The position numbers were made by a program, and so were the translations under genes. Below, piece after piece: positions 1 to 64,000 of a DNA stretch of 64,000 nt. A model generated the notes under the pieces. The model ran no database searches, had not been told where the DNA came from, and saw only the letters and a list, made by a program, of their open reading frames with translations. This stretch comes from an uncultured Phaeodactylibacter sp. (GTDB lineage Bacteria; Bacteroidota; Bacteroidia; Chitinophagales; Saprospiraceae), in the NCBI GenBank assembly GCA_913057245.1, contig CAJXNH010000009.1, positions 1 to 64,000 of the forward strand. Direction: 5' to 3'. Each line of letters begins with the position of its first letter. The stretch's first letter is position 1.

Positions 1-54
1 AGGGGTTATCCAACGAAGAGTAGCCTCAAAAGTCGCCGCAGGCAACCCCTAGTT

Positions 55-945
55 TTAGCCTTGACAGACCACTAGGCGGCCACTCACAAGGGCAACTGAT
101 GAATTCCTTTCAAAAGAAGATGACTCGAAGTTTGACCCGGCAAAGAGGAAACCCGCCTGACCATACCAACGCCAGTGTTTTTGCTCCTTACTGAGGTAGT
201 GCCGCAGGTAAGGGGCGATGGATAGCTCAGTAATCGTTCCCTGGTTAACTTTTCTTAAATTGCCAACAATAGTATTAAAAGAGGCATTGAGGTCTACACC
301 TATCAAAGTCTGCTCACTAAGAAATAATCCAAGATCAGGATTGAACATCACCTCTAATAAACTGCCTCTATAAGAGCCGGAACCTAAACTGGGATTAATC
401 AATAAGTCGCCTTTGTTAAAAGCAGAGGCTGCAGACTTCCATTCGGCTCTGTCCGCTTTGTTTATAAAAGGCTGTAGCCCTATAGACAGCAGCAGGGTAC
501 AATCCTCCCCGGGTTGTACCGCATAAACAAGATTGGCATCAAAGGCGACCTGCTCGTTTATAAACCGGTTCAACCCCAGCTGAAACTCATAGATGGAGTT
601 ATCGAATCCTTCTGAAGTAAAGCTGTATCTGAATCCACCGTAGTAGTTATTTTTTTCTGAGCCCGGATTGAAATAATACCGCACCTCCGGCGCAGCGAAG
701 TAAGCGGCACCACTGCCACCGAATCCAACTACCCCCAGGCTTGTACCCACCAGCCAATGGTCTGTGAGCATCCATCCAATTCGGGTCCCTAGTTCATAAG
801 TCAGCCCGCTATATTCTTCTTCCGCTGCAGCCAGGTATTCCAATCCGGCTGCCCCTCTTAAGGTAAGCGCGCCTTTTTCAATTTGTGCCTGTAGCAATGC
901 GTGAGAAGACAGACAGAGCAAAGAGAGGAGTATTAGTCTTTTCAT
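55..945 (-). CDS. Putative outer-membrane beta-barrel protein
   Basis: A 296-residue protein with a clear N-terminal signal peptide (charged start, Leu-rich core, cleavage near ALLQAQ). The mature part is rich in alternating aromatic and polar strands, as in the porin-like barrels that are common in Bacteroidota. No specific family is recognised. The last residues (VVCQG) do not form the aromatic-ended beta strand expected of a barrel protein, so the C-terminus may be frameshifted or shortened close to the window edge. It is monocistronic within the window and faces away from ppdK. Function is unknown; an outer-membrane location is inferred. Confidence 0.7.
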   Translation of the reverse strand: MKRLILLSLLCLSSHALLQAQIEKGALTLRGAAGLEYLAAAEEEYSGLTYELGTRIGWMLTDHWLVGTSLGVVGFGGSGAAYFAAPEVRYYFNPGSEKNNYYGGFRYSFTSEGFDNSIYEFQLGLNRFINEQVAFDANLVYAVQPGEDCTLLLSIGLQPFINKADRAEWKSAASAFNKGDLLINPSLGSGSYRGSLLEVMFNPDLGLFLSEQTLIGVDLNASFNTIVGNLRKVNQGTITELSIAPYLRHYLSKEQKHWRWYGQAGFLFAGSNFESSSFERNSSVALVSGRLVVCQG

Positions 946-1176
946 TTGGTAAAATTTTATAGCATTAGAGATGGTTTGCGCGCTCTGTAAATATTCCGGT
1001 ATTTTTAGAGAGATGCGCTATCGTCTGGTAAGATACTAAATTTCACCGTCACCTGCAATGTTGTTATAAAAAAAGAGGAATGCAATAGGGCGCTACGGGT
1101 TGAGGTGGCTACCTTAGGGAAGAGCGAAAGAATGGTCCTACCCAAATGAGATAGAATACTTTGTCAGCCATTTATG

Positions 1177-1204
1177 AAAAAAGCCCACCCTAAAGGGCAG
1201 GCTT
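1177..1204 (-). terminator. Rho-independent terminator after ppdK
   Basis: Read on the minus strand, a stem AAGCC-GCCCT pairs with AGGG-GGCTT and is followed by a run of six T. It lies about 30 bp downstream of the ppdK stop codon. The rest of the 946-1231 gap shows no gene; it also contains the start region of the leftward barrel gene. Confidence 0.75.
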
Positions 1205-1231
1205 CCTCACAAAAACAAATTCATATGTTAC

Positions 1232-3988
1232 CTACTTCCGCGGATGCTGAATTGCCGCCTGCGCTGCCGCCAATCTGGCGATAGGTACCCGGAACGGAGA
1301 ACAGCTGACATAATCCAGCCCAATGCGGTGGCAGAAAGCTACGGACTGTGGCTCACCACCGTGCTCGCCGCAGATACCGGTTTTGAGGCCCGGTCGCTGT
1401 GCACGGCCACGCTCAACGGCTAATCTTACAAGCTCGCCTACCCCACGGCGGTCAAGAACCTGGAAAGGATCGTTGACGAGGATACCTTTTTCGAGGTAGA
1501 TGGGCAGGAAGCCGCCGATGTCGTCCCGGCTGAAGCCAAAGCTCATTTGCGTCAGGTCGTTAGTGCCGAAGCTAAAGAACTGTGCGATTTCTGCCATCGG
1601 CCCGCTACGCAGGGCAGCACGTGGCGTTTCGATCATTGTACCGAAGAGGTAAGGGATTTCGTCTACACCCATGGAGGTGCATACGCTTTCGTAAATGCAC
1701 TTAACGATTTTCTCTTGGTCCTGCAGCTCATTCCGGGAGCAAGTGACTGGGATCATAATTTCGGGCAGGGCCTGTCTGCCTTCCATATTCAGCTCAGCAG
1801 CAGCTTCCAGGATGGCCCGGACCTGGGTCTCTGTAATCTCAGGATAACTGATGCCCAGGCGAACGCCACGGTGACCCAGCATTGGGTTGTTTTCGTGAAG
1901 GGCAAGGACACGTTTTTCCAGAATACTGACATCAACCGCGAGCTCTTCTGCCAGTTCTTCCAGGCGCTGCCGGTCGTGCGGTACGAACTCGTGCAGTGGC
2001 GGGTCGAGCAGGCGGATGGTGACCGGCTTGCCGTTCATGACAGCCAGTGTTTTCTTGATATCGCTCTTGATGTAACTGAACAGTTCTTTCAGCGCGGCCC
2101 GCCGTTCCTTGCGGTTGGCACTGAGGATCATCTTGCGCAGGAGGTAGAGGGGTTTTTCGCTGCCCTTCCCATAGAACATGTGCTCGGTGCGGAACAAGCC
2201 CACACCTTCGGCGCCAAAGCGCAGAGCATTGGCTGCATCAGCAGGTGACTCTGCATTGGCGCGCACGCCCAGTACCTTAGTCTCGTCTACCAGTCCCATC
2301 AGCGTTTGGTAGGCTTCATTATCGGCCAGATCGACATCCACCACGGGCATACTGCCAAGGTAGACTTTGCCTGTGGCGCCGTTGAGGCTGATATAGTCGC
2401 CCTCTTTCACCTTTGTCCCGTCAGGTGTGGTGAAACACCCTTCCGCTTCATTGATATCGAGGTCATTACAGCCAACGATGCAGCACTTGCCCCAACCGCG
2501 GGTCACAAGGGCTGCGTGGGAGGTCATCCCGCCCTTTGCGGTCAGTACAGCCGCAGCGTGGTACATACCATCTACGTCCTCCGGTGAGGTCTCTTCGCGC
2601 ACCAGGATGACGTTCTCGCCGGCTTGCCTGAGCTCAACGGCTCTTTCAGAAGAGAAGACCGCTTTGCCCATTGCGCCACCCGGACCTGCAGGTAAGCCTT
2701 TGGCGATAGGGGTGGCGGCGCGCTCCGCCATGGCATCAAGGCGGGGCAGCAGGAGTTCGGTCAATTGATTGGGGTTGACCCGCATAAGAGCAGTCGGACC
2801 GTCGATCATGCCTTCCTGATACATCTCGGCAGCCATGCGGACGGCGGCGGTGCCGTTACGTTTGCCGGTACGGGTCTGAAGGATGTAGAGCTTGCCTTTT
2901 TCAATCGTAAACTCCAGGTCCTGCATGTCTTTATAGTGGGCCTCGAGTTGCTGCTGATAGTTATTGAGCTGTGCATAAATCTCGGGCATCACTTCCTCGA
3001 GCGTCTGCAGGTTTTCGCTTTGCGTATTTTTGGAAGCCTCGTTGATTGGCTGTGGGGTACGAATGCCCGCCACGACATCTTCTCCCTGTGCATTAAACAG
3101 GAATTCACCGTAGAATTTATGCTCACCGGTACCAGGATTGCGGGTGAAGGCGACGCCTGTGGCACAGTCTTTACCCATATTGCCAAACACCATAGCTTGT
3201 ACATTCACGGCTGTACCCCACTCATCCGGCAAACCTTCGATACGACGGTATTCCCTGGCACGCTTGCCATTCCAGCTGTCAAAAACGGCACCGATGCCGC
3301 CCCAGAGCTGTGCCATGGGATCTTCCGGGAAAGGCTCCCCGATCTCACGCTTCACGATGGCTTTAAAATCGATAACGATCTGCCGAAGGTCGGCTTCGGT
3401 CAGTTCGGTATCCAATTGGAATCCACGGGCTTTTTTGATACTCTCCAGGTGTTCATCCAACAGTTTACGGATGCCTTTGCCCTGTACTGGAGGAATGCCC
3501 GCTGCTTTCTCCATGACGACATCCGCATACATCATAATCAAGCGGCGGTAAGCATCATAAGCGAAGCGGGGATCGTTCGTCTGTGCGATTAGTCCTTTTA
3601 CGGTTTCATCGTTCAGCCCCAGGTTAAGGACGGTATCCATCATACCAGGCATAGACTGACGGGCACCGGAGCGGACAGATAAAAGGAGCGGATTATTGAC
3701 GTTCCCGTAAGTTTTGCCGGTGAGTTCTTCAATGCGCTCAAGAGCAGCCATCACTTCATCTTCCAGTTTAGCTGGAAAATGGCGGCCTGCTTCGTAATAG
3801 GCATTACAGGTATCCGTTGTTATGGTGAAGCCGGGAGGAACCGGGAGTTGAAGTTCCGGATGCCCTGCCATTTCTGCGAGGTTGGCCCCTTTGCCGCCAA
3901 GGAGATTTTTCATTTCCTGGCTTCCATCGGCCCAGCCGCCACCAAAACGGTAGACGAGCTGTTGGTCCATGTTGATTTGTTTTGTCAT
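1232..3988 (-). CDS. ppdK: Pyruvate, phosphate dikinase
   Basis: The enzyme interconverts pyruvate + ATP + Pi and phosphoenolpyruvate + AMP + PPi in the cytoplasm, at the glycolysis/gluconeogenesis branch. The start at MTKQINMDQQL (918 residues) is chosen because the N-terminal nucleotide-binding region begins there with VYRFGGGWADGSQEMKNLLGGKGANLAEM; an upstream in-frame ATG adds only unrelated sequence. The central swivelling domain carries the phospho-His motif GGMTSHAALVTRGWGK, and the C-terminal PEP-binding barrel carries GTNDLTQMSFGFSRDD and the cysteine-containing CGEHGGEP. Length and motifs are complete, so it should be active. Confidence 0.97.
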   Translation of the reverse strand: MTKQINMDQQLVYRFGGGWADGSQEMKNLLGGKGANLAEMAGHPELQLPVPPGFTITTDTCNAYYEAGRHFPAKLEDEVMAALERIEELTGKTYGNVNNPLLLSVRSGARQSMPGMMDTVLNLGLNDETVKGLIAQTNDPRFAYDAYRRLIMMYADVVMEKAAGIPPVQGKGIRKLLDEHLESIKKARGFQLDTELTEADLRQIVIDFKAIVKREIGEPFPEDPMAQLWGGIGAVFDSWNGKRAREYRRIEGLPDEWGTAVNVQAMVFGNMGKDCATGVAFTRNPGTGEHKFYGEFLFNAQGEDVVAGIRTPQPINEASKNTQSENLQTLEEVMPEIYAQLNNYQQQLEAHYKDMQDLEFTIEKGKLYILQTRTGKRNGTAAVRMAAEMYQEGMIDGPTALMRVNPNQLTELLLPRLDAMAERAATPIAKGLPAGPGGAMGKAVFSSERAVELRQAGENVILVREETSPEDVDGMYHAAAVLTAKGGMTSHAALVTRGWGKCCIVGCNDLDINEAEGCFTTPDGTKVKEGDYISLNGATGKVYLGSMPVVDVDLADNEAYQTLMGLVDETKVLGVRANAESPADAANALRFGAEGVGLFRTEHMFYGKGSEKPLYLLRKMILSANRKERRAALKELFSYIKSDIKKTLAVMNGKPVTIRLLDPPLHEFVPHDRQRLEELAEELAVDVSILEKRVLALHENNPMLGHRGVRLGISYPEITETQVRAILEAAAELNMEGRQALPEIMIPVTCSRNELQDQEKIVKCIYESVCTSMGVDEIPYLFGTMIETPRAALRSGPMAEIAQFFSFGTNDLTQMSFGFSRDDIGGFLPIYLEKGILVNDPFQVLDRRGVGELVRLAVERGRAQRPGLKTGICGEHGGEPQSVAFCHRIGLDYVSCSPFRVPIARLAAAQAAIQHPRK

Positions 3989-4194
3989 GACGATTCGTTT
4001 TGATCCCTGAGCAAAAATATTTCCTGCAAACAATTGCTCCAGGTATAAAAAAGTAATGTTCAAGTTAAAGCTAGAGGAAAGATGAGAGCAGAAAAAGGAC
4101 GGTTGTCATCTAAGGAGGTGAGAAATGACAGCAGGGTGGCAGGTAGTCGTCAACCAAAACAGCGGATAAAGCACCGGCTCCACATGCTATAGCC

Positions 4195-5121
4195 TTATAT
4201 TTTTGTACCCTCCAATGCTTTGCCTAGGATGGCTTCACACAACTGATGGGTAGCCCGGATATCTTCGAGGCTTGGAGCGGAAACAGTACGGGATTGTGCA
4301 ACGTGAAGCCAGTCTTCAACCATGTTAACAAAGCCCCTTTTGTAAAGGGTGGTATCCCAGGAGCCGGAGGTCATTGCGCTGGCCTGCTCTTTGGCGCAGT
4401 GAGTACCGTAACTAAGGTCGTAAACGGTCCACTTGTTCCCTCGGGAATACAGTTCCACTCTTTCTTCAGTGATACCACTTATCCGGTTCATGCCGCCGGA
4501 CAGCAGGGTGTCTCCCTGTTGCCATCGGACCTGAATATTTTCCATCATCCCCTCGTATAGGCTTGCAAAGACCTGAAGGTGACGCACCTTGCCCTTTCCC
4601 AGAAAGCGGAGGCTATCGATCACATGGATAAAATCGTCAAAAATAAACACCCGCGGAGCGCTTGGTAAATGCACCCGGTTTTTATCCCAGGTTATCTGCC
4701 TGGGGTTGGGCACTTCCGACAGTGCGCTGATCATAGGGGCAAACCGCCGGTTGAAGCCCATATAGAGCGGTGTTTTATTTAGGAAGGCGCATTCCAGTAC
4801 CCGGTTGGTTTCTTCCAGAGAATAGCTTAAGGGCTTATCGACAAAAACAGGGATTTCTGCCTTCAGTAATTGCAAGGCAATACCTGCATGGCTCTCTGTG
4901 GCACTGTGGACCATTGCGGCATCAGGCTTGGAGCGGATGAGCTGTTCCAAATCAGTGTAGGTGTCACGGATGCGATACTTTTGGGCTAAGGCAGCCAATG
5001 TCTTGGGGTTCCTTGTACAAAGAACCGGGGCCACTTTAGTATGATTGGCCAAGATAGGGAGGTAGGCTTTTTGGGCAATTTGCCCAAGGCCTATTAATGC
5101 GATTTTCATCTTATTTTCCAT
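4195..5121 (-). CDS. Gfo/Idh/MocA-family oxidoreductase
   Basis: Predicted NAD(P)-dependent oxidoreductase of 308 residues. The N-terminal Rossmann fold begins MKIALIGLGQIAQKAYLPIL, a dinucleotide-binding glycine motif. The family's lysine-proline motif appears as VFVDKPLS, and the C-terminal part matches the family's alpha/beta dimerisation domain. The start MENKMKIALIG is preferred; the upstream in-frame extension has no similarity to the family. The substrate (a sugar, inositol or similar) cannot be told from sequence. It stands alone between ppdK and decayed genes. Confidence 0.85.
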   Translation of the reverse strand: MENKMKIALIGLGQIAQKAYLPILANHTKVAPVLCTRNPKTLAALAQKYRIRDTYTDLEQLIRSKPDAAMVHSATESHAGIALQLLKAEIPVFVDKPLSYSLEETNRVLECAFLNKTPLYMGFNRRFAPMISALSEVPNPRQITWDKNRVHLPSAPRVFIFDDFIHVIDSLRFLGKGKVRHLQVFASLYEGMMENIQVRWQQGDTLLSGGMNRISGITEERVELYSRGNKWTVYDLSYGTHCAKEQASAMTSGSWDTTLYKRGFVNMVEDWLHVAQSRTVSAPSLEDIRATHQLCEAILGKALEGTKI

Positions 5122-5203
5122 TGACAACACGAGAAATACTCCTGCTTTTTTGGCTCTTTCATTCCTATTATCTGCAAAACAACTTACCGATGGTTGCTTT
5201 TCT

Positions 5204-5806
5204 CTATCTTGGCTGTATAGGCTGAGTCCAGGCCATTTCATACACAAATGCTTCGATAGGGTTCTCCTGCAGTTTGGAAGAAACGATTTTACACCGGACG
5301 AAAAGAAGATCTTCAGTCAAGTCAAATGTGGCCTTTTCGCCCTCTACCGAGTGTAGTACTCTTGCGTCTGTCTCCCCTTTTTTACACCCGATGAATGCAA
5401 TCCTATACCCTACGCCCGGTTCTGCTTCAACCGCGACCGAAAGCCGGTCACCCTGATTATCCAAATCGCGGAGTACCACTCCAGTGCTTGCGTAAAAGTC
5501 TCCTGATTCCATAGCGGATAGTATAGGTCCCGGGCTTAAGGAATCTGCCCTTACCTGTATCCAGCCCCTGCCAGCGTTGCTCCATTTTGCCCCTGCTTGA
5601 TGGTAGTGATGAGAGTCGTCAGTAGCCAGCCCATACATTAGCGGCTTACCGTCTTGGATATAGGCCACATTAATCAGGTCCCACATCCGCTCAGTAGACA
5701 AGTGGCTCGAATCGCCCAGGTTATTTACTTCACCATACTTTTCATGAGCATCCACTTTGAATTCGCCGGTTAAGTCTCTGCCCCGCTCTGTATTCTCAAT
5801 GCCCAC
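5204..5806 (-). pseudogene. C-terminal remnant of a PHP-type metallohydrolase (CehA/McbA-like)
   Basis: The reading frame contains NNLGDSSHLSTERMWDLI, YGLATDDSHHYHQ and GRGWIQVRADSLSPGPILSAMESGDFYASTGV, all typical of the C-terminal half of PHP-domain phosphoesterases. The N-terminal half with the first metal-binding histidines is absent. Upstream it runs directly into a fragment of an unrelated hydrolase in another frame, so an internal deletion has fused two genes. Probably non-functional. Confidence 0.7.
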
Positions 5807-6006
5807 CAGACCATTGGATTTTTCTTTTCCTTTAGCCCGCTTTCTATTTTTGTATACCCAATTTTAGATCCTGTATTTAATTCCCAATACCTTGTCCCTT
5901 TTCTCACTTCAAAGGATTGTACGGCGTAGGTTTTCGGAAAAAACAGAATAAAAGAAACCACCACAACTGTAATTAGGAGCCCCCATATTATTACCCGTTT
6001 AATCAT
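5770..6006 (-). pseudogene. N-terminal remnant of an alpha/beta hydrolase
   Basis: Encodes a membrane or signal segment (VIIWGLLITVVVVSFILFF) followed by RYWELNTGSKIGYTKIESGLKEKKNPMV. This resembles the start of secreted alpha/beta hydrolases, just before the expected oxyanion HGGPG strand. The similarity stops there and the sequence continues into the PHP remnant in a different frame, marking a deletion junction near 5815-5825. Non-functional remnant. Confidence 0.6.
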
Positions 6007-6019
6007 AATATATTAATAT

Positions 6020-6370
6020 TCAACCCCATATCTCTGGGCAATTAATTTTCATTGCTCTCAGATACGAAAGAAATTGTCCCGCGTGAACAGATTCATGATA
6101 ACCAATTCGTAATAAATATTTCCCAAGGACTTTTTTGTCTCCATTTCCGGGGTGAATAATCTCCGTTTCGTTTAATTCTCTATCCGAAAATTGGCGGACG
6201 CTTTCTAAAAACGCATTTCTATAAGGTTCAGCAAATTCAAGTTCGTCAGCAACGCTAATAAAGGGTCTATTTTTCCAGGGCGTTTGATAATTGGCCAAAG
6301 ACCTGACAACTAAGATGTGAAATATACGGTGAAAACCCCAATAAAAAACAAAAGGATGTGAACTGGACAA
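6020..6370 (-). pseudogene. Truncated DinB-like protein
   Basis: The C-terminal part (GKYLLRIGYHESVHAGQFLSYLR) fits the DinB/YfiT four-helix metalloprotein pattern with H-x3-H spacing. The N-terminal helix with the first metal ligand is missing. The frame ends about 30 bp from the tRNA-terminator copy that marks the element's left attachment site. It could be expressed from the internal ATG, but it lacks part of the fold. Confidence 0.55.
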
Positions 6371-6397
6371 AATAACAGATTAGAGATCAGCGCAAAT

Positions 6398-6471
6398 AAA
6401 AAGCCAGACTCGCAAGGAATCTGGCTTCAAGATAAATCTTTTTGTTTCTTCTTAGTAGCCCCACCAGGACT
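6398..6471. other. Left attachment site (attL)
   Basis: A 74-bp copy of the sequence at 49002-49075 with six substitutions and no gaps. The last 20 bp (6452-6471) are identical and equal the 3' end of tRNA-Arg. The remainder is a copy of the tRNA's terminator hairpin (AAGCCAGA...TCTGGCTT). Because crossover occurs in the identical core, the hairpin copy here is probably the host's original tRNA terminator and the one at the right end was brought by the element. Confidence 0.9.
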
Positions 6472-6483
6472 AAATACAAATTC

Positions 6484-6553
6484 ACAAGTAGCTGTAAACC
6501 AATAACCTAGACACACCTTAAATAAAAACTGACAAATAACTGTAAACCATAAA
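6484..6553. repeat. Arm-type-like direct repeats beside attL
   Basis: Two near-identical copies of a roughly 22-bp sequence lie at 6484-6505 and 6532-6553, both centred on CTGTAAACCA-ATAA. They are 48 bp apart and just inside the element. Their position matches arm-type integrase or excisionase binding sites of tyrosine-recombinase elements. Binding is inferred. Confidence 0.5.
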
Positions 6554-6584
6554 GGGTGAAATATACCAAAAATGGTAGTCAGGC

Positions 6585-6899
6585 TTACGGAAAAACAAAC
6601 TCAAAGCGGTCACCGCAGCTTAGGTTCCTTTCTACTTCTTGAACAGTTGGAAATAACAGATATCCACTGACCTGTTCTACTTCAAACTTGTAGAAGCCTT
6701 CGTCCAGCTCGCGCTCAATGAAAGTGTTAGGCTGGACTACCGCTTCGAACTGACCGTTGATAAACAGGTTGTACGGATTACTTGATGTACAGGTGAAGCG
6801 GACTTCCGCTTTGGCGCATCCAATATCGTTATCTTTGTCGCAACTGGAGAAGGAAAGCGTGGCAAAGATGGCCAGTAGGATAAAAACTAAGTTCTTCAT
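6585..6899 (-). CDS. Small predicted lipoprotein
   Basis: 104 residues with a signal peptide and lipobox (ATLSFSSC, Cys at about 20), followed by DKDND, a +2 context common in Bacteroidota surface lipoproteins. Three further cysteines occur in the short beta-rich domain. It lies just inside the element, transcribed away from the repressor, where lysogenic conversion genes are often found. Function unknown. Confidence 0.7.
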   Translation of the reverse strand: MKNLVFILLAIFATLSFSSCDKDNDIGCAKAEVRFTCTSSNPYNLFINGQFEAVVQPNTFIERELDEGFYKFEVEQVSGYLLFPTVQEVERNLSCGDRFEFVFP

Positions 6900-6910
6900 G
6901 ATATTTAGGG

Positions 6911-7330
6911 TTAATTAAGAATCGACTTTCCCTTGTTGTGCTCAATAAGCTCTATGACAACCAAGGCAGTGCTCAATGATGCACCAGGCACCGTTATACT
7001 GTGTGAAGTGCTTACGGTGGTTACCGTAAATAAATTCGACCGGCTCTGCCAGTATAGAAAGACAAAGAGCCCGCTCAGTAGCATGAAAATCACCGCTATT
7101 TCAAGAATATTGAGATATAAATAGGACACTGCACTAAGCACAGCGCAAAGGAGCGCCAAGGACAAATAATACCTTCTCGATTGGTGCTTCAACGAGATAC
7201 TTACGATGTCCTTGAGGTAAAGGCTCCAGCAGGTCTGAGCAGATTCGTTGATGTACCTGATCCTTTTGTTCGTAATGGTAAGACCGCGTAGCGCTGAACT
7301 GGCAATCTCTTCCTGGGGCATTAGTTTCAT
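6911..7330 (-). CDS. Hypothetical two-span membrane protein
   Basis: 139 residues. The N-terminal third has a beta-rich, PH-like look (TNKRIRYINESAQTCWSLYLKDIVSISL), followed by two close hydrophobic spans near residues 55-95 and a short beta-rich tail. It may form an operon with the downstream lipoprotein gene (11-bp gap). Not recognised. Confidence 0.6.
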   Translation of the reverse strand: MKLMPQEEIASSALRGLTITNKRIRYINESAQTCWSLYLKDIVSISLKHQSRRYYLSLALLCAVLSAVSYLYLNILEIAVIFMLLSGLFVFLYWQSRSNLFTVTTVSTSHSITVPGASLSTALVVIELIEHNKGKSILN

Positions 7331-7360
7331 AGGGGGTGTACCTGATTTAATTCAAAAATA

Positions 7361-7507
7361 CTAGCCGCACTTTGGCTTTTTCAATTTTTGCAGTGCGTCA
7401 CTTATTGCATTGACAGCACTAGCAAGCAACAATGTACGACTTTTATTAGATTCATTTGTACGGATGTCATTACCGATTTGATTCAAATCTTCCAGTCTTT
7501 TTTCCAT
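7361..7507 (-). CDS. Hypothetical small helical protein
   Basis: 48 residues from ATG (MEKRLEDLNQIGNDIRTNESNK...). Longer in-frame starts overlap the repressor gene and add a hydrophobic stretch of doubtful reality. Predicted helical and basic at the end. Lies downstream of the repressor on the same strand. Function unknown; existence is moderately supported. Confidence 0.4.
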   Translation of the reverse strand: MEKRLEDLNQIGNDIRTNESNKSRTLLLASAVNAISDALQKLKKPKCG

Positions 7508-7580
7508 GAGAGATCGAGATAATTGAATTAGACCGGAAAAATAAAACAATATGTGTTTTGAACAAAGCAAAACAAACATA

Positions 7581-7982
7581 TTATTTAAGCCCAAACGTCT
7601 CTTTGATCGTATCTACGAATATGTGCAAGTGGTTCTTCTCGTACTCTTCCGGTGCTTCTCGCTTCAAAATTTCTATTAGCTCCAAGACCTTCACTGCTAA
7701 CATTTTGTTCAAAAGCTCGTCGTTTTTGTACGATGCATGGCTTTCACCTGATTGTACGGAGGTGTACGATTCTGCTTCTAGGTCTGATACGACAAGCTCA
7801 TCTAAAGAGACTTCGTATATATTACAAATCTGTAGCAGTACGTCTACTGGAGGAGTTTTTTTGTCTCTCTCGTATTCGCCAACTACGCCATTTGACTTGC
7901 CTAGCTGCTCAGCCAGCCATTTTTGTTTGTGGCCCTGCCTTTCTCTTAAGTACCTGATATTCTTCCCTATATACATGAACAA
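7581..7982 (-). CDS. XRE-family repressor-like regulator
   Basis: 133 residues with an N-terminal helix-turn-helix (residues about 5-60: IRYLRERQGHKQKWLAEQLGKSNGVVGEYERDKKTPPVDVLLQICNIY). The C-terminal region is helical and lacks a LexA-type peptidase motif. It is transcribed divergently from the rightward early operon across a spacer holding two GCTTATAG repeats, the usual layout of a lysogeny repressor. A second ATG two codons in is an alternative start. The role as prophage repressor is inferred from position. Confidence 0.8.
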   Translation of the reverse strand: MFMYIGKNIRYLRERQGHKQKWLAEQLGKSNGVVGEYERDKKTPPVDVLLQICNIYEVSLDELVVSDLEAESYTSVQSGESHASYKNDELLNKMLAVKVLELIEILKREAPEEYEKNHLHIFVDTIKETFGLK

Positions 7983-7995
7983 AATAAAAATGATT

Positions 7996-8057
7996 GCTTA
8001 TAGCTAATAAAAAACACGCTTATAGTTGTTTTTTAGGCTTAAAGCACTTTATATTTG
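7996..8057 (+). promoter_or_regulatory. Early promoter with repressor-like operator repeats
   Basis: A Bacteroidota-type promoter is visible: TTG at 8026-8028, 21 bp, then TATATTTG at 8050-8057, firing rightwards. The octamer GCTTATAG occurs at 7996-8003 and 8018-8025, 22 bp apart, immediately upstream and touching the -33 element. This is a good place for the adjacent XRE protein to bind and block early transcription. Binding is inferred. Confidence 0.6.
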
Positions 8058-8244
8058 TGAAAGAAGAAAGCAAATAAATCACTCCTCATCAAATGTATGA
8101 AAAACCGTCAAACAAAACGCAATCTGTTTGAGCAGTATTCCAATTCCAATAAGTAAATAGGGATAAATGCAATTAAGCAGGTTGGGTATAATTGGTTCAT
8201 TTTATGGGGGGTTAGATGAAAATCTAATTTCAACACTCGAATTT

Positions 8245-8655
8245 ATGAATAAAGCTAAAATAAAACAAAGAGCGGAGGAAGTATTAAGCGACGAATTGTA
8301 CACCGCTAACCTTGACAACAAGTACGACCGGAAGCGTTTGGCAGGTATGATTGAAACGCTTTTGCTTCGCATCAGTGCCAAGGGTGGCTTCTTTAACAAC
8401 GACTACCGCAGAGATCGCGGCTACACTGAATATCGTGTGACGCAAATGCTTGGACTAGCTACAACAGACCGCCTTACAGATATGCGGGCCGATGAGATTG
8501 CCGCCTGGTCTGAGCTGCTTGACATCCCTCCCTTTGACCTCATACAGGCGGGTGCCGGGTACGATAAGCTTACGCTGAACGAAATCAACGCCTTGCTCCG
8601 AAAGCTCACAGGGGAAAATATCATCCTTGAAACTACTGAACTTCAAGCGGCATGA
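8245..8655 (+). CDS. Hypothetical early protein
   Basis: 136 residues from the ATG at 8245 (MNKAKIKQRAEEVLSDELY); an in-frame ATG at 8167 would add 26 residues. Mostly helical, with a region (YTEYRVTQMLGLATTDRLTDMRADEIAAWSELLDIPPFDLIQAG) that looks like a helix-turn-helix. First gene of the rightward early operon and overlaps the next gene by ATGA. Possibly a regulator; not recognised as a named family. Confidence 0.65.
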   Translation: MNKAKIKQRAEEVLSDELYTANLDNKYDRKRLAGMIETLLLRISAKGGFFNNDYRRDRGYTEYRVTQMLGLATTDRLTDMRADEIAAWSELLDIPPFDLIQAGAGYDKLTLNEINALLRKLTGENIILETTELQAA

Positions 8656-8942
8656 CTATCGACGCCAGAACACTGGAAACAATGAACAGGTTGTCTGTAG
8701 CACTTGAAAAGAACACACAGGCGCTAGAAAGGCACACAAAAGCCATCCAGCGTACGAATACGAATGCGGACTGGCTCAGACCTGTTGAAGCAGCCGGTGT
8801 CCTGGGCATACCGGCCAACAAGAACTGTACACGTAAGCTCAAGGAGCTATCTGACCAGGGGTTTGTGCGTCGAAGGAATACACGACCACCGATGTACAAC
8901 CGTCAAGACCTGGAAAGACTAAAAGAAGTTGAGGAATTGTAA
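8652..8942 (+). CDS. Helix-turn-helix protein, excisionase/MerR-like
   Basis: 96 residues. A helical N-terminus (LEKNTQALERHTKAIQRTN) is followed by a winged HTH-17-like domain: WLRPVEAAGVLGIP...RKLKELSDQGFVRRRNTRPPMYNRQDLERLKE. Such domains occur in excisionases and in DNA-binding proteins of Bacteroidota elements. It overlaps the preceding gene by four bases. Role as a recombination directionality factor or regulator is inferred. Confidence 0.7.
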   Translation: MTIDARTLETMNRLSVALEKNTQALERHTKAIQRTNTNADWLRPVEAAGVLGIPANKNCTRKLKELSDQGFVRRRNTRPPMYNRQDLERLKEVEEL

Positions 8943-8945
8943 TTA

Positions 8946-9119
8946 ATGGGATTATGTGCCTGCCGCCAGAGTATCAGCAAGACCGGTGCTCGGATAATCG
9001 GTAAGGATGGCGGCAGGCTTCCCAAATCAAGATTTAAGATCACGATCACGCACTATGAACGCTACTTTCACTATTCCCACGCTGCCTGGCGTAGACAACT
9101 GAGCCGGGCAGCCTTTTAA
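8946..9119 (+). CDS. Possible small basic ORF
   Basis: 57-residue frame starting three bases after the previous stop. Basic and aromatic (HYERYFHYSHAAWRRQLSRAAF), no recognised domain. Position in a tightly packed operon is the main support. Confidence 0.35.
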   Translation: MGLCACRQSISKTGARIIGKDGGRLPKSRFKITITHYERYFHYSHAAWRRQLSRAAF

Positions 9120-9129
9120 CCGCGAATTT

Positions 9130-9150
9130 CACCCATTTGGGTGTGTTTTT
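9130..9150 (+). terminator. Rho-independent terminator-like hairpin
   Basis: CACCC-ATTT-GGGTG stem-loop followed by TGTTTTT. It lies between the first early genes and the 9208 gene and may attenuate read-through. Confidence 0.55.
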
Positions 9151-9164
9151 GAAGTTGGAATAAA

Positions 9165-9184
9165 GCCCGGCAAACGAGCCGGGC
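9165..9184. other. GC-rich hairpin before the 9208 gene
   Basis: A perfect 7-bp stem GCCCGGC/GCCGGGC with a 6-base loop, 24 bp upstream of the ATG. No T-run, so not a standard terminator. Could influence mRNA stability or translation. Confidence 0.4.
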
Positions 9185-9207
9185 GACTTCCCAAACCATA
9201 TCCCGCA

Positions 9208-9597
9208 ATGAAAGACCTTAAATTCCTACGGAAACCAGAAGGAAATAAGATTGCCACAGCCTTGTATTGGGGCAAAGAGCAGGTTAGCCATCGGCTAATT
9301 ATCGAAAGCAGCAAGGTTGATTTTGCCGAAAAGGCACTAATTGCCTGGACGGTATCGGCCCACATAGGAATGATGATGGAAATAGCTCCTGGACAGGCAG
9401 AGCATTTACTAGTTAAGGCATCCGAGATATGGAATGGCTGGGACAAAGTAGAGCACTTCACTCCAGAGTATTTCAACAAACTCCGCATTGCCTTTGAAGC
9501 AGCGGATGAAGAAACCGAAATAAAGCTACAGGAGCACCTGGCACTCGTACAGGTCTGCGTAGCGCACTACAATCACTTCCAAAATAAAGCAGCATGA
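9208..9597 (+). CDS. Hypothetical protein
   Basis: 129 residues, mainly helical with several Trp and His. No recognised motif and no membrane segment. Lies in the early operon between hairpins. Function unknown. Confidence 0.6.
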   Translation: MKDLKFLRKPEGNKIATALYWGKEQVSHRLIIESSKVDFAEKALIAWTVSAHIGMMMEIAPGQAEHLLVKASEIWNGWDKVEHFTPEYFNKLRIAFEAADEETEIKLQEHLALVQVCVAHYNHFQNKAA

Positions 9598-9694
9598 ACT
9601 CACATAAACGTGACCGGCCCCACTATCATGCCTCCCCCCGCAAACGATAGCCGATTCATTACCGAAATTCAACAGCAAATACAACCTTCAGAGC

Positions 9695-10144
9695 ATGAAA
9701 ACTGCAATCACCTTTTCCAATCAATTCCAGCTGGACCCCACGCTGATGACCACGACGCTTCGCTTCCAAGGCAAAGCTATTGCCAGCAAGGATATCAAAG
9801 CGACTAACGTCACTCAGGCGCACGTTGAGCTCCTGTCGGAAGAAGCTCAGAAAGCCATGCGCTTCCTTTGCATCCATCTGCCAAGCGATCAAGAAACCTA
9901 CCGATGGATTATGAACTACCACAGCCTATACAAGTCTGACATCGACCAGATGGAGTATATCGCCCAGCCGAAAAATGCGGCATTCCTGCGCAAGCGGGTA
10001 GCCGCGATGCCTGATACCAAGAATGGCAAAGGTTGCAAGACCAAGATGCTGTTCCTCAACGCCATTATCACTTACTACGACAACCACTTTGGAGAGCGCC
10101 AGCTGACCGGAGGTGTGCCTAGCTGCCACCGGGAGGCTGGCTAA
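9695..10144 (+). CDS. Hypothetical protein
   Basis: 149 residues beginning MKTAITFSNQFQLDPTLM. A beta-rich N-terminus is followed by a helical, Lys-rich C-terminus with the phrase AMPDTKNGKGCKTKMLFLNAIITYYDNHF. Not recognised. It is followed by a long inverted repeat and is codon-wise similar to its neighbours. Confidence 0.6.
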   Translation: MKTAITFSNQFQLDPTLMTTTLRFQGKAIASKDIKATNVTQAHVELLSEEAQKAMRFLCIHLPSDQETYRWIMNYHSLYKSDIDQMEYIAQPKNAAFLRKRVAAMPDTKNGKGCKTKMLFLNAIITYYDNHFGERQLTGGVPSCHREAG

Positions 10145-10150
10145 TAAAAC

Positions 10151-10212
10151 AGGGCCGGCACTCATTACTAACCAAGCACAGTAGCTGCTTCCTGCAAAAT
10201 TTAGCCGGCCCT
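10151..10212. other. Long-range inverted repeat
   Basis: AGGGCCGGC at 10151-10159 pairs perfectly with GCCGGCCCT at 10204-10212 around a 44-base loop, followed by TCTTTTG. It could be a terminator with a large loop or a structured small RNA. Each arm contains GCCGGC, the site recognised by NgoMIV-family enzymes. Confidence 0.4.
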
Positions 10213-10225
10213 TCTTTTGCTTCTG

Positions 10226-10268
10226 GCGAGACGGTCGCCTTAAAGGGGTTCGATTCCCCTGGATAGCA
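10226..10268 (+). other. tRNA 3'-half-like fragment
   Basis: Contains a small hairpin (GGCGA/TCGCC) resembling a long variable arm, then a perfect T-arm AGGGG-TTCGATT-CCCCT (10244-10260), then GGATAGC plus A in the acceptor and discriminator positions. No matching 5' acceptor strand or D-arm lies upstream, so it is not a complete tRNA. It could be a relic attachment site or a carried tRNA fragment. Confidence 0.4.
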
Positions 10269-10274
10269 CGAACC

Positions 10275-10297
10275 ACTGCAAATTCATTGCAGTTTTT
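10275..10297 (+). terminator. Rho-independent terminator-like hairpin
   Basis: ACTGCAA/TTGCAGT 7-bp stem with loop ATTCA followed by a short T-run, 60 bp before the next gene. Confidence 0.55.
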
Positions 10298-10354
10298 GGA
10301 GGCAGCGCGGAGCCGTGTTGCACTGGCTGTCCTCCCTTTTAAAAATCGCTTATC

Positions 10355-11536
10355 ATGTCTGCATTTAAGATTTCAAGGTTTGCACACGAAGAGAGCGGAA
10401 AAGCTTTGCTAACAATAGACTTTTCCAAGAGCCACCTTCTGATGGAAAAAAAGTTTGAGCAGTACAACCTGCAACAATCTAAAGCTTGTGACAAGATCAA
10501 GATGCCGCACATCTTTCTGGCAAAAGAGCTCATCCGTCTTTATCGTGCCATGTTCCGCCGTTGGCACAATACAGACCGAAAGCTGGAAACAGTGAAGGAC
10601 ATGCCTCTTCTGAGCGTAAATAACAAGTTTCTAGGGCAGATTACCGGAAGAACCGATAGAAGCATCCGCAACTATCGAAAAGTGCTCCAAAAGGCTGGAT
10701 TCTTCCTTCCAGTCGCGTATGATGACCAGGAAATGCCAGTTTATGAAATACATCATGGCCGCCAGGCAGACTTTGAAGTGCTGATCAATCCTGAATTTCT
10801 ATACATCGAAACAGCCAAAACCAAGGTGAAACTTCGCCTTGCAACTAGCCCACTTTCAGTTGCTACCCGGAAAAATTTTCCGCCTACAAGTACAAGTACA
10901 GTACAAGAACAACAAGAACAACAAGAACTTGTAGGCGGAAAAAGCTGCGCTTTTGCGGAAAAGTTTGAACAGGAACAGCAAGAACCGGGAAGTGGAGAGG
11001 CTAACGCCTCAATAGTTCACCAACAGGAACAACAAGAACCGATGGACAAGAACGAACCACGCAAATTCGGCCATACCTCCCAAAAAACCGGAACAAAAAT
11101 TCCGGCCGGCGGCGGCGAAGTTGACCCCTATCGGGCCAGAAAAGTCCGAGGATTTTCAAAAAAACTGCTAAATGGAGTCCGAACCTACCTCTACCCAGCC
11201 GAAGCTTGGCCTAAGGATTACAGGATATTGGTGCTGCAAACGATTGATCGGCTTTTCGGCGACAAGCCAGAAGAACTTTTCCCCCGCATTGCTTCAAATT
11301 ACTACGAGCGCATGAAGTTAGTCCAGCTTCATTGGCACAAAGAGTTTGGAGAACTGCCTGAGCCCCACGTTTTCTTCAATCCTGAAAACCCCAATGGCTT
11401 CCGGATAACCAAAAACTGGCCAAATAATCCTGAAAAATACCCACCTCCGGCGCGAAAAACGTACAGATATGCACAACAGAGACGTGCAAATGGCAGAAGA
11501 GGCACAGGGTTAGTTACCCTAGCTGACCTTATCTGA
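10355..11536 (+). CDS. Putative replication/DNA-binding protein with winged HTH
   Basis: 393 residues. The N-terminal half contains a winged-helix-like segment (LSVNNKFLGQITGRTDRSIRNYRKVLQKAGFF, about residues 85-120) similar to helix-turn-helix proteins near replication modules of Bacteroidota elements. A Gln/Glu-rich linker (about 180-240) contains short tandem repeats of the EQQEQQE type, produced by repeats of a CAAGAACAA-like sequence. The C-terminal domain is basic and ends in RRANGRRGTG. A role in replication initiation is inferred from position and HTH; no nuclease or helicase motif is visible. Confidence 0.55.
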   Translation: MSAFKISRFAHEESGKALLTIDFSKSHLLMEKKFEQYNLQQSKACDKIKMPHIFLAKELIRLYRAMFRRWHNTDRKLETVKDMPLLSVNNKFLGQITGRTDRSIRNYRKVLQKAGFFLPVAYDDQEMPVYEIHHGRQADFEVLINPEFLYIETAKTKVKLRLATSPLSVATRKNFPPTSTSTVQEQQEQQELVGGKSCAFAEKFEQEQQEPGSGEANASIVHQQEQQEPMDKNEPRKFGHTSQKTGTKIPAGGGEVDPYRARKVRGFSKKLLNGVRTYLYPAEAWPKDYRILVLQTIDRLFGDKPEELFPRIASNYYERMKLVQLHWHKEFGELPEPHVFFNPENPNGFRITKNWPNNPEKYPPPARKTYRYAQQRRANGRRGTGLVTLADLI

Positions 11537-11550
11537 AAAATAAACCTGCA

Positions 11551-11817
11551 ATGAACAATCGAAAAAAAAGAAGCAATGGGCTTGCGCATTACAAGTTGGT
11601 CTTTAAGCCAGAAAAATATACAGGCAAGCTTGCCCACTGGAACAATGACTATGACAATGGCCCACTTTTACCCTGGAAGAACAACACCAAGAAACGCTGC
11701 TATTTTCTTTCGCAGAAATACAATTTTTCCTGGGCAGCTATATACGACCAGACGAATCCAACTGAAATGATTGATGAATATACAAAGCAGGAAGGCTGGA
11801 AAATAGGTGAACATTAA
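11551..11817 (+). CDS. Hypothetical small protein
   Basis: 88 residues, basic and aromatic (NRKKRSNGLAHYKLVFKPEKYTGKLAHWNNDYDNG), no membrane span or recognised domain. 14 bp after the preceding gene, so probably co-transcribed. Confidence 0.5.
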   Translation: MNNRKKRSNGLAHYKLVFKPEKYTGKLAHWNNDYDNGPLLPWKNNTKKRCYFLSQKYNFSWAAIYDQTNPTEMIDEYTKQEGWKIGEH

Positions 11818-11836
11818 CCATAACAAACCATAAACC

Positions 11837-12079
11837 ATGAAAAAGACCTTAAAGAAAATCGCGCAAATTGGATGCCTTTTGGCAATTATCCTACCTGGAT
11901 GCAAAAGCAGCTCCACCTTTACAATCGAAGATTTCTATGCTATGCCGGTGTTAAAAGCCCCTGGCAAGCGCGTACAAACGCAAAACAAACAGGAAGAGTG
12001 CTCACGGCATGGGGATATGTACTCCAAAATCGACAAAACTTGCTTCTTCTGCGAAAAGCCCGTGACAGATGAGAATTAA
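11837..12079 (+). CDS. Small predicted lipoprotein with CxxC tail
   Basis: 80 residues with signal peptide and lipobox LAIILPGC (Cys about 22). Near the C-terminus it has CSRHGDMYSKIDKTCFFC, a spacing that could bind a metal. Overlaps the next gene by 11 bp. Possibly a surface-exclusion or lysogenic-conversion factor; not recognised. Confidence 0.6.
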   Translation: MKKTLKKIAQIGCLLAIILPGCKSSSTFTIEDFYAMPVLKAPGKRVQTQNKQEECSRHGDMYSKIDKTCFFCEKPVTDEN

Positions 12080-12410
12080 GCAGACGAAAACCGGGCAGAT
12101 TTCCTTAAAGATGGAGTCGGAAATGTGGGAGGTCATCACCAAAGCCCTACAGCGCCGGGTAGACCTGGACTGGCCCGATCTGGAAACGTACGAATGCGAA
12201 CTGGCAAAGGAAGTGGCTGAAAAGCTGTGGAGACGGCACCAGGTAGACGACACTTCCTTAAAGCTACGGCGTAGTGAATTTCACTTTATTTTCTGTGAGG
12301 CAGTCATGCACTACGTACACGAAAGCCACCACGCAGAGATCAATCTGGCAGCAGAACCCTTAAAGCACCAGGCGGTCCATTTCAAAGCAATCCCGATGAT
12401 GAAGCGATGA
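12069..12410 (+). CDS. Hypothetical helical protein
   Basis: 113 residues, helical, His/Trp/Glu-rich (EMWEVITKALQRRVDLDWPDLETYECELAKEVAEKLWRRHQVDD). No known motif. Overlaps both neighbouring genes by a few bases, consistent with an early operon. Confidence 0.55.
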   Translation: MRIKQTKTGQISLKMESEMWEVITKALQRRVDLDWPDLETYECELAKEVAEKLWRRHQVDDTSLKLRRSEFHFIFCEAVMHYVHESHHAEINLAAEPLKHQAVHFKAIPMMKR

Positions 12411-12553
12411 GAAAACGAAACTTGACCTGCTACCTGATCTATTTCTCCTTTACTTGGCTTGGACGAGCCGTCTACGCTTTAAGGAAAGGACTGGAAAAAA
12501 TCAACTACCGCATAGACCGGGTAGCAGATCATTTTTCGCAAGAAAACCACTGA
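12407..12553 (+). CDS. Small hypothetical protein
   Basis: 48 residues from an ATGA overlap with the preceding stop. A short hydrophobic stretch (LTCYLIYFSFTWLG) is followed by a basic amphipathic helix. Could be membrane-associated. Confidence 0.5.
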   Translation: MRKRNLTCYLIYFSFTWLGRAVYALRKGLEKINYRIDRVADHFSQENH

Positions 12554-12582
12554 AAAACCGCAAAATCCCTTAAAGGAAAGTC

Positions 12583-13386
12583 ATGGAAAATCAGGAAATC
12601 ACAACTTATGAATTTACAGGCGAAACGCTGGCGGATAGCCTTAACGTGAAATGGTCGACTTTGCAGAAGCAAATCAACCGCATGGGCTACAGCTACGGCA
12701 AAAATGACCTCATTCCAGAAGATGTAGTGCAGGAAATCATTTTGGAATACGCCCAGCCGAAGCCGAATAGAGCAGATAAAGTGGTAAAAACCGCCAAGCA
12801 GGTAGCCGGTCAGCTAAATATTCCGATCAATATCACGATCAATAATGCGACAATCACCCAAAATGAGCCGTCAAAGCAGCACCCGAAGCCAGATCAAACA
12901 AACGACAAACAAATCGTACAGCCAAAGCCAAAGCCATTGCCGCAGCCTGCCCCCCAGCCAGTAGCGGACGAAAAGCCGCAGGCAGACCCCCAGGCAGGTG
13001 GCAAGCCGGTCACCGCCTTGGTGTACTTCGCTTTCATCTTCATTCTGCTGTACCAAGTCGAGCACCTGGCGACCATCGGCATGGACGTGAGCGCATTCCC
13101 GGCCGATAGCCTGGCCCGGAAGATCAGCGGATGGCTGTTTGCCGTCACCGTAAGCATCACGGCACTGTTAATGACCCTCCGCCGGGGCATCAAAGCCCGG
13201 ATCATCATCTTCGGCAAAGACATCAGTTACCTGCTGGCATTTGCCGTGCTCGATGTGATCTTTTTCGTCCTCAGCTCCGCCCCCTTGGCAGATGGCAATT
13301 GGCTGCACTGGACGAAAAGCGTACTGGTGGGCGTGACGACCGCATTTGTGATTTACAGCTTCAACGAACTCATCACGAAAAACTAA
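12583..13386 (+). CDS. Multi-span membrane protein with N-terminal HTH-like and Pro-rich linker
   Basis: 267 residues. The N-terminal 55 residues look DNA-binding (TGETLADSLNVKWSTLQKQINRMGYSYGKNDLIPEDVVQEIILEY). A Pro/Gln/Lys linker (about 90-140) precedes three or four hydrophobic spans (about 145-265). A predicted cytoplasmic DNA-binding end joined to a membrane domain suggests tethering of element DNA to the membrane; this is inference. Not recognised as a named family. Confidence 0.6.
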   Translation: MENQEITTYEFTGETLADSLNVKWSTLQKQINRMGYSYGKNDLIPEDVVQEIILEYAQPKPNRADKVVKTAKQVAGQLNIPINITINNATITQNEPSKQHPKPDQTNDKQIVQPKPKPLPQPAPQPVADEKPQADPQAGGKPVTALVYFAFIFILLYQVEHLATIGMDVSAFPADSLARKISGWLFAVTVSITALLMTLRRGIKARIIIFGKDISYLLAFAVLDVIFFVLSSAPLADGNWLHWTKSVLVGVTTAFVIYSFNELITKN

Positions 13387-13393
13387 GCGGACA

Positions 13394-13876
13394 ATGATCA
13401 ACCACTTAAAGGACATGATCGCGGACATACTCCTGTGTCGGTACAATCCGGACAAGTACACCCTGCCGGACAGACAGACAAAGACACGGACACGGACAAG
13501 CGGACAAGCTCAAACGGACATCAATCTAGCGGAGTACACGTGGACAGGTGGACAACTTTGGGTTCCGGACAACGAGTCCAAGGACAATCAGGCGGACGCA
13601 GCCTGGAAAGTGGACAGCGTACGTTCGCGTACAACGGACAAGGTAAAGGAATTGACCCCGGAGGACATCTTCGAACTAGACGAACGGAACCTTGACCACC
13701 GAAAAGCCATGCGCATCAAGCCATTTTGGAGCCAAGGCTTAACGATACGTGAAATCAGCCAGGCATTGAGCTATACCAATGGCAAAAAGGTAAATGGATA
13801 TAGCTATCCAACGGTTGCAAATTACACGGCAGCCTTCTCTGCTGCCCTATCAGGGGGAGGGGCTGCTGAGGAATAG
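13394..13876 (+). CDS. HTH-containing hypothetical protein
   Basis: 160 residues. The first two-thirds is low-complexity (Asp, Thr, Arg, Lys) because the DNA is packed with GGACA pentamers. The C-terminal part has a resolvase-like helix-turn-helix: MRIKPFWSQGLTIREISQALSYTNGKKVNGYSYPTVANYTAAFS. Possibly a DNA-binding protein acting at the repeats inside its own gene; inferred. Confidence 0.55.
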   Translation: MINHLKDMIADILLCRYNPDKYTLPDRQTKTRTRTSGQAQTDINLAEYTWTGGQLWVPDNESKDNQADAAWKVDSVRSRTTDKVKELTPEDIFELDERNLDHRKAMRIKPFWSQGLTIREISQALSYTNGKKVNGYSYPTVANYTAAFSAALSGGGAAEE

Positions 13877-13981
13877 CCTTATAAAACCTCCTAATTATAA
13901 GGACCTTGACTGATAATCAATTAGTTAGCCTTATAAAAATTATAAGAACCCCTTATAAAACCCTTGTAAAAGCTTATAAAA
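13875..13981. repeat. CTTATAAAA repeats in AT-rich intergenic spacer
   Basis: CTTATAAAA (or close) ends copies at 13878-13886, 13930-13938, 13952-13960 and 13973-13981, with inverted ATTATAAG copies near 13893 and 13939. This is the only sizeable non-coding spacer between the two GGACA clusters. It could be a DNA-unwinding element or an operator array. Confidence 0.5.
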
Positions 13982-14406
13982 TGCACGAACAACACGCAAA
14001 ATATCACCCTTACGAGCCGGTCACGGAAGACGCTAACTGGGAAGAACTGCCCCCGGTAGCCGATGCCCAGCCGCCAGCCAAGCGCCCACACACGATTGTA
14101 TGGGAAGTGGAGCGCAAACAGTTCAAAGCATACCCCATCGCCGTACAGATCGGCGAGACGGGAGCCGCCATTGTCCTGTTCGTCTTTTTGAAGTTCGGAC
14201 AACTGGTCTGGTTCCTTGTCCTTGTCCTTTGGACAGTCCTGGTGTCTGTCCTTCGGGCTTTGTCCTTCGCTGTCCGCGATACTGCCGGACAAGCCATGCG
14301 GACAAGCGGACAAACGTACGCGGACAACGATTATCCAACCATACGGACAAGCCGTACAGACGTCAACGTGGACGTGGACGTACACGTGTCCGTCAAAAAC
14401 CGGTAG
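13981..14406 (+). CDS. Hypothetical membrane protein
   Basis: 141 residues from ATG at 13981; an upstream TTG start would extend into the repeat spacer. A soluble N-terminus is followed by a strong hydrophobic segment (GAAIVLFVFLKFGQLVWFLVLVLWTVLVSVLRAL), then a polar tail rich in Asp/Val/Thr. The tail and span overlap the second GGACA/TGTCC cluster, which shapes their composition (repeated LVLVL and VDVDV). Function unknown. Confidence 0.5.
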   Translation: MHEQHAKYHPYEPVTEDANWEELPPVADAQPPAKRPHTIVWEVERKQFKAYPIAVQIGETGAAIVLFVFLKFGQLVWFLVLVLWTVLVSVLRALSFAVRDTAGQAMRTSGQTYADNDYPTIRTSRTDVNVDVDVHVSVKNR

Positions 14407-14408
14407 AC

Positions 14409-14939
14409 ATGATTAAGAAGATCGAAACCTTTGTCCTTGTCCTCTTCCTGGGAGGCATCGTGTACACGACCACCCGCTGGGGCATCCCCGGAGCGGTTGT
14501 ATTGCTCGGCATCGGCATGGTCATCTGGTCGATGGCCCAAAACTGGCTAAAAGCCTGGAAGCGCCGGGAAGCTCTGGCGAATGCCGCCGTACAGATCGAC
14601 AACAGCTACATCTATAGCGAAGAAGGCGACGACTGCACTGTGCGCAGCCGGGCGCAAGCCGAAGCCCTGCTTCTGGGCAGGTCGGGCAATAAGGAGTTCC
14701 TGAAAGGCAATATACAGGTTCACGCCTTGTACTTTAGGTATAACCGCAAACGCGAAGAAATGGTAGAGATCAACAAGAAGGATAAGCAAATCCGCTCTTT
14801 CCTGGTCTTCTGCGAGGACTACCATCGCTTTTTGGACATGGTGCAGGAGTATCAGGACGCGGTAGAGGCAGACCACCACAAGAAGATCGCCAAGGAAGAT
14901 GGAAAATGGTATTTGGATAACGTTTTAAAGCAAGACTAA
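14409..14939 (+). CDS. Hypothetical membrane protein
   Basis: 176 residues. Two N-terminal spans (TFVLVLFLGGIVYTTTRWGIPGAVVLLGIGMVIWSMAQNWL) are followed by a soluble, mostly helical domain of about 120 residues with many charged residues. Start chosen at the ATG two bases after the previous stop. Not recognised. Confidence 0.6.
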   Translation: MIKKIETFVLVLFLGGIVYTTTRWGIPGAVVLLGIGMVIWSMAQNWLKAWKRREALANAAVQIDNSYIYSEEGDDCTVRSRAQAEALLLGRSGNKEFLKGNIQVHALYFRYNRKREEMVEINKKDKQIRSFLVFCEDYHRFLDMVQEYQDAVEADHHKKIAKEDGKWYLDNVLKQD

Positions 14940-15217
14940 TGGAAGTTGTAACAGTTATTTTAGCCGTAGTTCTATTTCTGATTTGCTCTGTTGGGTTTTT
15001 AGTTGGAATCACTTGGGCGATGAAGCGGTATGAAGAACATAACCGCAACCACTGGAAACACAAAAAGCACCCCGACCTTGCCCTGATCGCCCTGCCAGTC
15101 GTCTACGTACAGCCGTTTGAAAATGGCGTAATCATACAGGATAGCAAGCAGCGCCTGCATTACTTTATTAACCCTGGTGGCTACCGTTGGGAGTGGCTGG
15201 AAAATATTGAGCTATGA
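14939..15217 (+). CDS. Small membrane-anchored hypothetical protein
   Basis: 92 residues with an N-terminal span (VVTVILAVVLFLICSVGFLVGITWAM) and a short soluble domain with His/Lys-rich juxtamembrane part. Overlaps its neighbours by one to four bases. Function unknown. Confidence 0.55.
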   Translation: MEVVTVILAVVLFLICSVGFLVGITWAMKRYEEHNRNHWKHKKHPDLALIALPVVYVQPFENGVIIQDSKQRLHYFINPGGYRWEWLENIEL

Positions 15218-15810
15218 TGAAACAGAAAAAAATATCAACAAAGTTCTATGCGAATGAAGACTTGAAGCCCAAGTCTATTATCTGGAGAGGTGAAAAAACA
15301 ACAGTTTACCCACTTTATTGCAGAGTAACATACAACAGGAATAACACTAAATTTCGTGTTTTAATTGATGGCCAATCTGTTCTTGTATCGACTGACCTTG
15401 ATCAGGTTAAGTGCAGTGCTGCTTTGTCAAAGAAATTATCTTCTTTAGAATCTCTGGTTCGGAATATCATTAGACAAGAAGCATCGTTCAATCCTAAATA
15501 TCAGCCTAATAGCTTTATAAAGGCAATCAAAAAGTACACTACTTCTATCGCTGAATATGCACTCAGCCTCCCCATGTGTTCCTACGTATCAGGCATACAA
15601 AAGATAGGCTCAACACACGCCTTAAACGTCTTTACCTGCCTTGAAATCCTAAAAAATGACTTTGGCGATATGACGGTATTTGACTGGCTAGATGGCGGAA
15701 GCAAGGAGTTTGAGACGGCGATAAGGGATGAGTATAAACTAACTGCCGCAAGCAGCTTATCAAAGCTAATTGACCACCTAATCAAAGATACAGGCTATGC
15801 CCAACCCTAA
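15214..15810 (+). CDS. Hypothetical protein, AT-rich
   Basis: 198 residues. The start (KPKSIIWRGEKTTVYPLYCRVTYNRNNTKFRVLIDGQSV) resembles the three-stranded arm-binding fold of Bacteroidota tyrosine recombinases, but no catalytic domain follows. Its DNA is visibly more AT-rich than its neighbours, suggesting separate acquisition. It may be a recombinase-derived DNA-binding protein; weakly supported. Confidence 0.5.
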   Translation: MMKQKKISTKFYANEDLKPKSIIWRGEKTTVYPLYCRVTYNRNNTKFRVLIDGQSVLVSTDLDQVKCSAALSKKLSSLESLVRNIIRQEASFNPKYQPNSFIKAIKKYTTSIAEYALSLPMCSYVSGIQKIGSTHALNVFTCLEILKNDFGDMTVFDWLDGGSKEFETAIRDEYKLTAASSLSKLIDHLIKDTGYAQP

Positions 15811-16132
15811 AAACCTAATCAACGGACAAAAGCCCGAGTTCGGCAACCCGGACCACATCAAATACGCAAACCGCATCAGCCGGGCAGTGGATTACTACCG
15901 GGAAACGGGAAAGATCAAAGGGCAGGTGTCAGCCAAGGAAGAAAAGATTTTCCGGATTGATGTATGGGCCAAGTTCATCTGCGTGGAATGCGGCGCAGAG
16001 AATATCCATGAAAGAGCATTTGAAGATACCAGCGATATACCACTTGTAGGTCGTGCAGGTTTCAAATGCTGCTCCTGCAACCAAAAGTACACCGTAGACC
16101 TGAAAACACATACCATCACCAAACAACAATAA
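15797..16132 (+). CDS. Zinc-ribbon-like hypothetical protein
   Basis: 111 residues. Two Cys pairs, FICVECGAEN and FKCCSCNQKYTV, are separated by about 28 residues and fit a zinc ribbon in the C-terminal half. The N-terminus is helical and basic. Probably binds nucleic acid. It overlaps the preceding gene by 14 bp. Confidence 0.6.
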   Translation: MPNPKNLINGQKPEFGNPDHIKYANRISRAVDYYRETGKIKGQVSAKEEKIFRIDVWAKFICVECGAENIHERAFEDTSDIPLVGRAGFKCCSCNQKYTVDLKTHTITKQQ

Positions 16133-16135
16133 ACC

Positions 16136-16357
16136 ATGAAAGAGATCAATCACGTCAGGGACTTACAAGATAAAATGATAGCCCTGTTTGAAGCCCTTGA
16201 AACAGAAGAGATATCCCTTGCTCAAGCCAAGGAGATGAACAACACTAGCGGAAAAATCCTGAAGTGCTCAAAGATCGAGCTGGATTACAACAAAGTCATG
16301 GAGCGCAAAAAGGTCATTCCATTCATTGAAAAAGCAAGTGAAGATGATGAAGAATAA
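16136..16357 (+). CDS. Hypothetical small helical protein
   Basis: 73 residues, helical and charged (RDLQDKMIALFEALETEEISLAQAKEMNNTSGKILKCSKIELDYNKVMERKKVIPF). Resembles small phage early proteins of unknown role. Three bases after the previous gene. Confidence 0.55.
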   Translation: MKEINHVRDLQDKMIALFEALETEEISLAQAKEMNNTSGKILKCSKIELDYNKVMERKKVIPFIEKASEDDEE

Positions 16358-16922
16358 GCAGTGTAAAGATTGCAATCAAGAAAAAGCAGTCAATCGGTTC
16401 CATAAAAACCGGAACGTCTGCAAAGACTGCTGGAATGCAAGAAAAAGAGCTTGGAGAGCAAAAAACAAAGAGAAGCTCCAGGCGAAGCGAGATGCAAACC
16501 GCGAATCCAGACGTGCCTACCAAAAGGAATATTACTGGAAAAACCGGGAAGCGATACTTGAGAAGTGCCGCAGATACCGGCAAGAGAACAGCGATGAAAT
16601 TAAAGCTTACCGGCAGCAAAGAGTACAAGAACTCCCGGATGCTTATGTAGCTAAAATTATACGGAAGAACACGAGCCTAACCAAGGAAGACTTGCTGCAG
16701 TACCCTGAATTGATTGCGGCTTACCGACAATACCTTATTAACAAACGCAAAATAGCTGAATATGACCAACATGACCGAGTTCGACAAATTCTGGATCGCC
16801 CTGGGGCTGATCGCCTTCCTGATCGTAGCTGCCCCAGCGCTCATCCGGATGTGGATAGCCGACCGGCGCGAAATGCGCAAGTACCGCGAGAAGCACCGCC
16901 GCGGCCGGCAGCGGGCCATTGA
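16347..16922 (+). CDS. Zinc-finger, Arg/Lys-rich phage-type protein
   Basis: The N-terminus has a four-Cys finger (CKDCNQEKAVNRFHKNRNVCKDC), then long Arg/Lys/Glu helices with repeated AYQKEYYWKNREAI-like segments typical of phage HNH-associated or Zn-finger proteins. No HNH catalytic motif is seen. The last 50 or so residues (RPGADRLPDRSC...) overlap the 16762 gene in another frame and look like translated out-of-frame DNA, so the natural stop may have been lost. ATGs at 16344 and 16347 are equivalent starts. Confidence 0.6.
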   Translation: MKNKQCKDCNQEKAVNRFHKNRNVCKDCWNARKRAWRAKNKEKLQAKRDANRESRRAYQKEYYWKNREAILEKCRRYRQENSDEIKAYRQQRVQELPDAYVAKIIRKNTSLTKEDLLQYPELIAAYRQYLINKRKIAEYDQHDRVRQILDRPGADRLPDRSCPSAHPDVDSRPARNAQVPREAPPRPAAGH

Positions 16923-16947
16923 CTATCCGGATGAAATCAAGCTGTAA
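16762..16947 (+). CDS. Small membrane protein
   Basis: 61 residues: one span (FWIALGLIAFLIVAAPALIRMWI) followed by a very basic tail (RREMRKYREKHRRGRQR). It overlaps the end of the zinc-finger gene by 160 bp in a different frame; its composition looks the more natural of the two. Function unknown. Confidence 0.55.
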   Translation: MTNMTEFDKFWIALGLIAFLIVAAPALIRMWIADRREMRKYREKHRRGRQRAIDYPDEIKL

Positions 16948-16949
16948 AG

Positions 16950-17243
16950 ATGGACACGGACTACTACGCGGAGGCATTGCGCCAATTTGATCGCCGAACG
17001 TGGCGGGAAGACGGTCGGGGAAACTACTTAGCCCGGCTGGAAAAACGCCTGTTCGAGCTCTCCCGCGACCTGACCCTGGCCGACTGGAAAGCCATACGCG
17101 ATGAAGACTACTGGAGCGATATCGCCTGGGTGCATTCCCGCAGCTGGCCAACAACCGAAAAGGAGATCGCTATCAACGAGATCAGAGGCAAGTCTATCCG
17201 CCAATACCTGGACAGCAAGAAAATCAACTTAAAAGTTAATTAA
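16950..17243 (+). CDS. Hypothetical protein
   Basis: 97 residues, acidic/basic helical with many Trp and Asp (RRTWREDGRGNYLARLEKRLFELSRDLTLADWKAIRDEDYWSDI). No known motif. Two bases after the previous stop. Confidence 0.55.
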   Translation: MDTDYYAEALRQFDRRTWREDGRGNYLARLEKRLFELSRDLTLADWKAIRDEDYWSDIAWVHSRSWPTTEKEIAINEIRGKSIRQYLDSKKINLKVN

Positions 17244-17269
17244 TCAATCAAATCACCAAAATCATAACC

Positions 17270-17506
17270 ATGCCAAAGATCAACGGAATAGACGTAGAAA
17301 TCGGCAATCTATATGCAGTTGCCACCTGGCCCAACGGTCATGTAAAGATGTTCAGCCGCAACCAGAATGAAGAAGACCAAGAAGAGTACGGTCCGGAGTG
17401 GACATGGAAAGAAGCGTGTGACTATTACCCTCATATTGAAGGAGCAATAATGGCTTACGCAGATGAAAACCCGGAAGTCACGGACAACTACGCGACTGAA
17501 GAATAA
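17270..17506 (+). CDS. Hypothetical acidic protein
   Basis: 78 residues, strongly acidic C-terminal half (NEEDQEEYGPEWTWKEACDYYPHIEGAIMAYADENPEVTDNY). Small acidic early proteins of phages sometimes mimic DNA; that is only a possibility here. Last gene before the Tas-like gene. Confidence 0.55.
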   Translation: MPKINGIDVEIGNLYAVATWPNGHVKMFSRNQNEEDQEEYGPEWTWKEACDYYPHIEGAIMAYADENPEVTDNYATEE

Positions 17507-17522
17507 ACCCTTTTTCCTTCAT

Positions 17523-17549
17523 GCCGGGTAGCGGTTGCTGCCTGGCTTT
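17523..17549 (+). other. Hairpin upstream of the Tas-like gene
   Basis: GCCGGGTAGC pairs with GCTGCCTGGC (one mismatch) around a 4-base loop, followed by TTTC. Weak terminator or a 5' leader structure 20 bp before the tas start codon. Confidence 0.4.
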
Positions 17550-17566
17550 CAAAAACCAATCAAACC

Positions 17567-18535
17567 ATGGAATTGAACAACAACCTAGTAACTGATCGAC
17601 CAACAACCCAGCGCAACCTTGCGCAGCACCGGGTAGAAGAAAGCGAAATCAAGTCTGCCGGACAAAAGCCATACATGGAAGCCCCGGAAACAGTGACCCC
17701 GGAAGACATTAAGCTAATGTATGCCGGTGGAATGGTAGACGACCTGCTAAAACAGCGTGTACGCTCAAGCAATAAGCTGTACGGTTTCCAAAAAGCCTAC
17801 GGTCATGTGCACCCCTACACCTGCGAAGAACTTGAAAAGCAGCGCGACGAGTTCCTGGAAGGCTTCGCTAAAGCAAAAACCCGCCTCACCCGCATTGCCT
17901 CCCAACACCCGATGGCGCAGCGGCTCTGCGGCATTAAGGGCTTTACCGCCTACCAATTAGCCTTGGTCATGGCAAAGGTGAAAGACATCGCCCGATTCGA
18001 TACCCCGAGTAAACTGGTGATCTACGCAGGTTGCGGCAGCAAGTACGGCTTGTTCGTCTGCAAGCGCAACCTTAATGCCATCCGGAAAATACACGCCGAG
18101 CAGTACACCGGCGACCCCGATGCCTATCGCCCCTTCGGCTACAATACCGCACTGCAACAACGCCTCTACATCATCACCGATAGCCTTATCCGGGCAAAAG
18201 GCTGGTTCTATGAGTTCTATCAGCGTCAGCGCGAGCGCATCGAGGAAAAGGCAATCAATGAAGACCGCGTATTCATCGCCACAGCTGAGGATGCCAAAGG
18301 CACGAAAATGAAGGCAGGCGAGTATTATATAAAGGGCCGCAACACCCAAAGCCTGAAAGCCTGGAGCAACAGCGGAGCCCGGTGGCGCGTAGCTCGTACA
18401 CTGCTCCACCTGATCTACAAAGAATGGCGCGATTATAAGGGCTTGGATTGCCGGAATCCCTATCCAATTGAGTATCTTGGGCATAGCCAACTGATCACGC
18501 TGGACGATGTGCTGGCGCGGGATGAGAAGAAGTAA
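17567..18535 (+). CDS. Tas-like (TasA-type) IS110/Nop-related RNA-guided protein
   Basis: 322 residues. After a polar N-terminus (about 1-55) comes a helical region with a coiled stretch (about 65-120). Then comes a core matching the C-terminal domain of IS110-family transposases: MAQRLCGIKGFTAYQLALVMAKVKDIARFDTPSKLVIYAG (about 125-170), a helical FYEFYQRQRERIEEKA segment, and NSGARWRVARTLLHLIYKEW near the end. The IS110 N-terminal DEDD nuclease domain is absent, and no HNH or RuvC motif is seen. TIGR-Tas proteins have a Nop domain structurally related to IS110 and box C/D proteins; the nuclease-less form is called TasA. The array begins at this gene's stop codon. The call rests on this combination; RNA-guided DNA binding is inferred. 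Confidence 0.82.
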   Translation: MELNNNLVTDRPTTQRNLAQHRVEESEIKSAGQKPYMEAPETVTPEDIKLMYAGGMVDDLLKQRVRSSNKLYGFQKAYGHVHPYTCEELEKQRDEFLEGFAKAKTRLTRIASQHPMAQRLCGIKGFTAYQLALVMAKVKDIARFDTPSKLVIYAGCGSKYGLFVCKRNLNAIRKIHAEQYTGDPDAYRPFGYNTALQQRLYIITDSLIRAKGWFYEFYQRQRERIEEKAINEDRVFIATAEDAKGTKMKAGEYYIKGRNTQSLKAWSNSGARWRVARTLLHLIYKEWRDYKGLDCRNPYPIEYLGHSQLITLDDVLARDEKK

Positions 18536-19249
18536 TTGAAAATTGGATAGGTACTGCACTAAGTTTTTGAATTGTGATTTTCTTTGTTTCTAAGCATCGG
18601 GTTTGAATTGAGCGTACGGTTGTTACTGAAAAGTTTCTTTGAATTAGCTAAGCACTGGTTTCTGAACTCGTTGTTTGAATTAGAAGTACGCTTGTTACTG
18701 GGTTTTTGGTTTGAATTGGAGTCGCCGTTGTTGCTGATGACAGGTTTTGAATTGGTCTGCTGGTTGTTTCTGACGATCATTTTTGAATTGAGCGTACGAT
18801 TGTTTCTAGTACAACGCTTTGAATTATGCCTTAAATTGTTTCTGGCGTTTGCTTTTGAATTGAGAATATTTTTGTTACTGGAGTTCTTATTTGAATTGAA
18901 TATGGATTTGTTACTGGGTGGCCCGTTTGAATTTGCAAAGAATTTGTTACTGTGTCGCTGATTTGAATTGTTAGTAACGTTGTTTCTAAATGGCGCTTTT
19001 GAATTGACCTTCAGCTTGTTACTATTGGAGTTATTTGAATTGTAATGTTACTAGTTACTGCTTCCAGTTTTTGAATTGTGCCTTAAATGGGTTCTGGCGT
19101 TTGCTTTTGAATTGTGAAAAAAATTGTTACTGCTTGCTAGTTTTGAATTAAAAGTCCCCTTGTTACTATTCTTTGTGTTTGAATTATAATGTATCTGGTT
19201 ACTGATCCGCTTGTTTGAGCTGGAAAAATGTTTGTTTCTGAAATGTAGA
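18530..19249 (+). repeat. TIGR-like array: 19 units of 36 bp with paired 9-nt spacers
   Basis: Nineteen exact 36-bp units start at 18566 and step by 36 without an indel. Each is block 1 (TTTGAATTG; 12 exact, 5 ending A, 2 other variants), a 9-nt variable spacer, block 2 (TTGTTACTG or TTGTTTCTG with close variants), and a second 9-nt spacer. A degenerate extra unit (18530-18565) overlaps the tas stop codon. Units 8 (18818) and 15 (19070) carry identical spacers in both positions; units 2 and 7 share eight of nine bases in the first spacer. The 36-nt period with two 9-nt spacers is the published form of TIGR guide arrays, processed to 36-nt tigRNAs. Block 1 contains TTGAATT, loosely box-C-like, on the plus strand, the same strand as tas, so plus-strand transcription is favoured. 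A small gene starts 5 bp after the last unit. Confidence 0.88.
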
Positions 19250-19253
19250 TGTG

Positions 19254-19418
19254 ATGATGAAAAAACAACAACTATCTGATAGAATTGCCCGCATTACCAA
19301 TATGCTCTGCGACTGTATGTCGGTAAGTGCAGCTGAGGCGGAGCGCGAAAACATCATTAAGCTGATCGAGCAGGGCAAAATCGATCAGGAAATCTATCAA
19401 AAAATCGCCTGGGGATGA
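19254..19418 (+). CDS. Hypothetical small helical protein
   Basis: 54 residues (MMKKQQLSDRIARITNMLCDCM...), helical with CDC in the middle. Begins five bases after the array and ends in an ATGA overlap with the next gene. Its GTGATGATG start region happens to contain a box-C-like GTGATGA. Probably co-transcribed with tas and the array. Confidence 0.5.
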   Translation: MMKKQQLSDRIARITNMLCDCMSVSAAEAERENIIKLIEQGKIDQEIYQKIAWG

Positions 19419-19651
19419 TCAAAGAGCACAAAATGTACAGCGTTATCTGCGACAGGTGCAAGATCAACGCATTCGAGAATGACGAAAACATCGCCTGGGA
19501 AAGCGAAGGTAGTGCCTGGGAAATGGCCTACGCTTCCGGCTGGCAAAAGATCAAAGGCCGGCACTACTGCCCTGGCTGCTATGAAATCAATGATGAGGAT
19601 GAGCTGGTGGTGAAAGTTGGGGTTAGGATGTATTGGACACCTGGCACCTAA
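19415..19651 (+). CDS. Small zinc-ribbon-like protein
   Basis: 78 residues with CDRC near residue 13 and CPGC near 52 (GWQKIKGRHYCPGCYEI), a zinc-ribbon pattern common in phage and integrative-element proteins. The stop codon lies inside the left arm of an attC-like hairpin, as in integron cassettes. Function unknown. Confidence 0.6.
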   Translation: MIKEHKMYSVICDRCKINAFENDENIAWESEGSAWEMAYASGWQKIKGRHYCPGCYEINDEDELVVKVGVRMYWTPGT

Positions 19652-19720
19652 CGTAAGTAATACCCGCAGCCCCGTTTGCACACGTTTGTAGCCGGTTGCG
19701 GGTATTGCTCGTTAGGTGCC
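19643..19720. other. attC-like imperfect hairpin
   Basis: Outer arms GGCACCTAAC (19643-19652) and GTTAGGTGCC (19711-19720) are perfectly complementary and match the integron core consensus RYYYAAC/GTTRRRY (ACCTAAC/GTTAGGT). Inner arms AATACCCGCA (19659-19668) and TGCGGGTATT (19697-19706) pair perfectly across unequal internal spacers of six and four bases, leaving a 28-base loop. Overall size 78 bp is in the attC range. The upstream gene's stop codon falls within the left core. No integron integrase is visible, so it may simply be a transcript-end structure. Confidence 0.45.
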
Positions 19721-19727
19721 TTCGGTC

Positions 19728-19759
19728 AAAAAAAATGCCCCGGACAACCGCCCGAGGCA
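19728..19759 (-). terminator. Rho-independent terminator of the leftward ATPase operon
   Basis: On the minus strand, TGCCTCGG pairs with CCGGGGCA (one G-T wobble) and is followed by eight T. It lies 27 bp after the packaging ATPase stop codon and separates it from the convergent array/zinc-ribbon operon. Confidence 0.8.
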
Positions 19760-19785
19760 TAAACCCCAAAAACCAAATGAAAACC

Positions 19786-20394
19786 TTATAGATCAACTCT
19801 TTTGAATAGCCCGTAGTGGCTGTTATCGCCCCTTGCCTTGGCTGCCCGGAATACGCCATTCACATACTCCTGCATTTCGATTACACGATCAGCACTCGAC
19901 GTGCGTACCTGGCTCTTGTTGACCAAGGCATCCGTAGCGCCAACCCAAACGGTGCTGGTAAAGCCCCACACGCGAGGCGGAACATCCGCCGGCGAGTGCA
20001 CCACAAAGATCATATCCAGCATACGGTGCCGGAAGTCCAGGAGCAGTTGCCGGAAATACTGATTGGAATCGACCGCACTATTGATATAGCCCCGGCAATC
20101 ATCCCATATAATCATGCCATCACGGTAATTGCGATAGATATGCTCAAACACCCGGTTCTTATTCCGACCTTCCTCATACCGCCCGGCAATCACCTGGCGG
20201 ATGCCTTTTTTGAAGGTCATCTTCTTTTTGTGGGTGATGTCCACCTCCGGATAGGGCCGCCAAATTTTGGGCATACCGTTGTAAGTGACCGCCAAGGCCC
20301 TTGCCCCGATGCCTTTTACGATTTTCTCACAGAAAGTAGACTTTCCAGTACCGTTCCTACCGATCACTATTGTGATTTGGGCGTCTCGCTGCAT
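19786..20394 (-). CDS. Packaging-type (A32/FtsK-HerA or Zot-like) ATPase
   Basis: 202 residues. Walker A GRNGTGKS at 12-19, Walker B MIIWDD at 94-99, and the strand VVHSPADVPP at 131-140 in the place of a sensor. Small size with an N-terminal P-loop and no nuclease domain is typical of genome-packaging ATPases of tailless membrane-containing viruses (PRD1, P23-77) and also of filamentous-phage Zot proteins. There is no C-terminal membrane span as in most Zot proteins, which favours the packaging role. Last gene of a four-gene leftward operon with overlapping ends. Confidence 0.7.
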   Translation of the reverse strand: MQRDAQITIVIGRNGTGKSTFCEKIVKGIGARALAVTYNGMPKIWRPYPEVDITHKKKMTFKKGIRQVIAGRYEEGRNKNRVFEHIYRNYRDGMIIWDDCRGYINSAVDSNQYFRQLLLDFRHRMLDMIFVVHSPADVPPRVWGFTSTVWVGATDALVNKSQVRTSSADRVIEMQEYVNGVFRAAKARGDNSHYGLFKRVDL

Positions 20395-20968
20395 CTTGCT
20401 GTTTTTTGGCTTCTTCTGCTTCTGCTTTCTTCTTCGCCCGGACGTCCGCCTGCACTTTGGTCGCCATCATGCCGTATTTGCCCAGGAGCAGGAAGGCTAA
20501 GGCAAATTCCAGGCTGAATTTCACCTGGTACTTATTGATGAGCGCAGCAGTCAGGGCTACTTCATAGTCGTCTTCCTCGGACTTCTTTTTGCGCATCCGG
20601 TATTTGCTGGGGTCTTCTTTTGCGATCATTCCGCCAATCCAGGCCATGGACTTGTCCAGCTGTATCAACATCAACTCCGCCCAAAACTTGTGCTCCTGGG
20701 TGTAGTTCAGGTCGCGCAGATGCCCCTTGTCTTCATCAGTGATAGGCTCCCCGGTGTCCGGGTCTGGCTCTTCGCCTGGCATTTCAATCTCAGGAAGATC
20801 AACGACCTCTTTCTCCTTTTTCATGTGGGAAAGGAAATCGCGCATATCGTCGTCAATCTCGCTTTTCATAGCGAAGAAATCCTCCGGCGGCGGCATACTA
20901 CTGCCCGTTTCCGGCGCTTCCATTTGCGGGCTATTCTTCTTCGTCTTTTCCTTGGTTGAGGGCTCCAT
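20357..20968 (-). CDS. Hypothetical virion-module protein
   Basis: 203 residues from MEPSTKEK; a second ATG at 20923 (MEAPETG), 7 bp after the preceding stop, is an equally plausible start. Acidic, proline-rich N-terminus (EMPGEEPDPDTGEPITDED), a helical middle, a hydrophobic stretch (FSLEFALAFLLLGKYGMMA) that may touch the membrane, and a Lys/Ala-rich tail. It overlaps the ATPase gene by 38 bp. Function unknown. Confidence 0.6.
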   Translation of the reverse strand: MEPSTKEKTKKNSPQMEAPETGSSMPPPEDFFAMKSEIDDDMRDFLSHMKKEKEVVDLPEIEMPGEEPDPDTGEPITDEDKGHLRDLNYTQEHKFWAELMLIQLDKSMAWIGGMIAKEDPSKYRMRKKKSEEDDYEVALTAALINKYQVKFSLEFALAFLLLGKYGMMATKVQADVRAKKKAEAEEAKKQQDAARRPNHNSDR

Positions 20969-21296
20969 CTTGTTCTGCTTTTTTGAGTAATTCGTCCAGG
21001 CTATGCTTTGCGTTGATGGTATATCGCGCCAATTTTGCATCGTAGCCGACCGTAAGTATATGAGGCACCATTACCTCGACCTCTGTGCCGTCTACGTCAG
21101 TGCGCATCGGCATAATGGCGAAGATGCAGTTTACATCCTCTTTGTTGAGCAGCCCGCCTTCGCTTATTGGCTTGTTGTACTTCTCCAAAAAGCCCAGCAT
21201 CGGCGGGGTAATCATCTGTACCACCTGCTGAATCATCTTGCTGGGGTCGCCTGTCAGCCCTTTGAGGGCATTAAGCATTTGCAGTCCTTTGAGCAT
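20931..21296 (-). CDS. Hypothetical virion-module protein
   Basis: 121 residues. Hydrophobic amphipathic N-terminus (MLKGLQMLNALKGL...IQQVVQMITPPMLGFL), a beta-rich middle (DVNCIFAIMPMRTDVDGTEVEVMVPHILTVGYDAKLARYTI) and an acidic tail. Overlaps the following gene, so translation may be coupled. Not recognised. Confidence 0.6.
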   Translation of the reverse strand: MLKGLQMLNALKGLTGDPSKMIQQVVQMITPPMLGFLEKYNKPISEGGLLNKEDVNCIFAIMPMRTDVDGTEVEVMVPHILTVGYDAKLARYTINAKHSLDELLKKAEQDGALNQGKDEEE

Positions 21297-21537
21297 CAGT
21301 TGTGAGTTTAAACACCTGCAAAGGCCGTGGCTCTATAATCCAGTCTTTTCGCACCAGCCCTTCGCCTTCCAGGCTTTCCAGGGCTCGTCGTATGCGCCTT
21401 TCCAGGTTGTGCTTCTCTCTGCCGTCCAGCTCTCTGCCCGCTATCGAGTGCACCAAGGCTGGCACAGACATCTCGTCTTTGCCCAGCTCGTTCAGCACCG
21501 TTTGGCACAAGGCAGTGCCGTACAACTTGAAAAGCAT
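21271..21537 (-). CDS. Winged-helix DNA-binding protein
   Basis: 88 residues from MLFKLYGTALCQTVLNELGK; longer starts run into the divergent promoter region. Segments SVPALVHSIAGRELDGREKHNLERRIRRALESLEGEGLVRKDW fit a winged helix. First gene of the leftward ATPase operon and divergent from 21609, so it may regulate the switch between both operons. Regulation is inferred. Confidence 0.55.
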   Translation of the reverse strand: MLFKLYGTALCQTVLNELGKDEMSVPALVHSIAGRELDGREKHNLERRIRRALESLEGEGLVRKDWIIEPRPLQVFKLTTDAQRTANA

Positions 21538-21608
21538 ACACGATAAATTGATATTATAGTGCAATGTAACTATTTTGTTTATATATTGCGTACAAAATCG
21601 TACAGTAT

Positions 21609-21884
21609 ATGGCACTCTCCTTTAAGGAAAAAACCGTGTCTTCTACCAGAAAAAGGGTAGATGGAATTATACAGATCAAGGGCTTTTGGGGCGAGACAGA
21701 AAGGGAGTTCGCCTTCCGAATCGTTTCACGTGTAGAAATGGACGACGAACTGATCAAGGCTGCAGCTGAGGAAATCAACGACCGATACGATGAAGCCGAA
21801 AAGAAGACTGAGGAATCCATCTGGGCCAGCCTCCGCCTCAAAAAGCTAAACGGGAACGCCTACATAAAAGACGGAACAACATGA
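21609..21884 (+). CDS. Hypothetical protein
   Basis: 91 residues. Beta-rich N-terminus (FKEKTVSSTRKRVDGIIQIKGFWGETEREFAFRIVSRVEM) and a charged helix. First gene rightwards from the divergent promoter region and overlaps the next by ATGA. Not recognised. Confidence 0.55.
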   Translation: MALSFKEKTVSSTRKRVDGIIQIKGFWGETEREFAFRIVSRVEMDDELIKAAAEEINDRYDEAEKKTEESIWASLRLKKLNGNAYIKDGTT

Positions 21885-22363
21885 CGAAAGCTGAACAACT
21901 ACGAGCGCAGTACAACCGAACTTTTTTTCCAGATGGGCGCAACGTGAACCCGCATTCGCGTATGTTCATCGAGGAAGCGAAAATCAGCATAGACGGTGAA
22001 GTGTTTGAACTGCCCCGCATTGCTGTTTCTCCCACAACGAGTATGCACGACCTGGCACGATTGACAATTGCCTATCTGCAAAACTTACCAGCTGACGTGA
22101 AGGAAAGGGCATTGCCGCCAGCTGAGAAAAAGGAAAAGCTGATCGGGTATGAGGATATGACCTACCGTGGCACCAAGTACCTGCTCCGGCATTCCGTGGT
22201 GGATAGCGAAGATGTATTCCTGATTAAACGCAGCCAGGAGGAGCAGAAAGACCCGAACAAAGAACTGAAGCCGAACAGCCCAGCACACCGGGCCATCGTC
22301 AAGAAATACCGAAAGCTCATCCAAAGCCGGGAGGCAGCCCGGCAAGCAGATGAGGAAGAATAG
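21881..22363 (+). CDS. Hypothetical protein
   Basis: 160 residues. Contains RTFFPDGRNVNPHSRMFIEEAKISIDGEVFELPRIAVSPTTSMHDLARLTIAYLQNLP and a very charged C-terminus (KKYRKLIQSREAARQADEEE). No known motif. Followed by a strong terminator, so it ends a short operon. Confidence 0.55.
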   Translation: MTKAEQLRAQYNRTFFPDGRNVNPHSRMFIEEAKISIDGEVFELPRIAVSPTTSMHDLARLTIAYLQNLPADVKERALPPAEKKEKLIGYEDMTYRGTKYLLRHSVVDSEDVFLIKRSQEEQKDPNKELKPNSPAHRAIVKKYRKLIQSREAARQADEEE

Positions 22364-22413
22364 TAAGAATACCTGATTTTCTTCTGTGCGCCTTTCCTGG
22401 CAGCATGAGGACG

Positions 22414-22440
22414 GCCCTGGGCAACCCCCAGGGCTTTTTT
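22414..22440 (+). terminator. Rho-independent terminator
   Basis: GCCCTGG pairs with CCAGGGC around a 7-base loop, followed by seven T. It separates the 21.6-22.4 kb pair from the structural operon. The following 137 bp up to 22577 must hold the structural promoter, but I cannot pick a convincing TAnnTTTG box. Confidence 0.85.
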
Positions 22441-22577
22441 TGTCATGTGCTCATGCCTTCACACGTACACGTGAGCCCTACCACAAATGTCAAGCCTACC
22501 AAAAGTTGCACCACTACCGTTGACGTGAAAGTATTGTAGGTGCGCCGCCCGTTTTGTGATATTGTGGACTAATAATT

Positions 22578-23270
22578 ATGTCAATAATCGACTGTTCACC
22601 AACCACAAGAAAAATGGTTCGACGCACGAAACTTCCGGCTAATCTCGCCGCTGCTCCTGCCACCAACGGTGCTTCTACGCAGAAAACCGTTGAGGCGCAG
22701 AGCAATATGATCGGCCGCCCGACTGTCAATGTCAGCGAACGCGCTGACAATCGGGTTATCCAGTCAGTTCAGACTGATCCTTACTTCGCAATCAAGGTTT
22801 CCACGAAAGATGCGGTAGAGCCGCAGCAGGTTATCCTGTTTGATGGCTCACAAGGCTATCAGCTGGGCTACAGCCAATTTCAAGGCCCTGATGTGGAAAT
22901 CTCTGGCCTGACTTCGCACTATCAGTTCATTCTGAACGATATGGTGCACAACAGCTCCTACCTGGATATGCTGAAAATGCGTATCACCGAGCACGCCAAC
23001 GAGAGCAACAACTGCTGCGCTACCAACGCGCTTGAGCAGTATGCCCGCCCGGTCGAAATCTATGATGCAAGCAAAGGTTCCAAGCCACGCCTGCTCAAGA
23101 CGATCTTTCCGGACATGGGTGTGCACGAAGGGCAATACCAGCTCAACATCAACACCTTTGCGAACGACATCATCATCACCAACCGGACTGCCTTCGTTTA
23201 TATGCAGGAGCCGGGTATCACAGTCACCTGGGGCTTCTACCAGGTAGCTGAGTTGGGCCGTAAGCAATAA
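22578..23270 (+). CDS. Candidate major capsid protein (beta-rich)
   Basis: 230 residues, no signal peptide or membrane span. The N-terminal 50 residues are polar and probably flexible. From about residue 60 the sequence is dominated by short beta strands (YFAIKVSTKDAVEPQQVILFDG, YQLNINTFANDIIITNRTAFVYMQEPGITVTWGFYQVAEL), consistent with a jelly-roll. First gene after a strong terminator and leader, as expected for a highly expressed structural gene. Size and position suit one of two single-jelly-roll capsid proteins as in sphaerolipovirus-type phages. No sequence similarity is recognised, so this is inference. Confidence 0.5.
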   Translation: MSIIDCSPTTRKMVRRTKLPANLAAAPATNGASTQKTVEAQSNMIGRPTVNVSERADNRVIQSVQTDPYFAIKVSTKDAVEPQQVILFDGSQGYQLGYSQFQGPDVEISGLTSHYQFILNDMVHNSSYLDMLKMRITEHANESNNCCATNALEQYARPVEIYDASKGSKPRLLKTIFPDMGVHEGQYQLNINTFANDIIITNRTAFVYMQEPGITVTWGFYQVAELGRKQ

Positions 23271-23285
23271 TCCGAAGCCGGAAGG

Positions 23286-23585
23286 ATGAGCTTTATCATT
23301 GACACAAGCGGCGCACTGGACCTTCAAAATCCAGATGCGATGAGCCCTGCCCCGGCTGCAAACCGGGGCAGGGGCTTCCTCAATTGGCTGGGCAACAACT
23401 ATAAGGATGTTGCGCAGACCGCTGTGAGCGTTGCCTGCTTGTTCAACCCTGAAAAGTGCCCCCAAGGCGGCACTACGGTGGTGCAACCGCCAGCACAGCA
23501 ACAACCCTCCGGCCCGTCAATTTACATCATCCTGGCAGTGGTCGTCGTCGTGGCGATTCTGCTTATCGTCATACTGAAAAAATAG
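23286..23585 (+). CDS. Small C-terminally anchored virion protein candidate
   Basis: 99 residues: polar N-terminal part with Pro/Gln-rich linker and a C-terminal span (YIILAVVVVVAILLIVILKK). First of a run of single-span proteins characteristic of internal-membrane phages. Function unknown. Confidence 0.6.
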   Translation: MSFIIDTSGALDLQNPDAMSPAPAANRGRGFLNWLGNNYKDVAQTAVSVACLFNPEKCPQGGTTVVQPPAQQQPSGPSIYIILAVVVVVAILLIVILKK

Positions 23586-23587
23586 GC

Positions 23588-23869
23588 ATGGACAGATTGC
23601 AACAGGAGGTCGCACTGAAAAATCAGTACATCGACGCTCTGAACAACAACAGCAATAACGCTTACGCCTATCAAAGTGGCTTGCCCACCGATGATGGCCG
23701 TAAAATTGCTCAGGAGAAATCTGAGAACACAGCTCCTAGCCCTGTGCCTGACCCCATGACAAAGGATAAGCAGGCGGATAAGAAGCAAACCTGGAAAACT
23801 ATAGGCATCGTAGTGGGCATTCTTGCCCTGGCGTATGCACTGTGGAAATTCAAAATCATTAAAATCTAA
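23588..23869 (+). CDS. Small C-terminally anchored virion protein candidate
   Basis: 93 residues from the ATG at 23588 (MDRLQQEVALKNQYIDALNNN), with a polar helical and Pro-rich N-terminus and C-terminal span (TIGIVVGILALAYALWKF). Start chosen because it follows the previous stop by two bases; the longer open frame is out of register with it. Confidence 0.6.
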   Translation: MDRLQQEVALKNQYIDALNNNSNNAYAYQSGLPTDDGRKIAQEKSENTAPSPVPDPMTKDKQADKKQTWKTIGIVVGILALAYALWKFKIIKI

Positions 23870-23874
23870 GCGAA

Positions 23875-23991
23875 ATGAGCGCTAGTACCATTTTCAAGGC
23901 ATTCGTGCCGGTATTCCTGGCTGTAGTCCTGGGAACCATGACTGCGATGTACATCGCTGACAAAGTAGAGGAAAAGAAAGCCGCGCAGTAA
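23875..23991 (+). CDS. 38-residue single-span membrane peptide
   Basis: MSASTIFKAFVPVFLAVVLG followed by a short basic/acidic helix. One span, N-terminal. Five bases after the previous gene. Typical of tiny membrane proteins in internal-membrane phages. Confidence 0.55.
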   Translation: MSASTIFKAFVPVFLAVVLGTMTAMYIADKVEEKKAAQ

Positions 23992-24028
23992 GCCGGGCAT
24001 TCATTACTCACGCAAAAAATAAAGCCTG

Positions 24029-24169
24029 ATGGGCGATATTCTTGAACTTGCACAAAACGGCATAACCGTCAACGTTGCCTTCGACGTGGAGAGCGCAGTC
24101 ATTCTTGGGCTCGTTATCCTTGGCGCAGGCGTGTTGATTATGACCGTGTATGCGAAAATACTGACCTGA
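24029..24169 (+). CDS. 46-residue single-span membrane peptide
   Basis: An acidic/amphipathic N-terminus (MGDILELAQNGITVNVAFDV) is followed by one span (SAVILGLVILGAGVLIMTVYAKIL). It overlaps the next gene by TGATG. The layout resembles small coat or membrane proteins of phages; it lacks a signal peptide. Confidence 0.55.
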   Translation: MGDILELAQNGITVNVAFDVESAVILGLVILGAGVLIMTVYAKILT

Positions 24170-24549
24170 TGAACAAGACCGTAGGCATCGTCATCGCAGT
24201 AGTCATTGCCTTGTTTGGGCTCGGTTTGATATTCTACCGTCGCAACGGTGAAGGCAGCAACCCAATTACCGGCGGCTGTATATCTGTGCCTTCAGACTTC
24301 ATCGGCTGGTCAGGCAGCTTCGTGTCAACCGATTGGGGCGCTTATGGTGCTGCCCGGCAACAATATCTCGGGATTGACCCCGACGATGAAGCTCAGCGGC
24401 ACTTTGTGGACGGCTTCTTCAAGTCCGTCAACGTAGAGCCCCGCAGCAACTACGTGAAGCACTTCGCCAAGGAGATCAAGGCTTACATTAATTCAACCTC
24501 AGCACTCCCGCATTGGGAAATCCCGGTTGCCGGGTACATGCGGTGCTGA
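24169..24549 (+). CDS. N-terminally anchored hypothetical virion protein
   Basis: 126 residues with an N-terminal span (VGIVIAVVIALFGLGLIFY) and a soluble domain with two Cys (GGCISVP and the C-terminal MRC) and several aromatic residues. Probably faces outside the inner membrane. Not recognised. Confidence 0.6.
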   Translation: MNKTVGIVIAVVIALFGLGLIFYRRNGEGSNPITGGCISVPSDFIGWSGSFVSTDWGAYGAARQQYLGIDPDDEAQRHFVDGFFKSVNVEPRSNYVKHFAKEIKAYINSTSALPHWEIPVAGYMRC

Positions 24550-24565
24550 TTAACCACAACACAAC

Positions 24566-25123
24566 ATGGAAACTATCCAGAGCAAAGTTCCAGGTGGATA
24601 TGAACCGCAGGTGCAGTTGTCTGATGGCAAAGTAGTCGGCTTGGTCGATTACGTAAAGACCCTCACCAGCGCAACCACCGGCAACCCCGGCGACGTGGTA
24701 GACGTCGTACACATCAGCGATAGCGTAGGCAGCGCAGCTATTACAGCAGCTACTTACGCCTTTTCTGAACAGGCACCTCCTGCTAAGGTATTGCACGTGC
24801 CGACCTTGGAAGAACTCGGCTTCGATGCCGCGAACTACGAGATGAAGGCGCTTCTGATCGTCAACGCTCGGACCAACAACCCAGACAAAGATGTTCGGCT
24901 GCGCCTGGTACAGGCTTCCGGCAAGGAAGTAGCATCGAGCGAAGTGGCCGCAACGCTGACTTCTTCTTCTCAGGATGTGATCGTGAAAAGCTCAGCGCCT
25001 TTTGCAATCACTCCCGGCGAGGCTTATGCGCATGACATCCGCCTGGTGACGGCGGCAGGCAGCGACAACGCTACCATGCAGAGCAAGAGCCTGCTGATTC
25101 AGATCGTTAAAAAAGCAGCGTAA
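24566..25123 (+). CDS. Candidate capsid protein, paralogue A
   Basis: 185 residues, soluble, no signal peptide. N-terminal motif GGYEPQVQLSDGKVVGLVDYVKTL is shared almost exactly with the next gene product. Later strands (VLHVPTLEELGF, MKALLIVNAR, VRLRLVQASGKEV, FAITPGEAYAHDIRLVT) suggest a beta-sandwich. Two tandem paralogues of about 185 residues next to a 230-residue beta protein fit the two-capsid-protein plan of single-jelly-roll phages; they could equally be penton or spike-base proteins. The stop overlaps the next start codon. Confidence 0.5.
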   Translation: METIQSKVPGGYEPQVQLSDGKVVGLVDYVKTLTSATTGNPGDVVDVVHISDSVGSAAITAATYAFSEQAPPAKVLHVPTLEELGFDAANYEMKALLIVNARTNNPDKDVRLRLVQASGKEVASSEVAATLTSSSQDVIVKSSAPFAITPGEAYAHDIRLVTAAGSDNATMQSKSLLIQIVKKAA

Positions 25124-25677
25124 TGCAGGGAATTAAGCAACAGCTCAACGGCGGCTACATCCCCCAGGTCCAATTGTCCGACAATAAGGTGGTTGGCTTG
25201 GTGGATTATCTGAAGACGCTGCGTGTTGCAATCGGTAAGCAAACCACCCTTGCCATCCACACGCAGTACGCCCCGGTGCCGAGCTATATTTTCACCCTTG
25301 CCGGTGAAGCCTGGTTCAGCACCAACCCGGGAGCTGGCGGCATCCGTAGCGTGTACGTGCCTACCCTGGCAGAGCTTGGGCTGGACGAGAACTACACGCT
25401 GGAGGCTATGGCGGTGGTGGAAGCCGCTGACCCAAACGCGACCAGTGACCCGCTGGATATCCGTGTGCTGGACCTGTCCGACAACAGCGTTGTGACCGGC
25501 AGTGAAGGCACCGGCAACCTTTCTGGCAGTGCGCTGGATGCAGCGATTAAGTCTGACTTCTTCACGATTACTGGCGGAAAGTCTTACTTCGTCGATGCCC
25601 GAAAGCGCAACGTAAACGAGACGTTCCTGGCAAGCCTAGGCCGCTACCGGCTTTATGTCCGAGCGGTCGCAAAGTAA
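25123..25677 (+). CDS. Candidate capsid protein, paralogue B
   Basis: 184 residues. Shares with the preceding protein the N-terminal GGYIPQVQLSDNKVVGLVDYLKTL, the middle VYVPTLAELGLDENYTLEAMAVVEA, and the late FFTITGGKSYFVDARKRN, clear evidence of a tandem duplication followed by divergence. No membrane span. Starts with the last base of the previous stop codon region, so expression is tightly coupled. Confidence 0.5.
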   Translation: MQGIKQQLNGGYIPQVQLSDNKVVGLVDYLKTLRVAIGKQTTLAIHTQYAPVPSYIFTLAGEAWFSTNPGAGGIRSVYVPTLAELGLDENYTLEAMAVVEAADPNATSDPLDIRVLDLSDNSVVTGSEGTGNLSGSALDAAIKSDFFTITGGKSYFVDARKRNVNETFLASLGRYRLYVRAVAK

Positions 25678-25682
25678 CCGTT

Positions 25683-25784
25683 ATGGCATTTATCCGGAAG
25701 TACGCCCCCGTGATTACGATTGCCATTGCCCTGATTGGGCTGGCACTTCAATACTCAACCTACCGCCGGTCGGTAGATAAATAG
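25683..25784 (+). CDS. 33-residue single-span membrane peptide
   Basis: MAFIRKYAPVITIAIALIGL then a basic tail. Five bases after paralogue B. One of several tiny membrane peptides of the virion module. Confidence 0.5.
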   Translation: MAFIRKYAPVITIAIALIGLALQYSTYRRSVDK

Positions 25785-25793
25785 GACAACACT

Positions 25794-25934
25794 ATGGGAT
25801 TGATTTGGAAATTCGGCCCTGCTATCCTTATCGGGCTTGCCCTGCTTGGGGCAGTCATCTATTTCGCAACCCGCAAACATGACTGCGGCTGCGGCGGAAA
25901 GAACGAAGCGAGTGAGGAGCTTGGGCCCTTGTAA
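25794..25934 (+). CDS. 46-residue membrane peptide with Cys/Gly tail
   Basis: One span (FGPAILIGLALLGAVIYFAT) followed by KHDCGCGGKNEASEEL. The CGCGG tail could bind metal or form disulphides. Ends a short operon before a hairpin terminator. Confidence 0.5.
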   Translation: MGLIWKFGPAILIGLALLGAVIYFATRKHDCGCGGKNEASEELGPL

Positions 25935-25960
25935 CGTAGCAACGTCATTAAGCAATACAC

Positions 25961-25996
25961 AAACAGCTACATAGCCCTTGGCTGTGTGGCTGTTTT
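25961..25996 (+). terminator. Hairpin between capsid and lysis genes
   Basis: AAACAGC-ACA-AGCC pairs with GGCT-TGT-GCTGTTT with single-base bulges, ending in TTTT. It probably reduces transcription from the structural genes into the lysis genes that start 6 bp later. Confidence 0.65.
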
Positions 25997-26001
25997 CGCT
26001 T

Positions 26002-26655
26002 ATGAAGAACTGGAAAAAATACACCATCATCGGAGTGTTCGTGCTCATTTTGCTGCTGGTTTCAACAACTGCAGTAGCGAAAGCCCGGCAACTCGACAAC
26101 AAGCTATTCATGCGCAAAGACATCTGGATAAATGCGGCGGAAGATGCCTGGCAAAAGCTGGATAATGTGCAGCGGGATAGCGTCGAGCAGATTCTACGGG
26201 CATTCCGGGAATACGGTGATGGTGATTACAGAAAGCTGGTTTACATCCTGGCTACCGCCTGGCATGAAAGCAAGCTGAAGCCCGTGCGGGAGCGCCGGGC
26301 AGGCAGCAGCCAAACGTGGCTGCGGCAGTTGCAAGACCGGTACTGGTCTTCGGGCTATTACGGCCGGGGCTTTGTGCAGCTGACCTGGGAGAGCAATTAC
26401 AAGAAGATGAGCGAGTTCCTGGGCGTAGACCTGGTGGGCAACCCTGACCTGGCACTGGAGCCCCGCTATGCGGCGGACATTCTGGTTTACGGTATGATGA
26501 ACGGCGAGTTCACCCGCCGGTCCCTGAGCCGTTACATCAATATAGTGCAGACGGACTACTACAACGCCCGAAGGGTAGTCAACGGCACCGACCGGGCAAG
26601 CCTGATAAAGGATTATGCAGTATTGCTACAAACCGAAATCAGAAAGGTAGTATGA
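26002..26655 (+). CDS. Membrane-anchored GH19-like muramidase/endolysin
   Basis: 217 residues from the ATG at 26002. N-terminal span (KYTIIGVFVLILLLVSTTAVA), then a domain of the phage GH19/chitinase-like lysozyme family: VYILATAWHESKLKPVRE (catalytic Glu candidates), YYGRGFVQLTWESNYKKMSEFLGVDLVGNPDLALEPRYAADILVYGMMNGEFT. It should cleave peptidoglycan glycan strands in the periplasm. Membrane anchoring recalls the virion-bound lytic enzymes of PRD1-type phages used during entry. Overlaps the amidase gene by four bases. Confidence 0.85.
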   Translation: MKNWKKYTIIGVFVLILLLVSTTAVAKARQLDNKLFMRKDIWINAAEDAWQKLDNVQRDSVEQILRAFREYGDGDYRKLVYILATAWHESKLKPVRERRAGSSQTWLRQLQDRYWSSGYYGRGFVQLTWESNYKKMSEFLGVDLVGNPDLALEPRYAADILVYGMMNGEFTRRSLSRYINIVQTDYYNARRVVNGTDRASLIKDYAVLLQTEIRKVV

Positions 26656-27221
26656 AGCCTTGGCAAAAATACCTGATGATCGCTATGGTGACGCTACTCC
26701 TGCTCTATCTGATCGGTCAGATCGTCCGCCCAAGAGCCTACGGTATTCCGATTACGAATGTGGTCTACAGATTGAAGCGCCACTGGTGGAAGACCTACGA
26801 CACACGCGACTTGTCGCAGATTGACAGCGTAGTGATTCATCATAGCCTGACGACTTCGGGTACTTCCCAGGCTTACGCGAAGTACCACGTAGAGGAAAAT
26901 GGCTGGCCAGGCATCGGCTACCATTACGTGATCGGTAAGGATGGCAGTATTGAGCAGACCCAGCTTTTGAAAACGGTCAGCAACCATACGAGCGGAGAGA
27001 ACACCCGCAGTGTGGGCATTTGCCTGACCGGCAACTATGACATACAGCAGCCGCCCCTTGAGCAAGTCGATGCGGCGGTGAAGCTGATACGATACCTGCA
27101 AGACCGGCTTGGCCGGCAGTTGCGCATTACCGGGCATAACGAGCACAGCTCGAAAAGCTGCCCAGGAAGCAACTTGGATGTGGATGAAATTGAAAACAGC
27201 GTACGAAACATCGCAGCATGA
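26652..27221 (+). CDS. Membrane-anchored N-acetylmuramoyl-L-alanine amidase
   Basis: 189 residues. N-terminal span (YLMIAMVTLLLLYLIGQIV), then an Amidase_2/PGRP domain: IDSVVIHHSLTTSGT (first Zn His), WPGIGYHYVIGKDGSIEQTQ, NTRSVGICLTGNYD, and ITGHNEHSSKSCPG (second His, and Cys as third ligand). It cleaves the sugar-peptide bond of peptidoglycan. Together with the preceding muramidase it gives two complementary wall activities, both tethered to membrane. Confidence 0.92.
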   Translation: MKPWQKYLMIAMVTLLLLYLIGQIVRPRAYGIPITNVVYRLKRHWWKTYDTRDLSQIDSVVIHHSLTTSGTSQAYAKYHVEENGWPGIGYHYVIGKDGSIEQTQLLKTVSNHTSGENTRSVGICLTGNYDIQQPPLEQVDAAVKLIRYLQDRLGRQLRITGHNEHSSKSCPGSNLDVDEIENSVRNIAA

Positions 27222-27748
27222 TATTCCCGGTACTATTCTACCACGAAGGCGAACAAAATGCCAACAACGCTTTTCAGGATGCCCTGAGAGAAAGCCTGTA
27301 CACTGATCAGACTTGGCCGGGCATGGCTTGCGAAATGAGCCAGATCAATGATTGCATTGTGTCGCCGTCTCAGTTTGGCATAGATATCTTCCCGGCTTAC
27401 GTCTTTTTTCGCCGAATCGAAGACGATTCCGAGAATGGAGTCATGGTGAAGAAAATCGAAGGCAGAGAGCTAAGTACGGACGAGCTGCTGAGCGAAATTG
27501 AAGATGCTTATCAGGCTGTATTCGACATCGACGCAGGCGGAGGCTTTGTAGATGAGGACGGCGACGGCAAGCCTGATGCGCAAGTCAATCTGCCTGCCCG
27601 TCCTGGGTTCCGCCTGGGCAATCCCCTGGGTGCCTACTTCGGTTGCGCCGATGTGCTGCCCGACTGGATTTGCCGGGTGAAGATTGGCTACATACTATTG
27701 TTAATCCTGCTCATCGCCCTTATGGTGGTGATCGTGAAAAAAGCATAA
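27218..27748 (+). CDS. Thioredoxin-fold-like, C-terminally anchored protein
   Basis: 176 residues. The first 105 residues resemble a thioredoxin fold: FPVLFYHEGEQNANNAFQDAL, then FGIDIFPAYVFFRR with the cis-Pro position, then a helix STDELLSEIEDAY. The CxxC site is replaced by HEGE, so it should not be a redox enzyme. A Ca-binding-like DEDGDGKPDAQ segment follows, then a C-terminal span (IGYILLLILLIALMVVIV). Four Cys outside the usual site could form disulphides. Overlaps the amidase gene. Role unknown. Confidence 0.55.
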   Translation: MIFPVLFYHEGEQNANNAFQDALRESLYTDQTWPGMACEMSQINDCIVSPSQFGIDIFPAYVFFRRIEDDSENGVMVKKIEGRELSTDELLSEIEDAYQAVFDIDAGGGFVDEDGDGKPDAQVNLPARPGFRLGNPLGAYFGCADVLPDWICRVKIGYILLLILLIALMVVIVKKA

Positions 27749-27752
27749 GCGC

Positions 27753-28115
27753 ATGGCATTTTGCATAGGCGGAAAATGGTGCAGGACGCAGGAATGCCGC
27801 AACCGCTGCCGCAGCTGGTTCGGGCAACAGCCTGATGTAGAGCGTCAGTGCAGGGCTTTGTGCAACAACAACATCAGTTTCAGCCGGGAAGAATTTCTTT
27901 GCTCGGGCAACTATGTTGATGATGCGCTAATCATACTAAGCTATGGTTACGACCCTTGCAAAGACAGTGGCGCTTCAGTTGAGGAACTTTTTGACCCGCT
28001 CAACGACCGCGAACGGCAAGACCAAGAGCTTGAAAAATTCACGCCGGTGATACTTGGCGGTGGCTTGTTGCTACTCGCTGCACTGGTAATTTTGATAATG
28101 GTAATCCGAAGCTGA
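27753..28115 (+). CDS. Cys-rich, C-terminally anchored small protein
   Basis: 120 residues with eight Cys in the first 75 (FCIGGKWCRTQECRNRC, ERQCRALC, FLCSGN, DPCKD), then a span (FTPVILGGGLLLLAALVILIMVI). The paired cysteines suggest a disulphide-rich or metal-binding domain. Start overlaps are tight on both sides. Not recognised. Confidence 0.6.
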   Translation: MAFCIGGKWCRTQECRNRCRSWFGQQPDVERQCRALCNNNISFSREEFLCSGNYVDDALIILSYGYDPCKDSGASVEELFDPLNDRERQDQELEKFTPVILGGGLLLLAALVILIMVIRS

Positions 28116-28378
28116 TGGACCCAACGGCAGGAAGCACAGGTGGAGTAGGAATGGCGGCAGACCCAATAAGTGCAGTAGCTAATGCAGTAGGCTCGATTTT
28201 CGACACTATCGGCATTGCATTGGCACCCCGGAAGGCGAGATGGGAAAATCTGCCCGAATGGCTGAGCCCGGCAGACTTTCAGCAGGAGGATTACACACTA
28301 GAAACAATACTCGGCGGCATCGCAATTGCTTTCGTCATATTGGTGATCGTGATTGCAGTCATCGCAGTAAGGAAATAA
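28115..28378 (+). CDS. Small C-terminally anchored virion protein candidate
   Basis: 87 residues: Gly/Ala-rich amphipathic N-terminus (GGVGMAADPISAVANAVGSIFDTIGIALAPRKARWENLPEWL) and a C-terminal span (ILGGIAIAFVILVIVIAVIAV). Shares the tail-anchored layout with four other proteins of this block. Confidence 0.6.
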   Translation: MDPTAGSTGGVGMAADPISAVANAVGSIFDTIGIALAPRKARWENLPEWLSPADFQQEDYTLETILGGIAIAFVILVIVIAVIAVRK

Positions 28379-28390
28379 TGCCCCCCGGCA

Positions 28391-28654
28391 ATGCCTTTGA
28401 GAATGAAGATATTCGACTTTTTTGAACACGGTAGCACTCGAATTGGCTACGCTGGCACAGCGCTCTACTGGATATTTGAAAATCAGGAGGCTGTGCTGGG
28501 CGCGATTCTTTCTTTGTGCATGGTGATAAGCTCTATCGCTTATCACACGTATAAGGTCATCTCGATAAGGAATGACGAACGGCGAAAGGAAGAACGCCAC
28601 CGACAAGAACTTTTGCAAGACCAACAGCGGCACGACCGCGACCTAAATCAATAA
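28391..28654 (+). CDS. Holin-like membrane protein
   Basis: 87 residues (83 if the second ATG at 28403 is used). One or two spans (IGYAGTALYWIFENQEAVLGAILSLCMVISSIAYHTYKVI) are followed by a strongly charged tail (RRKEERHRQELLQDQQRHDRD). Size, topology and tail fit phage holins, and the lysis enzymes lie just upstream. Holin identity is inferred. Confidence 0.5.
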   Translation: MPLRMKIFDFFEHGSTRIGYAGTALYWIFENQEAVLGAILSLCMVISSIAYHTYKVISIRNDERRKEERHRQELLQDQQRHDRDLNQ

Positions 28655-28656
28655 CG

Positions 28657-29412
28657 ATGAGTAAGACAATCGAACAAATTACGACCCTGCTGATCAGTGA
28701 CCGCAACCAGGCGGCTTACGAAAATCAGCGCTTTTTCGTGGACGGGCTCGATGCCCCTGTAAGCTTGAAAGAGCTGCTCCAGGAGATTATCCGACGCCTC
28801 AACCTGTCTGTGAGCCCGGACGGCTCCGAGACGAAAGTGAATGCAGGCAGCAACGTGACCGTGACCGGCTCCGGCACTACCGCCGACCCCTACGTGATCG
28901 CGGCTACCGGCGGCAGCGCAGCCGACGGTTCGGAAACCAAGGTGAACGCAGGTGCGAACATCACCGTGACCGGCTCCGGAACAGTTGCCGACCCCTACGT
29001 GATCGCTGGCGCTTCCGGTGGTGGCTCCTTCTCCCGTGACAGCCTGAGCAGTGGCACCGTGACCGTAGAATCCGACCGCTTTGGCGGCAACGCTACAGTC
29101 CTGAGTAACCCGGCACCGGGCGAGTATGATCTGACCGCTCAGGCAGGCGCACACGTGGCGAATGCGACCATCTACGGGAACAACACCACCCTGAACGCCA
29201 GCCAGGAAATGATCATCCGCCTGGACAACAGCGCGAACAGCCAAGACCGCCGCTTCTTGGTTCAGCTCTACGATGCCAACAATGGCGCACTCGTAGACCA
29301 GCAGGTGACGGCAACCGTCCACACCCAGGCAGTAGCCGGTAACGTGACGACCATCACGATTCCAGGGCTCAATGGCTTCGGTGCAGCCGGATTTTACGTG
29401 GAACTCCGGTAA
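28657..29412 (+). CDS. Fibre/spike-like protein with tandem beta repeats
   Basis: 251 residues, no signal peptide. Helical N-terminus (about 1-55) that may anchor to the capsid, then two copies of a repeat of about 30 residues (DGSETKVNAG-N-TVTGSGT-ADPYVIA at about 58-115) common in phage tail fibres. The C-terminal domain (about 130-251) ends in VPGLNGFGA-type beta strands and is clearly homologous to the C-terminus of the next gene product. Probable receptor-binding or spike stalk protein. Confidence 0.65.
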   Translation: MSKTIEQITTLLISDRNQAAYENQRFFVDGLDAPVSLKELLQEIIRRLNLSVSPDGSETKVNAGSNVTVTGSGTTADPYVIAATGGSAADGSETKVNAGANITVTGSGTVADPYVIAGASGGGSFSRDSLSSGTVTVESDRFGGNATVLSNPAPGEYDLTAQAGAHVANATIYGNNTTLNASQEMIIRLDNSANSQDRRFLVQLYDANNGALVDQQVTATVHTQAVAGNVTTITIPGLNGFGAAGFYVELR

Positions 29413-29493
29413 CCAAAATACCAGAGCACCACAAAACCACAACACCCACTGCCCGACGAAGCCTTGTGCGAAGTCGGGAATAAATATAAAGCT

Positions 29494-30348
29494 ATGAAAC
29501 ACCTACTTTCAGCACTATTCCTATGCCTTGCCCTATCGGTGCAGGCGCAATTCCGCATGGTTTCCAACGGCATCCCCAGCTGGACGGTCGTTGATGATTC
29601 TACCTACACCGCTACGGTCAACTTCCAGTCTGACCAGACCGGCTTCGGCTACTTGGCCAACCAGATCGTTGATACCTTTCGCCTATTCACCGGCACGGAG
29701 CAGCTGTACCGCGTTAGCGCCGTAGCCAACCCGACCTTTTCCAGCGCAGACCTGGCCGTGATCGAGGTTTCAAACCAATATACGACTACGAATGGTCCAC
29801 CAGCCGGGCAGGTCATGGTCTTCAACCCCGATGGGCGCGAGACGATACCGCAGAACCCGTTCGGCAGTACCGGCAGCACAGCACAGATTCAGGCAGCGAT
29901 TGATACCTACAACGCCCGGGTAAGGGCAACAGCGGATGCAGGCGGCGGTTTGACTTACACCGGCATCATCTATGACACCCTTAGCCTCAATGGTGTAACA
30001 ATGACTTATACCTACGAAGGCGGCAGCGGAGGGCAGATTGTAAACGCCGCAGCCGGGGAGTACCAAATCACAATTCTCAAAGACACGCATGTACACGAAA
30101 TCAGCGTGTTTGGTGACAACTCTACTCTGAACGCCAGCCAGGAAATGGTCTTTAAAATCGACAACGGCGCGAATGGCGCAGCCAGGCGAGTATCTGTCCA
30201 GCTATACGATGCCAATAACAATAGCCTTGTAGACCAGCAGACGACTGGCACAGTGCATACGCAATCCGTGTCAGGAGCACTAACCACGGTGACGGTACCA
30301 GGGCTTAATGGTTTTGGAGCTACAGGCTACCTGATTGAATTTAGATAA
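29494..30348 (+). CDS. Secreted spike-like protein
   Basis: 284 residues from ATG at 29494, preceded by a small hairpin (CCCGAC/GTCGGG). A clear Sec signal peptide (MKHLLSALFLCLALSVQAQ) is unusual for a virion protein. The next part (FRMVSNGIPSWTVVDDSTYTATVNFQ...FGSTGSTAQIQAAIDTYNARV) is homologous to the middle of the 810-residue protein, and the last 120 residues are homologous to the end of the 251-residue protein. It thus combines modules of both neighbours. Confidence 0.65.
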   Translation: MKHLLSALFLCLALSVQAQFRMVSNGIPSWTVVDDSTYTATVNFQSDQTGFGYLANQIVDTFRLFTGTEQLYRVSAVANPTFSSADLAVIEVSNQYTTTNGPPAGQVMVFNPDGRETIPQNPFGSTGSTAQIQAAIDTYNARVRATADAGGGLTYTGIIYDTLSLNGVTMTYTYEGGSGGQIVNAAAGEYQITILKDTHVHEISVFGDNSTLNASQEMVFKIDNGANGAARRVSVQLYDANNNSLVDQQTTGTVHTQSVSGALTTVTVPGLNGFGATGYLIEFR

Positions 30349-30371
30349 AATATTGAATTTCAAACTTAGAA

Positions 30372-32804
30372 ATGATGAAACACTTTTTTAAGCTGATAAC
30401 TTTTTTAAGCTTTTTGACCCAAGTAAGTTGTCAAGTGTATTCTGACCACAAAGTTTACATTTGGGAGGACACTGTTTGGAACAAGGGGCATTCGGAATTT
30501 GTGATTAATGCTTTTGAAGACGAGTGGGCTAAGCATAACTCTGATAGTGCTCATATTCTCGTTGGTAATTACGGTCATTTTTGGACACTACATCACCAAG
30601 ACCGAGAAATAGGCATAATCAATCGGAGTTATAGTGGACAAATGGACACTAGCGTAACAGACCACCAATACTTTCAAAATGAAATTATTTGGGTAGTGCC
30701 GATGGGTTCAAATTTTTCAGAGGAGGTGACAAATAGTGTTGCGCTTCAGCCTGCTGTGAGAGTAGCGCATAGTAGTAGTCTTGCTATTAATTTTCGCACG
30801 GGGTATGGAAAAGGAATGGATTTTGTTCAGCCTGATGATTGCCTTTGTCAGAGCGGTGCTTCGCCTAGAGTTGCCGCAAAGCTACTGTCAATCAAAAGGA
30901 AACTTGAAGACCAAGCAGGCCATGAAATCCCCTGGTATGAAGTCATATATAGGGCAAGGCTTACAGCTTATCAGACCGAATCCAGTCACAACTCTGAGAA
31001 CAGCACCTATGTTGCACACGTTCCTAAAAAGTTGTATAATGAAAGAAACGGATTTGGCATAATTGATGTTGATGCAGCGGTGGCATACACAGGTCCAATT
31101 CCGCTTGTTGACCCGTTAGTGGAGTATGGTTTTCTACCCGATGGATGGCCGTTAACGTCATCTGCTAGTCAAAGATTCCGACTGGTTTCAAATGGTGCGC
31201 CTACATGGAATACAGTGAATGACAGCACCTACACTGCGACAATAAACTTTCAAACCGACCTAACTGGAAACAGTTATTTAGCCACAGGGATAGACACTTC
31301 TTTTCGGGTGTTTAACGGCGTACAGCAAATGTACAAGGTTGACAGTATCTGGTCTGTAACATTTTCGTCAGCAAGTGTACGAGTTGTGGAGTATGGCAAT
31401 ACAGAAGGAGAGCCCGTGGGACAAGTTATGGTCTTTGACCCTGACGGGCGGGAGACAGTACCAGCGGTGCCTTTTGGGAGCACGGGCAGTACGGCCCAGT
31501 TACAGGCGGCGGTGGTGAGTTGGAATGCACGATCTGTGCCAGCCGGAGCTTCAGCACCATCGTTTTTTACGAAGTCAGGAGATACGCTATTTACTGAAAA
31601 TAAAATTCTCAGCGAAATAGAGGATGAAACTAATTTCATCAGAATAGCGTCTAAAAGTTCACAAACATTCCAACCAAACAATAGGAGCTACATAGAGCTG
31701 AGCGCTCCATCTGGCTCTGGCCCCATTTCCGGTGCAAGCGAATCACCACGATTGAAGTTTTCTCAAGGAGGTTCTACATTCAACGATTTTACCTTGCAAT
31801 ATAGCGGGAGTGGGGACTTGTACGGAGGGTACGAGGGCGTTGAGTTCTTGATGGGCAACAACAGGGTTATGGGTTTTGCCCCTAACGGAAAAACAATAAT
31901 CGGAAACCTTAATCAAGAGGTAGTCTTTCCTGGACTGGCAAGCAGGGGGGCCCACAATGGGGCAAGCCCAGATTTAGCTTATCTATCAATAGGAAACGGC
32001 GGCACACTCCAGTACAGGCACTCACCCTTTCTAAAATTTTCTACAGCAAACCTTCCATCTCCTTCAAATAGCGGTTTTGGAGCAGCACCGATATTGGTAT
32101 GGGACAGTGATCTGGAAGCCCTAGTTTACAGTGAAGATGGCCAACCTTATGAACAGATAGATTTACGAGATAACGGATTAGCCTATCAGCTTCCGCAATC
32201 TCCAGTCACCATAGGCGCAGCAGGAAATGGCCTAACAATCGACACCGCAGGTATTATCCGCTTCCAAGACCTTGATGGCAGCTCGGCAGATTATCAGTTT
32301 GTCCTATCGCCCAACACATCTATCCCTTTGCTAGTGAACCGCTACGAAGCAGGCGACACAATGGGCATCCGTATGCAGGCAGGCGAAACATACCTGCGCA
32401 ACCGCGACGGTGAATACAGCCTTACCGACATCGCAAACGCAACAGAGCAACGGCAATTTGTCGCGGTCCTTAATTCGGTCCCATTGACGAGCCTTACGAA
32501 TTACGATGAATATGGCTTTGCTATTCCAGCAGAGCTTGCGGGTAAGCAGATTGTCAAAGTTGAGTACACGCTACATTCGCAAGTAACGACCAGTCCAACC
32601 GATCTTGGGATTCGGATATTAAGGCCAGGCGGTTCGACACAGGTGCCTACACCGACAACAACGATACCCGTTGGAGATAGCTTTGCAGCGACAACTATAA
32701 CTGCCACCAACACAGTGCAACAGGGGGATATTGTCTATATAAATACCGGCGCTTCAGTAGGTGATAATACTACTGGTGTCATCATAAGCCTAACTTTCAG
32801 GTAA
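30372..32804 (+). CDS. Secreted spike-like protein with subtilisin-like domain
   Basis: 810 residues with signal peptide (MMKHFFKLITFLSFLTQVSC). Residues about 25-245 look like a divergent S8 protease: Asp in YIWEDTVWN, His in NKGHSEFVI, a strand IGIINRSYSG, VVPMGSN in the oxyanion Asn place, Ser in QSGASPRVAA, and a closing NGFGIIDVDAAVAY. Residues about 262-395 match the spike module of the previous protein. The remaining 400 residues are beta-rich fibre-like. The first third is noticeably AT-rich compared with neighbours. Probably a host-surface-degrading spike; protease activity is inferred. Confidence 0.55.
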   Translation: MMKHFFKLITFLSFLTQVSCQVYSDHKVYIWEDTVWNKGHSEFVINAFEDEWAKHNSDSAHILVGNYGHFWTLHHQDREIGIINRSYSGQMDTSVTDHQYFQNEIIWVVPMGSNFSEEVTNSVALQPAVRVAHSSSLAINFRTGYGKGMDFVQPDDCLCQSGASPRVAAKLLSIKRKLEDQAGHEIPWYEVIYRARLTAYQTESSHNSENSTYVAHVPKKLYNERNGFGIIDVDAAVAYTGPIPLVDPLVEYGFLPDGWPLTSSASQRFRLVSNGAPTWNTVNDSTYTATINFQTDLTGNSYLATGIDTSFRVFNGVQQMYKVDSIWSVTFSSASVRVVEYGNTEGEPVGQVMVFDPDGRETVPAVPFGSTGSTAQLQAAVVSWNARSVPAGASAPSFFTKSGDTLFTENKILSEIEDETNFIRIASKSSQTFQPNNRSYIELSAPSGSGPISGASESPRLKFSQGGSTFNDFTLQYSGSGDLYGGYEGVEFLMGNNRVMGFAPNGKTIIGNLNQEVVFPGLASRGAHNGASPDLAYLSIGNGGTLQYRHSPFLKFSTANLPSPSNSGFGAAPILVWDSDLEALVYSEDGQPYEQIDLRDNGLAYQLPQSPVTIGAAGNGLTIDTAGIIRFQDLDGSSADYQFVLSPNTSIPLLVNRYEAGDTMGIRMQAGETYLRNRDGEYSLTDIANATEQRQFVAVLNSVPLTSLTNYDEYGFAIPAELAGKQIVKVEYTLHSQVTTSPTDLGIRILRPGGSTQVPTPTTTIPVGDSFAATTITATNTVQQGDIVYINTGASVGDNTTGVIISLTFR

Positions 32805-32806
32805 CT

Positions 32807-33232
32807 ATGATCTGGATAGCAATAATCGCCATCATTGCCTACGCCATAGCCGGTGCCATGAACGGTTGCATGGACAAACTACAGTTCCACTACGGAAAGT
32901 CCATCTTCCCCAAAGGTAGCCAGTATTGGAACCCGGCAATCAGTTGGCGCAACAAGTACAAAAACGGAGATGTGAACCAGGGCCCGAAGTTCCCTGGTTC
33001 GACCACTATCTTCGTATGGCTCACAGACGGCTGGCACCTTTTCCAGGCAGGGTATCTATCCTTTCAGCGCCTGGCATTGGTGCTCGCTGCATCGAGCTTC
33101 TACCAGTTCTCCCCAGAAAAATGGGAGAACATCGGCAGCTGGGCAGTAGTCTGGCTGGCACTGATATGGGTTCATGCCGCAGGCTTCCACTTGACATATA
33201 GCGTACTGCTGCCAAAAAGCAATAAGGTATGA
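32807..33232 (+). CDS. Multi-span membrane protein
   Basis: 141 residues with an N-terminal span (IWIAIIAIIAYAIAGAM), a loop rich in aromatic residues and Lys, and two more hydrophobic segments near the C-terminus. Contains several His and Trp (TDGWHLFQAGYLSFQRL, IWVHAAGFHLTYS). Not recognised. Overlaps the next gene by four bases. Confidence 0.6.
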   Translation: MIWIAIIAIIAYAIAGAMNGCMDKLQFHYGKSIFPKGSQYWNPAISWRNKYKNGDVNQGPKFPGSTTIFVWLTDGWHLFQAGYLSFQRLALVLAASSFYQFSPEKWENIGSWAVVWLALIWVHAAGFHLTYSVLLPKSNKV

Positions 33233-33435
33233 AAATAAATCTTTTCGAGGCTATTCTGATCTCATGGGCGCTGATTGCGGCAGTTGTCGGCTATTCGTTA
33301 TACACACGGAATGTAAAGCCCGCATTGTATTTTGCCGGTGTGGTAATTGCGCTGAATGTAATAAAGAGGATATACATGGCCACAAGGCCCAGTAAAGATT
33401 ATGACAGGAGCAAAGCAATCACAGGGAATGGCTAG
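33229..33435 (+). CDS. Small two-span membrane protein
   Basis: 68 residues with two spans (ILISWALIAAVVGYSLY and PALYFAGVVIALNVIKRIYMA) and a polar tail. Could be a second holin-like or membrane-scaffold protein. Function unknown. Confidence 0.55.
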   Translation: MKINLFEAILISWALIAAVVGYSLYTRNVKPALYFAGVVIALNVIKRIYMATRPSKDYDRSKAITGNG

Positions 33436-33497
33436 ACACCTCCGATAGGCGCACAGCACAGGAAAATCAGGAAAAGACTAATCAAACCACTGAAGTT

Positions 33498-33899
33498 ATG
33501 CAACGCAAACTCACATTCGTGGTTGGTCTTGCCCTGATCGCAATGGGCGTTACCGACTGCACCATGAAGCAGGACCAGGAACCGCAGACCATGCCGGTTT
33601 CCTACTCCAACACCATCGACGTAGCTGAAGGCAGCGAGCTCTATGTAGCCGACGTGCTGTGGAGCTACCAAACCAGCCACCCCATTTCATTCGGGAATTT
33701 CGAGGAAAAGACCATCACCGTCACGCATTACGTGGAGGATGCTTTCGTCTACCTGGTACTCGACCGCGTACCAAAACTGGAAGACTTCACGCTCATGCTG
33801 GAGCCCCCTATCCCCGGTGCAAAGGTCGTGGAAATCCTCACCCGTCGGCGCTGGCCCGTCCCCGACCCGGAGCTACCAAATGACACCATCACCCAATAA
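33498..33899 (+). CDS. Small lipoprotein-like protein
   Basis: 133 residues with signal peptide and possible lipobox (ALIAMGVTDC). The mature part is beta-rich (SNTIDVAEGSELYVADVLWSYQ, KTITVTHYVEDAFVYLVL). It lies between the membrane genes and the S8 protease gene. Might be an outer-membrane exclusion factor or protease partner; inferred. Confidence 0.55.
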   Translation: MQRKLTFVVGLALIAMGVTDCTMKQDQEPQTMPVSYSNTIDVAEGSELYVADVLWSYQTSHPISFGNFEEKTITVTHYVEDAFVYLVLDRVPKLEDFTLMLEPPIPGAKVVEILTRRRWPVPDPELPNDTITQ

Positions 33900-33916
33900 C
33901 TTAACCTATTGAAGCT

Positions 33917-35467
33917 ATGAAACACATTCAACGCTTGCTGGAAAAGCAAGCCCTGGAGCACTACAAACGTCAGCTGGAAGAAGGCTTCGACGTGGTACTC
34001 CCACCCGAGCCCACCATGCCGGTTACTGCCGCCTACGCAAGCAGCACAACGAACTATCCGATTGAGAAAGCGCAGATCGGCGTATTTGTGAAAAATGTGC
34101 TGCAAAAGCATGGCATCCGCCGCAAGGTTCACATCATTGTCCTGGACACCGGTGCGAAAAGCCGAAACAAGTACATCGCGAAGAACTTCCGCGACCTGGG
34201 ACGTGACCACACCACCGACAACAACCCCTGGGACGAACACGGGCATTTCTCCTTTTGTGCCAGCCAGGTATTAGGGTTCAATGAAAACCCCATCGGCCCA
34301 CTGCGGTACCCGGGCGTACCCGAGGACTGGTGGAGCTGGTCAGGCGAGAAATTGCTCAACCGTGGCGGTTCTGGAATGTACTCCTGGATTGCCAGCGGTC
34401 TGGAACACGCCTGGGACACCGCCAACAACCTGCAAAACCAGGGCCATGCTGTGATTATCACTAACAGTTACGGCGGAGGCGGTTTCAATCAGGAAATTGC
34501 CAATATCTTCAAGGACTTCCGGGCGCAAGGGCATTTCAGCTTTGCTGCAGCTGGCAACTCCGGCAACAACGGCGTGAACTTCCCCGGCAACATCAGCCCC
34601 GACGACCTGGGCGAAATCCTGTTTGCGATCGGAGCGGTAGACCGCAATGACCGTGTGGCACCCTTCAGCAGCCGTGGCGCTGGCGTAGACTACATGAGCT
34701 ACGGCGTGTCCAACCTTGGCTGCGGTCCAGGAGAAGAAGAAATGCGCACCGGCAGCGGCACCAGCTACTCCACACCGTTCGCGGTAGGCTGTGCGGCGCT
34801 CCTGCTCGGCGTATTCCCGGAAATCAAGAACATGGAAGACCTGGAGCACGTCCTGACCTCCGGCGCAACCGACCTCGGCACCCCCGGCAAAGACAACGAC
34901 TACGGGCGCGGGCTCATCCGCATGGACAAGTACGCGGAAGATGACCTGCCCGGCGAAAACCCGGACGATCCGGGCGATGAGCCAGACGAACCAGGAGACG
35001 AGCCGGACGAGCCCACACCAGAGCCGGAAATGCCCCTGCGCAACCTGAGCTTGCAAACTCAGCTTGGAGAAATATTTCACGTCAAGTGGGCCGTGATGAC
35101 CCCGGCGCAAGCGGCAGGCCTTGGCACCCTGGCTATGGAGCCCCAGCTAATCGACCTGGATGCACCCCAGGCCGCTGCCTACGAATGGAAAAGCCTCTAC
35201 CTGCGCGATGTCCTGGTGTACATCGAAACCGACAAGCCCAGCGCACAGATTGAGAAGGAGCTGATTGCCTTCCTACGCGGACACTGGCCCGACGGCCGGC
35301 GCGGTGTGCTCCTAGCCCCACCTGCCGACCATCAGGAAGGCGGATGGGCGTGTATGCACTTCGCCAAGATGTTCGCCAAGCGCCAAGGCTATCAGGTCTA
35401 CGGCATCGAAGCCAAGTGCTTCCTTCAAGACAGCCCGATGTTCGTCCAAGTGGAAAGCATCGACTAA
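33917..35467 (+). CDS. Subtilisin-like serine protease (S8) with C-terminal domain
   Basis: 516 residues, no signal peptide. Catalytic triad visible: Asp in VLDTGAKSRN (about 76), His in WDEHGHFSF (about 107), Ser in GTSYSTPFA (about 282), with AAGNSGNNG as oxyanion Asn and NDYGRGLI near the domain end. An acidic Pro linker made of DEPDEPG repeats (about 350-375) joins a C-terminal domain of about 140 residues with no recognised fold. Proteases in phages serve in capsid maturation or host attack; with no scaffold gene visible, neither is settled. Confidence 0.85.
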   Translation: MKHIQRLLEKQALEHYKRQLEEGFDVVLPPEPTMPVTAAYASSTTNYPIEKAQIGVFVKNVLQKHGIRRKVHIIVLDTGAKSRNKYIAKNFRDLGRDHTTDNNPWDEHGHFSFCASQVLGFNENPIGPLRYPGVPEDWWSWSGEKLLNRGGSGMYSWIASGLEHAWDTANNLQNQGHAVIITNSYGGGGFNQEIANIFKDFRAQGHFSFAAAGNSGNNGVNFPGNISPDDLGEILFAIGAVDRNDRVAPFSSRGAGVDYMSYGVSNLGCGPGEEEMRTGSGTSYSTPFAVGCAALLLGVFPEIKNMEDLEHVLTSGATDLGTPGKDNDYGRGLIRMDKYAEDDLPGENPDDPGDEPDEPGDEPDEPTPEPEMPLRNLSLQTQLGEIFHVKWAVMTPAQAAGLGTLAMEPQLIDLDAPQAAAYEWKSLYLRDVLVYIETDKPSAQIEKELIAFLRGHWPDGRRGVLLAPPADHQEGGWACMHFAKMFAKRQGYQVYGIEAKCFLQDSPMFVQVESID

Positions 35468-35486
35468 AGAGAGTGTTGTTCAATCC

Positions 35487-35527
35487 GCTGCCGGGAAGCC
35501 TCCGGGCCGAACGGCAGCTATTTTTTC
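35487..35527 (+). terminator. Rho-independent terminator after the S8 protease
   Basis: GCTGCCG pairs with CGGCAGC around an 18-base loop (which can itself pair CCGGGAAGCCTCCGG), followed by TATTTTTTC. Confidence 0.8.
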
Positions 35528-35549
35528 AATTTTCAATCAATATGAAGCT

Positions 35550-35960
35550 ATGAATCCACAAAATCAGTACGGCATTGAAGCCTTCACAGCAGGCGCAGAA
35601 ACCGCCGAAGACCTCTGGAAACTATACGAAGCCATCTACCTGGATGACCGCAAGGTTAACGGGGAAGACCTGGTAGACCTGGTACGCCTGGGCCCTGCCG
35701 CCGGTGCCAGCCTTGTGCAGTTCATCAACAAAGCCGGGCAGCTCGGCAAAGAGTGGGACGACCTGACGGACGAAGAACTCGCCCAGCTCGAACAAATCCT
35801 GATCGAGAAAGTCGGCAACACCGATCTGCGCGAAGCCATCAGGCACCTGCTCAACTTCAGCGTGGCCATCGACCGCCTGACCGAGCAGCGCAAGCTCAAC
35901 ACCCCAGATAGCGAAAATCCGGACACCGAACAGCCAGACCGGGAAGGTCCGGCACAGTAA
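35550..35960 (+). CDS. Hypothetical helical protein
   Basis: 136 residues, acidic and helical throughout (ETAEDLWKLYEAIYLDDRKVNGEDLVDLVRL...TDEELAQLEQILIEKVGNTDLREAIRHLLNFSVAIDRL) with an acidic disordered tail. Resembles helical phage proteins annotated only as hypothetical. Function unknown. Confidence 0.6.
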   Translation: MNPQNQYGIEAFTAGAETAEDLWKLYEAIYLDDRKVNGEDLVDLVRLGPAAGASLVQFINKAGQLGKEWDDLTDEELAQLEQILIEKVGNTDLREAIRHLLNFSVAIDRLTEQRKLNTPDSENPDTEQPDREGPAQ

Positions 35961-35966
35961 TCGAGC

Positions 35967-36037
35967 GCTCACACTGCTGATTGCAGGAGTGTGAGCGTAG
36001 CTTCAACAAGCGGGCAGGGCTTTGGCTCTGCCTGCTT
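35967..36037 (+). terminator. Two consecutive hairpins
   Basis: A 9-bp perfect stem (GCTCACACT/AGTGTGAGC, 35967-35996) is followed by a 10-bp stem (AAGCGGGCAG/CTGCCTGCTT with one wobble, 36008-36037). Neither has a strong T-run. They separate the structural region from the methyltransferase/helicase block and probably act as a transcript-end structure. Confidence 0.5.
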
Positions 36038-36051
36038 AAAAGCAATGCAAA

Positions 36052-36219
36052 ATGGACTATGTAAAACTATACCTGGCTATCTCTTTGGGTTTCGTCATTG
36101 GAGGATTCCTGCTTTATCGGCGCGGCAATAAGATAGTCGGTGGCATTATGATGGGGTTGATTGCACTTATGTGGACGTACAACTTCGTCAATGCTCAAAT
36201 TGAGAGCAAAACTGTGTAA
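36052..36219 (+). CDS. Small two-span membrane protein
   Basis: 55 residues: LYLAISLGFVIGGFLLYRRG and IVGGIMMGLIALMWTY spans with a short positive loop. Three bases before the methyltransferase gene. Function unknown. Confidence 0.5.
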   Translation: MDYVKLYLAISLGFVIGGFLLYRRGNKIVGGIMMGLIALMWTYNFVNAQIESKTV

Positions 36220-36222
36220 AAC

Positions 36223-37035
36223 ATGACCAATCGCCAGGCATACGAACTCAACAGGCAGATCGAAGGGCTGATAGATCAGAAGGGCATGGCCCCGGCTGCA
36301 TACACAGCCGACGAGAAAGCCATGCTGGCCCAATACAGCGGCTACGGCGGGCTCGATCAATTCCTGGAAGAATCTAACGCGGGGATCCTTTACGAATTTT
36401 TCACGCCTACCCCTATCGTCAAAAAGATGTGGGGCTTGGCGCTCAAGCTTGGCTTTAAAGGCGGCGAAGTCCTGGAACCGGCAGCAGGCAACGGCGTATT
36501 CCTTGCCCAGGTGCCTGACCGGCAATACCTGGAACGAGATGCCGTAGTGACCGCTATCGAGCCGCAGCAATACAGTTATGCTATTCTCCGCATTCTCTAC
36601 CCCGAAGCCCGGGTAATTCAGGAAGTCTTCGAACAGCAGTTCATTGACGAACGCAGAAATGAGAGCGTACGCGGGAAGGTCCAAGCAAAGTATGACCTGG
36701 TTATTGGCAACCCACCCTACGGCTCTATCCGAGGACTGACCGGCGGCAAGTACATAAACATGGGCGAAAAGCAGTACACCAAAGCCAACGCCTACGACGA
36801 ATACTTCATACGGCGCGGCATCGACCTGCTGAAGCCCGGCGGCATCCTGATCTACATCATCGGCTCAGAAGTAGCCAACGGCGGTGTGCCATTCCTGCAA
36901 CGTGGTACCACTAAAGCAAAGGAAGACATCGCAGAGAAGGCGGTTCTTTCTGACGCATATCGGCTACCCAACGGCGTATTCGACCGCACCGACGTACTGA
37001 GCGACATCGTTTGTTTCACCAAAAAAGCAGCGTAA
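36223..37035 (+). CDS. DNA adenine N6-methyltransferase, polyvalent-protein type
   Basis: 270 residues. N-terminal LAQYSGYGGLDQFLEE is the signature that precedes methyltransferase domains in large anti-restriction proteins of phages and conjugative elements. SAM motif I is EVLEPAAGNGVFL, and catalytic motif IV is DLVIGNPPYGS (NPPY, so adenine N6). The domain is complete. Methylation of element DNA against host restriction is the likely role. It is the first of a four-gene set that elsewhere occurs fused. Confidence 0.85.
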   Translation: MTNRQAYELNRQIEGLIDQKGMAPAAYTADEKAMLAQYSGYGGLDQFLEESNAGILYEFFTPTPIVKKMWGLALKLGFKGGEVLEPAAGNGVFLAQVPDRQYLERDAVVTAIEPQQYSYAILRILYPEARVIQEVFEQQFIDERRNESVRGKVQAKYDLVIGNPPYGSIRGLTGGKYINMGEKQYTKANAYDEYFIRRGIDLLKPGGILIYIIGSEVANGGVPFLQRGTTKAKEDIAEKAVLSDAYRLPNGVFDRTDVLSDIVCFTKKAA

Positions 37036-37274
37036 TGGATGCACAAGACCTACTGAACGACCTAAAAATAGCGATCAACGAGCAACTGGACCAGTGCGAG
37101 GAAGATGAAACCGGCACCTTCACACCAAAGGTCTGCAGCTTCATCAGCAAACCTGGCGGACGGGAAAAGATCGTGCAAATCGTGGTCAACTATGTTGCCC
37201 AGGAAGGCATGACTATTGCTGAGGCTATCGACCACATTGAGCGCGACTTCAACGATAACCTGATGGAGCATTAA
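37035..37274 (+). CDS. Hypothetical small helical protein
   Basis: 79 residues (MDAQDLLNDLKIAINEQLDQCEEDETGTFTPKVCSFISKPGGREKIVQIVVNYVAQEGMTIAEAIDHIERDF). The start overlaps the previous stop and the end overlaps the next start, indicating coupled translation within the methyltransferase-helicase block. Not recognised. Confidence 0.55.
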   Translation: MDAQDLLNDLKIAINEQLDQCEEDETGTFTPKVCSFISKPGGREKIVQIVVNYVAQEGMTIAEAIDHIERDFNDNLMEH

Positions 37275-39136
37275 TGATGATAGCCCTTGGCAAAAATATC
37301 ACCCTATCCATGCCCAACGGTGAAAAGCGCCGTGGGCAATTCGCTATTGTGGAGCTGACTGACGTATTAGCCAGCCACAACGAATTAACCTTTGTTCCCA
37401 GCAAAGGCTACCCGGTAAATGACCGTGGGCAAAATATAAACGACCGGAATTATGAGGATGATGTAGCGGCCCAGGAGCGTGTACGGGATAACGCCCGGAA
37501 CCTTGACCCCTATCGCCTAATCACAACCAGCCGTACACCATCCGGCACACCAATAGTAGCTGGAGAGCAGATCGACGGTAAATGGATTGTTGTTTCCGGC
37601 AATAACCGTACCATGAGCACTAAGATTGCTGAACGGATGTACGGCGATAACTACCGCGAATACGTAGAGGCACTTTGCGGAGAACTTGAATCATTCGGGT
37701 TTTCCAGAACAGACAAAAAGGAAAGGATAGACTGCCACAAAGGGCAGTTAATATACCTGCCAACCGGCGATGATTACAGTATTAACAACGATGCTTATTA
37801 TTTCAAGCTCCCCTTTCTGATCAGAATCGACTACGACTTCCCTGCCTTCCAGACCCAGGAGCTGGCGAAGTACAACCAAAGTACCATGAAGGGCAAGCGG
37901 GCCGTGGATAAGACCATAGAGCGCAGTAACAGCCTACGGGAAAACCCACTATGCAAAACCCGCATACCGGCAATGATCGACGAGTACGAGCGCATGAGCG
38001 ACTTCTATGCCGATCGGAATGCCCAAAAAAGGATGCTCGAAGCCTTGCTCCAGTGCAACATCATTACCGAGCAGTCTATTCCGGAATACTTCGATGACGG
38101 CTACTTCACCAATGCAGGAAAAGAACTGGTAGAATCTGTACTGGCCGGCGTTGTCTTGGAAAAAGAAGCCCTGAAAGCTGCCGAGAGAGACGGCATCAAG
38201 CAAGCCCGGCGCGTGATCGTGTACGCCATGCCTGTACTGGTAGCCAATAGCGCCTTGCCGGGCAGTGGCAACCTTATCCCACACATCAACAACGCCATCC
38301 TATACCTGAACGAAATGAAGTCCAGCGGGCTCCCATTCGATCAGTACATTAATCAAGGCGCACTATTCTCCGAAAAGGAATGGCACCCGTGGGCCATCTA
38401 TCTAAGCCGGTTAATGTCCCAGGGGCAGCGCAAGTTCAAATGGGCAATTAAGGCATTCAATGAGAGCGTGAAAAGGAATACCGGGGCTGCTTTATTCTCT
38501 GATCAGAATGTCACGCCTGATGAAGCTTTCCAGGCTTATGTAGTTGACCACATACCGGCGGATGAGGCGAAGCTGATCCAACTTCACGTGAAGCAGATAC
38601 CGTCCAGGATAACGTACTATGAAAAGACCTTCATGGAGGAATTTGGCATATCCCATCCTGTCGCACATGAGATATGGCTACGGGCTATGGATGAATACGG
38701 CCGCCCCCTTGATGATGTGAGCCGGGCAGAGTTAATAAGGCGCGGCAGAGAGCAGTTGGAAGCTTACAGGTGGGAAAAGACCCCGGAAGGCCAGGCGTAT
38801 GTGAAGCAGTTGGAGAAGGAAATATTGGGGCAGGATGAAAGCCGCTACCCTGACTGGCTATTTGTCGGCTTCATGGGAGCCAGTACCGTCTATGCCGACC
38901 GGCGCAGGCAGAAAGGCGGCGATTACATCCAGGTTGCACACCTGAACGAAAGCACTGGCAAAGTTAACCGGCTAATCAAGCCCGGCGACAAAGACTACCG
39001 GGAAGATTATGAGCTGGCTTACCGGCTGGCAGAAGAAGATGCAGCCGGGGAGAAGCCGAAAAGCAGCGCCAAATCCAAGATCATGTTGGCGAAAGCCAAG
39101 AAAAAAAAGAAGCTCAAACTCCTACAACTGGCATAG
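37274..39136 (+). CDS. DdrB/ParB-like polyvalent-type protein
   Basis: 620 residues. The N-terminal region (about 20-130: FAIVELTDVLASHNE...YPVNDRGQNINDRNYED...LDPYRLITTSRTPSGTPIV..KWIVVSGNNRTMSTKIAERM) matches the DdrB-like ParB-superfamily domain found in polyvalent proteins of phages and conjugative elements. The rest is helical. The last residues (KSKIMLAKAKKKKKLKLLQLA) are nearly identical to the end of the following SNF2 protein, suggesting a shared targeting tail. Likely acts on element DNA together with the helicase. Confidence 0.7.
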   Translation: MMIALGKNITLSMPNGEKRRGQFAIVELTDVLASHNELTFVPSKGYPVNDRGQNINDRNYEDDVAAQERVRDNARNLDPYRLITTSRTPSGTPIVAGEQIDGKWIVVSGNNRTMSTKIAERMYGDNYREYVEALCGELESFGFSRTDKKERIDCHKGQLIYLPTGDDYSINNDAYYFKLPFLIRIDYDFPAFQTQELAKYNQSTMKGKRAVDKTIERSNSLRENPLCKTRIPAMIDEYERMSDFYADRNAQKRMLEALLQCNIITEQSIPEYFDDGYFTNAGKELVESVLAGVVLEKEALKAAERDGIKQARRVIVYAMPVLVANSALPGSGNLIPHINNAILYLNEMKSSGLPFDQYINQGALFSEKEWHPWAIYLSRLMSQGQRKFKWAIKAFNESVKRNTGAALFSDQNVTPDEAFQAYVVDHIPADEAKLIQLHVKQIPSRITYYEKTFMEEFGISHPVAHEIWLRAMDEYGRPLDDVSRAELIRRGREQLEAYRWEKTPEGQAYVKQLEKEILGQDESRYPDWLFVGFMGASTVYADRRRQKGGDYIQVAHLNESTGKVNRLIKPGDKDYREDYELAYRLAEEDAAGEKPKSSAKSKIMLAKAKKKKKLKLLQLA

Positions 39137-39137
39137 C

Positions 39138-42100
39138 ATGGTAGAAGCAATCATCAACGACAACTGGTATATCCAGAACCCGGAAAAGATACTCGGCGAG
39201 CCGTACCAAACCACCGGCCGGTTCTCCGATAATGTCACGAAGTACCGTGGCAGCATCGAGGACGTGATGCGCATACCCGCCGTTGATTATGAGGCAACCG
39301 ACATGCTATCGCCCTATGTGTCGAGCGAACACACCGACACCCAGGCAAAAGACCTGCACGGTGTACAGACGAGCAACATCGAACGGGCCCTAAAAAAAGC
39401 CAAAAAGGAAAAGAGCGCCCGTGATCAGGCAAAAGCCGGTGAGCTCGATCTGATAACCTTTGATGAGATCGACCAGCAGTACAACAAGCACCTGACGGAC
39501 GATCAAAAGCAGGTATTCGTATGGTATCAGAAAAAGGTTTTGAACCGCCCAATGGAAGGCGGATGGGCGAAGTACGACAACTCATCCGCTATTTCGGCTA
39601 AGGTTGTACCACTCGAATGGGTAAAGGAAGGATTGGTCTACTGGTTTGTCGATGGATTCCTACCTGCTTTTATCTACCTATCCGGCAACATCGCCGACCG
39701 CCGTGCGAGGCTTTCTGAAGACCGCGAGAAGATCGAGAGTATGCCGCAAGGCAAGACGATCTACCAAAAACAGATCGAAGCCCTGGACAAAGTGTGGAGC
39801 AACGTAGCCCAGCGCCGTAAGCGGCTGGATGCTGAAAAGTTTGAAGACCGGCTCATCATCAAGCCCGTAAGCAACCTGGCAAAGGAGTATAAGATCAAAC
39901 ATCTGAACGGTGACGTAAAGCTCAAAGCCCAAAAGCGCCGAAACGGGCAGATCGACTTCACCGAAAAACTACAAAGTGCCTGGAAAAGAGACTTGGAAAT
40001 AGCCGTCAATCTTCAGGAGGCTTTTGTACTCTGGATGAGCGAGAACGCCCGGGAACTGGATATCCGGCGTGGACTGGACTGGAAAGAGATCGCCGAGCTG
40101 TACATCATGAACCGTAAGCGACGCAAGGATGAAAAGGTCCAGGACTTCCAGCGCAATAAGTCTGCAGCCCAGCAGGAAGGTATTCGCCTATTCTCTGACT
40201 TCCTGGCCAAAGCCATTACCGATGAAGACCGGGAAGGCATCGAACGGATATGGAATGAGCGTTATAACAGCGAAGTACCGGTTGATCTGGACCAGGTGCC
40301 TATTGGATTCACCATGGCCCGGTTCTATAACGGTATGGAAATGGACATCCGCCCGGAAAAGCGCGAAGCTGTGGCTTTCGCCCAAATAAGTGGTGCCGGT
40401 TGCCTGGCATACGGCGTAGGCTTGGGCAAGACCTGGTGCGCGATCTTCACCGCTGCCCAATTTCTTGAAAACGGATGGTGCCAGCGTCCTTTCTTTGTAC
40501 TGCCCAACCAGGTGTACAAGCAATTTATGGGCGAGTGCAAGGGCATCCTGCCGCAAATCGACCAAAACGACCTATACAACCTCAGCGAGAAATACCTCGA
40601 CAACATCCCCGAAGAAGGGCAGCTCCCTGCCGGCACAATTTCGTTTTTCACCTATGAAGGCTTCAAGCGTGTTGGTCTGGACACCGGCTCCGAAGGTGCC
40701 TTCTTTGCCGAGCTGATGTCTATCCTGGACCAGGACGACACCCCTGTATCGGGAAAAGGTGCCGACAAAGCCTACGAACGCCTGAAAAAAAAGGTGAGCG
40801 GCATCATCGGGAAATCTCAGATGGGAACCCGTGCGAATATTGACAGCATGGGGCTTGATATGATGATGGTAGACGAAGCGCACAGTGCCAAGAAGGTCTT
40901 TACCACCGTTAAAGCAGAGCGGGAAGAAAACCTGGGCAACGAGAAGAACGTCAAGCGGTATGACATTTCCAGCGGGGAGCCGTCGGGCATGGGATTAAAG
41001 ACCTTTATGGTATCGCAGTACATACAAAAGCGTAACACGACGGGCAACGTCCTGCTTTTGACAGCAACCCCATTCACCAACTCGCCAATGGAAATCTACT
41101 CTATGATAAGCTTGGTGGGCTTGCGTTACCTCCAGGAATTAGGGCTGAAGAACCTGAAGGACTTCTTCGATCAGTTCGTGAACACGTCAAACGAGCTGGT
41201 ATTCACTATTGCGCTCAACCCCGAATTTAAGGACGTATTTACCGGCTTTTCAAACCTTGTAGCCCTGCAATCCATTATCCGACGGTTCTTCCTCTATAAG
41301 CAATCGACCAAGAACCTGAAACGCCCGAATAAGATCGTTCTGCCCCTGCGCCGAAAGGTAGTTAACGGTATGGAGATCGACCTGGGCGATAACGAGACGA
41401 TTGAAACGGTGCTGCCATTCAATCCCTATCAGAAGGACCGGATAACGGATATACTGGCGTATGCCTCCGGGGAAATCAGTGTGAATGAGGCTTGCGAAAA
41501 CGCAAAGGCAGATGATGAGGAAAACGCTGCAGGTGCGCGTATGCTCCGGGCAGCAGGAATGGCCAGGAAGGTTGCCTTTTCGCCTTTCCTCCTGGACTGC
41601 GATTCAGACACCCGCAATCCCGGTTCACCAAAGGCTTTCATCGAAAGCTCTGCGAAGCTCGAATTCATAGCCGGGTGCATCCGTAGCGTGAAAGAGTACC
41701 ACGACCGGCAGGGTTCCCCTATGTCCGGGCAAATCATCTACAGCAATATGGGCGTTGACTTCTTCCCGTTGTTGCGCCAATATCTGATCGACAAAGTGGG
41801 ATTCCAGCCGCACGAAGTGGGCATTATCGTGAGCGAAAGCCGCATGAAGCAAATGGGCTTCAAAGACAAGCGGACAGTTCAGAATGCCTTCCTGGGCCGT
41901 CGCTATAACCCGGTTACCCGAGACTATGAGGACATCCCGCACGAATACCGGTGCAAAGTCCTGATCGGCAGCTCTACCATCCGGGAAGGCATCAACCTGC
42001 AACGCTACGCGTCCTGCCTGTACATCCTGGAATTGCCCTGGAACCCTACTGACGTGAACCAACTCGAGGGCCGTCTGTGGCGGCAGGGTAACATACACCG

Positions 42101-43274
42101 CAGCGTTCGCATCGTCAATCCGCTGATGGAGGATAGTATGGATATCTTCATGTTCCAAAAGCTGGAAGAAAAGACCGCTCGCATCAATGCTATTTGGGAC
42201 TTCGACGGCAACCAAAGCACCCTGGACACCCGCGACTTTGACCCGGCAGAGCTGAAGTACGTCCTGATCAAAGACCCCCGCCGTATTGCTGATCTGGAAG
42301 CCCAGGAACGCGGCTTGGAGATCGAGGACGAATTGACGACCATCGAAGCCCAGCTGAACATCCTGCAAGACCTCAATAGAACCCGTTCCTATGTCTTCTC
42401 AAAACTCGAAGATATTGCCAAGGCAGTGTCTTACTACCGCGACCTGCCCCCAGGCGCAGAGAATGACCCCGTGGAGCTACGGCGGCAGGTATCTTACATT
42501 CTCCGGGCCAAAAAGCTGAAAGACGGCCGACTGGTGGATGAGTTGAAAGCGAGTGTTTCACAAGGCTATAAGTATAGCTATAGTTATCGAAACCCTTACG
42601 ACGACGCATGGATTAGCTCTGCTGGTATTTCTGCTCCCTATTGGTACTCCGATTGGAAAAAGAGCGTAGCCAAGTACACGCAGGCAGTCAACGATATTTT
42701 GAAGCCCAAAGGTCTGGACGATTCCGAAGAAGCCATCAAAGAGGCCATTCGGCAGCTCCAGGAGGAAAAGACCAAAAAGGAGGAAGAGAAAAAAGACCTG
42801 AATAAGGAGGAACGCCTCAAAGAAAGAGCGGCCGAGATCACAGCAAAAAAGGAAGCAGAAGGCATCGCCCCTGCTTCGGTCCAAGAACGTATCAGCCAGT
42901 TTGCGCAGCTGAACTACCTGCTGGATGATCTTCGCGTAGAGGAACCTCAAGAAAGCCTAGCCAGAGAAGCCCAAGATGCCCCCTATCGCCCGGGCGAAAC
43001 GGTAAGGTACAATGACGGCAAAGCCAGGGTAGAGCAATCTTTCCTGGGCAACAATGGGAAATACTACTACCTGGTTAAACAGACCTCCTATCTGGAACTT
43101 GTCATTGAAGCAGAGCTATCGCCGAACAACAAAACACAGGAAAAACGCCTACAATCCAGGCAGATGTCAGGCACAAAGAAAGCCATGCCTCCGAAGGCTA
43201 ATGCCAAGACCAGAATACTGCTTGCAAAGGCGAAAAAACGTAAGAAGTTAAAACTGCTGCAGCTCGCAGCCTAA
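39138..43274 (+). CDS. SNF2-family DNA helicase/translocase, anti-restriction (DarB-like) type
   Basis: 1378 residues from the ATG at 39138; the longer open frame overlaps the previous gene. Walker A in GCLAYGVGLGKTWCA (about 427), DEAH box in MMMVDEAHSAKK (about 579), motif III LLLTATPFTN (about 640), motif VI NPTDVNQLEGRLWRQGNIHR (about 970-990). A charged coiled-coil follows (about 1185-1240), then the tail KTRILLAKAKKRKKLKLLQL. Large SNF2 proteins next to a methyltransferase occur in phage P1 DarB and in integrative elements, where they protect incoming DNA. Function here is inferred from that context. Confidence 0.88.
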   Translation: MVEAIINDNWYIQNPEKILGEPYQTTGRFSDNVTKYRGSIEDVMRIPAVDYEATDMLSPYVSSEHTDTQAKDLHGVQTSNIERALKKAKKEKSARDQAKAGELDLITFDEIDQQYNKHLTDDQKQVFVWYQKKVLNRPMEGGWAKYDNSSAISAKVVPLEWVKEGLVYWFVDGFLPAFIYLSGNIADRRARLSEDREKIESMPQGKTIYQKQIEALDKVWSNVAQRRKRLDAEKFEDRLIIKPVSNLAKEYKIKHLNGDVKLKAQKRRNGQIDFTEKLQSAWKRDLEIAVNLQEAFVLWMSENARELDIRRGLDWKEIAELYIMNRKRRKDEKVQDFQRNKSAAQQEGIRLFSDFLAKAITDEDREGIERIWNERYNSEVPVDLDQVPIGFTMARFYNGMEMDIRPEKREAVAFAQISGAGCLAYGVGLGKTWCAIFTAAQFLENGWCQRPFFVLPNQVYKQFMGECKGILPQIDQNDLYNLSEKYLDNIPEEGQLPAGTISFFTYEGFKRVGLDTGSEGAFFAELMSILDQDDTPVSGKGADKAYERLKKKVSGIIGKSQMGTRANIDSMGLDMMMVDEAHSAKKVFTTVKAEREENLGNEKNVKRYDISSGEPSGMGLKTFMVSQYIQKRNTTGNVLLLTATPFTNSPMEIYSMISLVGLRYLQELGLKNLKDFFDQFVNTSNELVFTIALNPEFKDVFTGFSNLVALQSIIRRFFLYKQSTKNLKRPNKIVLPLRRKVVNGMEIDLGDNETIETVLPFNPYQKDRITDILAYASGEISVNEACENAKADDEENAAGARMLRAAGMARKVAFSPFLLDCDSDTRNPGSPKAFIESSAKLEFIAGCIRSVKEYHDRQGSPMSGQIIYSNMGVDFFPLLRQYLIDKVGFQPHEVGIIVSESRMKQMGFKDKRTVQNAFLGRRYNPVTRDYEDIPHEYRCKVLIGSSTIREGINLQRYASCLYILELPWNPTDVNQLEGRLWRQGNIHRSVRIVNPLMEDSMDIFMFQKLEEKTARINAIWDFDGNQSTLDTRDFDPAELKYVLIKDPRRIADLEAQERGLEIEDELTTIEAQLNILQDLNRTRSYVFSKLEDIAKAVSYYRDLPPGAENDPVELRRQVSYILRAKKLKDGRLVDELKASVSQGYKYSYSYRNPYDDAWISSAGISAPYWYSDWKKSVAKYTQAVNDILKPKGLDDSEEAIKEAIRQLQEEKTKKEEEKKDLNKEERLKERAAEITAKKEAEGIAPASVQERISQFAQLNYLLDDLRVEEPQESLAREAQDAPYRPGETVRYNDGKARVEQSFLGNNGKYYYLVKQTSYLELVIEAELSPNNKTQEKRLQSRQMSGTKKAMPPKANAKTRILLAKAKKRKKLKLLQLAA

Positions 43275-43285
43275 ACCAATAAGCT

Positions 43286-45910
43286 ATGGAATCTAAGGCA
43301 AAAAAATACGTAAAAGACATGGGCAAGTCTATTAGTGACCTGCCTAACAAATACAAGGAAAACTTTGAAGCCATGCAGGACTTCGCAGACATCCTTGAAA
43401 TAGCAGAACCGGGCTCAGACGACTACCAGGAAGCAAAAGCCGAATGGGAGGACTACGACGAGCAAATTCTTAAAGCCCTAAAACGGGACTATCCGGCAGC
43501 AAAACCGGCTAAAAAAAAGCCTGCTCCAAGGGCTGCCTCAAAACCTGCCCAAGGTGCCAAAAAGCCGAAGCGGGATATCACGGGTATGCCCCCCGTCGAT
43601 GAGAACGGAGAGCGCCGTATAGATGATGCCGCCTTGGATGCCCTGGAAGCGCACATTGACACGCTGCCACAAACCAAAAAGATGCACTCCAAGGACGGCG
43701 AGTACACGGCAAAGCGTAAAAACCTGCATGACAAGATCATCACAGAGGAAATAGAAGGGAACGCCTGCATCCGCCGCGATGCCCCTATCGCTATCCTGAC
43801 TGGCGGACTGCCCGGCTCCGGGAAGTCGACCTACATCCGCAACAATAAGGACTGGATGACCAACCCGGCAATATTCAAGATCGACGCAGACGATATTCGC
43901 GCCAAGCTGCCTGAATACAAAGGCTGGAATGCTTCGCAGACGCATAGTGAAACCCAAGACTTAGTAAAGAACCTACTGAATAAAGTGGGTAAATTTGGGT
44001 GTAGCTATGATGTCATTTACGATGGCACAATGAATAAGTCTAAGAAATACAAGCCTTTGATTGATACCCTGAAAAAGGAAGGCTACCGGGTATTCATTAT
44101 GTTCCTGAAAGTTGATAAAGCCACTAGCCTGGAGCGGGCCATGGGACGATATAAAAAATCTGGTAGGTATGTTCCCCGCTTTGTTATTCAAGAAGGAGTT
44201 GAGAACGGGCTGACTGCATTCAACGAGCTAAAAGGCATTGTCGATGGTTATGTGCTAATCGACGGCAAAACACAAAAGCTTATTGAAAAAGGCGGTTCGG
44301 AGATACCAGATGATCGCGATTACGATAAGTTATCTTCCGAAGCAAAAGGGAAAAAATCTGGCAAGGCTGCAAAAAATTACAGCTGGAAAAAAGCGTCAGA
44401 TGTTTCTTCGCTCAAACCAATAACGCTTCATTGCCAGCATTATCATTTGTTAGTTAAGGAGAGTGTTGAAGTAAGCTTAAAAGGCACCGGCAATGCCAGC
44501 CGGAAGGTAACAGCGAAGCCAGGGGAGCACATTATATTTGATGACCAAGGCTATCCTGTCTACATTATGAACGCATCCAGTTTTGCAAAGAAATGCAATG
44601 AGGAAAGAAGTGTAGCAGAACATAAAGCTAAACTGCATGGCAGCTGCGAACCAAAAGATGAAAAAATACCTGCAAAGCTTTCTAAATACAAAGGTGTTTT
44701 TGGCGACTTTGATGGGGACGGCATCTTAAACGTTGACGACCCCAATCCTTATGTGCCAGGCGATGGCAAAACAACTGTTGAAGAAGTCAAGCTGAGCGAT
44801 GAGCTTGAAAAGATTATCGACTTCCGCAAGAGTTACGACCAATCACGCGAGGAGTTTGTCGAGATCCTTCGCAAATCAGCAGAAGGTGAAAGCGATATCC
44901 TGTCCAGGACAAAAACGCCTTACTCAATCATCAACAAGCTCCGGCGCAAGCGTTTGGTCGGCAAAAAGGGTTTAACAGATGTCATTGGCACCATGGTCGT
45001 CTTCCCTGACCAGAAAAGCTTGGAGGCTTTCAAAGACAAGGTAAACGCCGGAAAGCTGGGCGAAGTCCTGGAATTTGATGATTACTACAAAAAACCGCAG
45101 GCGGGCTACCGCGCCTATCATTGGAATGTCGTCTACAAAGGCTCACCGGTTGAAATCCAGGCAAAAACCGAACGCATTAAAAAGATTGCAGGTGCAAACC
45201 ACACTTTGTACAAAGAAGGCAAAGACGATGCAGAAAAGCTTGGCGCATTAATGTTGCTTGCAATGCAAGCGGATAAAGGCGATACAAAGGCTGCAAAGAC
45301 TATAGATGCTATTTTGGCTGACAAAGCCGAAACGATGAAATACCTGACTGAAAAGAAAGTCAGTGTTTCCTCCAACGTAGCAACAAAGTCAGCCAGTAAC
45401 AGCAAGCCAGCCACCAAGAAAAAAGCATCGGCGCCCAAGAAAAAGACCGAGAGCAAACCTGCCAAATCACGCCGTAGCCCTATGGCAGTGGTAGATGCAG
45501 AAATCCGCGATATCCGCAACGCACAGAAAAAGCCGATGAGCGCCGACGACCGCGAGAAGTACAAAAAGGAATACGCTGATCTGGAAAAAAAGAAGGATAA
45601 CAAGTCCTATCTGGGCTACATAAAGAAGCAACTCAAGGCGGCGGAGAAAGACGGCGTGAAGCTCAGCGAAGCGCAGGTCAAAAAGCTTGGCATAATGATA
45701 CAGCCGCTTATCCAGAACCCCAGCGGTGCCTTCCTGGACATCCTCAGTTCAAATAAGAAGCGATTGAAGCCGACCTATGAGAACCTCCTACGATGGACGG
45801 AAAGCCCAGGGCGTTATGATCTGATAGGCGTAGACACAGCAAATACTAAGGCAACAGTCAAAGCGCGAAAGCCTGAATCGCCTGCTATATTTGACCTGCT
45901 TGGCCTTTAA
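43286..45910 (+). CDS. Zeta-type kinase plus RelA/SpoT-domain polyvalent protein
   Basis: 874 residues. Coiled N-terminus and Lys/Pro/Ala linker; Zeta-toxin-like P-loop kinase (about 165-315) with GGLPGSGKS at 173-181, IDADDIRAKLPEY and RYKKSGRYVPRFVI; a beta-rich linker; a type-3 Ca-binding-like repeat DFDGDGILNVDDPNPY (about 473-488); a RelA/SpoT nucleotidyltransferase (about 530-645) with DVIGTMVVF, GYRAYHWNV, VEIQAKT and NHTLY; then a Lys/Ala-rich helical end. Both toxin-type catalytic sites look intact. Such fusions are described as polyvalent proteins of mobile elements. No antitoxin gene is obvious nearby. Confidence 0.8.
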   Translation: MESKAKKYVKDMGKSISDLPNKYKENFEAMQDFADILEIAEPGSDDYQEAKAEWEDYDEQILKALKRDYPAAKPAKKKPAPRAASKPAQGAKKPKRDITGMPPVDENGERRIDDAALDALEAHIDTLPQTKKMHSKDGEYTAKRKNLHDKIITEEIEGNACIRRDAPIAILTGGLPGSGKSTYIRNNKDWMTNPAIFKIDADDIRAKLPEYKGWNASQTHSETQDLVKNLLNKVGKFGCSYDVIYDGTMNKSKKYKPLIDTLKKEGYRVFIMFLKVDKATSLERAMGRYKKSGRYVPRFVIQEGVENGLTAFNELKGIVDGYVLIDGKTQKLIEKGGSEIPDDRDYDKLSSEAKGKKSGKAAKNYSWKKASDVSSLKPITLHCQHYHLLVKESVEVSLKGTGNASRKVTAKPGEHIIFDDQGYPVYIMNASSFAKKCNEERSVAEHKAKLHGSCEPKDEKIPAKLSKYKGVFGDFDGDGILNVDDPNPYVPGDGKTTVEEVKLSDELEKIIDFRKSYDQSREEFVEILRKSAEGESDILSRTKTPYSIINKLRRKRLVGKKGLTDVIGTMVVFPDQKSLEAFKDKVNAGKLGEVLEFDDYYKKPQAGYRAYHWNVVYKGSPVEIQAKTERIKKIAGANHTLYKEGKDDAEKLGALMLLAMQADKGDTKAAKTIDAILADKAETMKYLTEKKVSVSSNVATKSASNSKPATKKKASAPKKKTESKPAKSRRSPMAVVDAEIRDIRNAQKKPMSADDREKYKKEYADLEKKKDNKSYLGYIKKQLKAAEKDGVKLSEAQVKKLGIMIQPLIQNPSGAFLDILSSNKKRLKPTYENLLRWTESPGRYDLIGVDTANTKATVKARKPESPAIFDLLGL

Positions 45911-45951
45911 GCCATAAAGTTTTATTTTGTCCATAACATTATGAACACTCT

Positions 45952-46971
45952 ATGACTTACCAACTTCCTCTCTTTGAGATCGAAGAACGCCCTGTTGTTG
46001 TACCAACAGAAGTTGAAGAACTGCTTTATGATAGCGATACAGAAGTCCTTGTTGCCTTTTCCGGCGGCAAGGATAGTGTTGCAATGGTCTTATACCTGCT
46101 TGACCTGGGCATTCCCAAAGAGCGCATTATCCTGCACCACCATGAGGTAGACGGGCGCGGTGAAGACCTGTTTGATTGGCCGTGCACTCCAAGCTACTGT
46201 GAAGCGTTCGCAGAAGCTTTCAACCTGCCTTTGGTTTTTTCCTGGAGAGAAGGCGGCATCTTACGTGAAATGTATCGACAAAATGAAGGATTGCAGGATG
46301 TTAGATATAGGACTGCCGACGGTGATGAAGCCCTATTGAAAAGCCAGCCTGGTTCTTCAACCAGGATGAAATTTCCTGCTGTAGCTGCTGATCTACGCAC
46401 ACGGTGGTGTAGCTCGGTTGTGAAAATAGATGTGCTTTCCAGGGTGATAGCCAGTAGTTATCCAAAAGGCGGGCAACTAATTATCTGCACCGGTGAACGT
46501 AGGGAAGAAAGTGCAGGCCGGGCAACATATAAGACGCACGAGAAGTACCGTGCCTCTACAAAGAAGCGCACAGCAATCCAGTGGAGGCCAGTGATTGATT
46601 TCCGGGAAAAAAAGGTGTGGGCGCTGTACGAAAAATACAAGGTTCAGCCGCACCCATGCTATATGCTTGGCTGGTCACGTTGCTCTTGCCAAATTTGTAT
46701 ATTCTCATCGCCTAATACTTGGGCTGCTATCGACGAAATTGCCCCTTGGAAGATTGACCGACTGGAAGAGATCGAGAACGACTTGGACCATACCTTATAC
46801 AATAAGTTACGCATACGTCAGAAAGTTAGAAAGGGACGAAGCTTCATTCCTCGTGAAATGCTGGAGCGATGGAAAGGCGAAGCAATGGGCGAGTTTATTA
46901 GCCCTATTTTTGTGGACAAATGGAATCAGCCGGCAGGCGCATTTGCATCGGAGGAATCTGGTGCCGTATAA
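45952..46971 (+). CDS. PAPS reductase/DndC-family ATP pyrophosphatase
   Basis: 339 residues. PP-loop motif VLVAFSGGKDSVAMVLYLL (about 29-47), then HHHEVDGRGEDLFDWPCTPSYC, RTRWCSSVVKIDVL and IICTGERREESAGRA, and a Cys cluster CYMLGWSRCSCQICIFSS (about 235-253) that could bind an iron-sulphur cluster. This is the phage-type phosphoadenosine-phosphosulfate reductase family, whose real substrate in phages is often unclear; DNA phosphorothioation and tRNA thiolation enzymes are related. It stands between the polyvalent block and the integrase. Confidence 0.8.
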   Translation: MTYQLPLFEIEERPVVVPTEVEELLYDSDTEVLVAFSGGKDSVAMVLYLLDLGIPKERIILHHHEVDGRGEDLFDWPCTPSYCEAFAEAFNLPLVFSWREGGILREMYRQNEGLQDVRYRTADGDEALLKSQPGSSTRMKFPAVAADLRTRWCSSVVKIDVLSRVIASSYPKGGQLIICTGERREESAGRATYKTHEKYRASTKKRTAIQWRPVIDFREKKVWALYEKYKVQPHPCYMLGWSRCSCQICIFSSPNTWAAIDEIAPWKIDRLEEIENDLDHTLYNKLRIRQKVRKGRSFIPREMLERWKGEAMGEFISPIFVDKWNQPAGAFASEESGAV

Positions 46972-46981
46972 AATTTACGAC

Positions 46982-47377
46982 ATGAGCGTTTTTTCAACTC
47001 TGTTTGGTTTTGAGCCAAAAGAAAATATCAGCAAGGATGTTTACAAGGCAAATGACAACCAATTTGATGACCTTACGTCTGAGATCACAATACCATCAGG
47101 AGGTATGCTTTCTAAAGAAGCTACTGCTTTGTTGGCAAAAATCATAGCTGACCATAATGAACATAAAGGCTTGGAACAGGAAGTGCTAAGTGAAAAACCA
47201 GCCTTCGCATTACAAATATCTTTGTGGGCAGATAAACAAAAGTATTCAATCATTCAGCGCAATGAAAAGCATGGCTACGGCTATTCATTAGCGATTTTTG
47301 CTGGAGAAGAAAAAAAGGATGTAAAAGCCCTTAAAAAGTTGTATGAAAAATACAAGTATAATGAAAGGCTGGTATAA
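46982..47377 (+). CDS. Hypothetical protein
   Basis: 131 residues from the ATG at 46982, eleven bases after the previous stop. Helical C-terminus, central segments FALQISLWADKQKYSIIQRNEKHGYGYSLAIF look like a beta hairpin. More AT-rich than upstream genes. Function unknown. Confidence 0.55.
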   Translation: MSVFSTLFGFEPKENISKDVYKANDNQFDDLTSEITIPSGGMLSKEATALLAKIIADHNEHKGLEQEVLSEKPAFALQISLWADKQKYSIIQRNEKHGYGYSLAIFAGEEKKDVKALKKLYEKYKYNERLV

Positions 47378-47687
47378 AATCCAAACCCGAAACCGCACCT
47401 TCTACCTGCATGAAGGCCTGAACGGCACCAAGCGAACGGCAGTCTACACGGCTACGGGTAAGCTACTGTGCAGGTTCGGAAAGCCAGGCAGCGATATACG
47501 GCCAGGAACAGCCAAAGGTGACAACTACTGCGCCAGGAGCGCGAAGATCAAGATCACGCCCCACTGGACGAAAAGCGCGAATTGGTGGAGCCGCTTGAAA
47601 TGGAGCTGCCAAGGGAGCCGTAGTGTGAGCACTGCCCTTTACATGGGAAAGGCTAAGAAGGTTAAGCAGCCAAAATGGAGCTCATAG
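47361..47687 (+). CDS. Hypothetical basic protein
   Basis: 108 residues from the internal ATG (MKGWYKIQTRNRTFYLHEGLNGTKRTAVY); an upstream ATG at 47343 adds six residues. Very basic, Trp-rich (HWTKSANWWSRLKWSCQGSRS), so possibly nucleic-acid binding. Overlaps the previous gene by 17 bp. Confidence 0.5.
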   Translation: MKGWYKIQTRNRTFYLHEGLNGTKRTAVYTATGKLLCRFGKPGSDIRPGTAKGDNYCARSAKIKITPHWTKSANWWSRLKWSCQGSRSVSTALYMGKAKKVKQPKWSS

Positions 47688-47708
47688 TTTTTTTCATACA
47701 CCTTTGTG

Positions 47709-47736
47709 AGCCCTGGGCGATTGCCTGGGGCTTTTT
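47709..47736. terminator. Bidirectional rho-independent terminator
   Basis: AGCCCTGGGC pairs with GCCTGGGGCT around a GATT loop, with five T on the plus side. It sits between the convergent 47361 gene and the integrase gene. Confidence 0.8.
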
Positions 47737-48893
47737 CATTTGAAGAAATCCAGCTTTTTAGCCAGAATCGCGCTATCCATACCACTGGCCCGCAGGTATA
47801 TTTCTACTGTACTCAATTTTTTCCATCCCCCAATATCTGCGATAGTCTTCAGAGAAGCCCCCATCAGTCGCAGGTTTGTCGCCCCTGATCTGCGAGCTGT
47901 ATGAAAGGTCACAAATTGGCATTTAGGCCCTGTTTGGCTGCCTTGCGTGACTACCTGTGTAATGCCAGCCATACTCGCAATTTGCTTGAGCAACCGATTA
48001 GCGACCTGGTTGGCGGTAAAATTGAAATTGAAATTATGAGCCTGACAGATGGACCATGCTGCTTTTTTGACCGGCACAGTTGCTGGAGTGTTCTCTTTTA
48101 CGCTATTGTAAAGCAGGTAAGTGTCTCCATTCTGCACAAAGAAGTTCGACCTGGAAAGCCGTACAACATCAGAAAACCGCATAACGAAGTAATAAGCAAT
48201 CAAAAAACGGTCACGCTCCCGCATGAGTGCTGGCATCGAGGAAAGGTCCAGCATTTCGATTCGTCCAATTTCTTCCTGAGTGAGATATATTTTTGTTGAT
48301 TTCTGATTTTCTCTAGCCTTAAACCAAGGCTGCAGGTATGCATCATTATCGTGCAACTCCTTTTCTTTTCCCAGCCGCATTACTTTTTTGAGGACTCGCA
48401 AGTGTTTTGCCAGCCCACTCCAGTTTGCTCCATTGCTCGTCACCCAGTCCGAAAAACCAAAGTAGAACTGCCTGTTTATATCAGACCATAAAATATCATC
48501 TTTTCCTGAATAGGCTGCATATTCCTTTAGCCGCTTGACTGCAGTTCTGTAGCCTTTTACCGTACTCGGCTTTAATCCGTGATTAGAATCTAAGTAATCT
48601 TCCAGAAAAGCGAGCACACTCCCCTTTTCTTCTTTTTTCCCGTAATGTTCGAGATTGCCCCCATTGAGCAAAAAAGCTTCAACCTTTCGTTTATGAAGCA
48701 ACAGCTTTCTGTTGTAGGCTTTTGACAGAGCGTAGGAGCTTTTTACTTCACCTTTGGACTTATCCCAAAACTTTTGGGGTATGGAAAGCCCGGTTGGTAA
48801 GTAACGTTGTTTGCCTTCATACGATACGTATAGCCGAATACTGGTTTCGCCATTTTTCTTCCGATGGCCATTGAGGATATTTGTCAGATTCAC
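47736..48893 (-). CDS. Tyrosine recombinase/integrase of the element
   Basis: 385 residues. N-terminal arm-binding fold of Bacteroidota type (NGETSIRLYVSYEGKQRYLPTGLSIPQKFWDKSKG, about 13-50), SAM-like core-binding domain (about 95-190), and catalytic domain with Arg in FVMRFSDVVRLSR, FHTARRSGATNL (HxxR), GGWKKLSTVEIYLRAS (Trp in place of the second His, then Tyr nucleophile). All essential residues are present. It lies next to attR/tRNA-Arg and should catalyse integration and excision at the tRNA 3' end. Confidence 0.95.
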   Translation of the reverse strand: MNLTNILNGHRKKNGETSIRLYVSYEGKQRYLPTGLSIPQKFWDKSKGEVKSSYALSKAYNRKLLLHKRKVEAFLLNGGNLEHYGKKEEKGSVLAFLEDYLDSNHGLKPSTVKGYRTAVKRLKEYAAYSGKDDILWSDINRQFYFGFSDWVTSNGANWSGLAKHLRVLKKVMRLGKEKELHDNDAYLQPWFKARENQKSTKIYLTQEEIGRIEMLDLSSMPALMRERDRFLIAYYFVMRFSDVVRLSRSNFFVQNGDTYLLYNSVKENTPATVPVKKAAWSICQAHNFNFNFTANQVANRLLKQIASMAGITQVVTQGSQTGPKCQFVTFHTARRSGATNLRLMGASLKTIADIGGWKKLSTVEIYLRASGMDSAILAKKLDFFK

Positions 48894-49001
48894 GGCACCT
48901 GATTTTCTGTTAAATATCTGATAAATATACTACAAAATATCACAAGAAAAAACAAAAAGATGCAGGATAGACAAAACAGAGGATTGGACTTGAGCACAAC
49001 A

Positions 49002-49075
49002 AAAAAGCCAGACCCGCAAGGTATCTGGCTTTAAGATAAATTTTTTTGTTTCCTTTTAGTAGCCCCACCAGGACT
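49002..49075. other. Right attachment site (attR) with element-supplied tRNA terminator
   Basis: Matches 6398-6471 at 68 of 74 positions with no gaps; the 20-bp core 49056-49075 is identical and forms the 3' end of tRNA-Arg. The adjoining hairpin AAGCCAGA/TCTGGCTT is the tRNA terminator copy carried by the element, so the tRNA keeps both its sequence and transcript end after integration. The distance between cores gives an element of 42,604 bp. Confidence 0.9.
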
Positions 49076-49131
49076 CGAACCTGGATCTTAGGTTCCGGAA
49101 ACCTACATACTATCCCTTGTACTATGGAGCC
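49060..49131 (-). tRNA. tRNA-Arg(CCG)
   Basis: Cloverleaf read on the minus strand: acceptor GGCTCCA pairs with TGGGGCT (two wobbles), D-stem GTAC/GTAT, anticodon stem TAGGT/ACCTA with loop TTCCGGA (anticodon CCG), short variable loop, and T-arm CCAGG-TTCGAGT-CCTGG. CCA is not encoded. This is the insertion target of the element; it remains intact. Confidence 0.93.
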
Positions 49132-49169
49132 AACCTTAAAAATCATGTCGCTTCCTTTCGGAGCGGCTG

Positions 49170-49200
49170 CAAATATAAGAAAGCAGATTACAAAACACAA
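49170..49200 (-). promoter_or_regulatory. tRNA-Arg promoter
   Basis: On the minus strand, TATATTTG (49170-49177) matches the Bacteroidota -7 box TAnnTTTG and a TTG lies 20 bp upstream (49198-49200). Located about 40 bp before the tRNA. Confidence 0.65.
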
Positions 49201-49271
49201 ACTCCATCTTTAAAATTCTATCTGGCATAACATTTTTGTACTGGGGCGTTTAATTAGGTAAAAATACCTGT

Positions 49272-49961
49272 ATGAGAACCCTGCTTTTGATTGTTTTTTT
49301 GGCCTTTGTTGTTCAACTGAACGCTCAGTTGGGGCTTTCCGGCAGCGCCCGGTTCAATGACGCGCCGGACTGGGCCTACCCGGCTTCTATTGCCGGGCAG
49401 ACTAACCCGCTTGGCAATGGCTGGGCTGTAGGCGTCGACTATTGGATCCCGCTGGGGCAAACCCGCATCGATTTGCTGCCGGAGCTGAACTTCGGTCATT
49501 CAGCGCAAACGCTTGATATTCTTGGCAATCCACATGAGTTTGCTCAAAATGCCTTTAGCCTGTTTCTGAACACCAACTTTTACGTGTTAGACCTGGAGGG
49601 GGACTGCGACTGCCCCACTTTCTCCAAGTCGGGTGATTTCTTTCAAAAAGGCTTCTTCCTGCAGGTCTCCCCCGGGGTTTCCTATTTTCAGCACACCATC
49701 CAAACCCGGGAATCTGCTGCGGTGGATATTGAAGACGAGGCATTCGCTTTCAGTATCGGAGCAGGGGCAGGGCTTGATATTGGGCTGTCAGATGTCTTTA
49801 CCCTCACTCCAATGGCCGGCTTCAGGTATTATCTGCCCTCCGAATGGGCGGGATTGAGAACTGTTTTTCCTTCACCAGAAGGAATCCCTTTTCAAACTGA
49901 AAGCAGTATTCAACAGTTTTGGGCCGGGCTACGGCTGGGGATCCGCTTTGATCAGCGGTAG
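49272..49961 (+). CDS. Putative outer-membrane beta-barrel protein
   Basis: 229 residues with signal peptide (MRTLLLIVFLAFVVQLNAQ) and many amphipathic strands, ending in LRLGIRFDQR as in OmpA-barrel-like or PorT-like Bacteroidota proteins. Two Cys in DCDCPTF. Its last 33 bp overlap the end of the convergent gene. Function unknown. Confidence 0.75.
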   Translation: MRTLLLIVFLAFVVQLNAQLGLSGSARFNDAPDWAYPASIAGQTNPLGNGWAVGVDYWIPLGQTRIDLLPELNFGHSAQTLDILGNPHEFAQNAFSLFLNTNFYVLDLEGDCDCPTFSKSGDFFQKGFFLQVSPGVSYFQHTIQTRESAAVDIEDEAFAFSIGAGAGLDIGLSDVFTLTPMAGFRYYLPSEWAGLRTVFPSPEGIPFQTESSIQQFWAGLRLGIRFDQR

Positions 49962-50819
49962 CTTCCGGCGCTTAGCTTTTTGGTGGAATAAGGGCGTACG
50001 CTCGGAGGCAATGTAAACCGTATTTGGTCCTGTGAAATCAACTGCTTCATACTGCGTGGGCATCAGGCAACGGGCGCCCTGTCTACGCAGCATCTGCCCG
50101 CTTAGGAAGTCTGTCCCTTCAAAGTCCCGAAAGAGAAATAGATCAGCTGGGGTAAGCGGGAAGAAACCCAAAAACATTTTAAAGCGGTAAGCCAGCAAGA
50201 CCACCGTTTGCCCATCTTCACTAATGGCAGCTGCAGTCACTACCCTTTTGGGCAATTCCAGTTGCCCCCGCAGATTAGCAGTATAGGTGCCCGGGCGTGC
50301 AGGCAGGCTGTAATGTTTGGTGATAAAGCTTTGTTCCGATTTGTCTTTAGAAAAGAGGTGCAGGCTGTCCTGATAGTAAAAAAAGCCTTCCATATCGAAC
50401 TGCCACTCTGCTTTGGGCGGTGGGAAAGCTTCCTGATCCGGATAGGTAAATCGGATGCTGTCCACCTGCCCGTCTTGCGACAAAATGTAGATGCATAAGT
50501 CTTGCCGCCGGTTCGCGTTATTGCCAAAGTCGCCAATGAAAATGCGCCCATCCGGTGCCGCAGTGAGGTCTTCCCAGTCCCGGTTAAGGCTGCCGGGTAC
50601 AGCGTAGGTTTCCATCAGCGCCCCTCCCCCATCGGTCCGGTACAATTCTGGTGCATTTCCACTGTCGTTAAGCCACCAAAGGCTGTCGGCACTTGCAAAG
50701 TAAGCACCTGACGTCTCGGTAATTTCTTTTGGCAGTTTAAATTTTTTACTGCTCAGAAAATTCTGACTGAGTAAAATTGAACTATAAAACAGTAATATTG
50801 CAATTGAAGTTATCCGCAT
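49929..50819 (-). CDS. Secreted protein, SdiA-regulated/propeller-like
   Basis: 296 residues with signal peptide (MRITSIAILLFYSSILLSQ). Segments such as SGAYFASADSLWWLNDSGNAPELYRTD, DWEDLTAAPDGRIFIGDFGNNANRRQDLCIYIL and DMEGFFYYQDSLHLFSKDKSEQ fit repeated blades of a beta-propeller. Exact family not certain. Convergent with the barrel gene. Probably periplasmic or surface-located. Confidence 0.65.
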   Translation of the reverse strand: MRITSIAILLFYSSILLSQNFLSSKKFKLPKEITETSGAYFASADSLWWLNDSGNAPELYRTDGGGALMETYAVPGSLNRDWEDLTAAPDGRIFIGDFGNNANRRQDLCIYILSQDGQVDSIRFTYPDQEAFPPPKAEWQFDMEGFFYYQDSLHLFSKDKSEQSFITKHYSLPARPGTYTANLRGQLELPKRVVTAAAISEDGQTVVLLAYRFKMFLGFFPLTPADLFLFRDFEGTDFLSGQMLRRQGARCLMPTQYEAVDFTGPNTVYIASERTPLFHQKAKRRKLPLIKADPQP

Positions 50820-51172
50820 AAGATTTGATTTTGAGACACCAAAGGTACAATTGTGGGCACAGAAGAGTGATCTGGATTTTATTTAGTGTGGACTTTTTGA
50901 ACACGGATGGGACTGATTGCGCAGATTTACACGGATTTTGAGCGGGGGCATAAGAGCGGGGTATGCATGTGCGAAGGAACCAGGACTGCAAGATCAGTGT
51001 GATCAGCCAGATCTGTGGCATCAGTGTACTCCTGTCGTGAATGTAGCCCTGCCCAATTTCGTAAGCCAAAACCACACAGTTAACTCAAAAACAAACACTT
51101 ACACACAGAACACCACTTTAACAAACCGTAGCACTCCACCCTTTTTAATTCGCAAATGGCCCCTGCCCCCTT

Positions 51173-51180
51173 TACATTTG
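51173..51180 (+). promoter_or_regulatory. Candidate ilv operon -7 box
   Basis: TACATTTG matches TAnnTTTG and lies 101 bp upstream of ilvD; no good -33 TTG is seen. The rest of the 50820-51280 gap shows no gene: it holds the start region of the leftward secreted-protein gene, this box and the leader hairpin below. Confidence 0.45.
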
Positions 51181-51219
51181 AAGTTCTTAGCTTTTAAAAA
51201 ACCATTTCAAAGAATCCAT

Positions 51220-51265
51220 ACAAGCCCCGCCCGGCCCGGCCGATGCGTGTTGGCTTGTTTTTTTT
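51220..51265 (+). promoter_or_regulatory. Terminator-like hairpin in the ilvD leader (possible attenuator)
   Basis: ACAAGCC pairs with GGCTTGT and is followed by eight T in total, with a GC-rich inner stem. It ends only 15 bp before the ilvD start codon and within the presumed leader, an attenuator position for a branched-chain amino acid operon. A leader peptide or binding protein is not evident. Confidence 0.6.
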
Positions 51266-51280
51266 AAGTACCAAATTAAG

Positions 51281-52960
51281 ATGGCAGCAATCAATAAATA
51301 CAGCAGGGAACTAACCCAGGACGATACCCGCCCGGGCGCTCAGGCGATGCTCTATGCCCTTGGCCTTACCGAGGAGGATTTAAAAAAAGCACAAGTGGGC
51401 ATAGCCAGTACCGGCTGGGAAGGCAACCCCTGTAATATGCACCTCAACGACCTCGCCACCGAAATCAAAGGCGGCGTGAAGGCAGAGGGGCTGCTCGGGC
51501 TGATCTTTCACACCATTGGAGTAAGTGATGGCATGTCAATGGGTACCGATGGCATGCGGTTTTCCCTCCCTTCCCGCGATATCATCGCCGACTCTATCGA
51601 AACCGTGGCTTCTGCACAGTGGTATGATGCGATCGTGCCGGTGGTGGGCTGCGATAAGAATATGCCGGGCGCTATGATGGCGCTCGCCCGATTAAACCGC
51701 CCCGGGCTGATTGTTTATGGTGGAACCATTGCTCCCGGCTGCCACAAAGACCAGAAACTGGATATCGTCTCTGCCTTCGAAGCCTACGGGCAACGGATTG
51801 CCGGAACGATTGAGGAAACGGATTTCAAAGCCGTAATCAAAAATGCCTGCCCGGGGCCGGGCGCCTGCGGGGGCATGTACACGGCTAACACCATGGCGTC
51901 TGCGATTGAAGCCATGGGTATGAGCCTGCCGTTCAACTCCAGCATCCCGGCAGAGAGCCTGGAAAAACAGGCGGAGTGCCACAAAGTAGGCGCTGCTATT
52001 CACCATCTGCTGCGTGAGGACATTAAGCCGCGCGACATCATGACCCGAAAGGCTTTTGAAAATGCGATAACGGTGATCACTGCCCTTGGCGGATCCACCA
52101 ATGCCGTGCTGCACATGATTGCGATCGCCCGGGCTGCCGAGGTGGAATTCTCTATCGATGACTTCCAGAAAATCGGTGACCGTACACCCTTTATTGCTGA
52201 CCTGAAGCCCAGCGGCAAGTATGTGATGCAAGACCTCTACGAGGTAGGCGGTGTACCGGGCGTAATGAAGCTGCTATTGGAAGAAGGGTATCTGCATGGC
52301 GACTGTATGACCGTGACCGGAAAAACTATTGCAGAAAACCTTGATGCCATAGAGGGGCTGAAGGAAGGGCAGGATGTAATCCGTCCCGTATCCGACCCCA
52401 TCAAGCCTACCGGGCATATCCGCATCCTCTACGGCAACCTGGCAGAACAGGGCGCTGTCGCCAAAATCACCGGCAAGGAAGGCGAATACTTCAAAGGTAC
52501 AGCCAAGGTCTTTAACAGCGAGGTGGAAGCCAACGAGGCTATAAGCAACCATAAAATTGAAGCAGGAGATGTAGTGGTCATTCGCTACTGTGGCCCCAAA
52601 GGCGCTCCGGGCATGCCTGAGATGCTCAAGCCGACCTCTGCCATTATGGGCGAGGGGCTCGGCAAAGAAGTCGCCCTGATCACTGACGGGCGGTTCTCCG
52701 GTGGCACCCACGGTTTTGTAGTAGGCCACATCACCCCTGAAGCACAAGCGGGCGGCCTCATTGGGCTGCTACAGGATGGTGATACCATCATCATTGATGC
52801 CGTCAACAACACGCTCAAAGCAGACCTTACAGAAGCTGAAATTGAAAAACGCCGGTCCGCATGGCAGGAACCACCGCTGCGGGCTACTACCGGCATTTTA
52901 CGCAAGTATGCCAAAACGGTCACCTCTGCCAGCGAAGGCTGTGTGACCGATCAACTGTAG
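51281..52960 (+). CDS. ilvD: Dihydroxy-acid dehydratase
   Basis: 559 residues. Catalyses dehydration of 2,3-dihydroxy-isovalerate and -methylvalerate to the 2-keto acids of valine and isoleucine synthesis. Iron-sulphur and Mg ligands are visible in [26 protein letters not shown] and [20 protein letters not shown]; the C-terminal [19 protein letters not shown] loop is present. Full length, cytoplasmic. First gene of ilvD-ilvB-ilvN. Confidence 0.98.
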
Positions 52961-53001
52961 CCTGCGGGCCGTCTTAGAAGTACCATGAAAATCGACCATG
53001 T

Positions 53002-54756
53002 ATGAAACAGCAAGCGACCTCCACTGAAACCCTTGAAGGGCCACCGAAGACAGAACGCCTGTCCGGCGCTGAAGCGATCCTCCGCTGCCTGATTGAAGAG
53101 CAGGTAGATACTATTTTCGGGTATCCCGGCGGGGCCATCATGCCGGTATATGATGCGCTTTACCACTACGAAAAGCAGTTGCGCCACATCCTGCCCCGGC
53201 ACGAGCAAGGTGCCATTCACGCTGCGGAAGGCTATGCAAGGGTGACCCGCCGAACGGGGGTCTGTATGGCTACCTCAGGCCCCGGAGCCGCTAATCTGGT
53301 CACCGGGCTGGCAGATGCGCTGCTCGACTCTGTTCCGTTGGTCTGCATTACCGGGCAGGTGTACTACCACTTGCTGGGTAGCGATGCCTTTCAGGAGACA
53401 GACGTGATCAACTGTACCATGCCGGTTACGAAGTGGAATTACCAAATCACCTCTGCAAAGGAAATTCCGGAAGTATTTGCCAAGGCTTTCTACGTTGCCA
53501 ATACTGGCCGGCCGGGCCCTGTGGTTATCGACATTACCAAAAATGCGCAGATCGAGATGCTCGATTTCCGCTATCAAAAGCAGGGGCCGATCCGTTCCTA
53601 CAAGCCCAAGCCAAAACCTTCCACCTCCGCATTAACTGCCGCTGCTGCGCTGATTAATGCCGCTGAACAGCCGCTAATTTTGGCTGGCCATGGTATTCAG
53701 ATCGCTCATGCACAAGATGCTTTCCGGCAATTCGTAGAGAAGTCAGGTATTCCGCTGGCCTGTACCATCCACGGGCTGAGCAGTATTCCCAACAGCCACC
53801 CGCTGCATATGGGTATGCTGGGCATGCACGGCAATTACGCGCCCAATGTGATGCAAAACCGCTGCGATGTGCTCATTGCGATCGGGATGCGCTTTGACGA
53901 CCGGGTGACGGGTAATCTGGAAAAATATGCCAAACAAGCCAAGGTCATCCACATCGAAATCGATCCTTCAGAAATCAATAAGAACGTACCGGCGGATGTC
54001 CCCGTACTTGCCGACGCAAAAGAGGCATTGGAGAAGCTGCTCCCGATGATCAAGGAAAAGCAATACCCCGAGTGGATCGCCCGGTTCAAGGAGATGGACG
54101 CGGAGGAAGAAGAAAAAGTAATCCGGCACGATATGTCCCCTTCCGAAGATGGACAAATCCGTATGGGCATGGTCGTACGTGAAGTGTCCCGCCAAACCAA
54201 GGGACAGGCCGTGGTGGCTACTGACGTAGGCCAGCATCAAATGATCGCAGCCCGCTATTACGATTATGAGTCCACCAACCAATGGGTCAGCTCCGGGGGG
54301 GCAGGGACGATGGGCTATGGCCTGCCTGCGGCTTTTGGGGCAAAACTGGCGCAGCCGGAACGCGAGGTTGTGGCTTTCATCGGCGATGGAGGCTTCCAGA
54401 TGACCATTCAGGAGCTCGGGCTTTGCGCCCAAATGGATACGGCAGTGAAAATTGTACTGCTCGACAACAACTTCCTGGGCATGGTACGGCAATGGCAGGA
54501 GCTTTTCTTTGACCGCCGCTACTCTTCCGTAGAGCTGCAAAATCCGGACTTTGTGAAAATTGCGGAAGGGTTTGGGGTACCGGGCAAGACCATCTCCGAT
54601 CCTGCTGAACTTTCTGAGTCCATAGCGGAAATGCTGGCACATGACGGCCCCTACCTCCTGCATGTACGGGTGGAGAAAGAAACCAATACCTTCCCGATGG
54701 TACCTTCCGGAGCTGCCGTGGACGAGATTGTACTGGAACCGCAGCCAAAAGCCTAA
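53002..54756 (+). CDS. ilvB: Acetolactate synthase large subunit
   Basis: 584 residues. Condenses two pyruvates, or pyruvate and 2-ketobutyrate, with ThDP. N-terminal Pyr domain with the activating Glu in [14 protein letters not shown]; central FAD-binding domain; C-terminal PP domain with the ThDP motif [12 protein letters not shown]...[13 protein letters not shown]. 41 bp downstream of ilvD and followed by the regulatory subunit. Confidence 0.98.
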
Positions 54757-54806
54757 TCTCATGAACCGGCCCGGCCCATCAAAGCCAGGCCTACACCCAA
54801 ATCACA

Positions 54807-55346
54807 ATGGAAAAGCAACAATTCACCATAACGGTTTTTACGGAGAACTATAGTGGCCTGATGTCACGGGTGGTTTCCGTCTTCAGCCGCCGCCATATCA
54901 ACATCGAGAGCCTTACCACCAGTCAGTCTTCCCAGCCGGACATCCACCGTTTCACCATCGTGGTCCAGGTTACGGAAGAAATGGTCAGAAAGCTCGTCGC
55001 CCAGCTCGAAAAGCAAGTCGATGTACTCAAGGCCTTTTATTACACTCCCGAGGAGGTCGTCTACCAGGAAATCGCCCTCTACAAGGTGCCTACCCATGTC
55101 TTCAGCAACAGCGAAAATGTAGAGCACCTGATCCGCAAGCACAATGCCCGTGTGCTGGTGATTGAGCCCGAGTTTATCGTCCTCGAAAAGACAGGCCATG
55201 AGCATGAGACTACCGCGTTCTTCCATGAGCTGGAAAAAATCGGCATCTATGAGTTCGTCCGCTCCGGCCGGGTAGCGATTGTGAAGCCTATGGAACGGCT
55301 GAACCGGTATCTACAGGAGTTAGAAATAGAACAAACCAATACTTAG
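54807..55346 (+). CDS. ilvN: Acetolactate synthase small (regulatory) subunit
   Basis: 179 residues. N-terminal ACT domain (FTITVFTENYSGLMSRVVSVFSRRHINIESLTT, about 5-38) gives valine feedback control; the C-terminal part (ALYKVPTHVFSN...EFVRSGRVAIVKP) is the usual second domain. Forms the holoenzyme with IlvB. Last gene of the ilv operon; the convergent restriction gene ends three bases after it. Confidence 0.96.
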   Translation: MEKQQFTITVFTENYSGLMSRVVSVFSRRHINIESLTTSQSSQPDIHRFTIVVQVTEEMVRKLVAQLEKQVDVLKAFYYTPEEVVYQEIALYKVPTHVFSNSENVEHLIRKHNARVLVIEPEFIVLEKTGHEHETTAFFHELEKIGIYEFVRSGRVAIVKPMERLNRYLQELEIEQTNT

Positions 55347-55349
55347 GCA

Positions 55350-56210
55350 TCACACAGCTAGATCAAGTGGCAGGTCTGAAATATCTTTAAGCCGCTTGCC
55401 TTCAATCATGATGTTAAGGAGTTGTTGATTGTCATCATTTCCTATATCCTGTACAGCCTGTTGTAACTCGTATAGCGCAAAGTGGTAAACACAATCAATA
55501 TCACCGGTTCCTAATGCAATAGAGCTGATCCGGCTGGGGGTAGGTTCCGCAGTAACGATAACAATATGCGGCGAACGCCCTTTACGATTTCTTAGAAGGT
55601 TTAAAGCTTCTGACCTTGCATTCTGTGCCCGGTCGCTTCGCAAGGTCCATTTACAAGATATACTTGCGTGCAAAATGGGGGCTGAATTGGCACTTTTCCT
55701 CAAAGAACTCTGCCTGTTGGCATTACCATCAACCAGTGTATCATAAAGGTTGATGTGGTCATCGCCTTCCGGATCCCTTAAAATAACTATGTCCGGAGAA
55801 ATAGAATAATCATTGCCCAACGCTGCGGCCAGCACCTGATTGTTCGTTGCAAGTGCTTTCAGGTCAATGAGATGAGCGTATTGCTCAAACCGGGCAATAG
55901 ACTCAGAGGCTCTTGACCTTACCTGTTCAATCGTCCATTTTCCAGGACGGAGGTGGCTCAACTTCAAAAATATTGCTTCAAGGTACGCACTGGTAAAGGC
56001 CTCGAATTGATTGCCAAGTGTTTGCCCGGAAAGTCGACCTTCTTTTGACTCACCTCCAATAGCTTTATAAATGTGGCTTGCAACATCCCGGCTAAACAAC
56101 TGATTATTGTCCGCAAAGTTGGGAACACCTTCTTTATTTGTGAAGATCAGTTCATCTAAAAGCCGTTGATGAAACCTGGATCTTTCGGAAGAAATCAACC
56201 CACCAATCAT
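55350..56210 (-). CDS. Type II restriction endonuclease, NgoMIV family
   Basis: 286 residues. Pattern SPDIVILRDPEG (about 138), HASISCKWTLRSDRAQNARSEALNLLRNRKGRSPHIVIVTAEPTPSRISSIALGTGDIDCVYHFALYEL fits NgoMIV-type enzymes, with Asp and the SCK(W)TLRSDR catalytic core. NgoMIV cuts GCCGGC; the same site is predicted here from family resemblance. It overlaps the methyltransferase gene by four bases, a compact R-M pair. Confidence 0.85.
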   Translation of the reverse strand: MIGGLISSERSRFHQRLLDELIFTNKEGVPNFADNNQLFSRDVASHIYKAIGGESKEGRLSGQTLGNQFEAFTSAYLEAIFLKLSHLRPGKWTIEQVRSRASESIARFEQYAHLIDLKALATNNQVLAAALGNDYSISPDIVILRDPEGDDHINLYDTLVDGNANRQSSLRKSANSAPILHASISCKWTLRSDRAQNARSEALNLLRNRKGRSPHIVIVTAEPTPSRISSIALGTGDIDCVYHFALYELQQAVQDIGNDDNQQLLNIMIEGKRLKDISDLPLDLAV

Positions 56211-57217
56211 TTTTTTGTGATTTCAGAGAATGCAAATTCAAGTTCAATTCCTGGTTTATCGAAAACTTGTTCTTTCCGCAAAGCAGAAGCGATCGCTCCA
56301 CCTATGCCCTTAGCAACAGGAGGCGGAAAAGCATTGCCAACCTGCCGGTAAGAGGCCGTTTTTTTTCCGGTAAACACCCACTCCTCCGGGAAGCCCTGAA
56401 TGATAGCTGCCATCCGGACGGTCAGTTTAGGTGTTCCTTCGAAACCAGGTCCGGGGGGTTCATCTGCCAGGCTTTTCCCGTTGACCCCCAGCTCAAGCCA
56501 AGCCTTCTTTGCCCTTGTGGGTCCGAGGTCTGCGCCTCCATGCTTCTTCGACCCTCCCACGATAGTCGGTGCAATAGCATTTGCTTTGTTTTTCCAGGCT
56601 GCTGCACCTTCCCATCCATTGGACTTCATTTGCTGATAAAGTGCCTCTCCAACAGTGTGCCTTTTTTCTTCTGTCTTTGACGGCCAGTTAAAATAGGGCC
56701 AGTACGCTTCCTTTAGTGCAACCAATATGGCGCGAGGACGCAACTGAGGCACGCCGTAATCAGCAGCATAAACCAATTTCCAATCTCCCAGGTACCCAAG
56801 TTGCTCAAGCTTACGAAGTATTTGCTTCCGGTAGTTTGCGAACTTCTTGCTCATCAAACCTTTGACGTTCTCAATCATCACAGCTTTTGGACCGGTTTCT
56901 TCCACCAGCCGAAGAGCATCAGGGAATAAATCCCGTTCATCATCCCACCCCAACTGTTTGCCCGCAACTGAAAATGGCGGGCACGGAACGCCCCCGGCAA
57001 AAAGATCAATTCCTTTGAAAGGCTTGCCATCAAACTTACGGACATCATCTTCGATAACGTTCCACGAAGGACGGTTATACCTGAGTGTATTACAGGCATG
57101 ATGATCTACTTCAACTAATGCAACATGATCGAATCCCGCTGATTCCAAACCAATGGCTTGACCTCCTGCGCCTGCACAGATTTCCAACGAAGTTAGCTGA
57201 TTATTAATCGTACTCAT
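56207..57217 (-). CDS. DNA cytosine-5 methyltransferase of the R-M pair
   Basis: 336 residues. Motif I LEICAGAGGQAIGLESAGF, motif IV AGGVPCPPFSVAGKQ with catalytic Cys, motif VI MIENVKGLM, motif VIII YGVPQLRPRAILVAL, motifs IX-X with VGNAFPPPVAKGIG. Complete. Methylates the site cut by the adjacent endonuclease to protect the host. The target recognition region lies at about 195-260. Confidence 0.96.
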   Translation of the reverse strand: MSTINNQLTSLEICAGAGGQAIGLESAGFDHVALVEVDHHACNTLRYNRPSWNVIEDDVRKFDGKPFKGIDLFAGGVPCPPFSVAGKQLGWDDERDLFPDALRLVEETGPKAVMIENVKGLMSKKFANYRKQILRKLEQLGYLGDWKLVYAADYGVPQLRPRAILVALKEAYWPYFNWPSKTEEKRHTVGEALYQQMKSNGWEGAAAWKNKANAIAPTIVGGSKKHGGADLGPTRAKKAWLELGVNGKSLADEPPGPGFEGTPKLTVRMAAIIQGFPEEWVFTGKKTASYRQVGNAFPPPVAKGIGGAIASALRKEQVFDKPGIELEFAFSEITKK

Positions 57218-57259
57218 TTAAAACATTTCAGCTAAAATACACTTTTTGTTTCAAAAAAT

Positions 57260-58102
57260 CTAATCCTCCAAAATCCCCTCCCGTTTGGCATCTTCCGTGT
57301 AACCATGCAATTGCACCGGTGCTTTCTTGCGCCCGGCCCGCAACCGCATGTTGAGGAACTCCACAAAGAGGGAGAAAGTGATGGAAAAGTAAAGGTAGCC
57401 CTTTGGTATCGTACCCACTTCTGAGCCAGCGATTGAAAGGTGCGCCAAATGCGCGCCTTCGGCAATCAGCATGAAGCCGATCAGGATTAGGAAGGCCATG
57501 CCGAGCATTTGTATGGTCGGGTTCTTGTTGACAAAGGTGGCCACCGGATTGGCGAACAACATCATTATCACTACAGATACTACCACGGCAATGATCATGA
57601 TCATCAACGCACCGGTCACCCCATTTGTCATGCCTACCGCAGTCAGGATGGAATCGAAAGAGAATACGATGTTGATGAGGGTGATTTGAATGATCACGTT
57701 CGTCAGGGATGCCTTGCCTTTCGGGGTCTCATCGTGCGGGTCTTCTTCCTCAAGCTTGTGGCGGATCTCGGTCGTACTCTTGTACAGCAGAAACAGCCCG
57801 CCTATGATGAGAATGATGCTCTGCCCGGAAAACCCACCATGCATCCATGAAGTATGAATCTCGAACCAGGGCTCTTCCATAGCCACCAGAACAGACACCC
57901 CAAACAGCAGCACAATGCGCAGCACCATCGCCAGAATCAGACCAATATTGGTGGCTTTGGGGCGCTCCTCCTCCGGCAGTTTACCGGAAGCAATGGAAAT
58001 GAAGATGATGTTGTCAATCCCCAGTACAATTTCCAGGAAGGTAAGCGTCAGCAGGCTCATCCAAACGGCTCCGCTGGCAAAATCGGGCATGATAAAATCC
58101 AT
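57260..58102 (-). CDS. TerC-family integral membrane protein
   Basis: 280 residues, about seven spans. Family signatures: LTFLEIVLGIDNIIFISI near the N-terminus and INIVFSFDSILTAVGMT in the middle, with conserved Asp residues. TerC proteins are linked to tellurite resistance and, in other bacteria, manganese export. The substrate here is not known. Monocistronic. Confidence 0.93.
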   Translation of the reverse strand: MDFIMPDFASGAVWMSLLTLTFLEIVLGIDNIIFISIASGKLPEEERPKATNIGLILAMVLRIVLLFGVSVLVAMEEPWFEIHTSWMHGGFSGQSIILIIGGLFLLYKSTTEIRHKLEEEDPHDETPKGKASLTNVIIQITLINIVFSFDSILTAVGMTNGVTGALMIMIIAVVVSVVIMMLFANPVATFVNKNPTIQMLGMAFLILIGFMLIAEGAHLAHLSIAGSEVGTIPKGYLYFSITFSLFVEFLNMRLRAGRKKAPVQLHGYTEDAKREGILED

Positions 58103-58200
58103 GGTGCGTCAGTTTTTCTGACCGCAAGTTTACGAAAATCCCGCTTAGCTATGGGGCAGGCCCTCCTTTCATTTTTTACCTTTACAAAAAAAGCGACGAC

Positions 58201-58683
58201 ATGAAATACCGCCGCCTACGAAATGAAGAGCTGCAGGAACTGGAAAAAGAATTTGTCAACTTCCTGGCTGCCAATCAGGTAACGGCCGATGATTGGAAAA
58301 AAATCAAAGAGGAGGATAACGACAAAGCCGACCGCCTGATCGAAATTTTCAGCGATATGGTCTTCGATAAGGTGCTGGAGGATGTGGAGTACCTGGAACA
58401 TAAAACACCGCACGACCTGAAGGCCTTCCGCTTCGGGGAAGAACAAGCGGAGATGAATGGGCTGAAAATTGAAGGCGAGTCTTCCGTCGACCTTACTCAA
58501 CAACAAAGCCCGCAGCAAATGCAGGAGCAGCTGAAGCTAACCGGCGCCAAGCTCAAGCTCTACACTGCCGAGAAAAAATACGCCGAGTCCCGAAAAATGG
58601 AAATCTTTCACCTTATGGAAGGTGGAGCCCTCATCTCCCGGGATGGTGCGCTGTTCAAATCTTTGGAATCCCTAAAAGCTTAA
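58201..58683 (+). CDS. Conserved Bacteroidota hypothetical (DUF6495-like)
   Basis: 160 residues: MKYRRLRNEELQELEKEFVNFLAANQVTADDWKKIKEED, a soluble helical protein with a Gln-rich linker and a C-terminal helical domain ending in GGALISRDGALFKSLESL. I recognise it as a conserved Bacteroidota family without known function. Six bases precede the next gene, so they may be co-transcribed. Confidence 0.7.
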   Translation: MKYRRLRNEELQELEKEFVNFLAANQVTADDWKKIKEEDNDKADRLIEIFSDMVFDKVLEDVEYLEHKTPHDLKAFRFGEEQAEMNGLKIEGESSVDLTQQQSPQQMQEQLKLTGAKLKLYTAEKKYAESRKMEIFHLMEGGALISRDGALFKSLESLKA

Positions 58684-58688
58684 ACCCG

Positions 58689-60263
58689 ATGCGCCTGCTT
58701 ACCTTTACAAGCCTGCTATTGCTTTCCACCTTCGCGGGTGCACAAGATGCGCTGAATGTCAGCCTTTTCGGTCAGTACAACCCTAGTGACGGGCGGGCTT
58801 CAGGCTCCTGGAGCTATGTGGGGGCTGATGGCACTGAATATGCCCTGCTGGGTGCACAGACCGGCACTGCTGTCGTCGAAATCGGCACCAATGGCAGCCT
58901 CACAGAACGCGCATTCATTCCCGGCCCGCCTTCCAATTGGCGGGAAATCACAGTCGTAGGCGACCATGCCTATGTCGTGACGGAAGGCGGTGCAAATCCG
59001 CATCCTGGCATGCAGGTCATTGACCTGAGTGGGCTGCCTCAGGATGCCACTTTGGCGACAACCTACAATGCTCAGTTCAACCGGGGGCATATCATACAAA
59101 AGGACATTTATGAGGAACAGCCCTACGTGTTTGTCTGTGGGACGACCACCACTTCCGGGGTGCACATCATTGATGTCTCAGACCCGGTCAATCCTCAGCA
59201 GGTGGGGCTTTATCAGCCGGGGTACTACATCCACGACTGCCACGTCAGAGGAGATATCCTCTTCGCAGCCGCTTTCTACGAAGGCACTATGGACATTCTG
59301 GACATTTCTGACCCTGCAGCACCGGTACTGCTTTACCGTATGCCCTATCCAGGGGGTAACACGCATAGCATGACCACCACCCTTGATATGAATTACCTCT
59401 TCCTGTGTGATGAGCAGGATGGGCTTGTGGCTCGTATGTACGACATTTCTGACCTTACCGAGCCGGTACAAGTTGCTACCTACACCGCTAATATCCAAAG
59501 CCTGGTGCACAACCCGTACATCCGGGGCGACTTCATGTTTATCACCCACAATACAGAAGGTCTGCGCGTGCTCGATATTGCAGACCCGGAAGTCCCTGTG
59601 GAAGTTGGCTATTATGACACCTACGCGGGTCAGAGCGGTGGATTCAGCGGGCTTTGGTCGGCTTGCCCTTATCTGCCTTCCGGCAAAATCCTGGGCGGCA
59701 ATCGGGAAGACGGTCTTTACGTTTGGGAGTTTAACAACACCCAAGCCAATCGGTATTACGGGCAAGTCATCGATAGTTTGACTGGCGCCCCCATCGTCAA
59801 TGCTGTTATCACTGCCCCTGAACTACCAGGGTTCGCACTGACTACAGATTTTGATGGCGCCTTTGCTTCCGGCACCTTATCCAGCAGCATCACCCTGCAG
59901 GTCACCCGAAGTGGCTACGTCACCAAAACCATCGAAGTGGACATCGAACCTGGCACCGGTACGGAGTTTACCGTAGCGCTTAGCCCCATCAGCACTGCTA
60001 CCCAAAACGAGCGGCAAAAATACCAGGTCAGCCCATACCCTGTCCCCGCCACGCAGCAACTCACCATTGACCTTCCGAATTTGCCGAAAGGCGCTACTGC
60101 GGCATTACTGTCTACGGCGGGGAAGGTCCTGAAAAGCTGGCCTGCGCTACCTGAAAACCGGCTGCGTATTGAACGGAATGGTATTCCGGCCGGGCAATAC
60201 CTTTTTGTAGTCTATACTTCCCAGGGAGCGATACTTACCACTGCCCCTGTCATTTTTCACTAA
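58689..60263 (+). CDS. Secreted LVIVD-repeat protein with T9SS sorting domain
   Basis: 524 residues. Signal peptide (MRLLTFTSLLLLSTFAGAQ); an LVIVD/choice-of-anchor-B beta-propeller (about 30-350) with repeated DISDP units such as VHIIDVSDPVNPQQVG, MDILDISDPAAPVLL and LRVLDIADPEVPVEVG; a carboxypeptidase-regulatory-like beta-sandwich (about 355-435: YGQVIDSLTGAPIVNAVITAP); and a C-terminal type IX secretion sorting domain (YQVSPYPVPATQQLTIDLP...AGQYLFVVYTSQG). Exported to the cell surface. Role unknown, probably adhesion or binding. Confidence 0.92.
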   Translation: MRLLTFTSLLLLSTFAGAQDALNVSLFGQYNPSDGRASGSWSYVGADGTEYALLGAQTGTAVVEIGTNGSLTERAFIPGPPSNWREITVVGDHAYVVTEGGANPHPGMQVIDLSGLPQDATLATTYNAQFNRGHIIQKDIYEEQPYVFVCGTTTTSGVHIIDVSDPVNPQQVGLYQPGYYIHDCHVRGDILFAAAFYEGTMDILDISDPAAPVLLYRMPYPGGNTHSMTTTLDMNYLFLCDEQDGLVARMYDISDLTEPVQVATYTANIQSLVHNPYIRGDFMFITHNTEGLRVLDIADPEVPVEVGYYDTYAGQSGGFSGLWSACPYLPSGKILGGNREDGLYVWEFNNTQANRYYGQVIDSLTGAPIVNAVITAPELPGFALTTDFDGAFASGTLSSSITLQVTRSGYVTKTIEVDIEPGTGTEFTVALSPISTATQNERQKYQVSPYPVPATQQLTIDLPNLPKGATAALLSTAGKVLKSWPALPENRLRIERNGIPAGQYLFVVYTSQGAILTTAPVIFH

Positions 60264-60266
60264 CCC

Positions 60267-60950
60267 TTACTCCTCTCCTTCCAGCAAATCCGGGCGACGG
60301 GCACGGGTGCGCTCCAACGCCTTATCCATTCGCCACTCTTCAATCTTTTTGAAATTGCCAGACTTCAGTATTTCCGGTACTTTCCAGCCCCTAAACTCTT
60401 CCGGGCGGGTATACACAGGTGGCGCCAGCAGATTGTCCTGAAAAGAATCAAACAAAGCCGAAGTTTCATCATTCAACACCCCCGGCAGCAGGCGCCCGAT
60501 CGAATCTACCAGCACCGCTGCAGGCAACTCGCCCCCCGAAAGCACAAAATCTCCAATGGAAATCTCCATCGTCACCAAATGCTCCCGGATGCGCTCGTCA
60601 ATGCCTTTGTAATGCCCACAGATGATCATCAGGTTTTCCTTCAGGGAAAGGCGGTTGGACAAGCCCTGATGCAGGCGCTCTCCATCAGGGGTCATGTAGA
60701 TGATCTCGTCGTAGGTTCGCTCGGCTTGCAGGTCCTCAATGCAGTTGACCAGAGGCTCCAGCATCATCACCATACCTGCCCCGCCGCCGTATTGGTAGTC
60801 ATCTACCTGCCGGTGCTTACCGATACCGTATTCCCTCAGGTTCTGCAAGTGTACCTGCAGCAGGCCTTTGTCCTGTGCCCGTTGCATAATGGAGTGGCTC
60901 AGCGGGCTTTCCAAAAGCTCCGGTAATACGGTGATGATGTCGATGCGCAT
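60267..60950 (-). CDS. trmD: tRNA (guanine-N1)-methyltransferase
   Basis: 227 residues from [22 protein letters not shown]. Methylates G37 of tRNAs that read CNN codons. SPOUT knot motifs: [71 protein letters not shown]. Complete. The start is nine codons inside the longest open frame, at the conserved MRIDI. Confidence 0.97.
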
Positions 60951-60995
60951 GTTCCCTTTTTTCTGCAAATGTAGCAATTCGGAAGGAAGTCCGCC

Positions 60996-61319
<324 letters not shown>

Positions 61320-61338
61320 TTACGATGCTGTAAAAACA

Positions 61339-61375
61339 CAACAGGCACTCCCGGCTATCCCGGAAGCACCTGTTG
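61339..61375 (-). terminator. Rho-independent terminator after the FKBP gene
   Basis: CAACAGG-CTTCCGGG and its complement form a long imperfect hairpin; on the minus strand it is followed by TGTGTTTTTAC. It lies 24 bp past the isomerase stop codon. Confidence 0.75.
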
Positions 61376-61398
61376 ATATTTTCTTATCCTGAAAAGAC

Positions 61399-62055
61399 TT
61401 ACTGGATTTCCAGCAATTCCACTTCGAAAATCAGGGTTTCGTATGGACCGATCTTTCCGCCCGCGCCGCGTGGCCCGTAAGCCAGATCGGATGGGATATA
61501 CAACTTCCACTTAGAGCCCTGAGGCATCAGTTGCAACGCTTCCGTCCAGCCTTTGATGACCTGGTTTACCCCAAATGAAGTAGGCTCGCCACGTTCTACA
61601 GAGCTGTCAAATACAGTACCATCGGTAAGTGTACCGTGGTAATGGACTTTCACCTTGCTGGTTTCGGTAGGCTTAGGGCCGTTGCCTTCCTTAAGTACTT
61701 CGTACTGCAAGCCGCTATCCGTAACCTTTACTTCTTCGCGCTTGGCATTTTCAGCCAGGAAAGCCTTGCCGGCTTCAATAGCATCGGCGTGCTTCGCCTG
61801 CTGTTTTTTCATCATATATTGCTGTACAACCTGATTGGCCTCCTCCGCGGTAAACTTCGGCTCGTTGCCTGCGAGAACATCATGAATGGCTGTAGTCATA
61901 GACTTTTCGTCCAGGTTATCAAATCCCTGGCTCTGCAGGTTTTGCGCTAAAAGTACGCCCAATGCGTAACTAAGTGAATCCATTTCCTGTGCTTTTGCTG
62001 TGGTCATTGTGAACAGCCCTGCTAACATAAGGGCTGATAGAATTGTTTTATTCAT
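61399..62055 (-). CDS. Periplasmic FKBP-type peptidyl-prolyl isomerase
   Basis: 218 residues. Signal peptide (MNKTILSALMLAGLFTMTTAKAQ); an FKBP-N dimerisation region (about 25-105: LSYALGVLLAQNLQSQGFDN...EEANQVVQQYMMKKQQAKH); and a C-terminal FKBP domain (VKVHYHGTLTDGTVFDSSVERGEPTSFGVNQVIKGWTEALQLMPQGSKWKLYIPSDLAYG...LIFEVELLEI). Macrophage infectivity potentiator-like foldase of the periplasm or outer membrane. Confidence 0.95.
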   Translation of the reverse strand: MNKTILSALMLAGLFTMTTAKAQEMDSLSYALGVLLAQNLQSQGFDNLDEKSMTTAIHDVLAGNEPKFTAEEANQVVQQYMMKKQQAKHADAIEAGKAFLAENAKREEVKVTDSGLQYEVLKEGNGPKPTETSKVKVHYHGTLTDGTVFDSSVERGEPTSFGVNQVIKGWTEALQLMPQGSKWKLYIPSDLAYGPRGAGGKIGPYETLIFEVELLEIQ

Positions 62056-62201
62056 AAATACTTTGATTTTCTGTTCTGCTGAAACGCTGCGAAGAAAAGA
62101 AAATTATAACGCTTTCAATAACCCAGGGAAAAAAAGCTGCAAACATTGACCAGGATAAGCCCTTTAAATACCGTAGACTTTTTTACGACAGACCTCACTT
62201 T

Positions 62202-63497
62202 ATGAAAATCAACATACCTGAATCCGACCAGGAACGCATCGTTATTGTAGGCGGTGGATTTGGCGGGCTGACCCTTGCCCGCGCACTCAAAAAACAGAAC
62301 TACCAGGTCGTTCTGATTGACAAGCACAACTACCACCAATTCCAGCCACTGTTTTATCAGGTAGCTATGTCCGGTCTGGAGCCTAGTTCAATCGTCTTCC
62401 CTTTCCGCAAAGCTTTTCAGGGCGAAAAGAACATCTTCATTCGGGTAACGGAAGTGGAACGGGTGGACACGGGCCAAAAGCAGCTCCATACCCCACTCGG
62501 CATCTGCAACTACGACTATCTGGTGCTGGCCATTGGCGCGGATACCAATTTCTTTGGCAATGAGGAAATTGCACAGAAGGCCCTGCCCATGAAATCTGTA
62601 TCAGAAGCGCTCCACCTGCGTAACCGTATCCTCACCGATTACGAAATCGCACTATCTGTAACGGATTACGAAAAACGGCAACAACTGATTGACATCGTCA
62701 TCGTTGGTGGAGGGCCTACCGGTGTGGAAGTAGCGGGCGCTCTGGCAGAAATGAAGCGCTATGTCCTCCCCAAGGACTACCCACAGCTGAATACCGATGA
62801 GATCGACATCCACCTGGTGGAAGGGGCGGACCGGCTGCTGTTGGGCATGTCAGAAGAAGCCGCCCAAAAAGCGCAGGAATTTCTGGAAGGGCTTGATGTT
62901 AAAGTCCAACTAAACGCCATGGTCACCGGATTTGATGGGCAGCACGCCACACTGAGCGACGATTCTAAAATTCCGGCCCATAAGCTCATCTGGGCAGCCG
63001 GGGTGGCGTGCAATAAAATGCCGGGCCTGCCGGAGGAAGCACTAGCCAAAGGTAACCGGCTTGCCGTAGACCGGTTCAACCAGGTAAAGGGCACGCAGGA
63101 TATTTTTGCCATTGGTGATATTGCCTTCATGGAAGAGCCCGACTATCCCAAAGGGCACCCGCAGGTGGCGCAAGCTGCGATGCAGCACGCCAAACACCTC
63201 GGCAAAAACTTCAAAAAGCTGTCAAAGGGCAAAGAAATGGCACCTTTCTCTTACAAGGACCTCGGTTCTATGGCCACTATCGGCCGCAACCGTGCCGTCG
63301 CTGACCTGCCCGGCTTTAAATTCCAGGGAGCTTTCGCGTGGCTGATATGGCTATTTGTACACCTCTTTCAGATTTTGGGCGCCAAAAATAAAGTATTCAT
63401 ATTCGTCAACTGGGTTTGGAACTACCTGACTTATGACCAATCCCTGCGCCTAATCATACGCCCTAAAGAAGGGCCTGCGGAAATCGCCCGGAAATAA
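62202..63497 (+). CDS. ndh: Type II NADH:quinone oxidoreductase
   Basis: 431 residues. Two dinucleotide-binding folds: IVIVGGGFGGLTLARALKK (FAD) and IDIVIVGGGPTGVEVAGALAEMKRY (NADH). FAD-contact DIFAIGDIAFME and the C-terminal membrane-associating helices (AFAWLIWLFVHLFQILG) are present. Transfers electrons from NADH to quinone without pumping protons. Divergent from the FKBP gene. Confidence 0.93.
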   Translation: MKINIPESDQERIVIVGGGFGGLTLARALKKQNYQVVLIDKHNYHQFQPLFYQVAMSGLEPSSIVFPFRKAFQGEKNIFIRVTEVERVDTGQKQLHTPLGICNYDYLVLAIGADTNFFGNEEIAQKALPMKSVSEALHLRNRILTDYEIALSVTDYEKRQQLIDIVIVGGGPTGVEVAGALAEMKRYVLPKDYPQLNTDEIDIHLVEGADRLLLGMSEEAAQKAQEFLEGLDVKVQLNAMVTGFDGQHATLSDDSKIPAHKLIWAAGVACNKMPGLPEEALAKGNRLAVDRFNQVKGTQDIFAIGDIAFMEEPDYPKGHPQVAQAAMQHAKHLGKNFKKLSKGKEMAPFSYKDLGSMATIGRNRAVADLPGFKFQGAFAWLIWLFVHLFQILGAKNKVFIFVNWVWNYLTYDQSLRLIIRPKEGPAEIARK

Positions 63498-63540
63498 TCG
63501 AATTTTTACACAAAAAGGAGCAACCCAAATTCCCGATTGC

Positions 63541-63573
63541 TTGTTAGGGGCACAGAAAAAAGTCGTACCTTTG
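63541..63573 (+). promoter_or_regulatory. gcvP promoter
   Basis: TACCTTTG at 63566-63573 is a perfect -7 TAnnTTTG box; a TTG at 63541-63543 is 22 bp upstream, slightly longer than usual. It lies 77 bp before the gcvP start. Confidence 0.65.
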
Positions 63574-63649
63574 CGGCTTAAAAAGAAGCTGCGGGGCATT
63601 GGCTCCAATTCAAAACCCTAACCGAATACAACATTACAAGCGACGGATA

Positions 63650-64000
63650 ATGAAACACACCACCTCCTTCGATCAGTTTGTGAACCGCCACAATGGGGTT
63701 TCTAATAAAGATTTGCCGAAAATGCTTGAAACCATTGGCGTACAGTCACTGGATCAGCTTATCGACGAGACTGTGCCGGACAAAATCCGCCTGAAAAAGG
63801 AAATGGACCTGCCGGAAGCCCTGACGGAATTTGACTTCCTTAACGAGCTGAAGCGCACCGCTGCCAAGAACAAGGTTTACAAAACCTACATCGGCATGGG
63901 CTACCATGGTACGATTACGCCTTCGGTTATTCTGCGCAACGTTTTCCAAAATCCGGGCTGGTACACACAGTACACCCCTTATCAGGCGGAGATTTCACAG
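63650..64000 (+). CDS. gcvP: Glycine dehydrogenase (decarboxylating), N-terminal part
   Basis: The first 117 residues, cut by the window end: SFDQFVNRHNGVSNKDLPKMLETIG, then EFDFLNELKRTAAKNKVYKTYIGMGYHGTITPSVILRNVFQNPGWYTQYTPYQAEISQ, the conserved start of the P-protein of the glycine cleavage system. The pyridoxal-phosphate lysine lies beyond the window. Partial only because of the window edge. Confidence 0.97.
   Translation, partial: MKHTTSFDQFVNRHNGVSNKDLPKMLETIGVQSLDQLIDETVPDKIRLKKEMDLPEALTEFDFLNELKRTAAKNKVYKTYIGMGYHGTITPSVILRNVFQNPGWYTQYTPYQAEISQ

What the first reader, a model, noticed from the sequence alone, without database searches (positions are those of the whole stretch)
17567..19249. 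TIGR-Tas (TasA-type) RNA-guided system inside an integrated element
Seen: 19 units of exactly 36 bp, each conserved 9-mer / variable 9-mer / second conserved 9-mer / variable 9-mer, starting at the stop codon of a gene whose product has an IS110-like C-terminal core but no nuclease domain. Known: TIGR arrays, reported from phages and parasitic bacteria, give 36-nt RNAs with two 9-nt spacers bound by Tas proteins whose Nop domain is related to IS110 and box C/D proteins. Inference: this is a nuclease-less TasA system, probably used by a temperate phage for guided DNA binding, silencing or competition rather than cutting.
Basis: partly seen in the sequence, partly recalled or inferred. Interest (0 to 1): 0.96.

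Follow-up and report, generated by a model that had tools for sequence, protein, structure and literature searches.

The report
Phage-borne TIGR-TasA RNA-guided system
An integrated virus-like element carries a complete but nuclease-free version of TIGR-Tas, a recently described RNA-guided DNA-binding system, with one guide-binding protein gene followed directly by 20 short two-part guide units; it is a new, very divergent member of a known kind, and its natural targets are still unknown.

Summary
From 18530 to 19249 there are 20 head-to-tail units of exactly 36 nt: 9-nt edge repeat TTTGAATTR, 9-nt spacer, 9-nt loop repeat TTGTTWCTR, 9-nt spacer. The first edge is 5'-truncated at the tasA stop codon, and a 3'-truncated edge ends at the start codon of the next ORF. 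The 322-aa protein matches NCBIfam TIGR_Tas_endo over the whole model (6e-21, 75 bits; below the curated cut-off of 100). The best match among IS110-like proteins in 395 genomes of the same phylum is 46.8 bits. Its model fits solved TasH and TasR (Z about 16.7) better than IS110 (about 13) or Nop5/Prp31 (about 7). No HNH or RuvC is present, so it is TasA-type. It lies in a 42.6-kb element inserted at a tRNA-Arg, with a tyrosine integrase and lysis genes. No close relative was found in the collections searched. No target exceeded chance in the window, 2.7 Mb of the host genome, TasH phage loci, or (one unit only) IMG/VR. Its role (non-cutting silencing of rival DNA) is inference.

The parts
17567..18535 (+). 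tasA: 322-aa solo Nop-domain Tas protein (no nuclease domain)
   Evidence: NCBIfam NF052498 TIGR_Tas_endo 6.3e-21, residues 56-288 to model 7-215/215; PHROG 4285 1.1e-11; AlphaFold model matches TasH/TasR
18530..18565 (+). TIGR unit 1 with 5'-truncated edge (AATTG), overlapping the tasA stop codon region
18566..19249 (+). TIGR units 2-20: edge TTTGAATTR / spacer A (9) / loop TTGTTWCTR / spacer B (9), exact 36-nt period
19250..19254 (+). 3'-truncated terminal edge TGTGA (four of five bases match TTTGA)
   Evidence: sequence
18818..18853 (+). Unit 9: both spacers identical to unit 16 (19070-19105), while the loop and the last edge base differ
19254..19420 (+). 54-aa ORF whose start codon overlaps the terminal truncated edge; possibly co-transcribed
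   Evidence: no + strand terminator-like site between array and ORF
6452..6471 (+). attL-like 20-nt core TTAGTAGCCCCACCAGGACT (within a 140-nt 80% repeat, 6332-6471)
49056..49075 (+). attR-like 20-nt core, overlapping the 3' end of tRNA-Arg(CCG)
49059..49131 (-). tRNA-Arg (CCG), insertion site
47736..48893 (-). tyrosine recombinase / integrase
   Evidence: phrog_1 1.3e-28; XerD-type 2.2e-13
25978..27221 (+). two lysis genes: endolysin (25978-26655) and amidase (26652-27221)
   Evidence: PHROGs 2.3e-26 and 1.6e-27

Best explanation
This is a TIGR-TasA system carried by an integrated virus-like element. Shown by sequence and profiles: a solo Nop-domain Tas protein is encoded immediately upstream of a 20-unit dual-repeat TIGR array. 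Inferred from the family (PMC12045711): the tasA-array transcript is cut within each edge repeat into 36-nt tigRNAs; a TasA dimer holds one tigRNA by its edge and loop repeats; spacer A pairs with one DNA strand and spacer B with the other, opening an 18-bp target (spacer A followed by the reverse complement of spacer B, gap 0-2 bp) and bending it without cutting. My most likely role, marked as inference: RNA-guided roadblock or silencing of other mobile elements that compete for the same host (about 0.4). Alternatives are control of host or own genes, or a partner-dependent effector.
For: Array anatomy matches the published definition: two alternating 8-12-nt repeats, 9-nt spacers, 5'- and 3'-truncated edges. 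Edge and loop share their end motifs (T first; YTR last), matching the published rule that the box motifs covary between edge and loop. Tas profile full length at 6.3e-21 with IS110 at only 5.5e-4. In 395 genomes of the phylum the next-best matches, IS110-like, reach 46.8 bits against 75.8. Fold: TasH 9vzx Z 16.8, TasR 9mty Z 16.7, IS110-type 12.8-13.2, Nop5/Prp31 about 7; Foldseek E 1.4e-6. A segment of TasR 9mty is the only PDB hit of the sequence on its own (E 0.07). Related tas genes in IMG/VR carry 36-nt arrays of the same layout. The array RNA is less structured than shuffles (z +1.8), as the paper says of unprocessed arrays. Open frames in the array are within chance.
Against: The Tas profile score is below the curated cut-off (75 against 100 bits; the model is named for endonucleases). 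The structure model has modest confidence (pLDDT 62.8) and was built with TasH rows, which biases it towards that fold. Box motifs differ from the UG/CCA of TasR. The protein is unique among everything searched, so no comparative test of selection was possible. There is no expression evidence. No target was found, so the proposed role is untested. No rho-independent terminator was seen after the array, unlike the typical published array.
Confidence: 0.88

Rival explanations
1. A decayed or derived IS110-type transposase with a coincidental or bridge-RNA-like repeat tract: the protein would act in transposition, not in guided binding with an array.
For: Weak IS110 matches over the shared Nop core: Pfam Transposase_20 0.007, NCBIfam IS110 5.5e-4, plasmid IS110 genes at E 0.02-0.8.
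Against: The Tas profile is about 56 bits better than IS110; the IS110 background in 395 genomes peaks at 46.8 bits against 75.8; no DEDD/RuvC N-terminus; the adjacent array has exact TIGR geometry; one copy in the genome.
Confidence: 0.04
2. The array is a repeat-protein coding region (12-aa repeats, period divisible by 3).
For: Period 36 is a multiple of 3; an ORF of 125 aa (18584-18961) is open.
Against: Every frame on both strands has stops; open stretches this long are not unusual (44% of spacer-shuffled arrays have one of 125 aa or more); the repeats are conserved base by base while the spacers vary freely.
Confidence: 0.01
3. Same system, different purpose: TasA with its tigRNAs regulates host or element genes (RNA-guided repression) or assists the integrase by bending DNA, rather than competing with other elements.
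For: TasA has no nuclease; the paper proposes blocking of transcription or replication, or DNA bending for integration, as alternatives; the array sits inside a run of small element genes.
Against: No spacer pair matches the element, its att sites, or 2.69 Mb of the host genome above re-paired controls. Mismatched targets and the about 23% of the assembly not scanned remain possible; the genome is only 62% complete.
Confidence: 0.3
4. A non-functional relic of a TIGR system.
For: No target found; sequence strongly diverged.
Against: Intact 322-aa ORF; 18 consecutive edges with 8 invariant bases and no indel in 720 nt, a degree of order that drift would break.
Confidence: 0.06

Closest known systems
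TIGR-TasA with dual-repeat array (FpTIGR, Flavonifractor plautii; PMC12045711)
   Same: Solo Nop-domain protein without nuclease; downstream dual-repeat array; 36-nt units with two 9-nt spacers; truncated edges at both ends are typical of the family.
   Different: 20 units (published: most often 5-15); no terminator seen after the array; another host and element.
TIGR-TasH (Salicola phage CGphi29 and IMG/VR relatives; PDB 9vzx, 9w02-04, 21kl)
   Same: Nop core (20-25% identity), fold (Z 16.8), adjacent 36-nt arrays.
   Different: TasH has an N-terminal HNH; the window protein does not, and has insertions at about 158-191 and 235-265. TasH arrays use repeats such as AAGCGAGCCA/AAGACAACCA and 8-nt spacers.
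TIGR-TasR (PDB 9mty)
   Same: Nop fold (Z 16.7), 9-nt spacers.
   Different: TasR has RuvC and UG/CCA box motifs; here no RuvC and TT/YTR-type ends.
IS110 / IS621 transposases and bridge RNA
   Same: Shared Nop-like RNA-binding core (Z about 13).
   Different: IS110 has a DEDD catalytic domain and one bridge RNA, and is mobile; here no catalytic domain, and an array of guides.

Membership tests
TIGR-Tas (dual-repeat) | Array of two alternating 8-12-nt repeats separated by about 9-nt spacers, constant unit length | tested here: met
   20 units, 9-9-9-9, 36 nt, no indels
TIGR-Tas (dual-repeat) | Array adjacent to a Nop-domain Tas gene | tested here: met
   Array begins at the tasA stop codon region
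TIGR-Tas (dual-repeat) | Tas protein sequence family | tested here: met
   NF052498 full length 6.3e-21, 75 bits; below the curated cut-off of 100 but well above the IS110 background of 46.8 bits or less
TIGR-Tas (dual-repeat) | Nop fold as in TasR/TasH | tested here: met
   Z 16.7-16.8, Foldseek 1.4e-6 to 4e-5; model pLDDT 62.8 and MSA made of TasH rows, so supportive rather than independent
TIGR-Tas (dual-repeat) | 5'- and 3'-truncated edge repeats at the array ends | tested here: met
   AATTG at 18534-18538, TGTGA at 19250-19254
TIGR-Tas (dual-repeat) | Box motifs shared between edge and loop | tested here: met
   Both repeats start with T and end in (T/C)T(G/A); letters differ from UG/CCA
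TIGR-Tas (dual-repeat) | Rho-independent terminator after the array (typical, not universal) | tested here: not met
   No + strand terminator-like site at 19250-19900; a 54-aa ORF starts at once
TIGR-Tas (dual-repeat) | Processing to 36-nt tigRNAs and guided DNA binding | not testable with these tools
   Needs small-RNA sequencing and binding assays
TasA subtype | No HNH or RuvC nuclease | tested here: met
   No nuclease domain in Pfam/NCBIfam; HNH residues of TasH absent in the alignment
IS110 transposase | DEDD/RuvC catalytic domain and IS110 family score | tested here: not met
   IS110 score 19 bits against cut-off 140; no N-terminal catalytic domain match
CRISPR array | Single repeat of about 25-36 nt with spacers of similar size | tested here: not met
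   Two alternating 9-nt repeats, 9-nt spacers

The most novel reading that the evidence does not exclude
A deeply diverged TasA lineage, with its own box motifs, carried by a non-tailed integrated virus and used as a non-cutting, array-programmed silencer of rival elements; the pair of units with identical spacers but drifted repeats (9 and 16) would reflect selection to keep hitting one target.
Probability: 0.15. Interest if true: 0.75.

Novelty: new member of a known kind. Interest (0 to 1): 0.48.

Why it matters
TasA is the commonest but least understood Tas type, and the Science paper says its role and targets are unknown. This is a compact, intact locus with clear ends: one gene and 20 guides, exactly fitted between a stop and a start codon, in a defined element inside a genome. 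It could be moved whole into a laboratory strain to test processing and DNA binding. It extends the family to a lineage with different repeat motifs and no close relatives in the collections searched.

Tried and rejected
Self-targeting: no spacer pair matches the window better than re-paired controls. Host targets: 2.69 Mb of 3.50 Mb scanned; 1 hit with 1 mismatch and 12 with 2, re-paired controls 0-2 and 6-15. IMG/VR scan for the duplicated target of units 9/16: 2 hits, and 2 for the reversed-geometry control, so no signal. Targets of 115 TasH units among TasH phage loci and the window: same as shuffled pairs. DNA-pattern scans for the array: 0 in IMG/VR, 5 single matches in genome contigs, all without an array. 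Relatives by protein: none in IMG/VR, genome contigs, 148 relatives or 398 genomes of the order; a mixed TasA/TasH alignment gave one usable pattern and no relative. The putative capsid protein model was worthless (pLDDT 34) and its family has no PDB match. A search centred on a clostridial locus, meant to reach the published TasA, was not possible.

Full report
Observation. The stretch 18530-19249 holds 20 head-to-tail units of exactly 36 nt, each a 9-nt repeat TTTGAATTR, a variable 9-mer, a second 9-nt repeat TTGTTWCTR and another variable 9-mer. Eight of nine edge positions are invariant in all 18 internal copies; spacer columns carry 0.03-0.47 bits. TTTGAATT occurs only once elsewhere on the + strand of the window.

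Which repeat is the edge. Units 9 and 16 have identical spacers on both sides of the TTGTT..CT repeat, and the array begins and ends with parts of TTTGAATTR. Both facts make TTTGAATTR the edge and TTGTTWCTR the loop. The two repeats share their ends (T first, YTR last), as expected if each binds the same site on the two halves of a symmetric dimer.

Protein. The 322-aa product matches the NCBIfam model TIGR_Tas_endo from end to end (6.3e-21, 75 bits; cut-off 100), against 19 bits for IS110. As a yardstick, the same model run over 395 genomes of the phylum gives at most 46.8 bits apart from this protein; I read those hits as IS110-like. All TasH relatives taken from IMG/VR match the model. Pfam gives only a sub-threshold Transposase_20 hit. 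HNH residues of TasH are absent and no RuvC or other nuclease was found, so the protein is TasA-type. An AlphaFold model (pLDDT 62.8) fits TasH and TasR at Z 16.8 and 16.7, IS110 at about 13 and Nop5/Prp31 at about 7. Caution: the alignment used for the model contained TasH sequences; the profile result does not depend on it.

Positive control from relatives. Loci related to the Salicola phage TasH (22% identical to the window protein) were fetched from IMG/VR. They carry arrays with the same 36-nt period next to tas, up- or downstream. Near-identical unit pairs occur there as well, so unit duplication is a general feature.

Context. The system lies in an element bounded by a 20-nt direct repeat (6452-6471 and 49056-49075, inside a 140-nt 80% repeat) that overlaps the 3' end of a tRNA-Arg, with a tyrosine integrase beside it. 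The 42.6 kb include an endolysin and an amidase, a small P-loop ATPase with a weak terminase-like match, many short proteins with membrane-anchor-like segments (reading), a DarB-like methyltransferase/helicase pair and a Zeta-toxin/RelA-SpoT protein. No portal or tail protein was recognised among the proteins scanned, so a tailless virus is possible but not shown. A 230-aa protein (22578-23270) recurs with neighbouring small proteins in two other genomes of the family, three loci in all; the short loci returned (about 3.5 kb) show no array.

Rarity. No relative of TasA was found in IMG/VR, genome contigs, phages (beyond the weak TasH match), plasmids (only IS110-like fragments), 148 close relatives or 398 genomes of the order. 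The pattern scans reach close relatives only, so distant TasA proteins may have been missed.

Targets. From the 8-nt 3' overhang and cut-site text of the paper I derived the target as spacer A followed by the reverse complement of spacer B, gap 0-2. No excess over re-paired spacers was seen in the window or in 2.69 Mb of the host genome. In IMG/VR, where only the units 9/16 target was tried, the hits equalled the reversed-geometry control. The assembly is 62% complete and unnamed, and short guides give little power against large collections.

Mechanism. Shown: gene, array, order, ends, fold family. Inferred from the experiments in PMC12045711 on FpTasA, TaTasR and SpTasH: processing into 36-nt tigRNAs, dimer binding, dual-strand recognition of an 18-bp site. 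Inferred further and weakly: the outcome is blocking or silencing of rival DNA, since there is no nuclease. The array fits with no spare bases between the tasA stop and the start codon of a 54-aa ORF, with no terminator-like site between them, so guides and mRNA probably share one transcript.

Comparison and novelty. It meets every sequence-level feature of a dual-repeat TIGR-TasA locus except the typical terminator. Differences are of degree, not kind: 20 units, divergent box motifs, insertions in the protein, no close relatives. Hence a new member of a known kind.

Noticed in passing
6332-49075: 42.6-kb integrated element at tRNA-Arg(CCG) with att-like direct repeats and a tyrosine integrase; lysis genes and a small P-loop ATPase but no recognised portal or tail gene, so possibly a tailless membrane-containing virus.
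   Followed up: partly
22578-23270: Conserved 230-aa protein with no family or PDB match (capsid candidate), followed by small membrane-anchored proteins; relatives at 35-55% identity in two other genomes of the family (L192-L194).
   Followed up: partly
36223-45910: DarB-like antirestriction block: N6-methyltransferase, SNF2-type helicase, then an 874-aa protein joining a Zeta-toxin domain and a RelA/SpoT domain.
   Followed up: partly
45952-46971: PAPS-reductase/DndC-like protein near the integrase end of the element.
   Followed up: no
55350-57217: Outside the element: cytosine methyltransferase with an adjacent type II restriction enzyme (PADLOC 1e-103).
   Followed up: no
18602-18637 and 18782-18817; 19034-19069 and 19178-19213: Half-related units: units 3 and 8 share spacer A at 8 of 9 bases, units 15 and 19 at 7 of 9, with unrelated spacer B.
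   Followed up: partly
L038:3767/3803, L040:7039/7219, L041:7053/7161: Paired units with identical or near-identical double spacers also occur in TasH arrays; near copies could address variants of one target or be drifted duplicates.
   Followed up: partly
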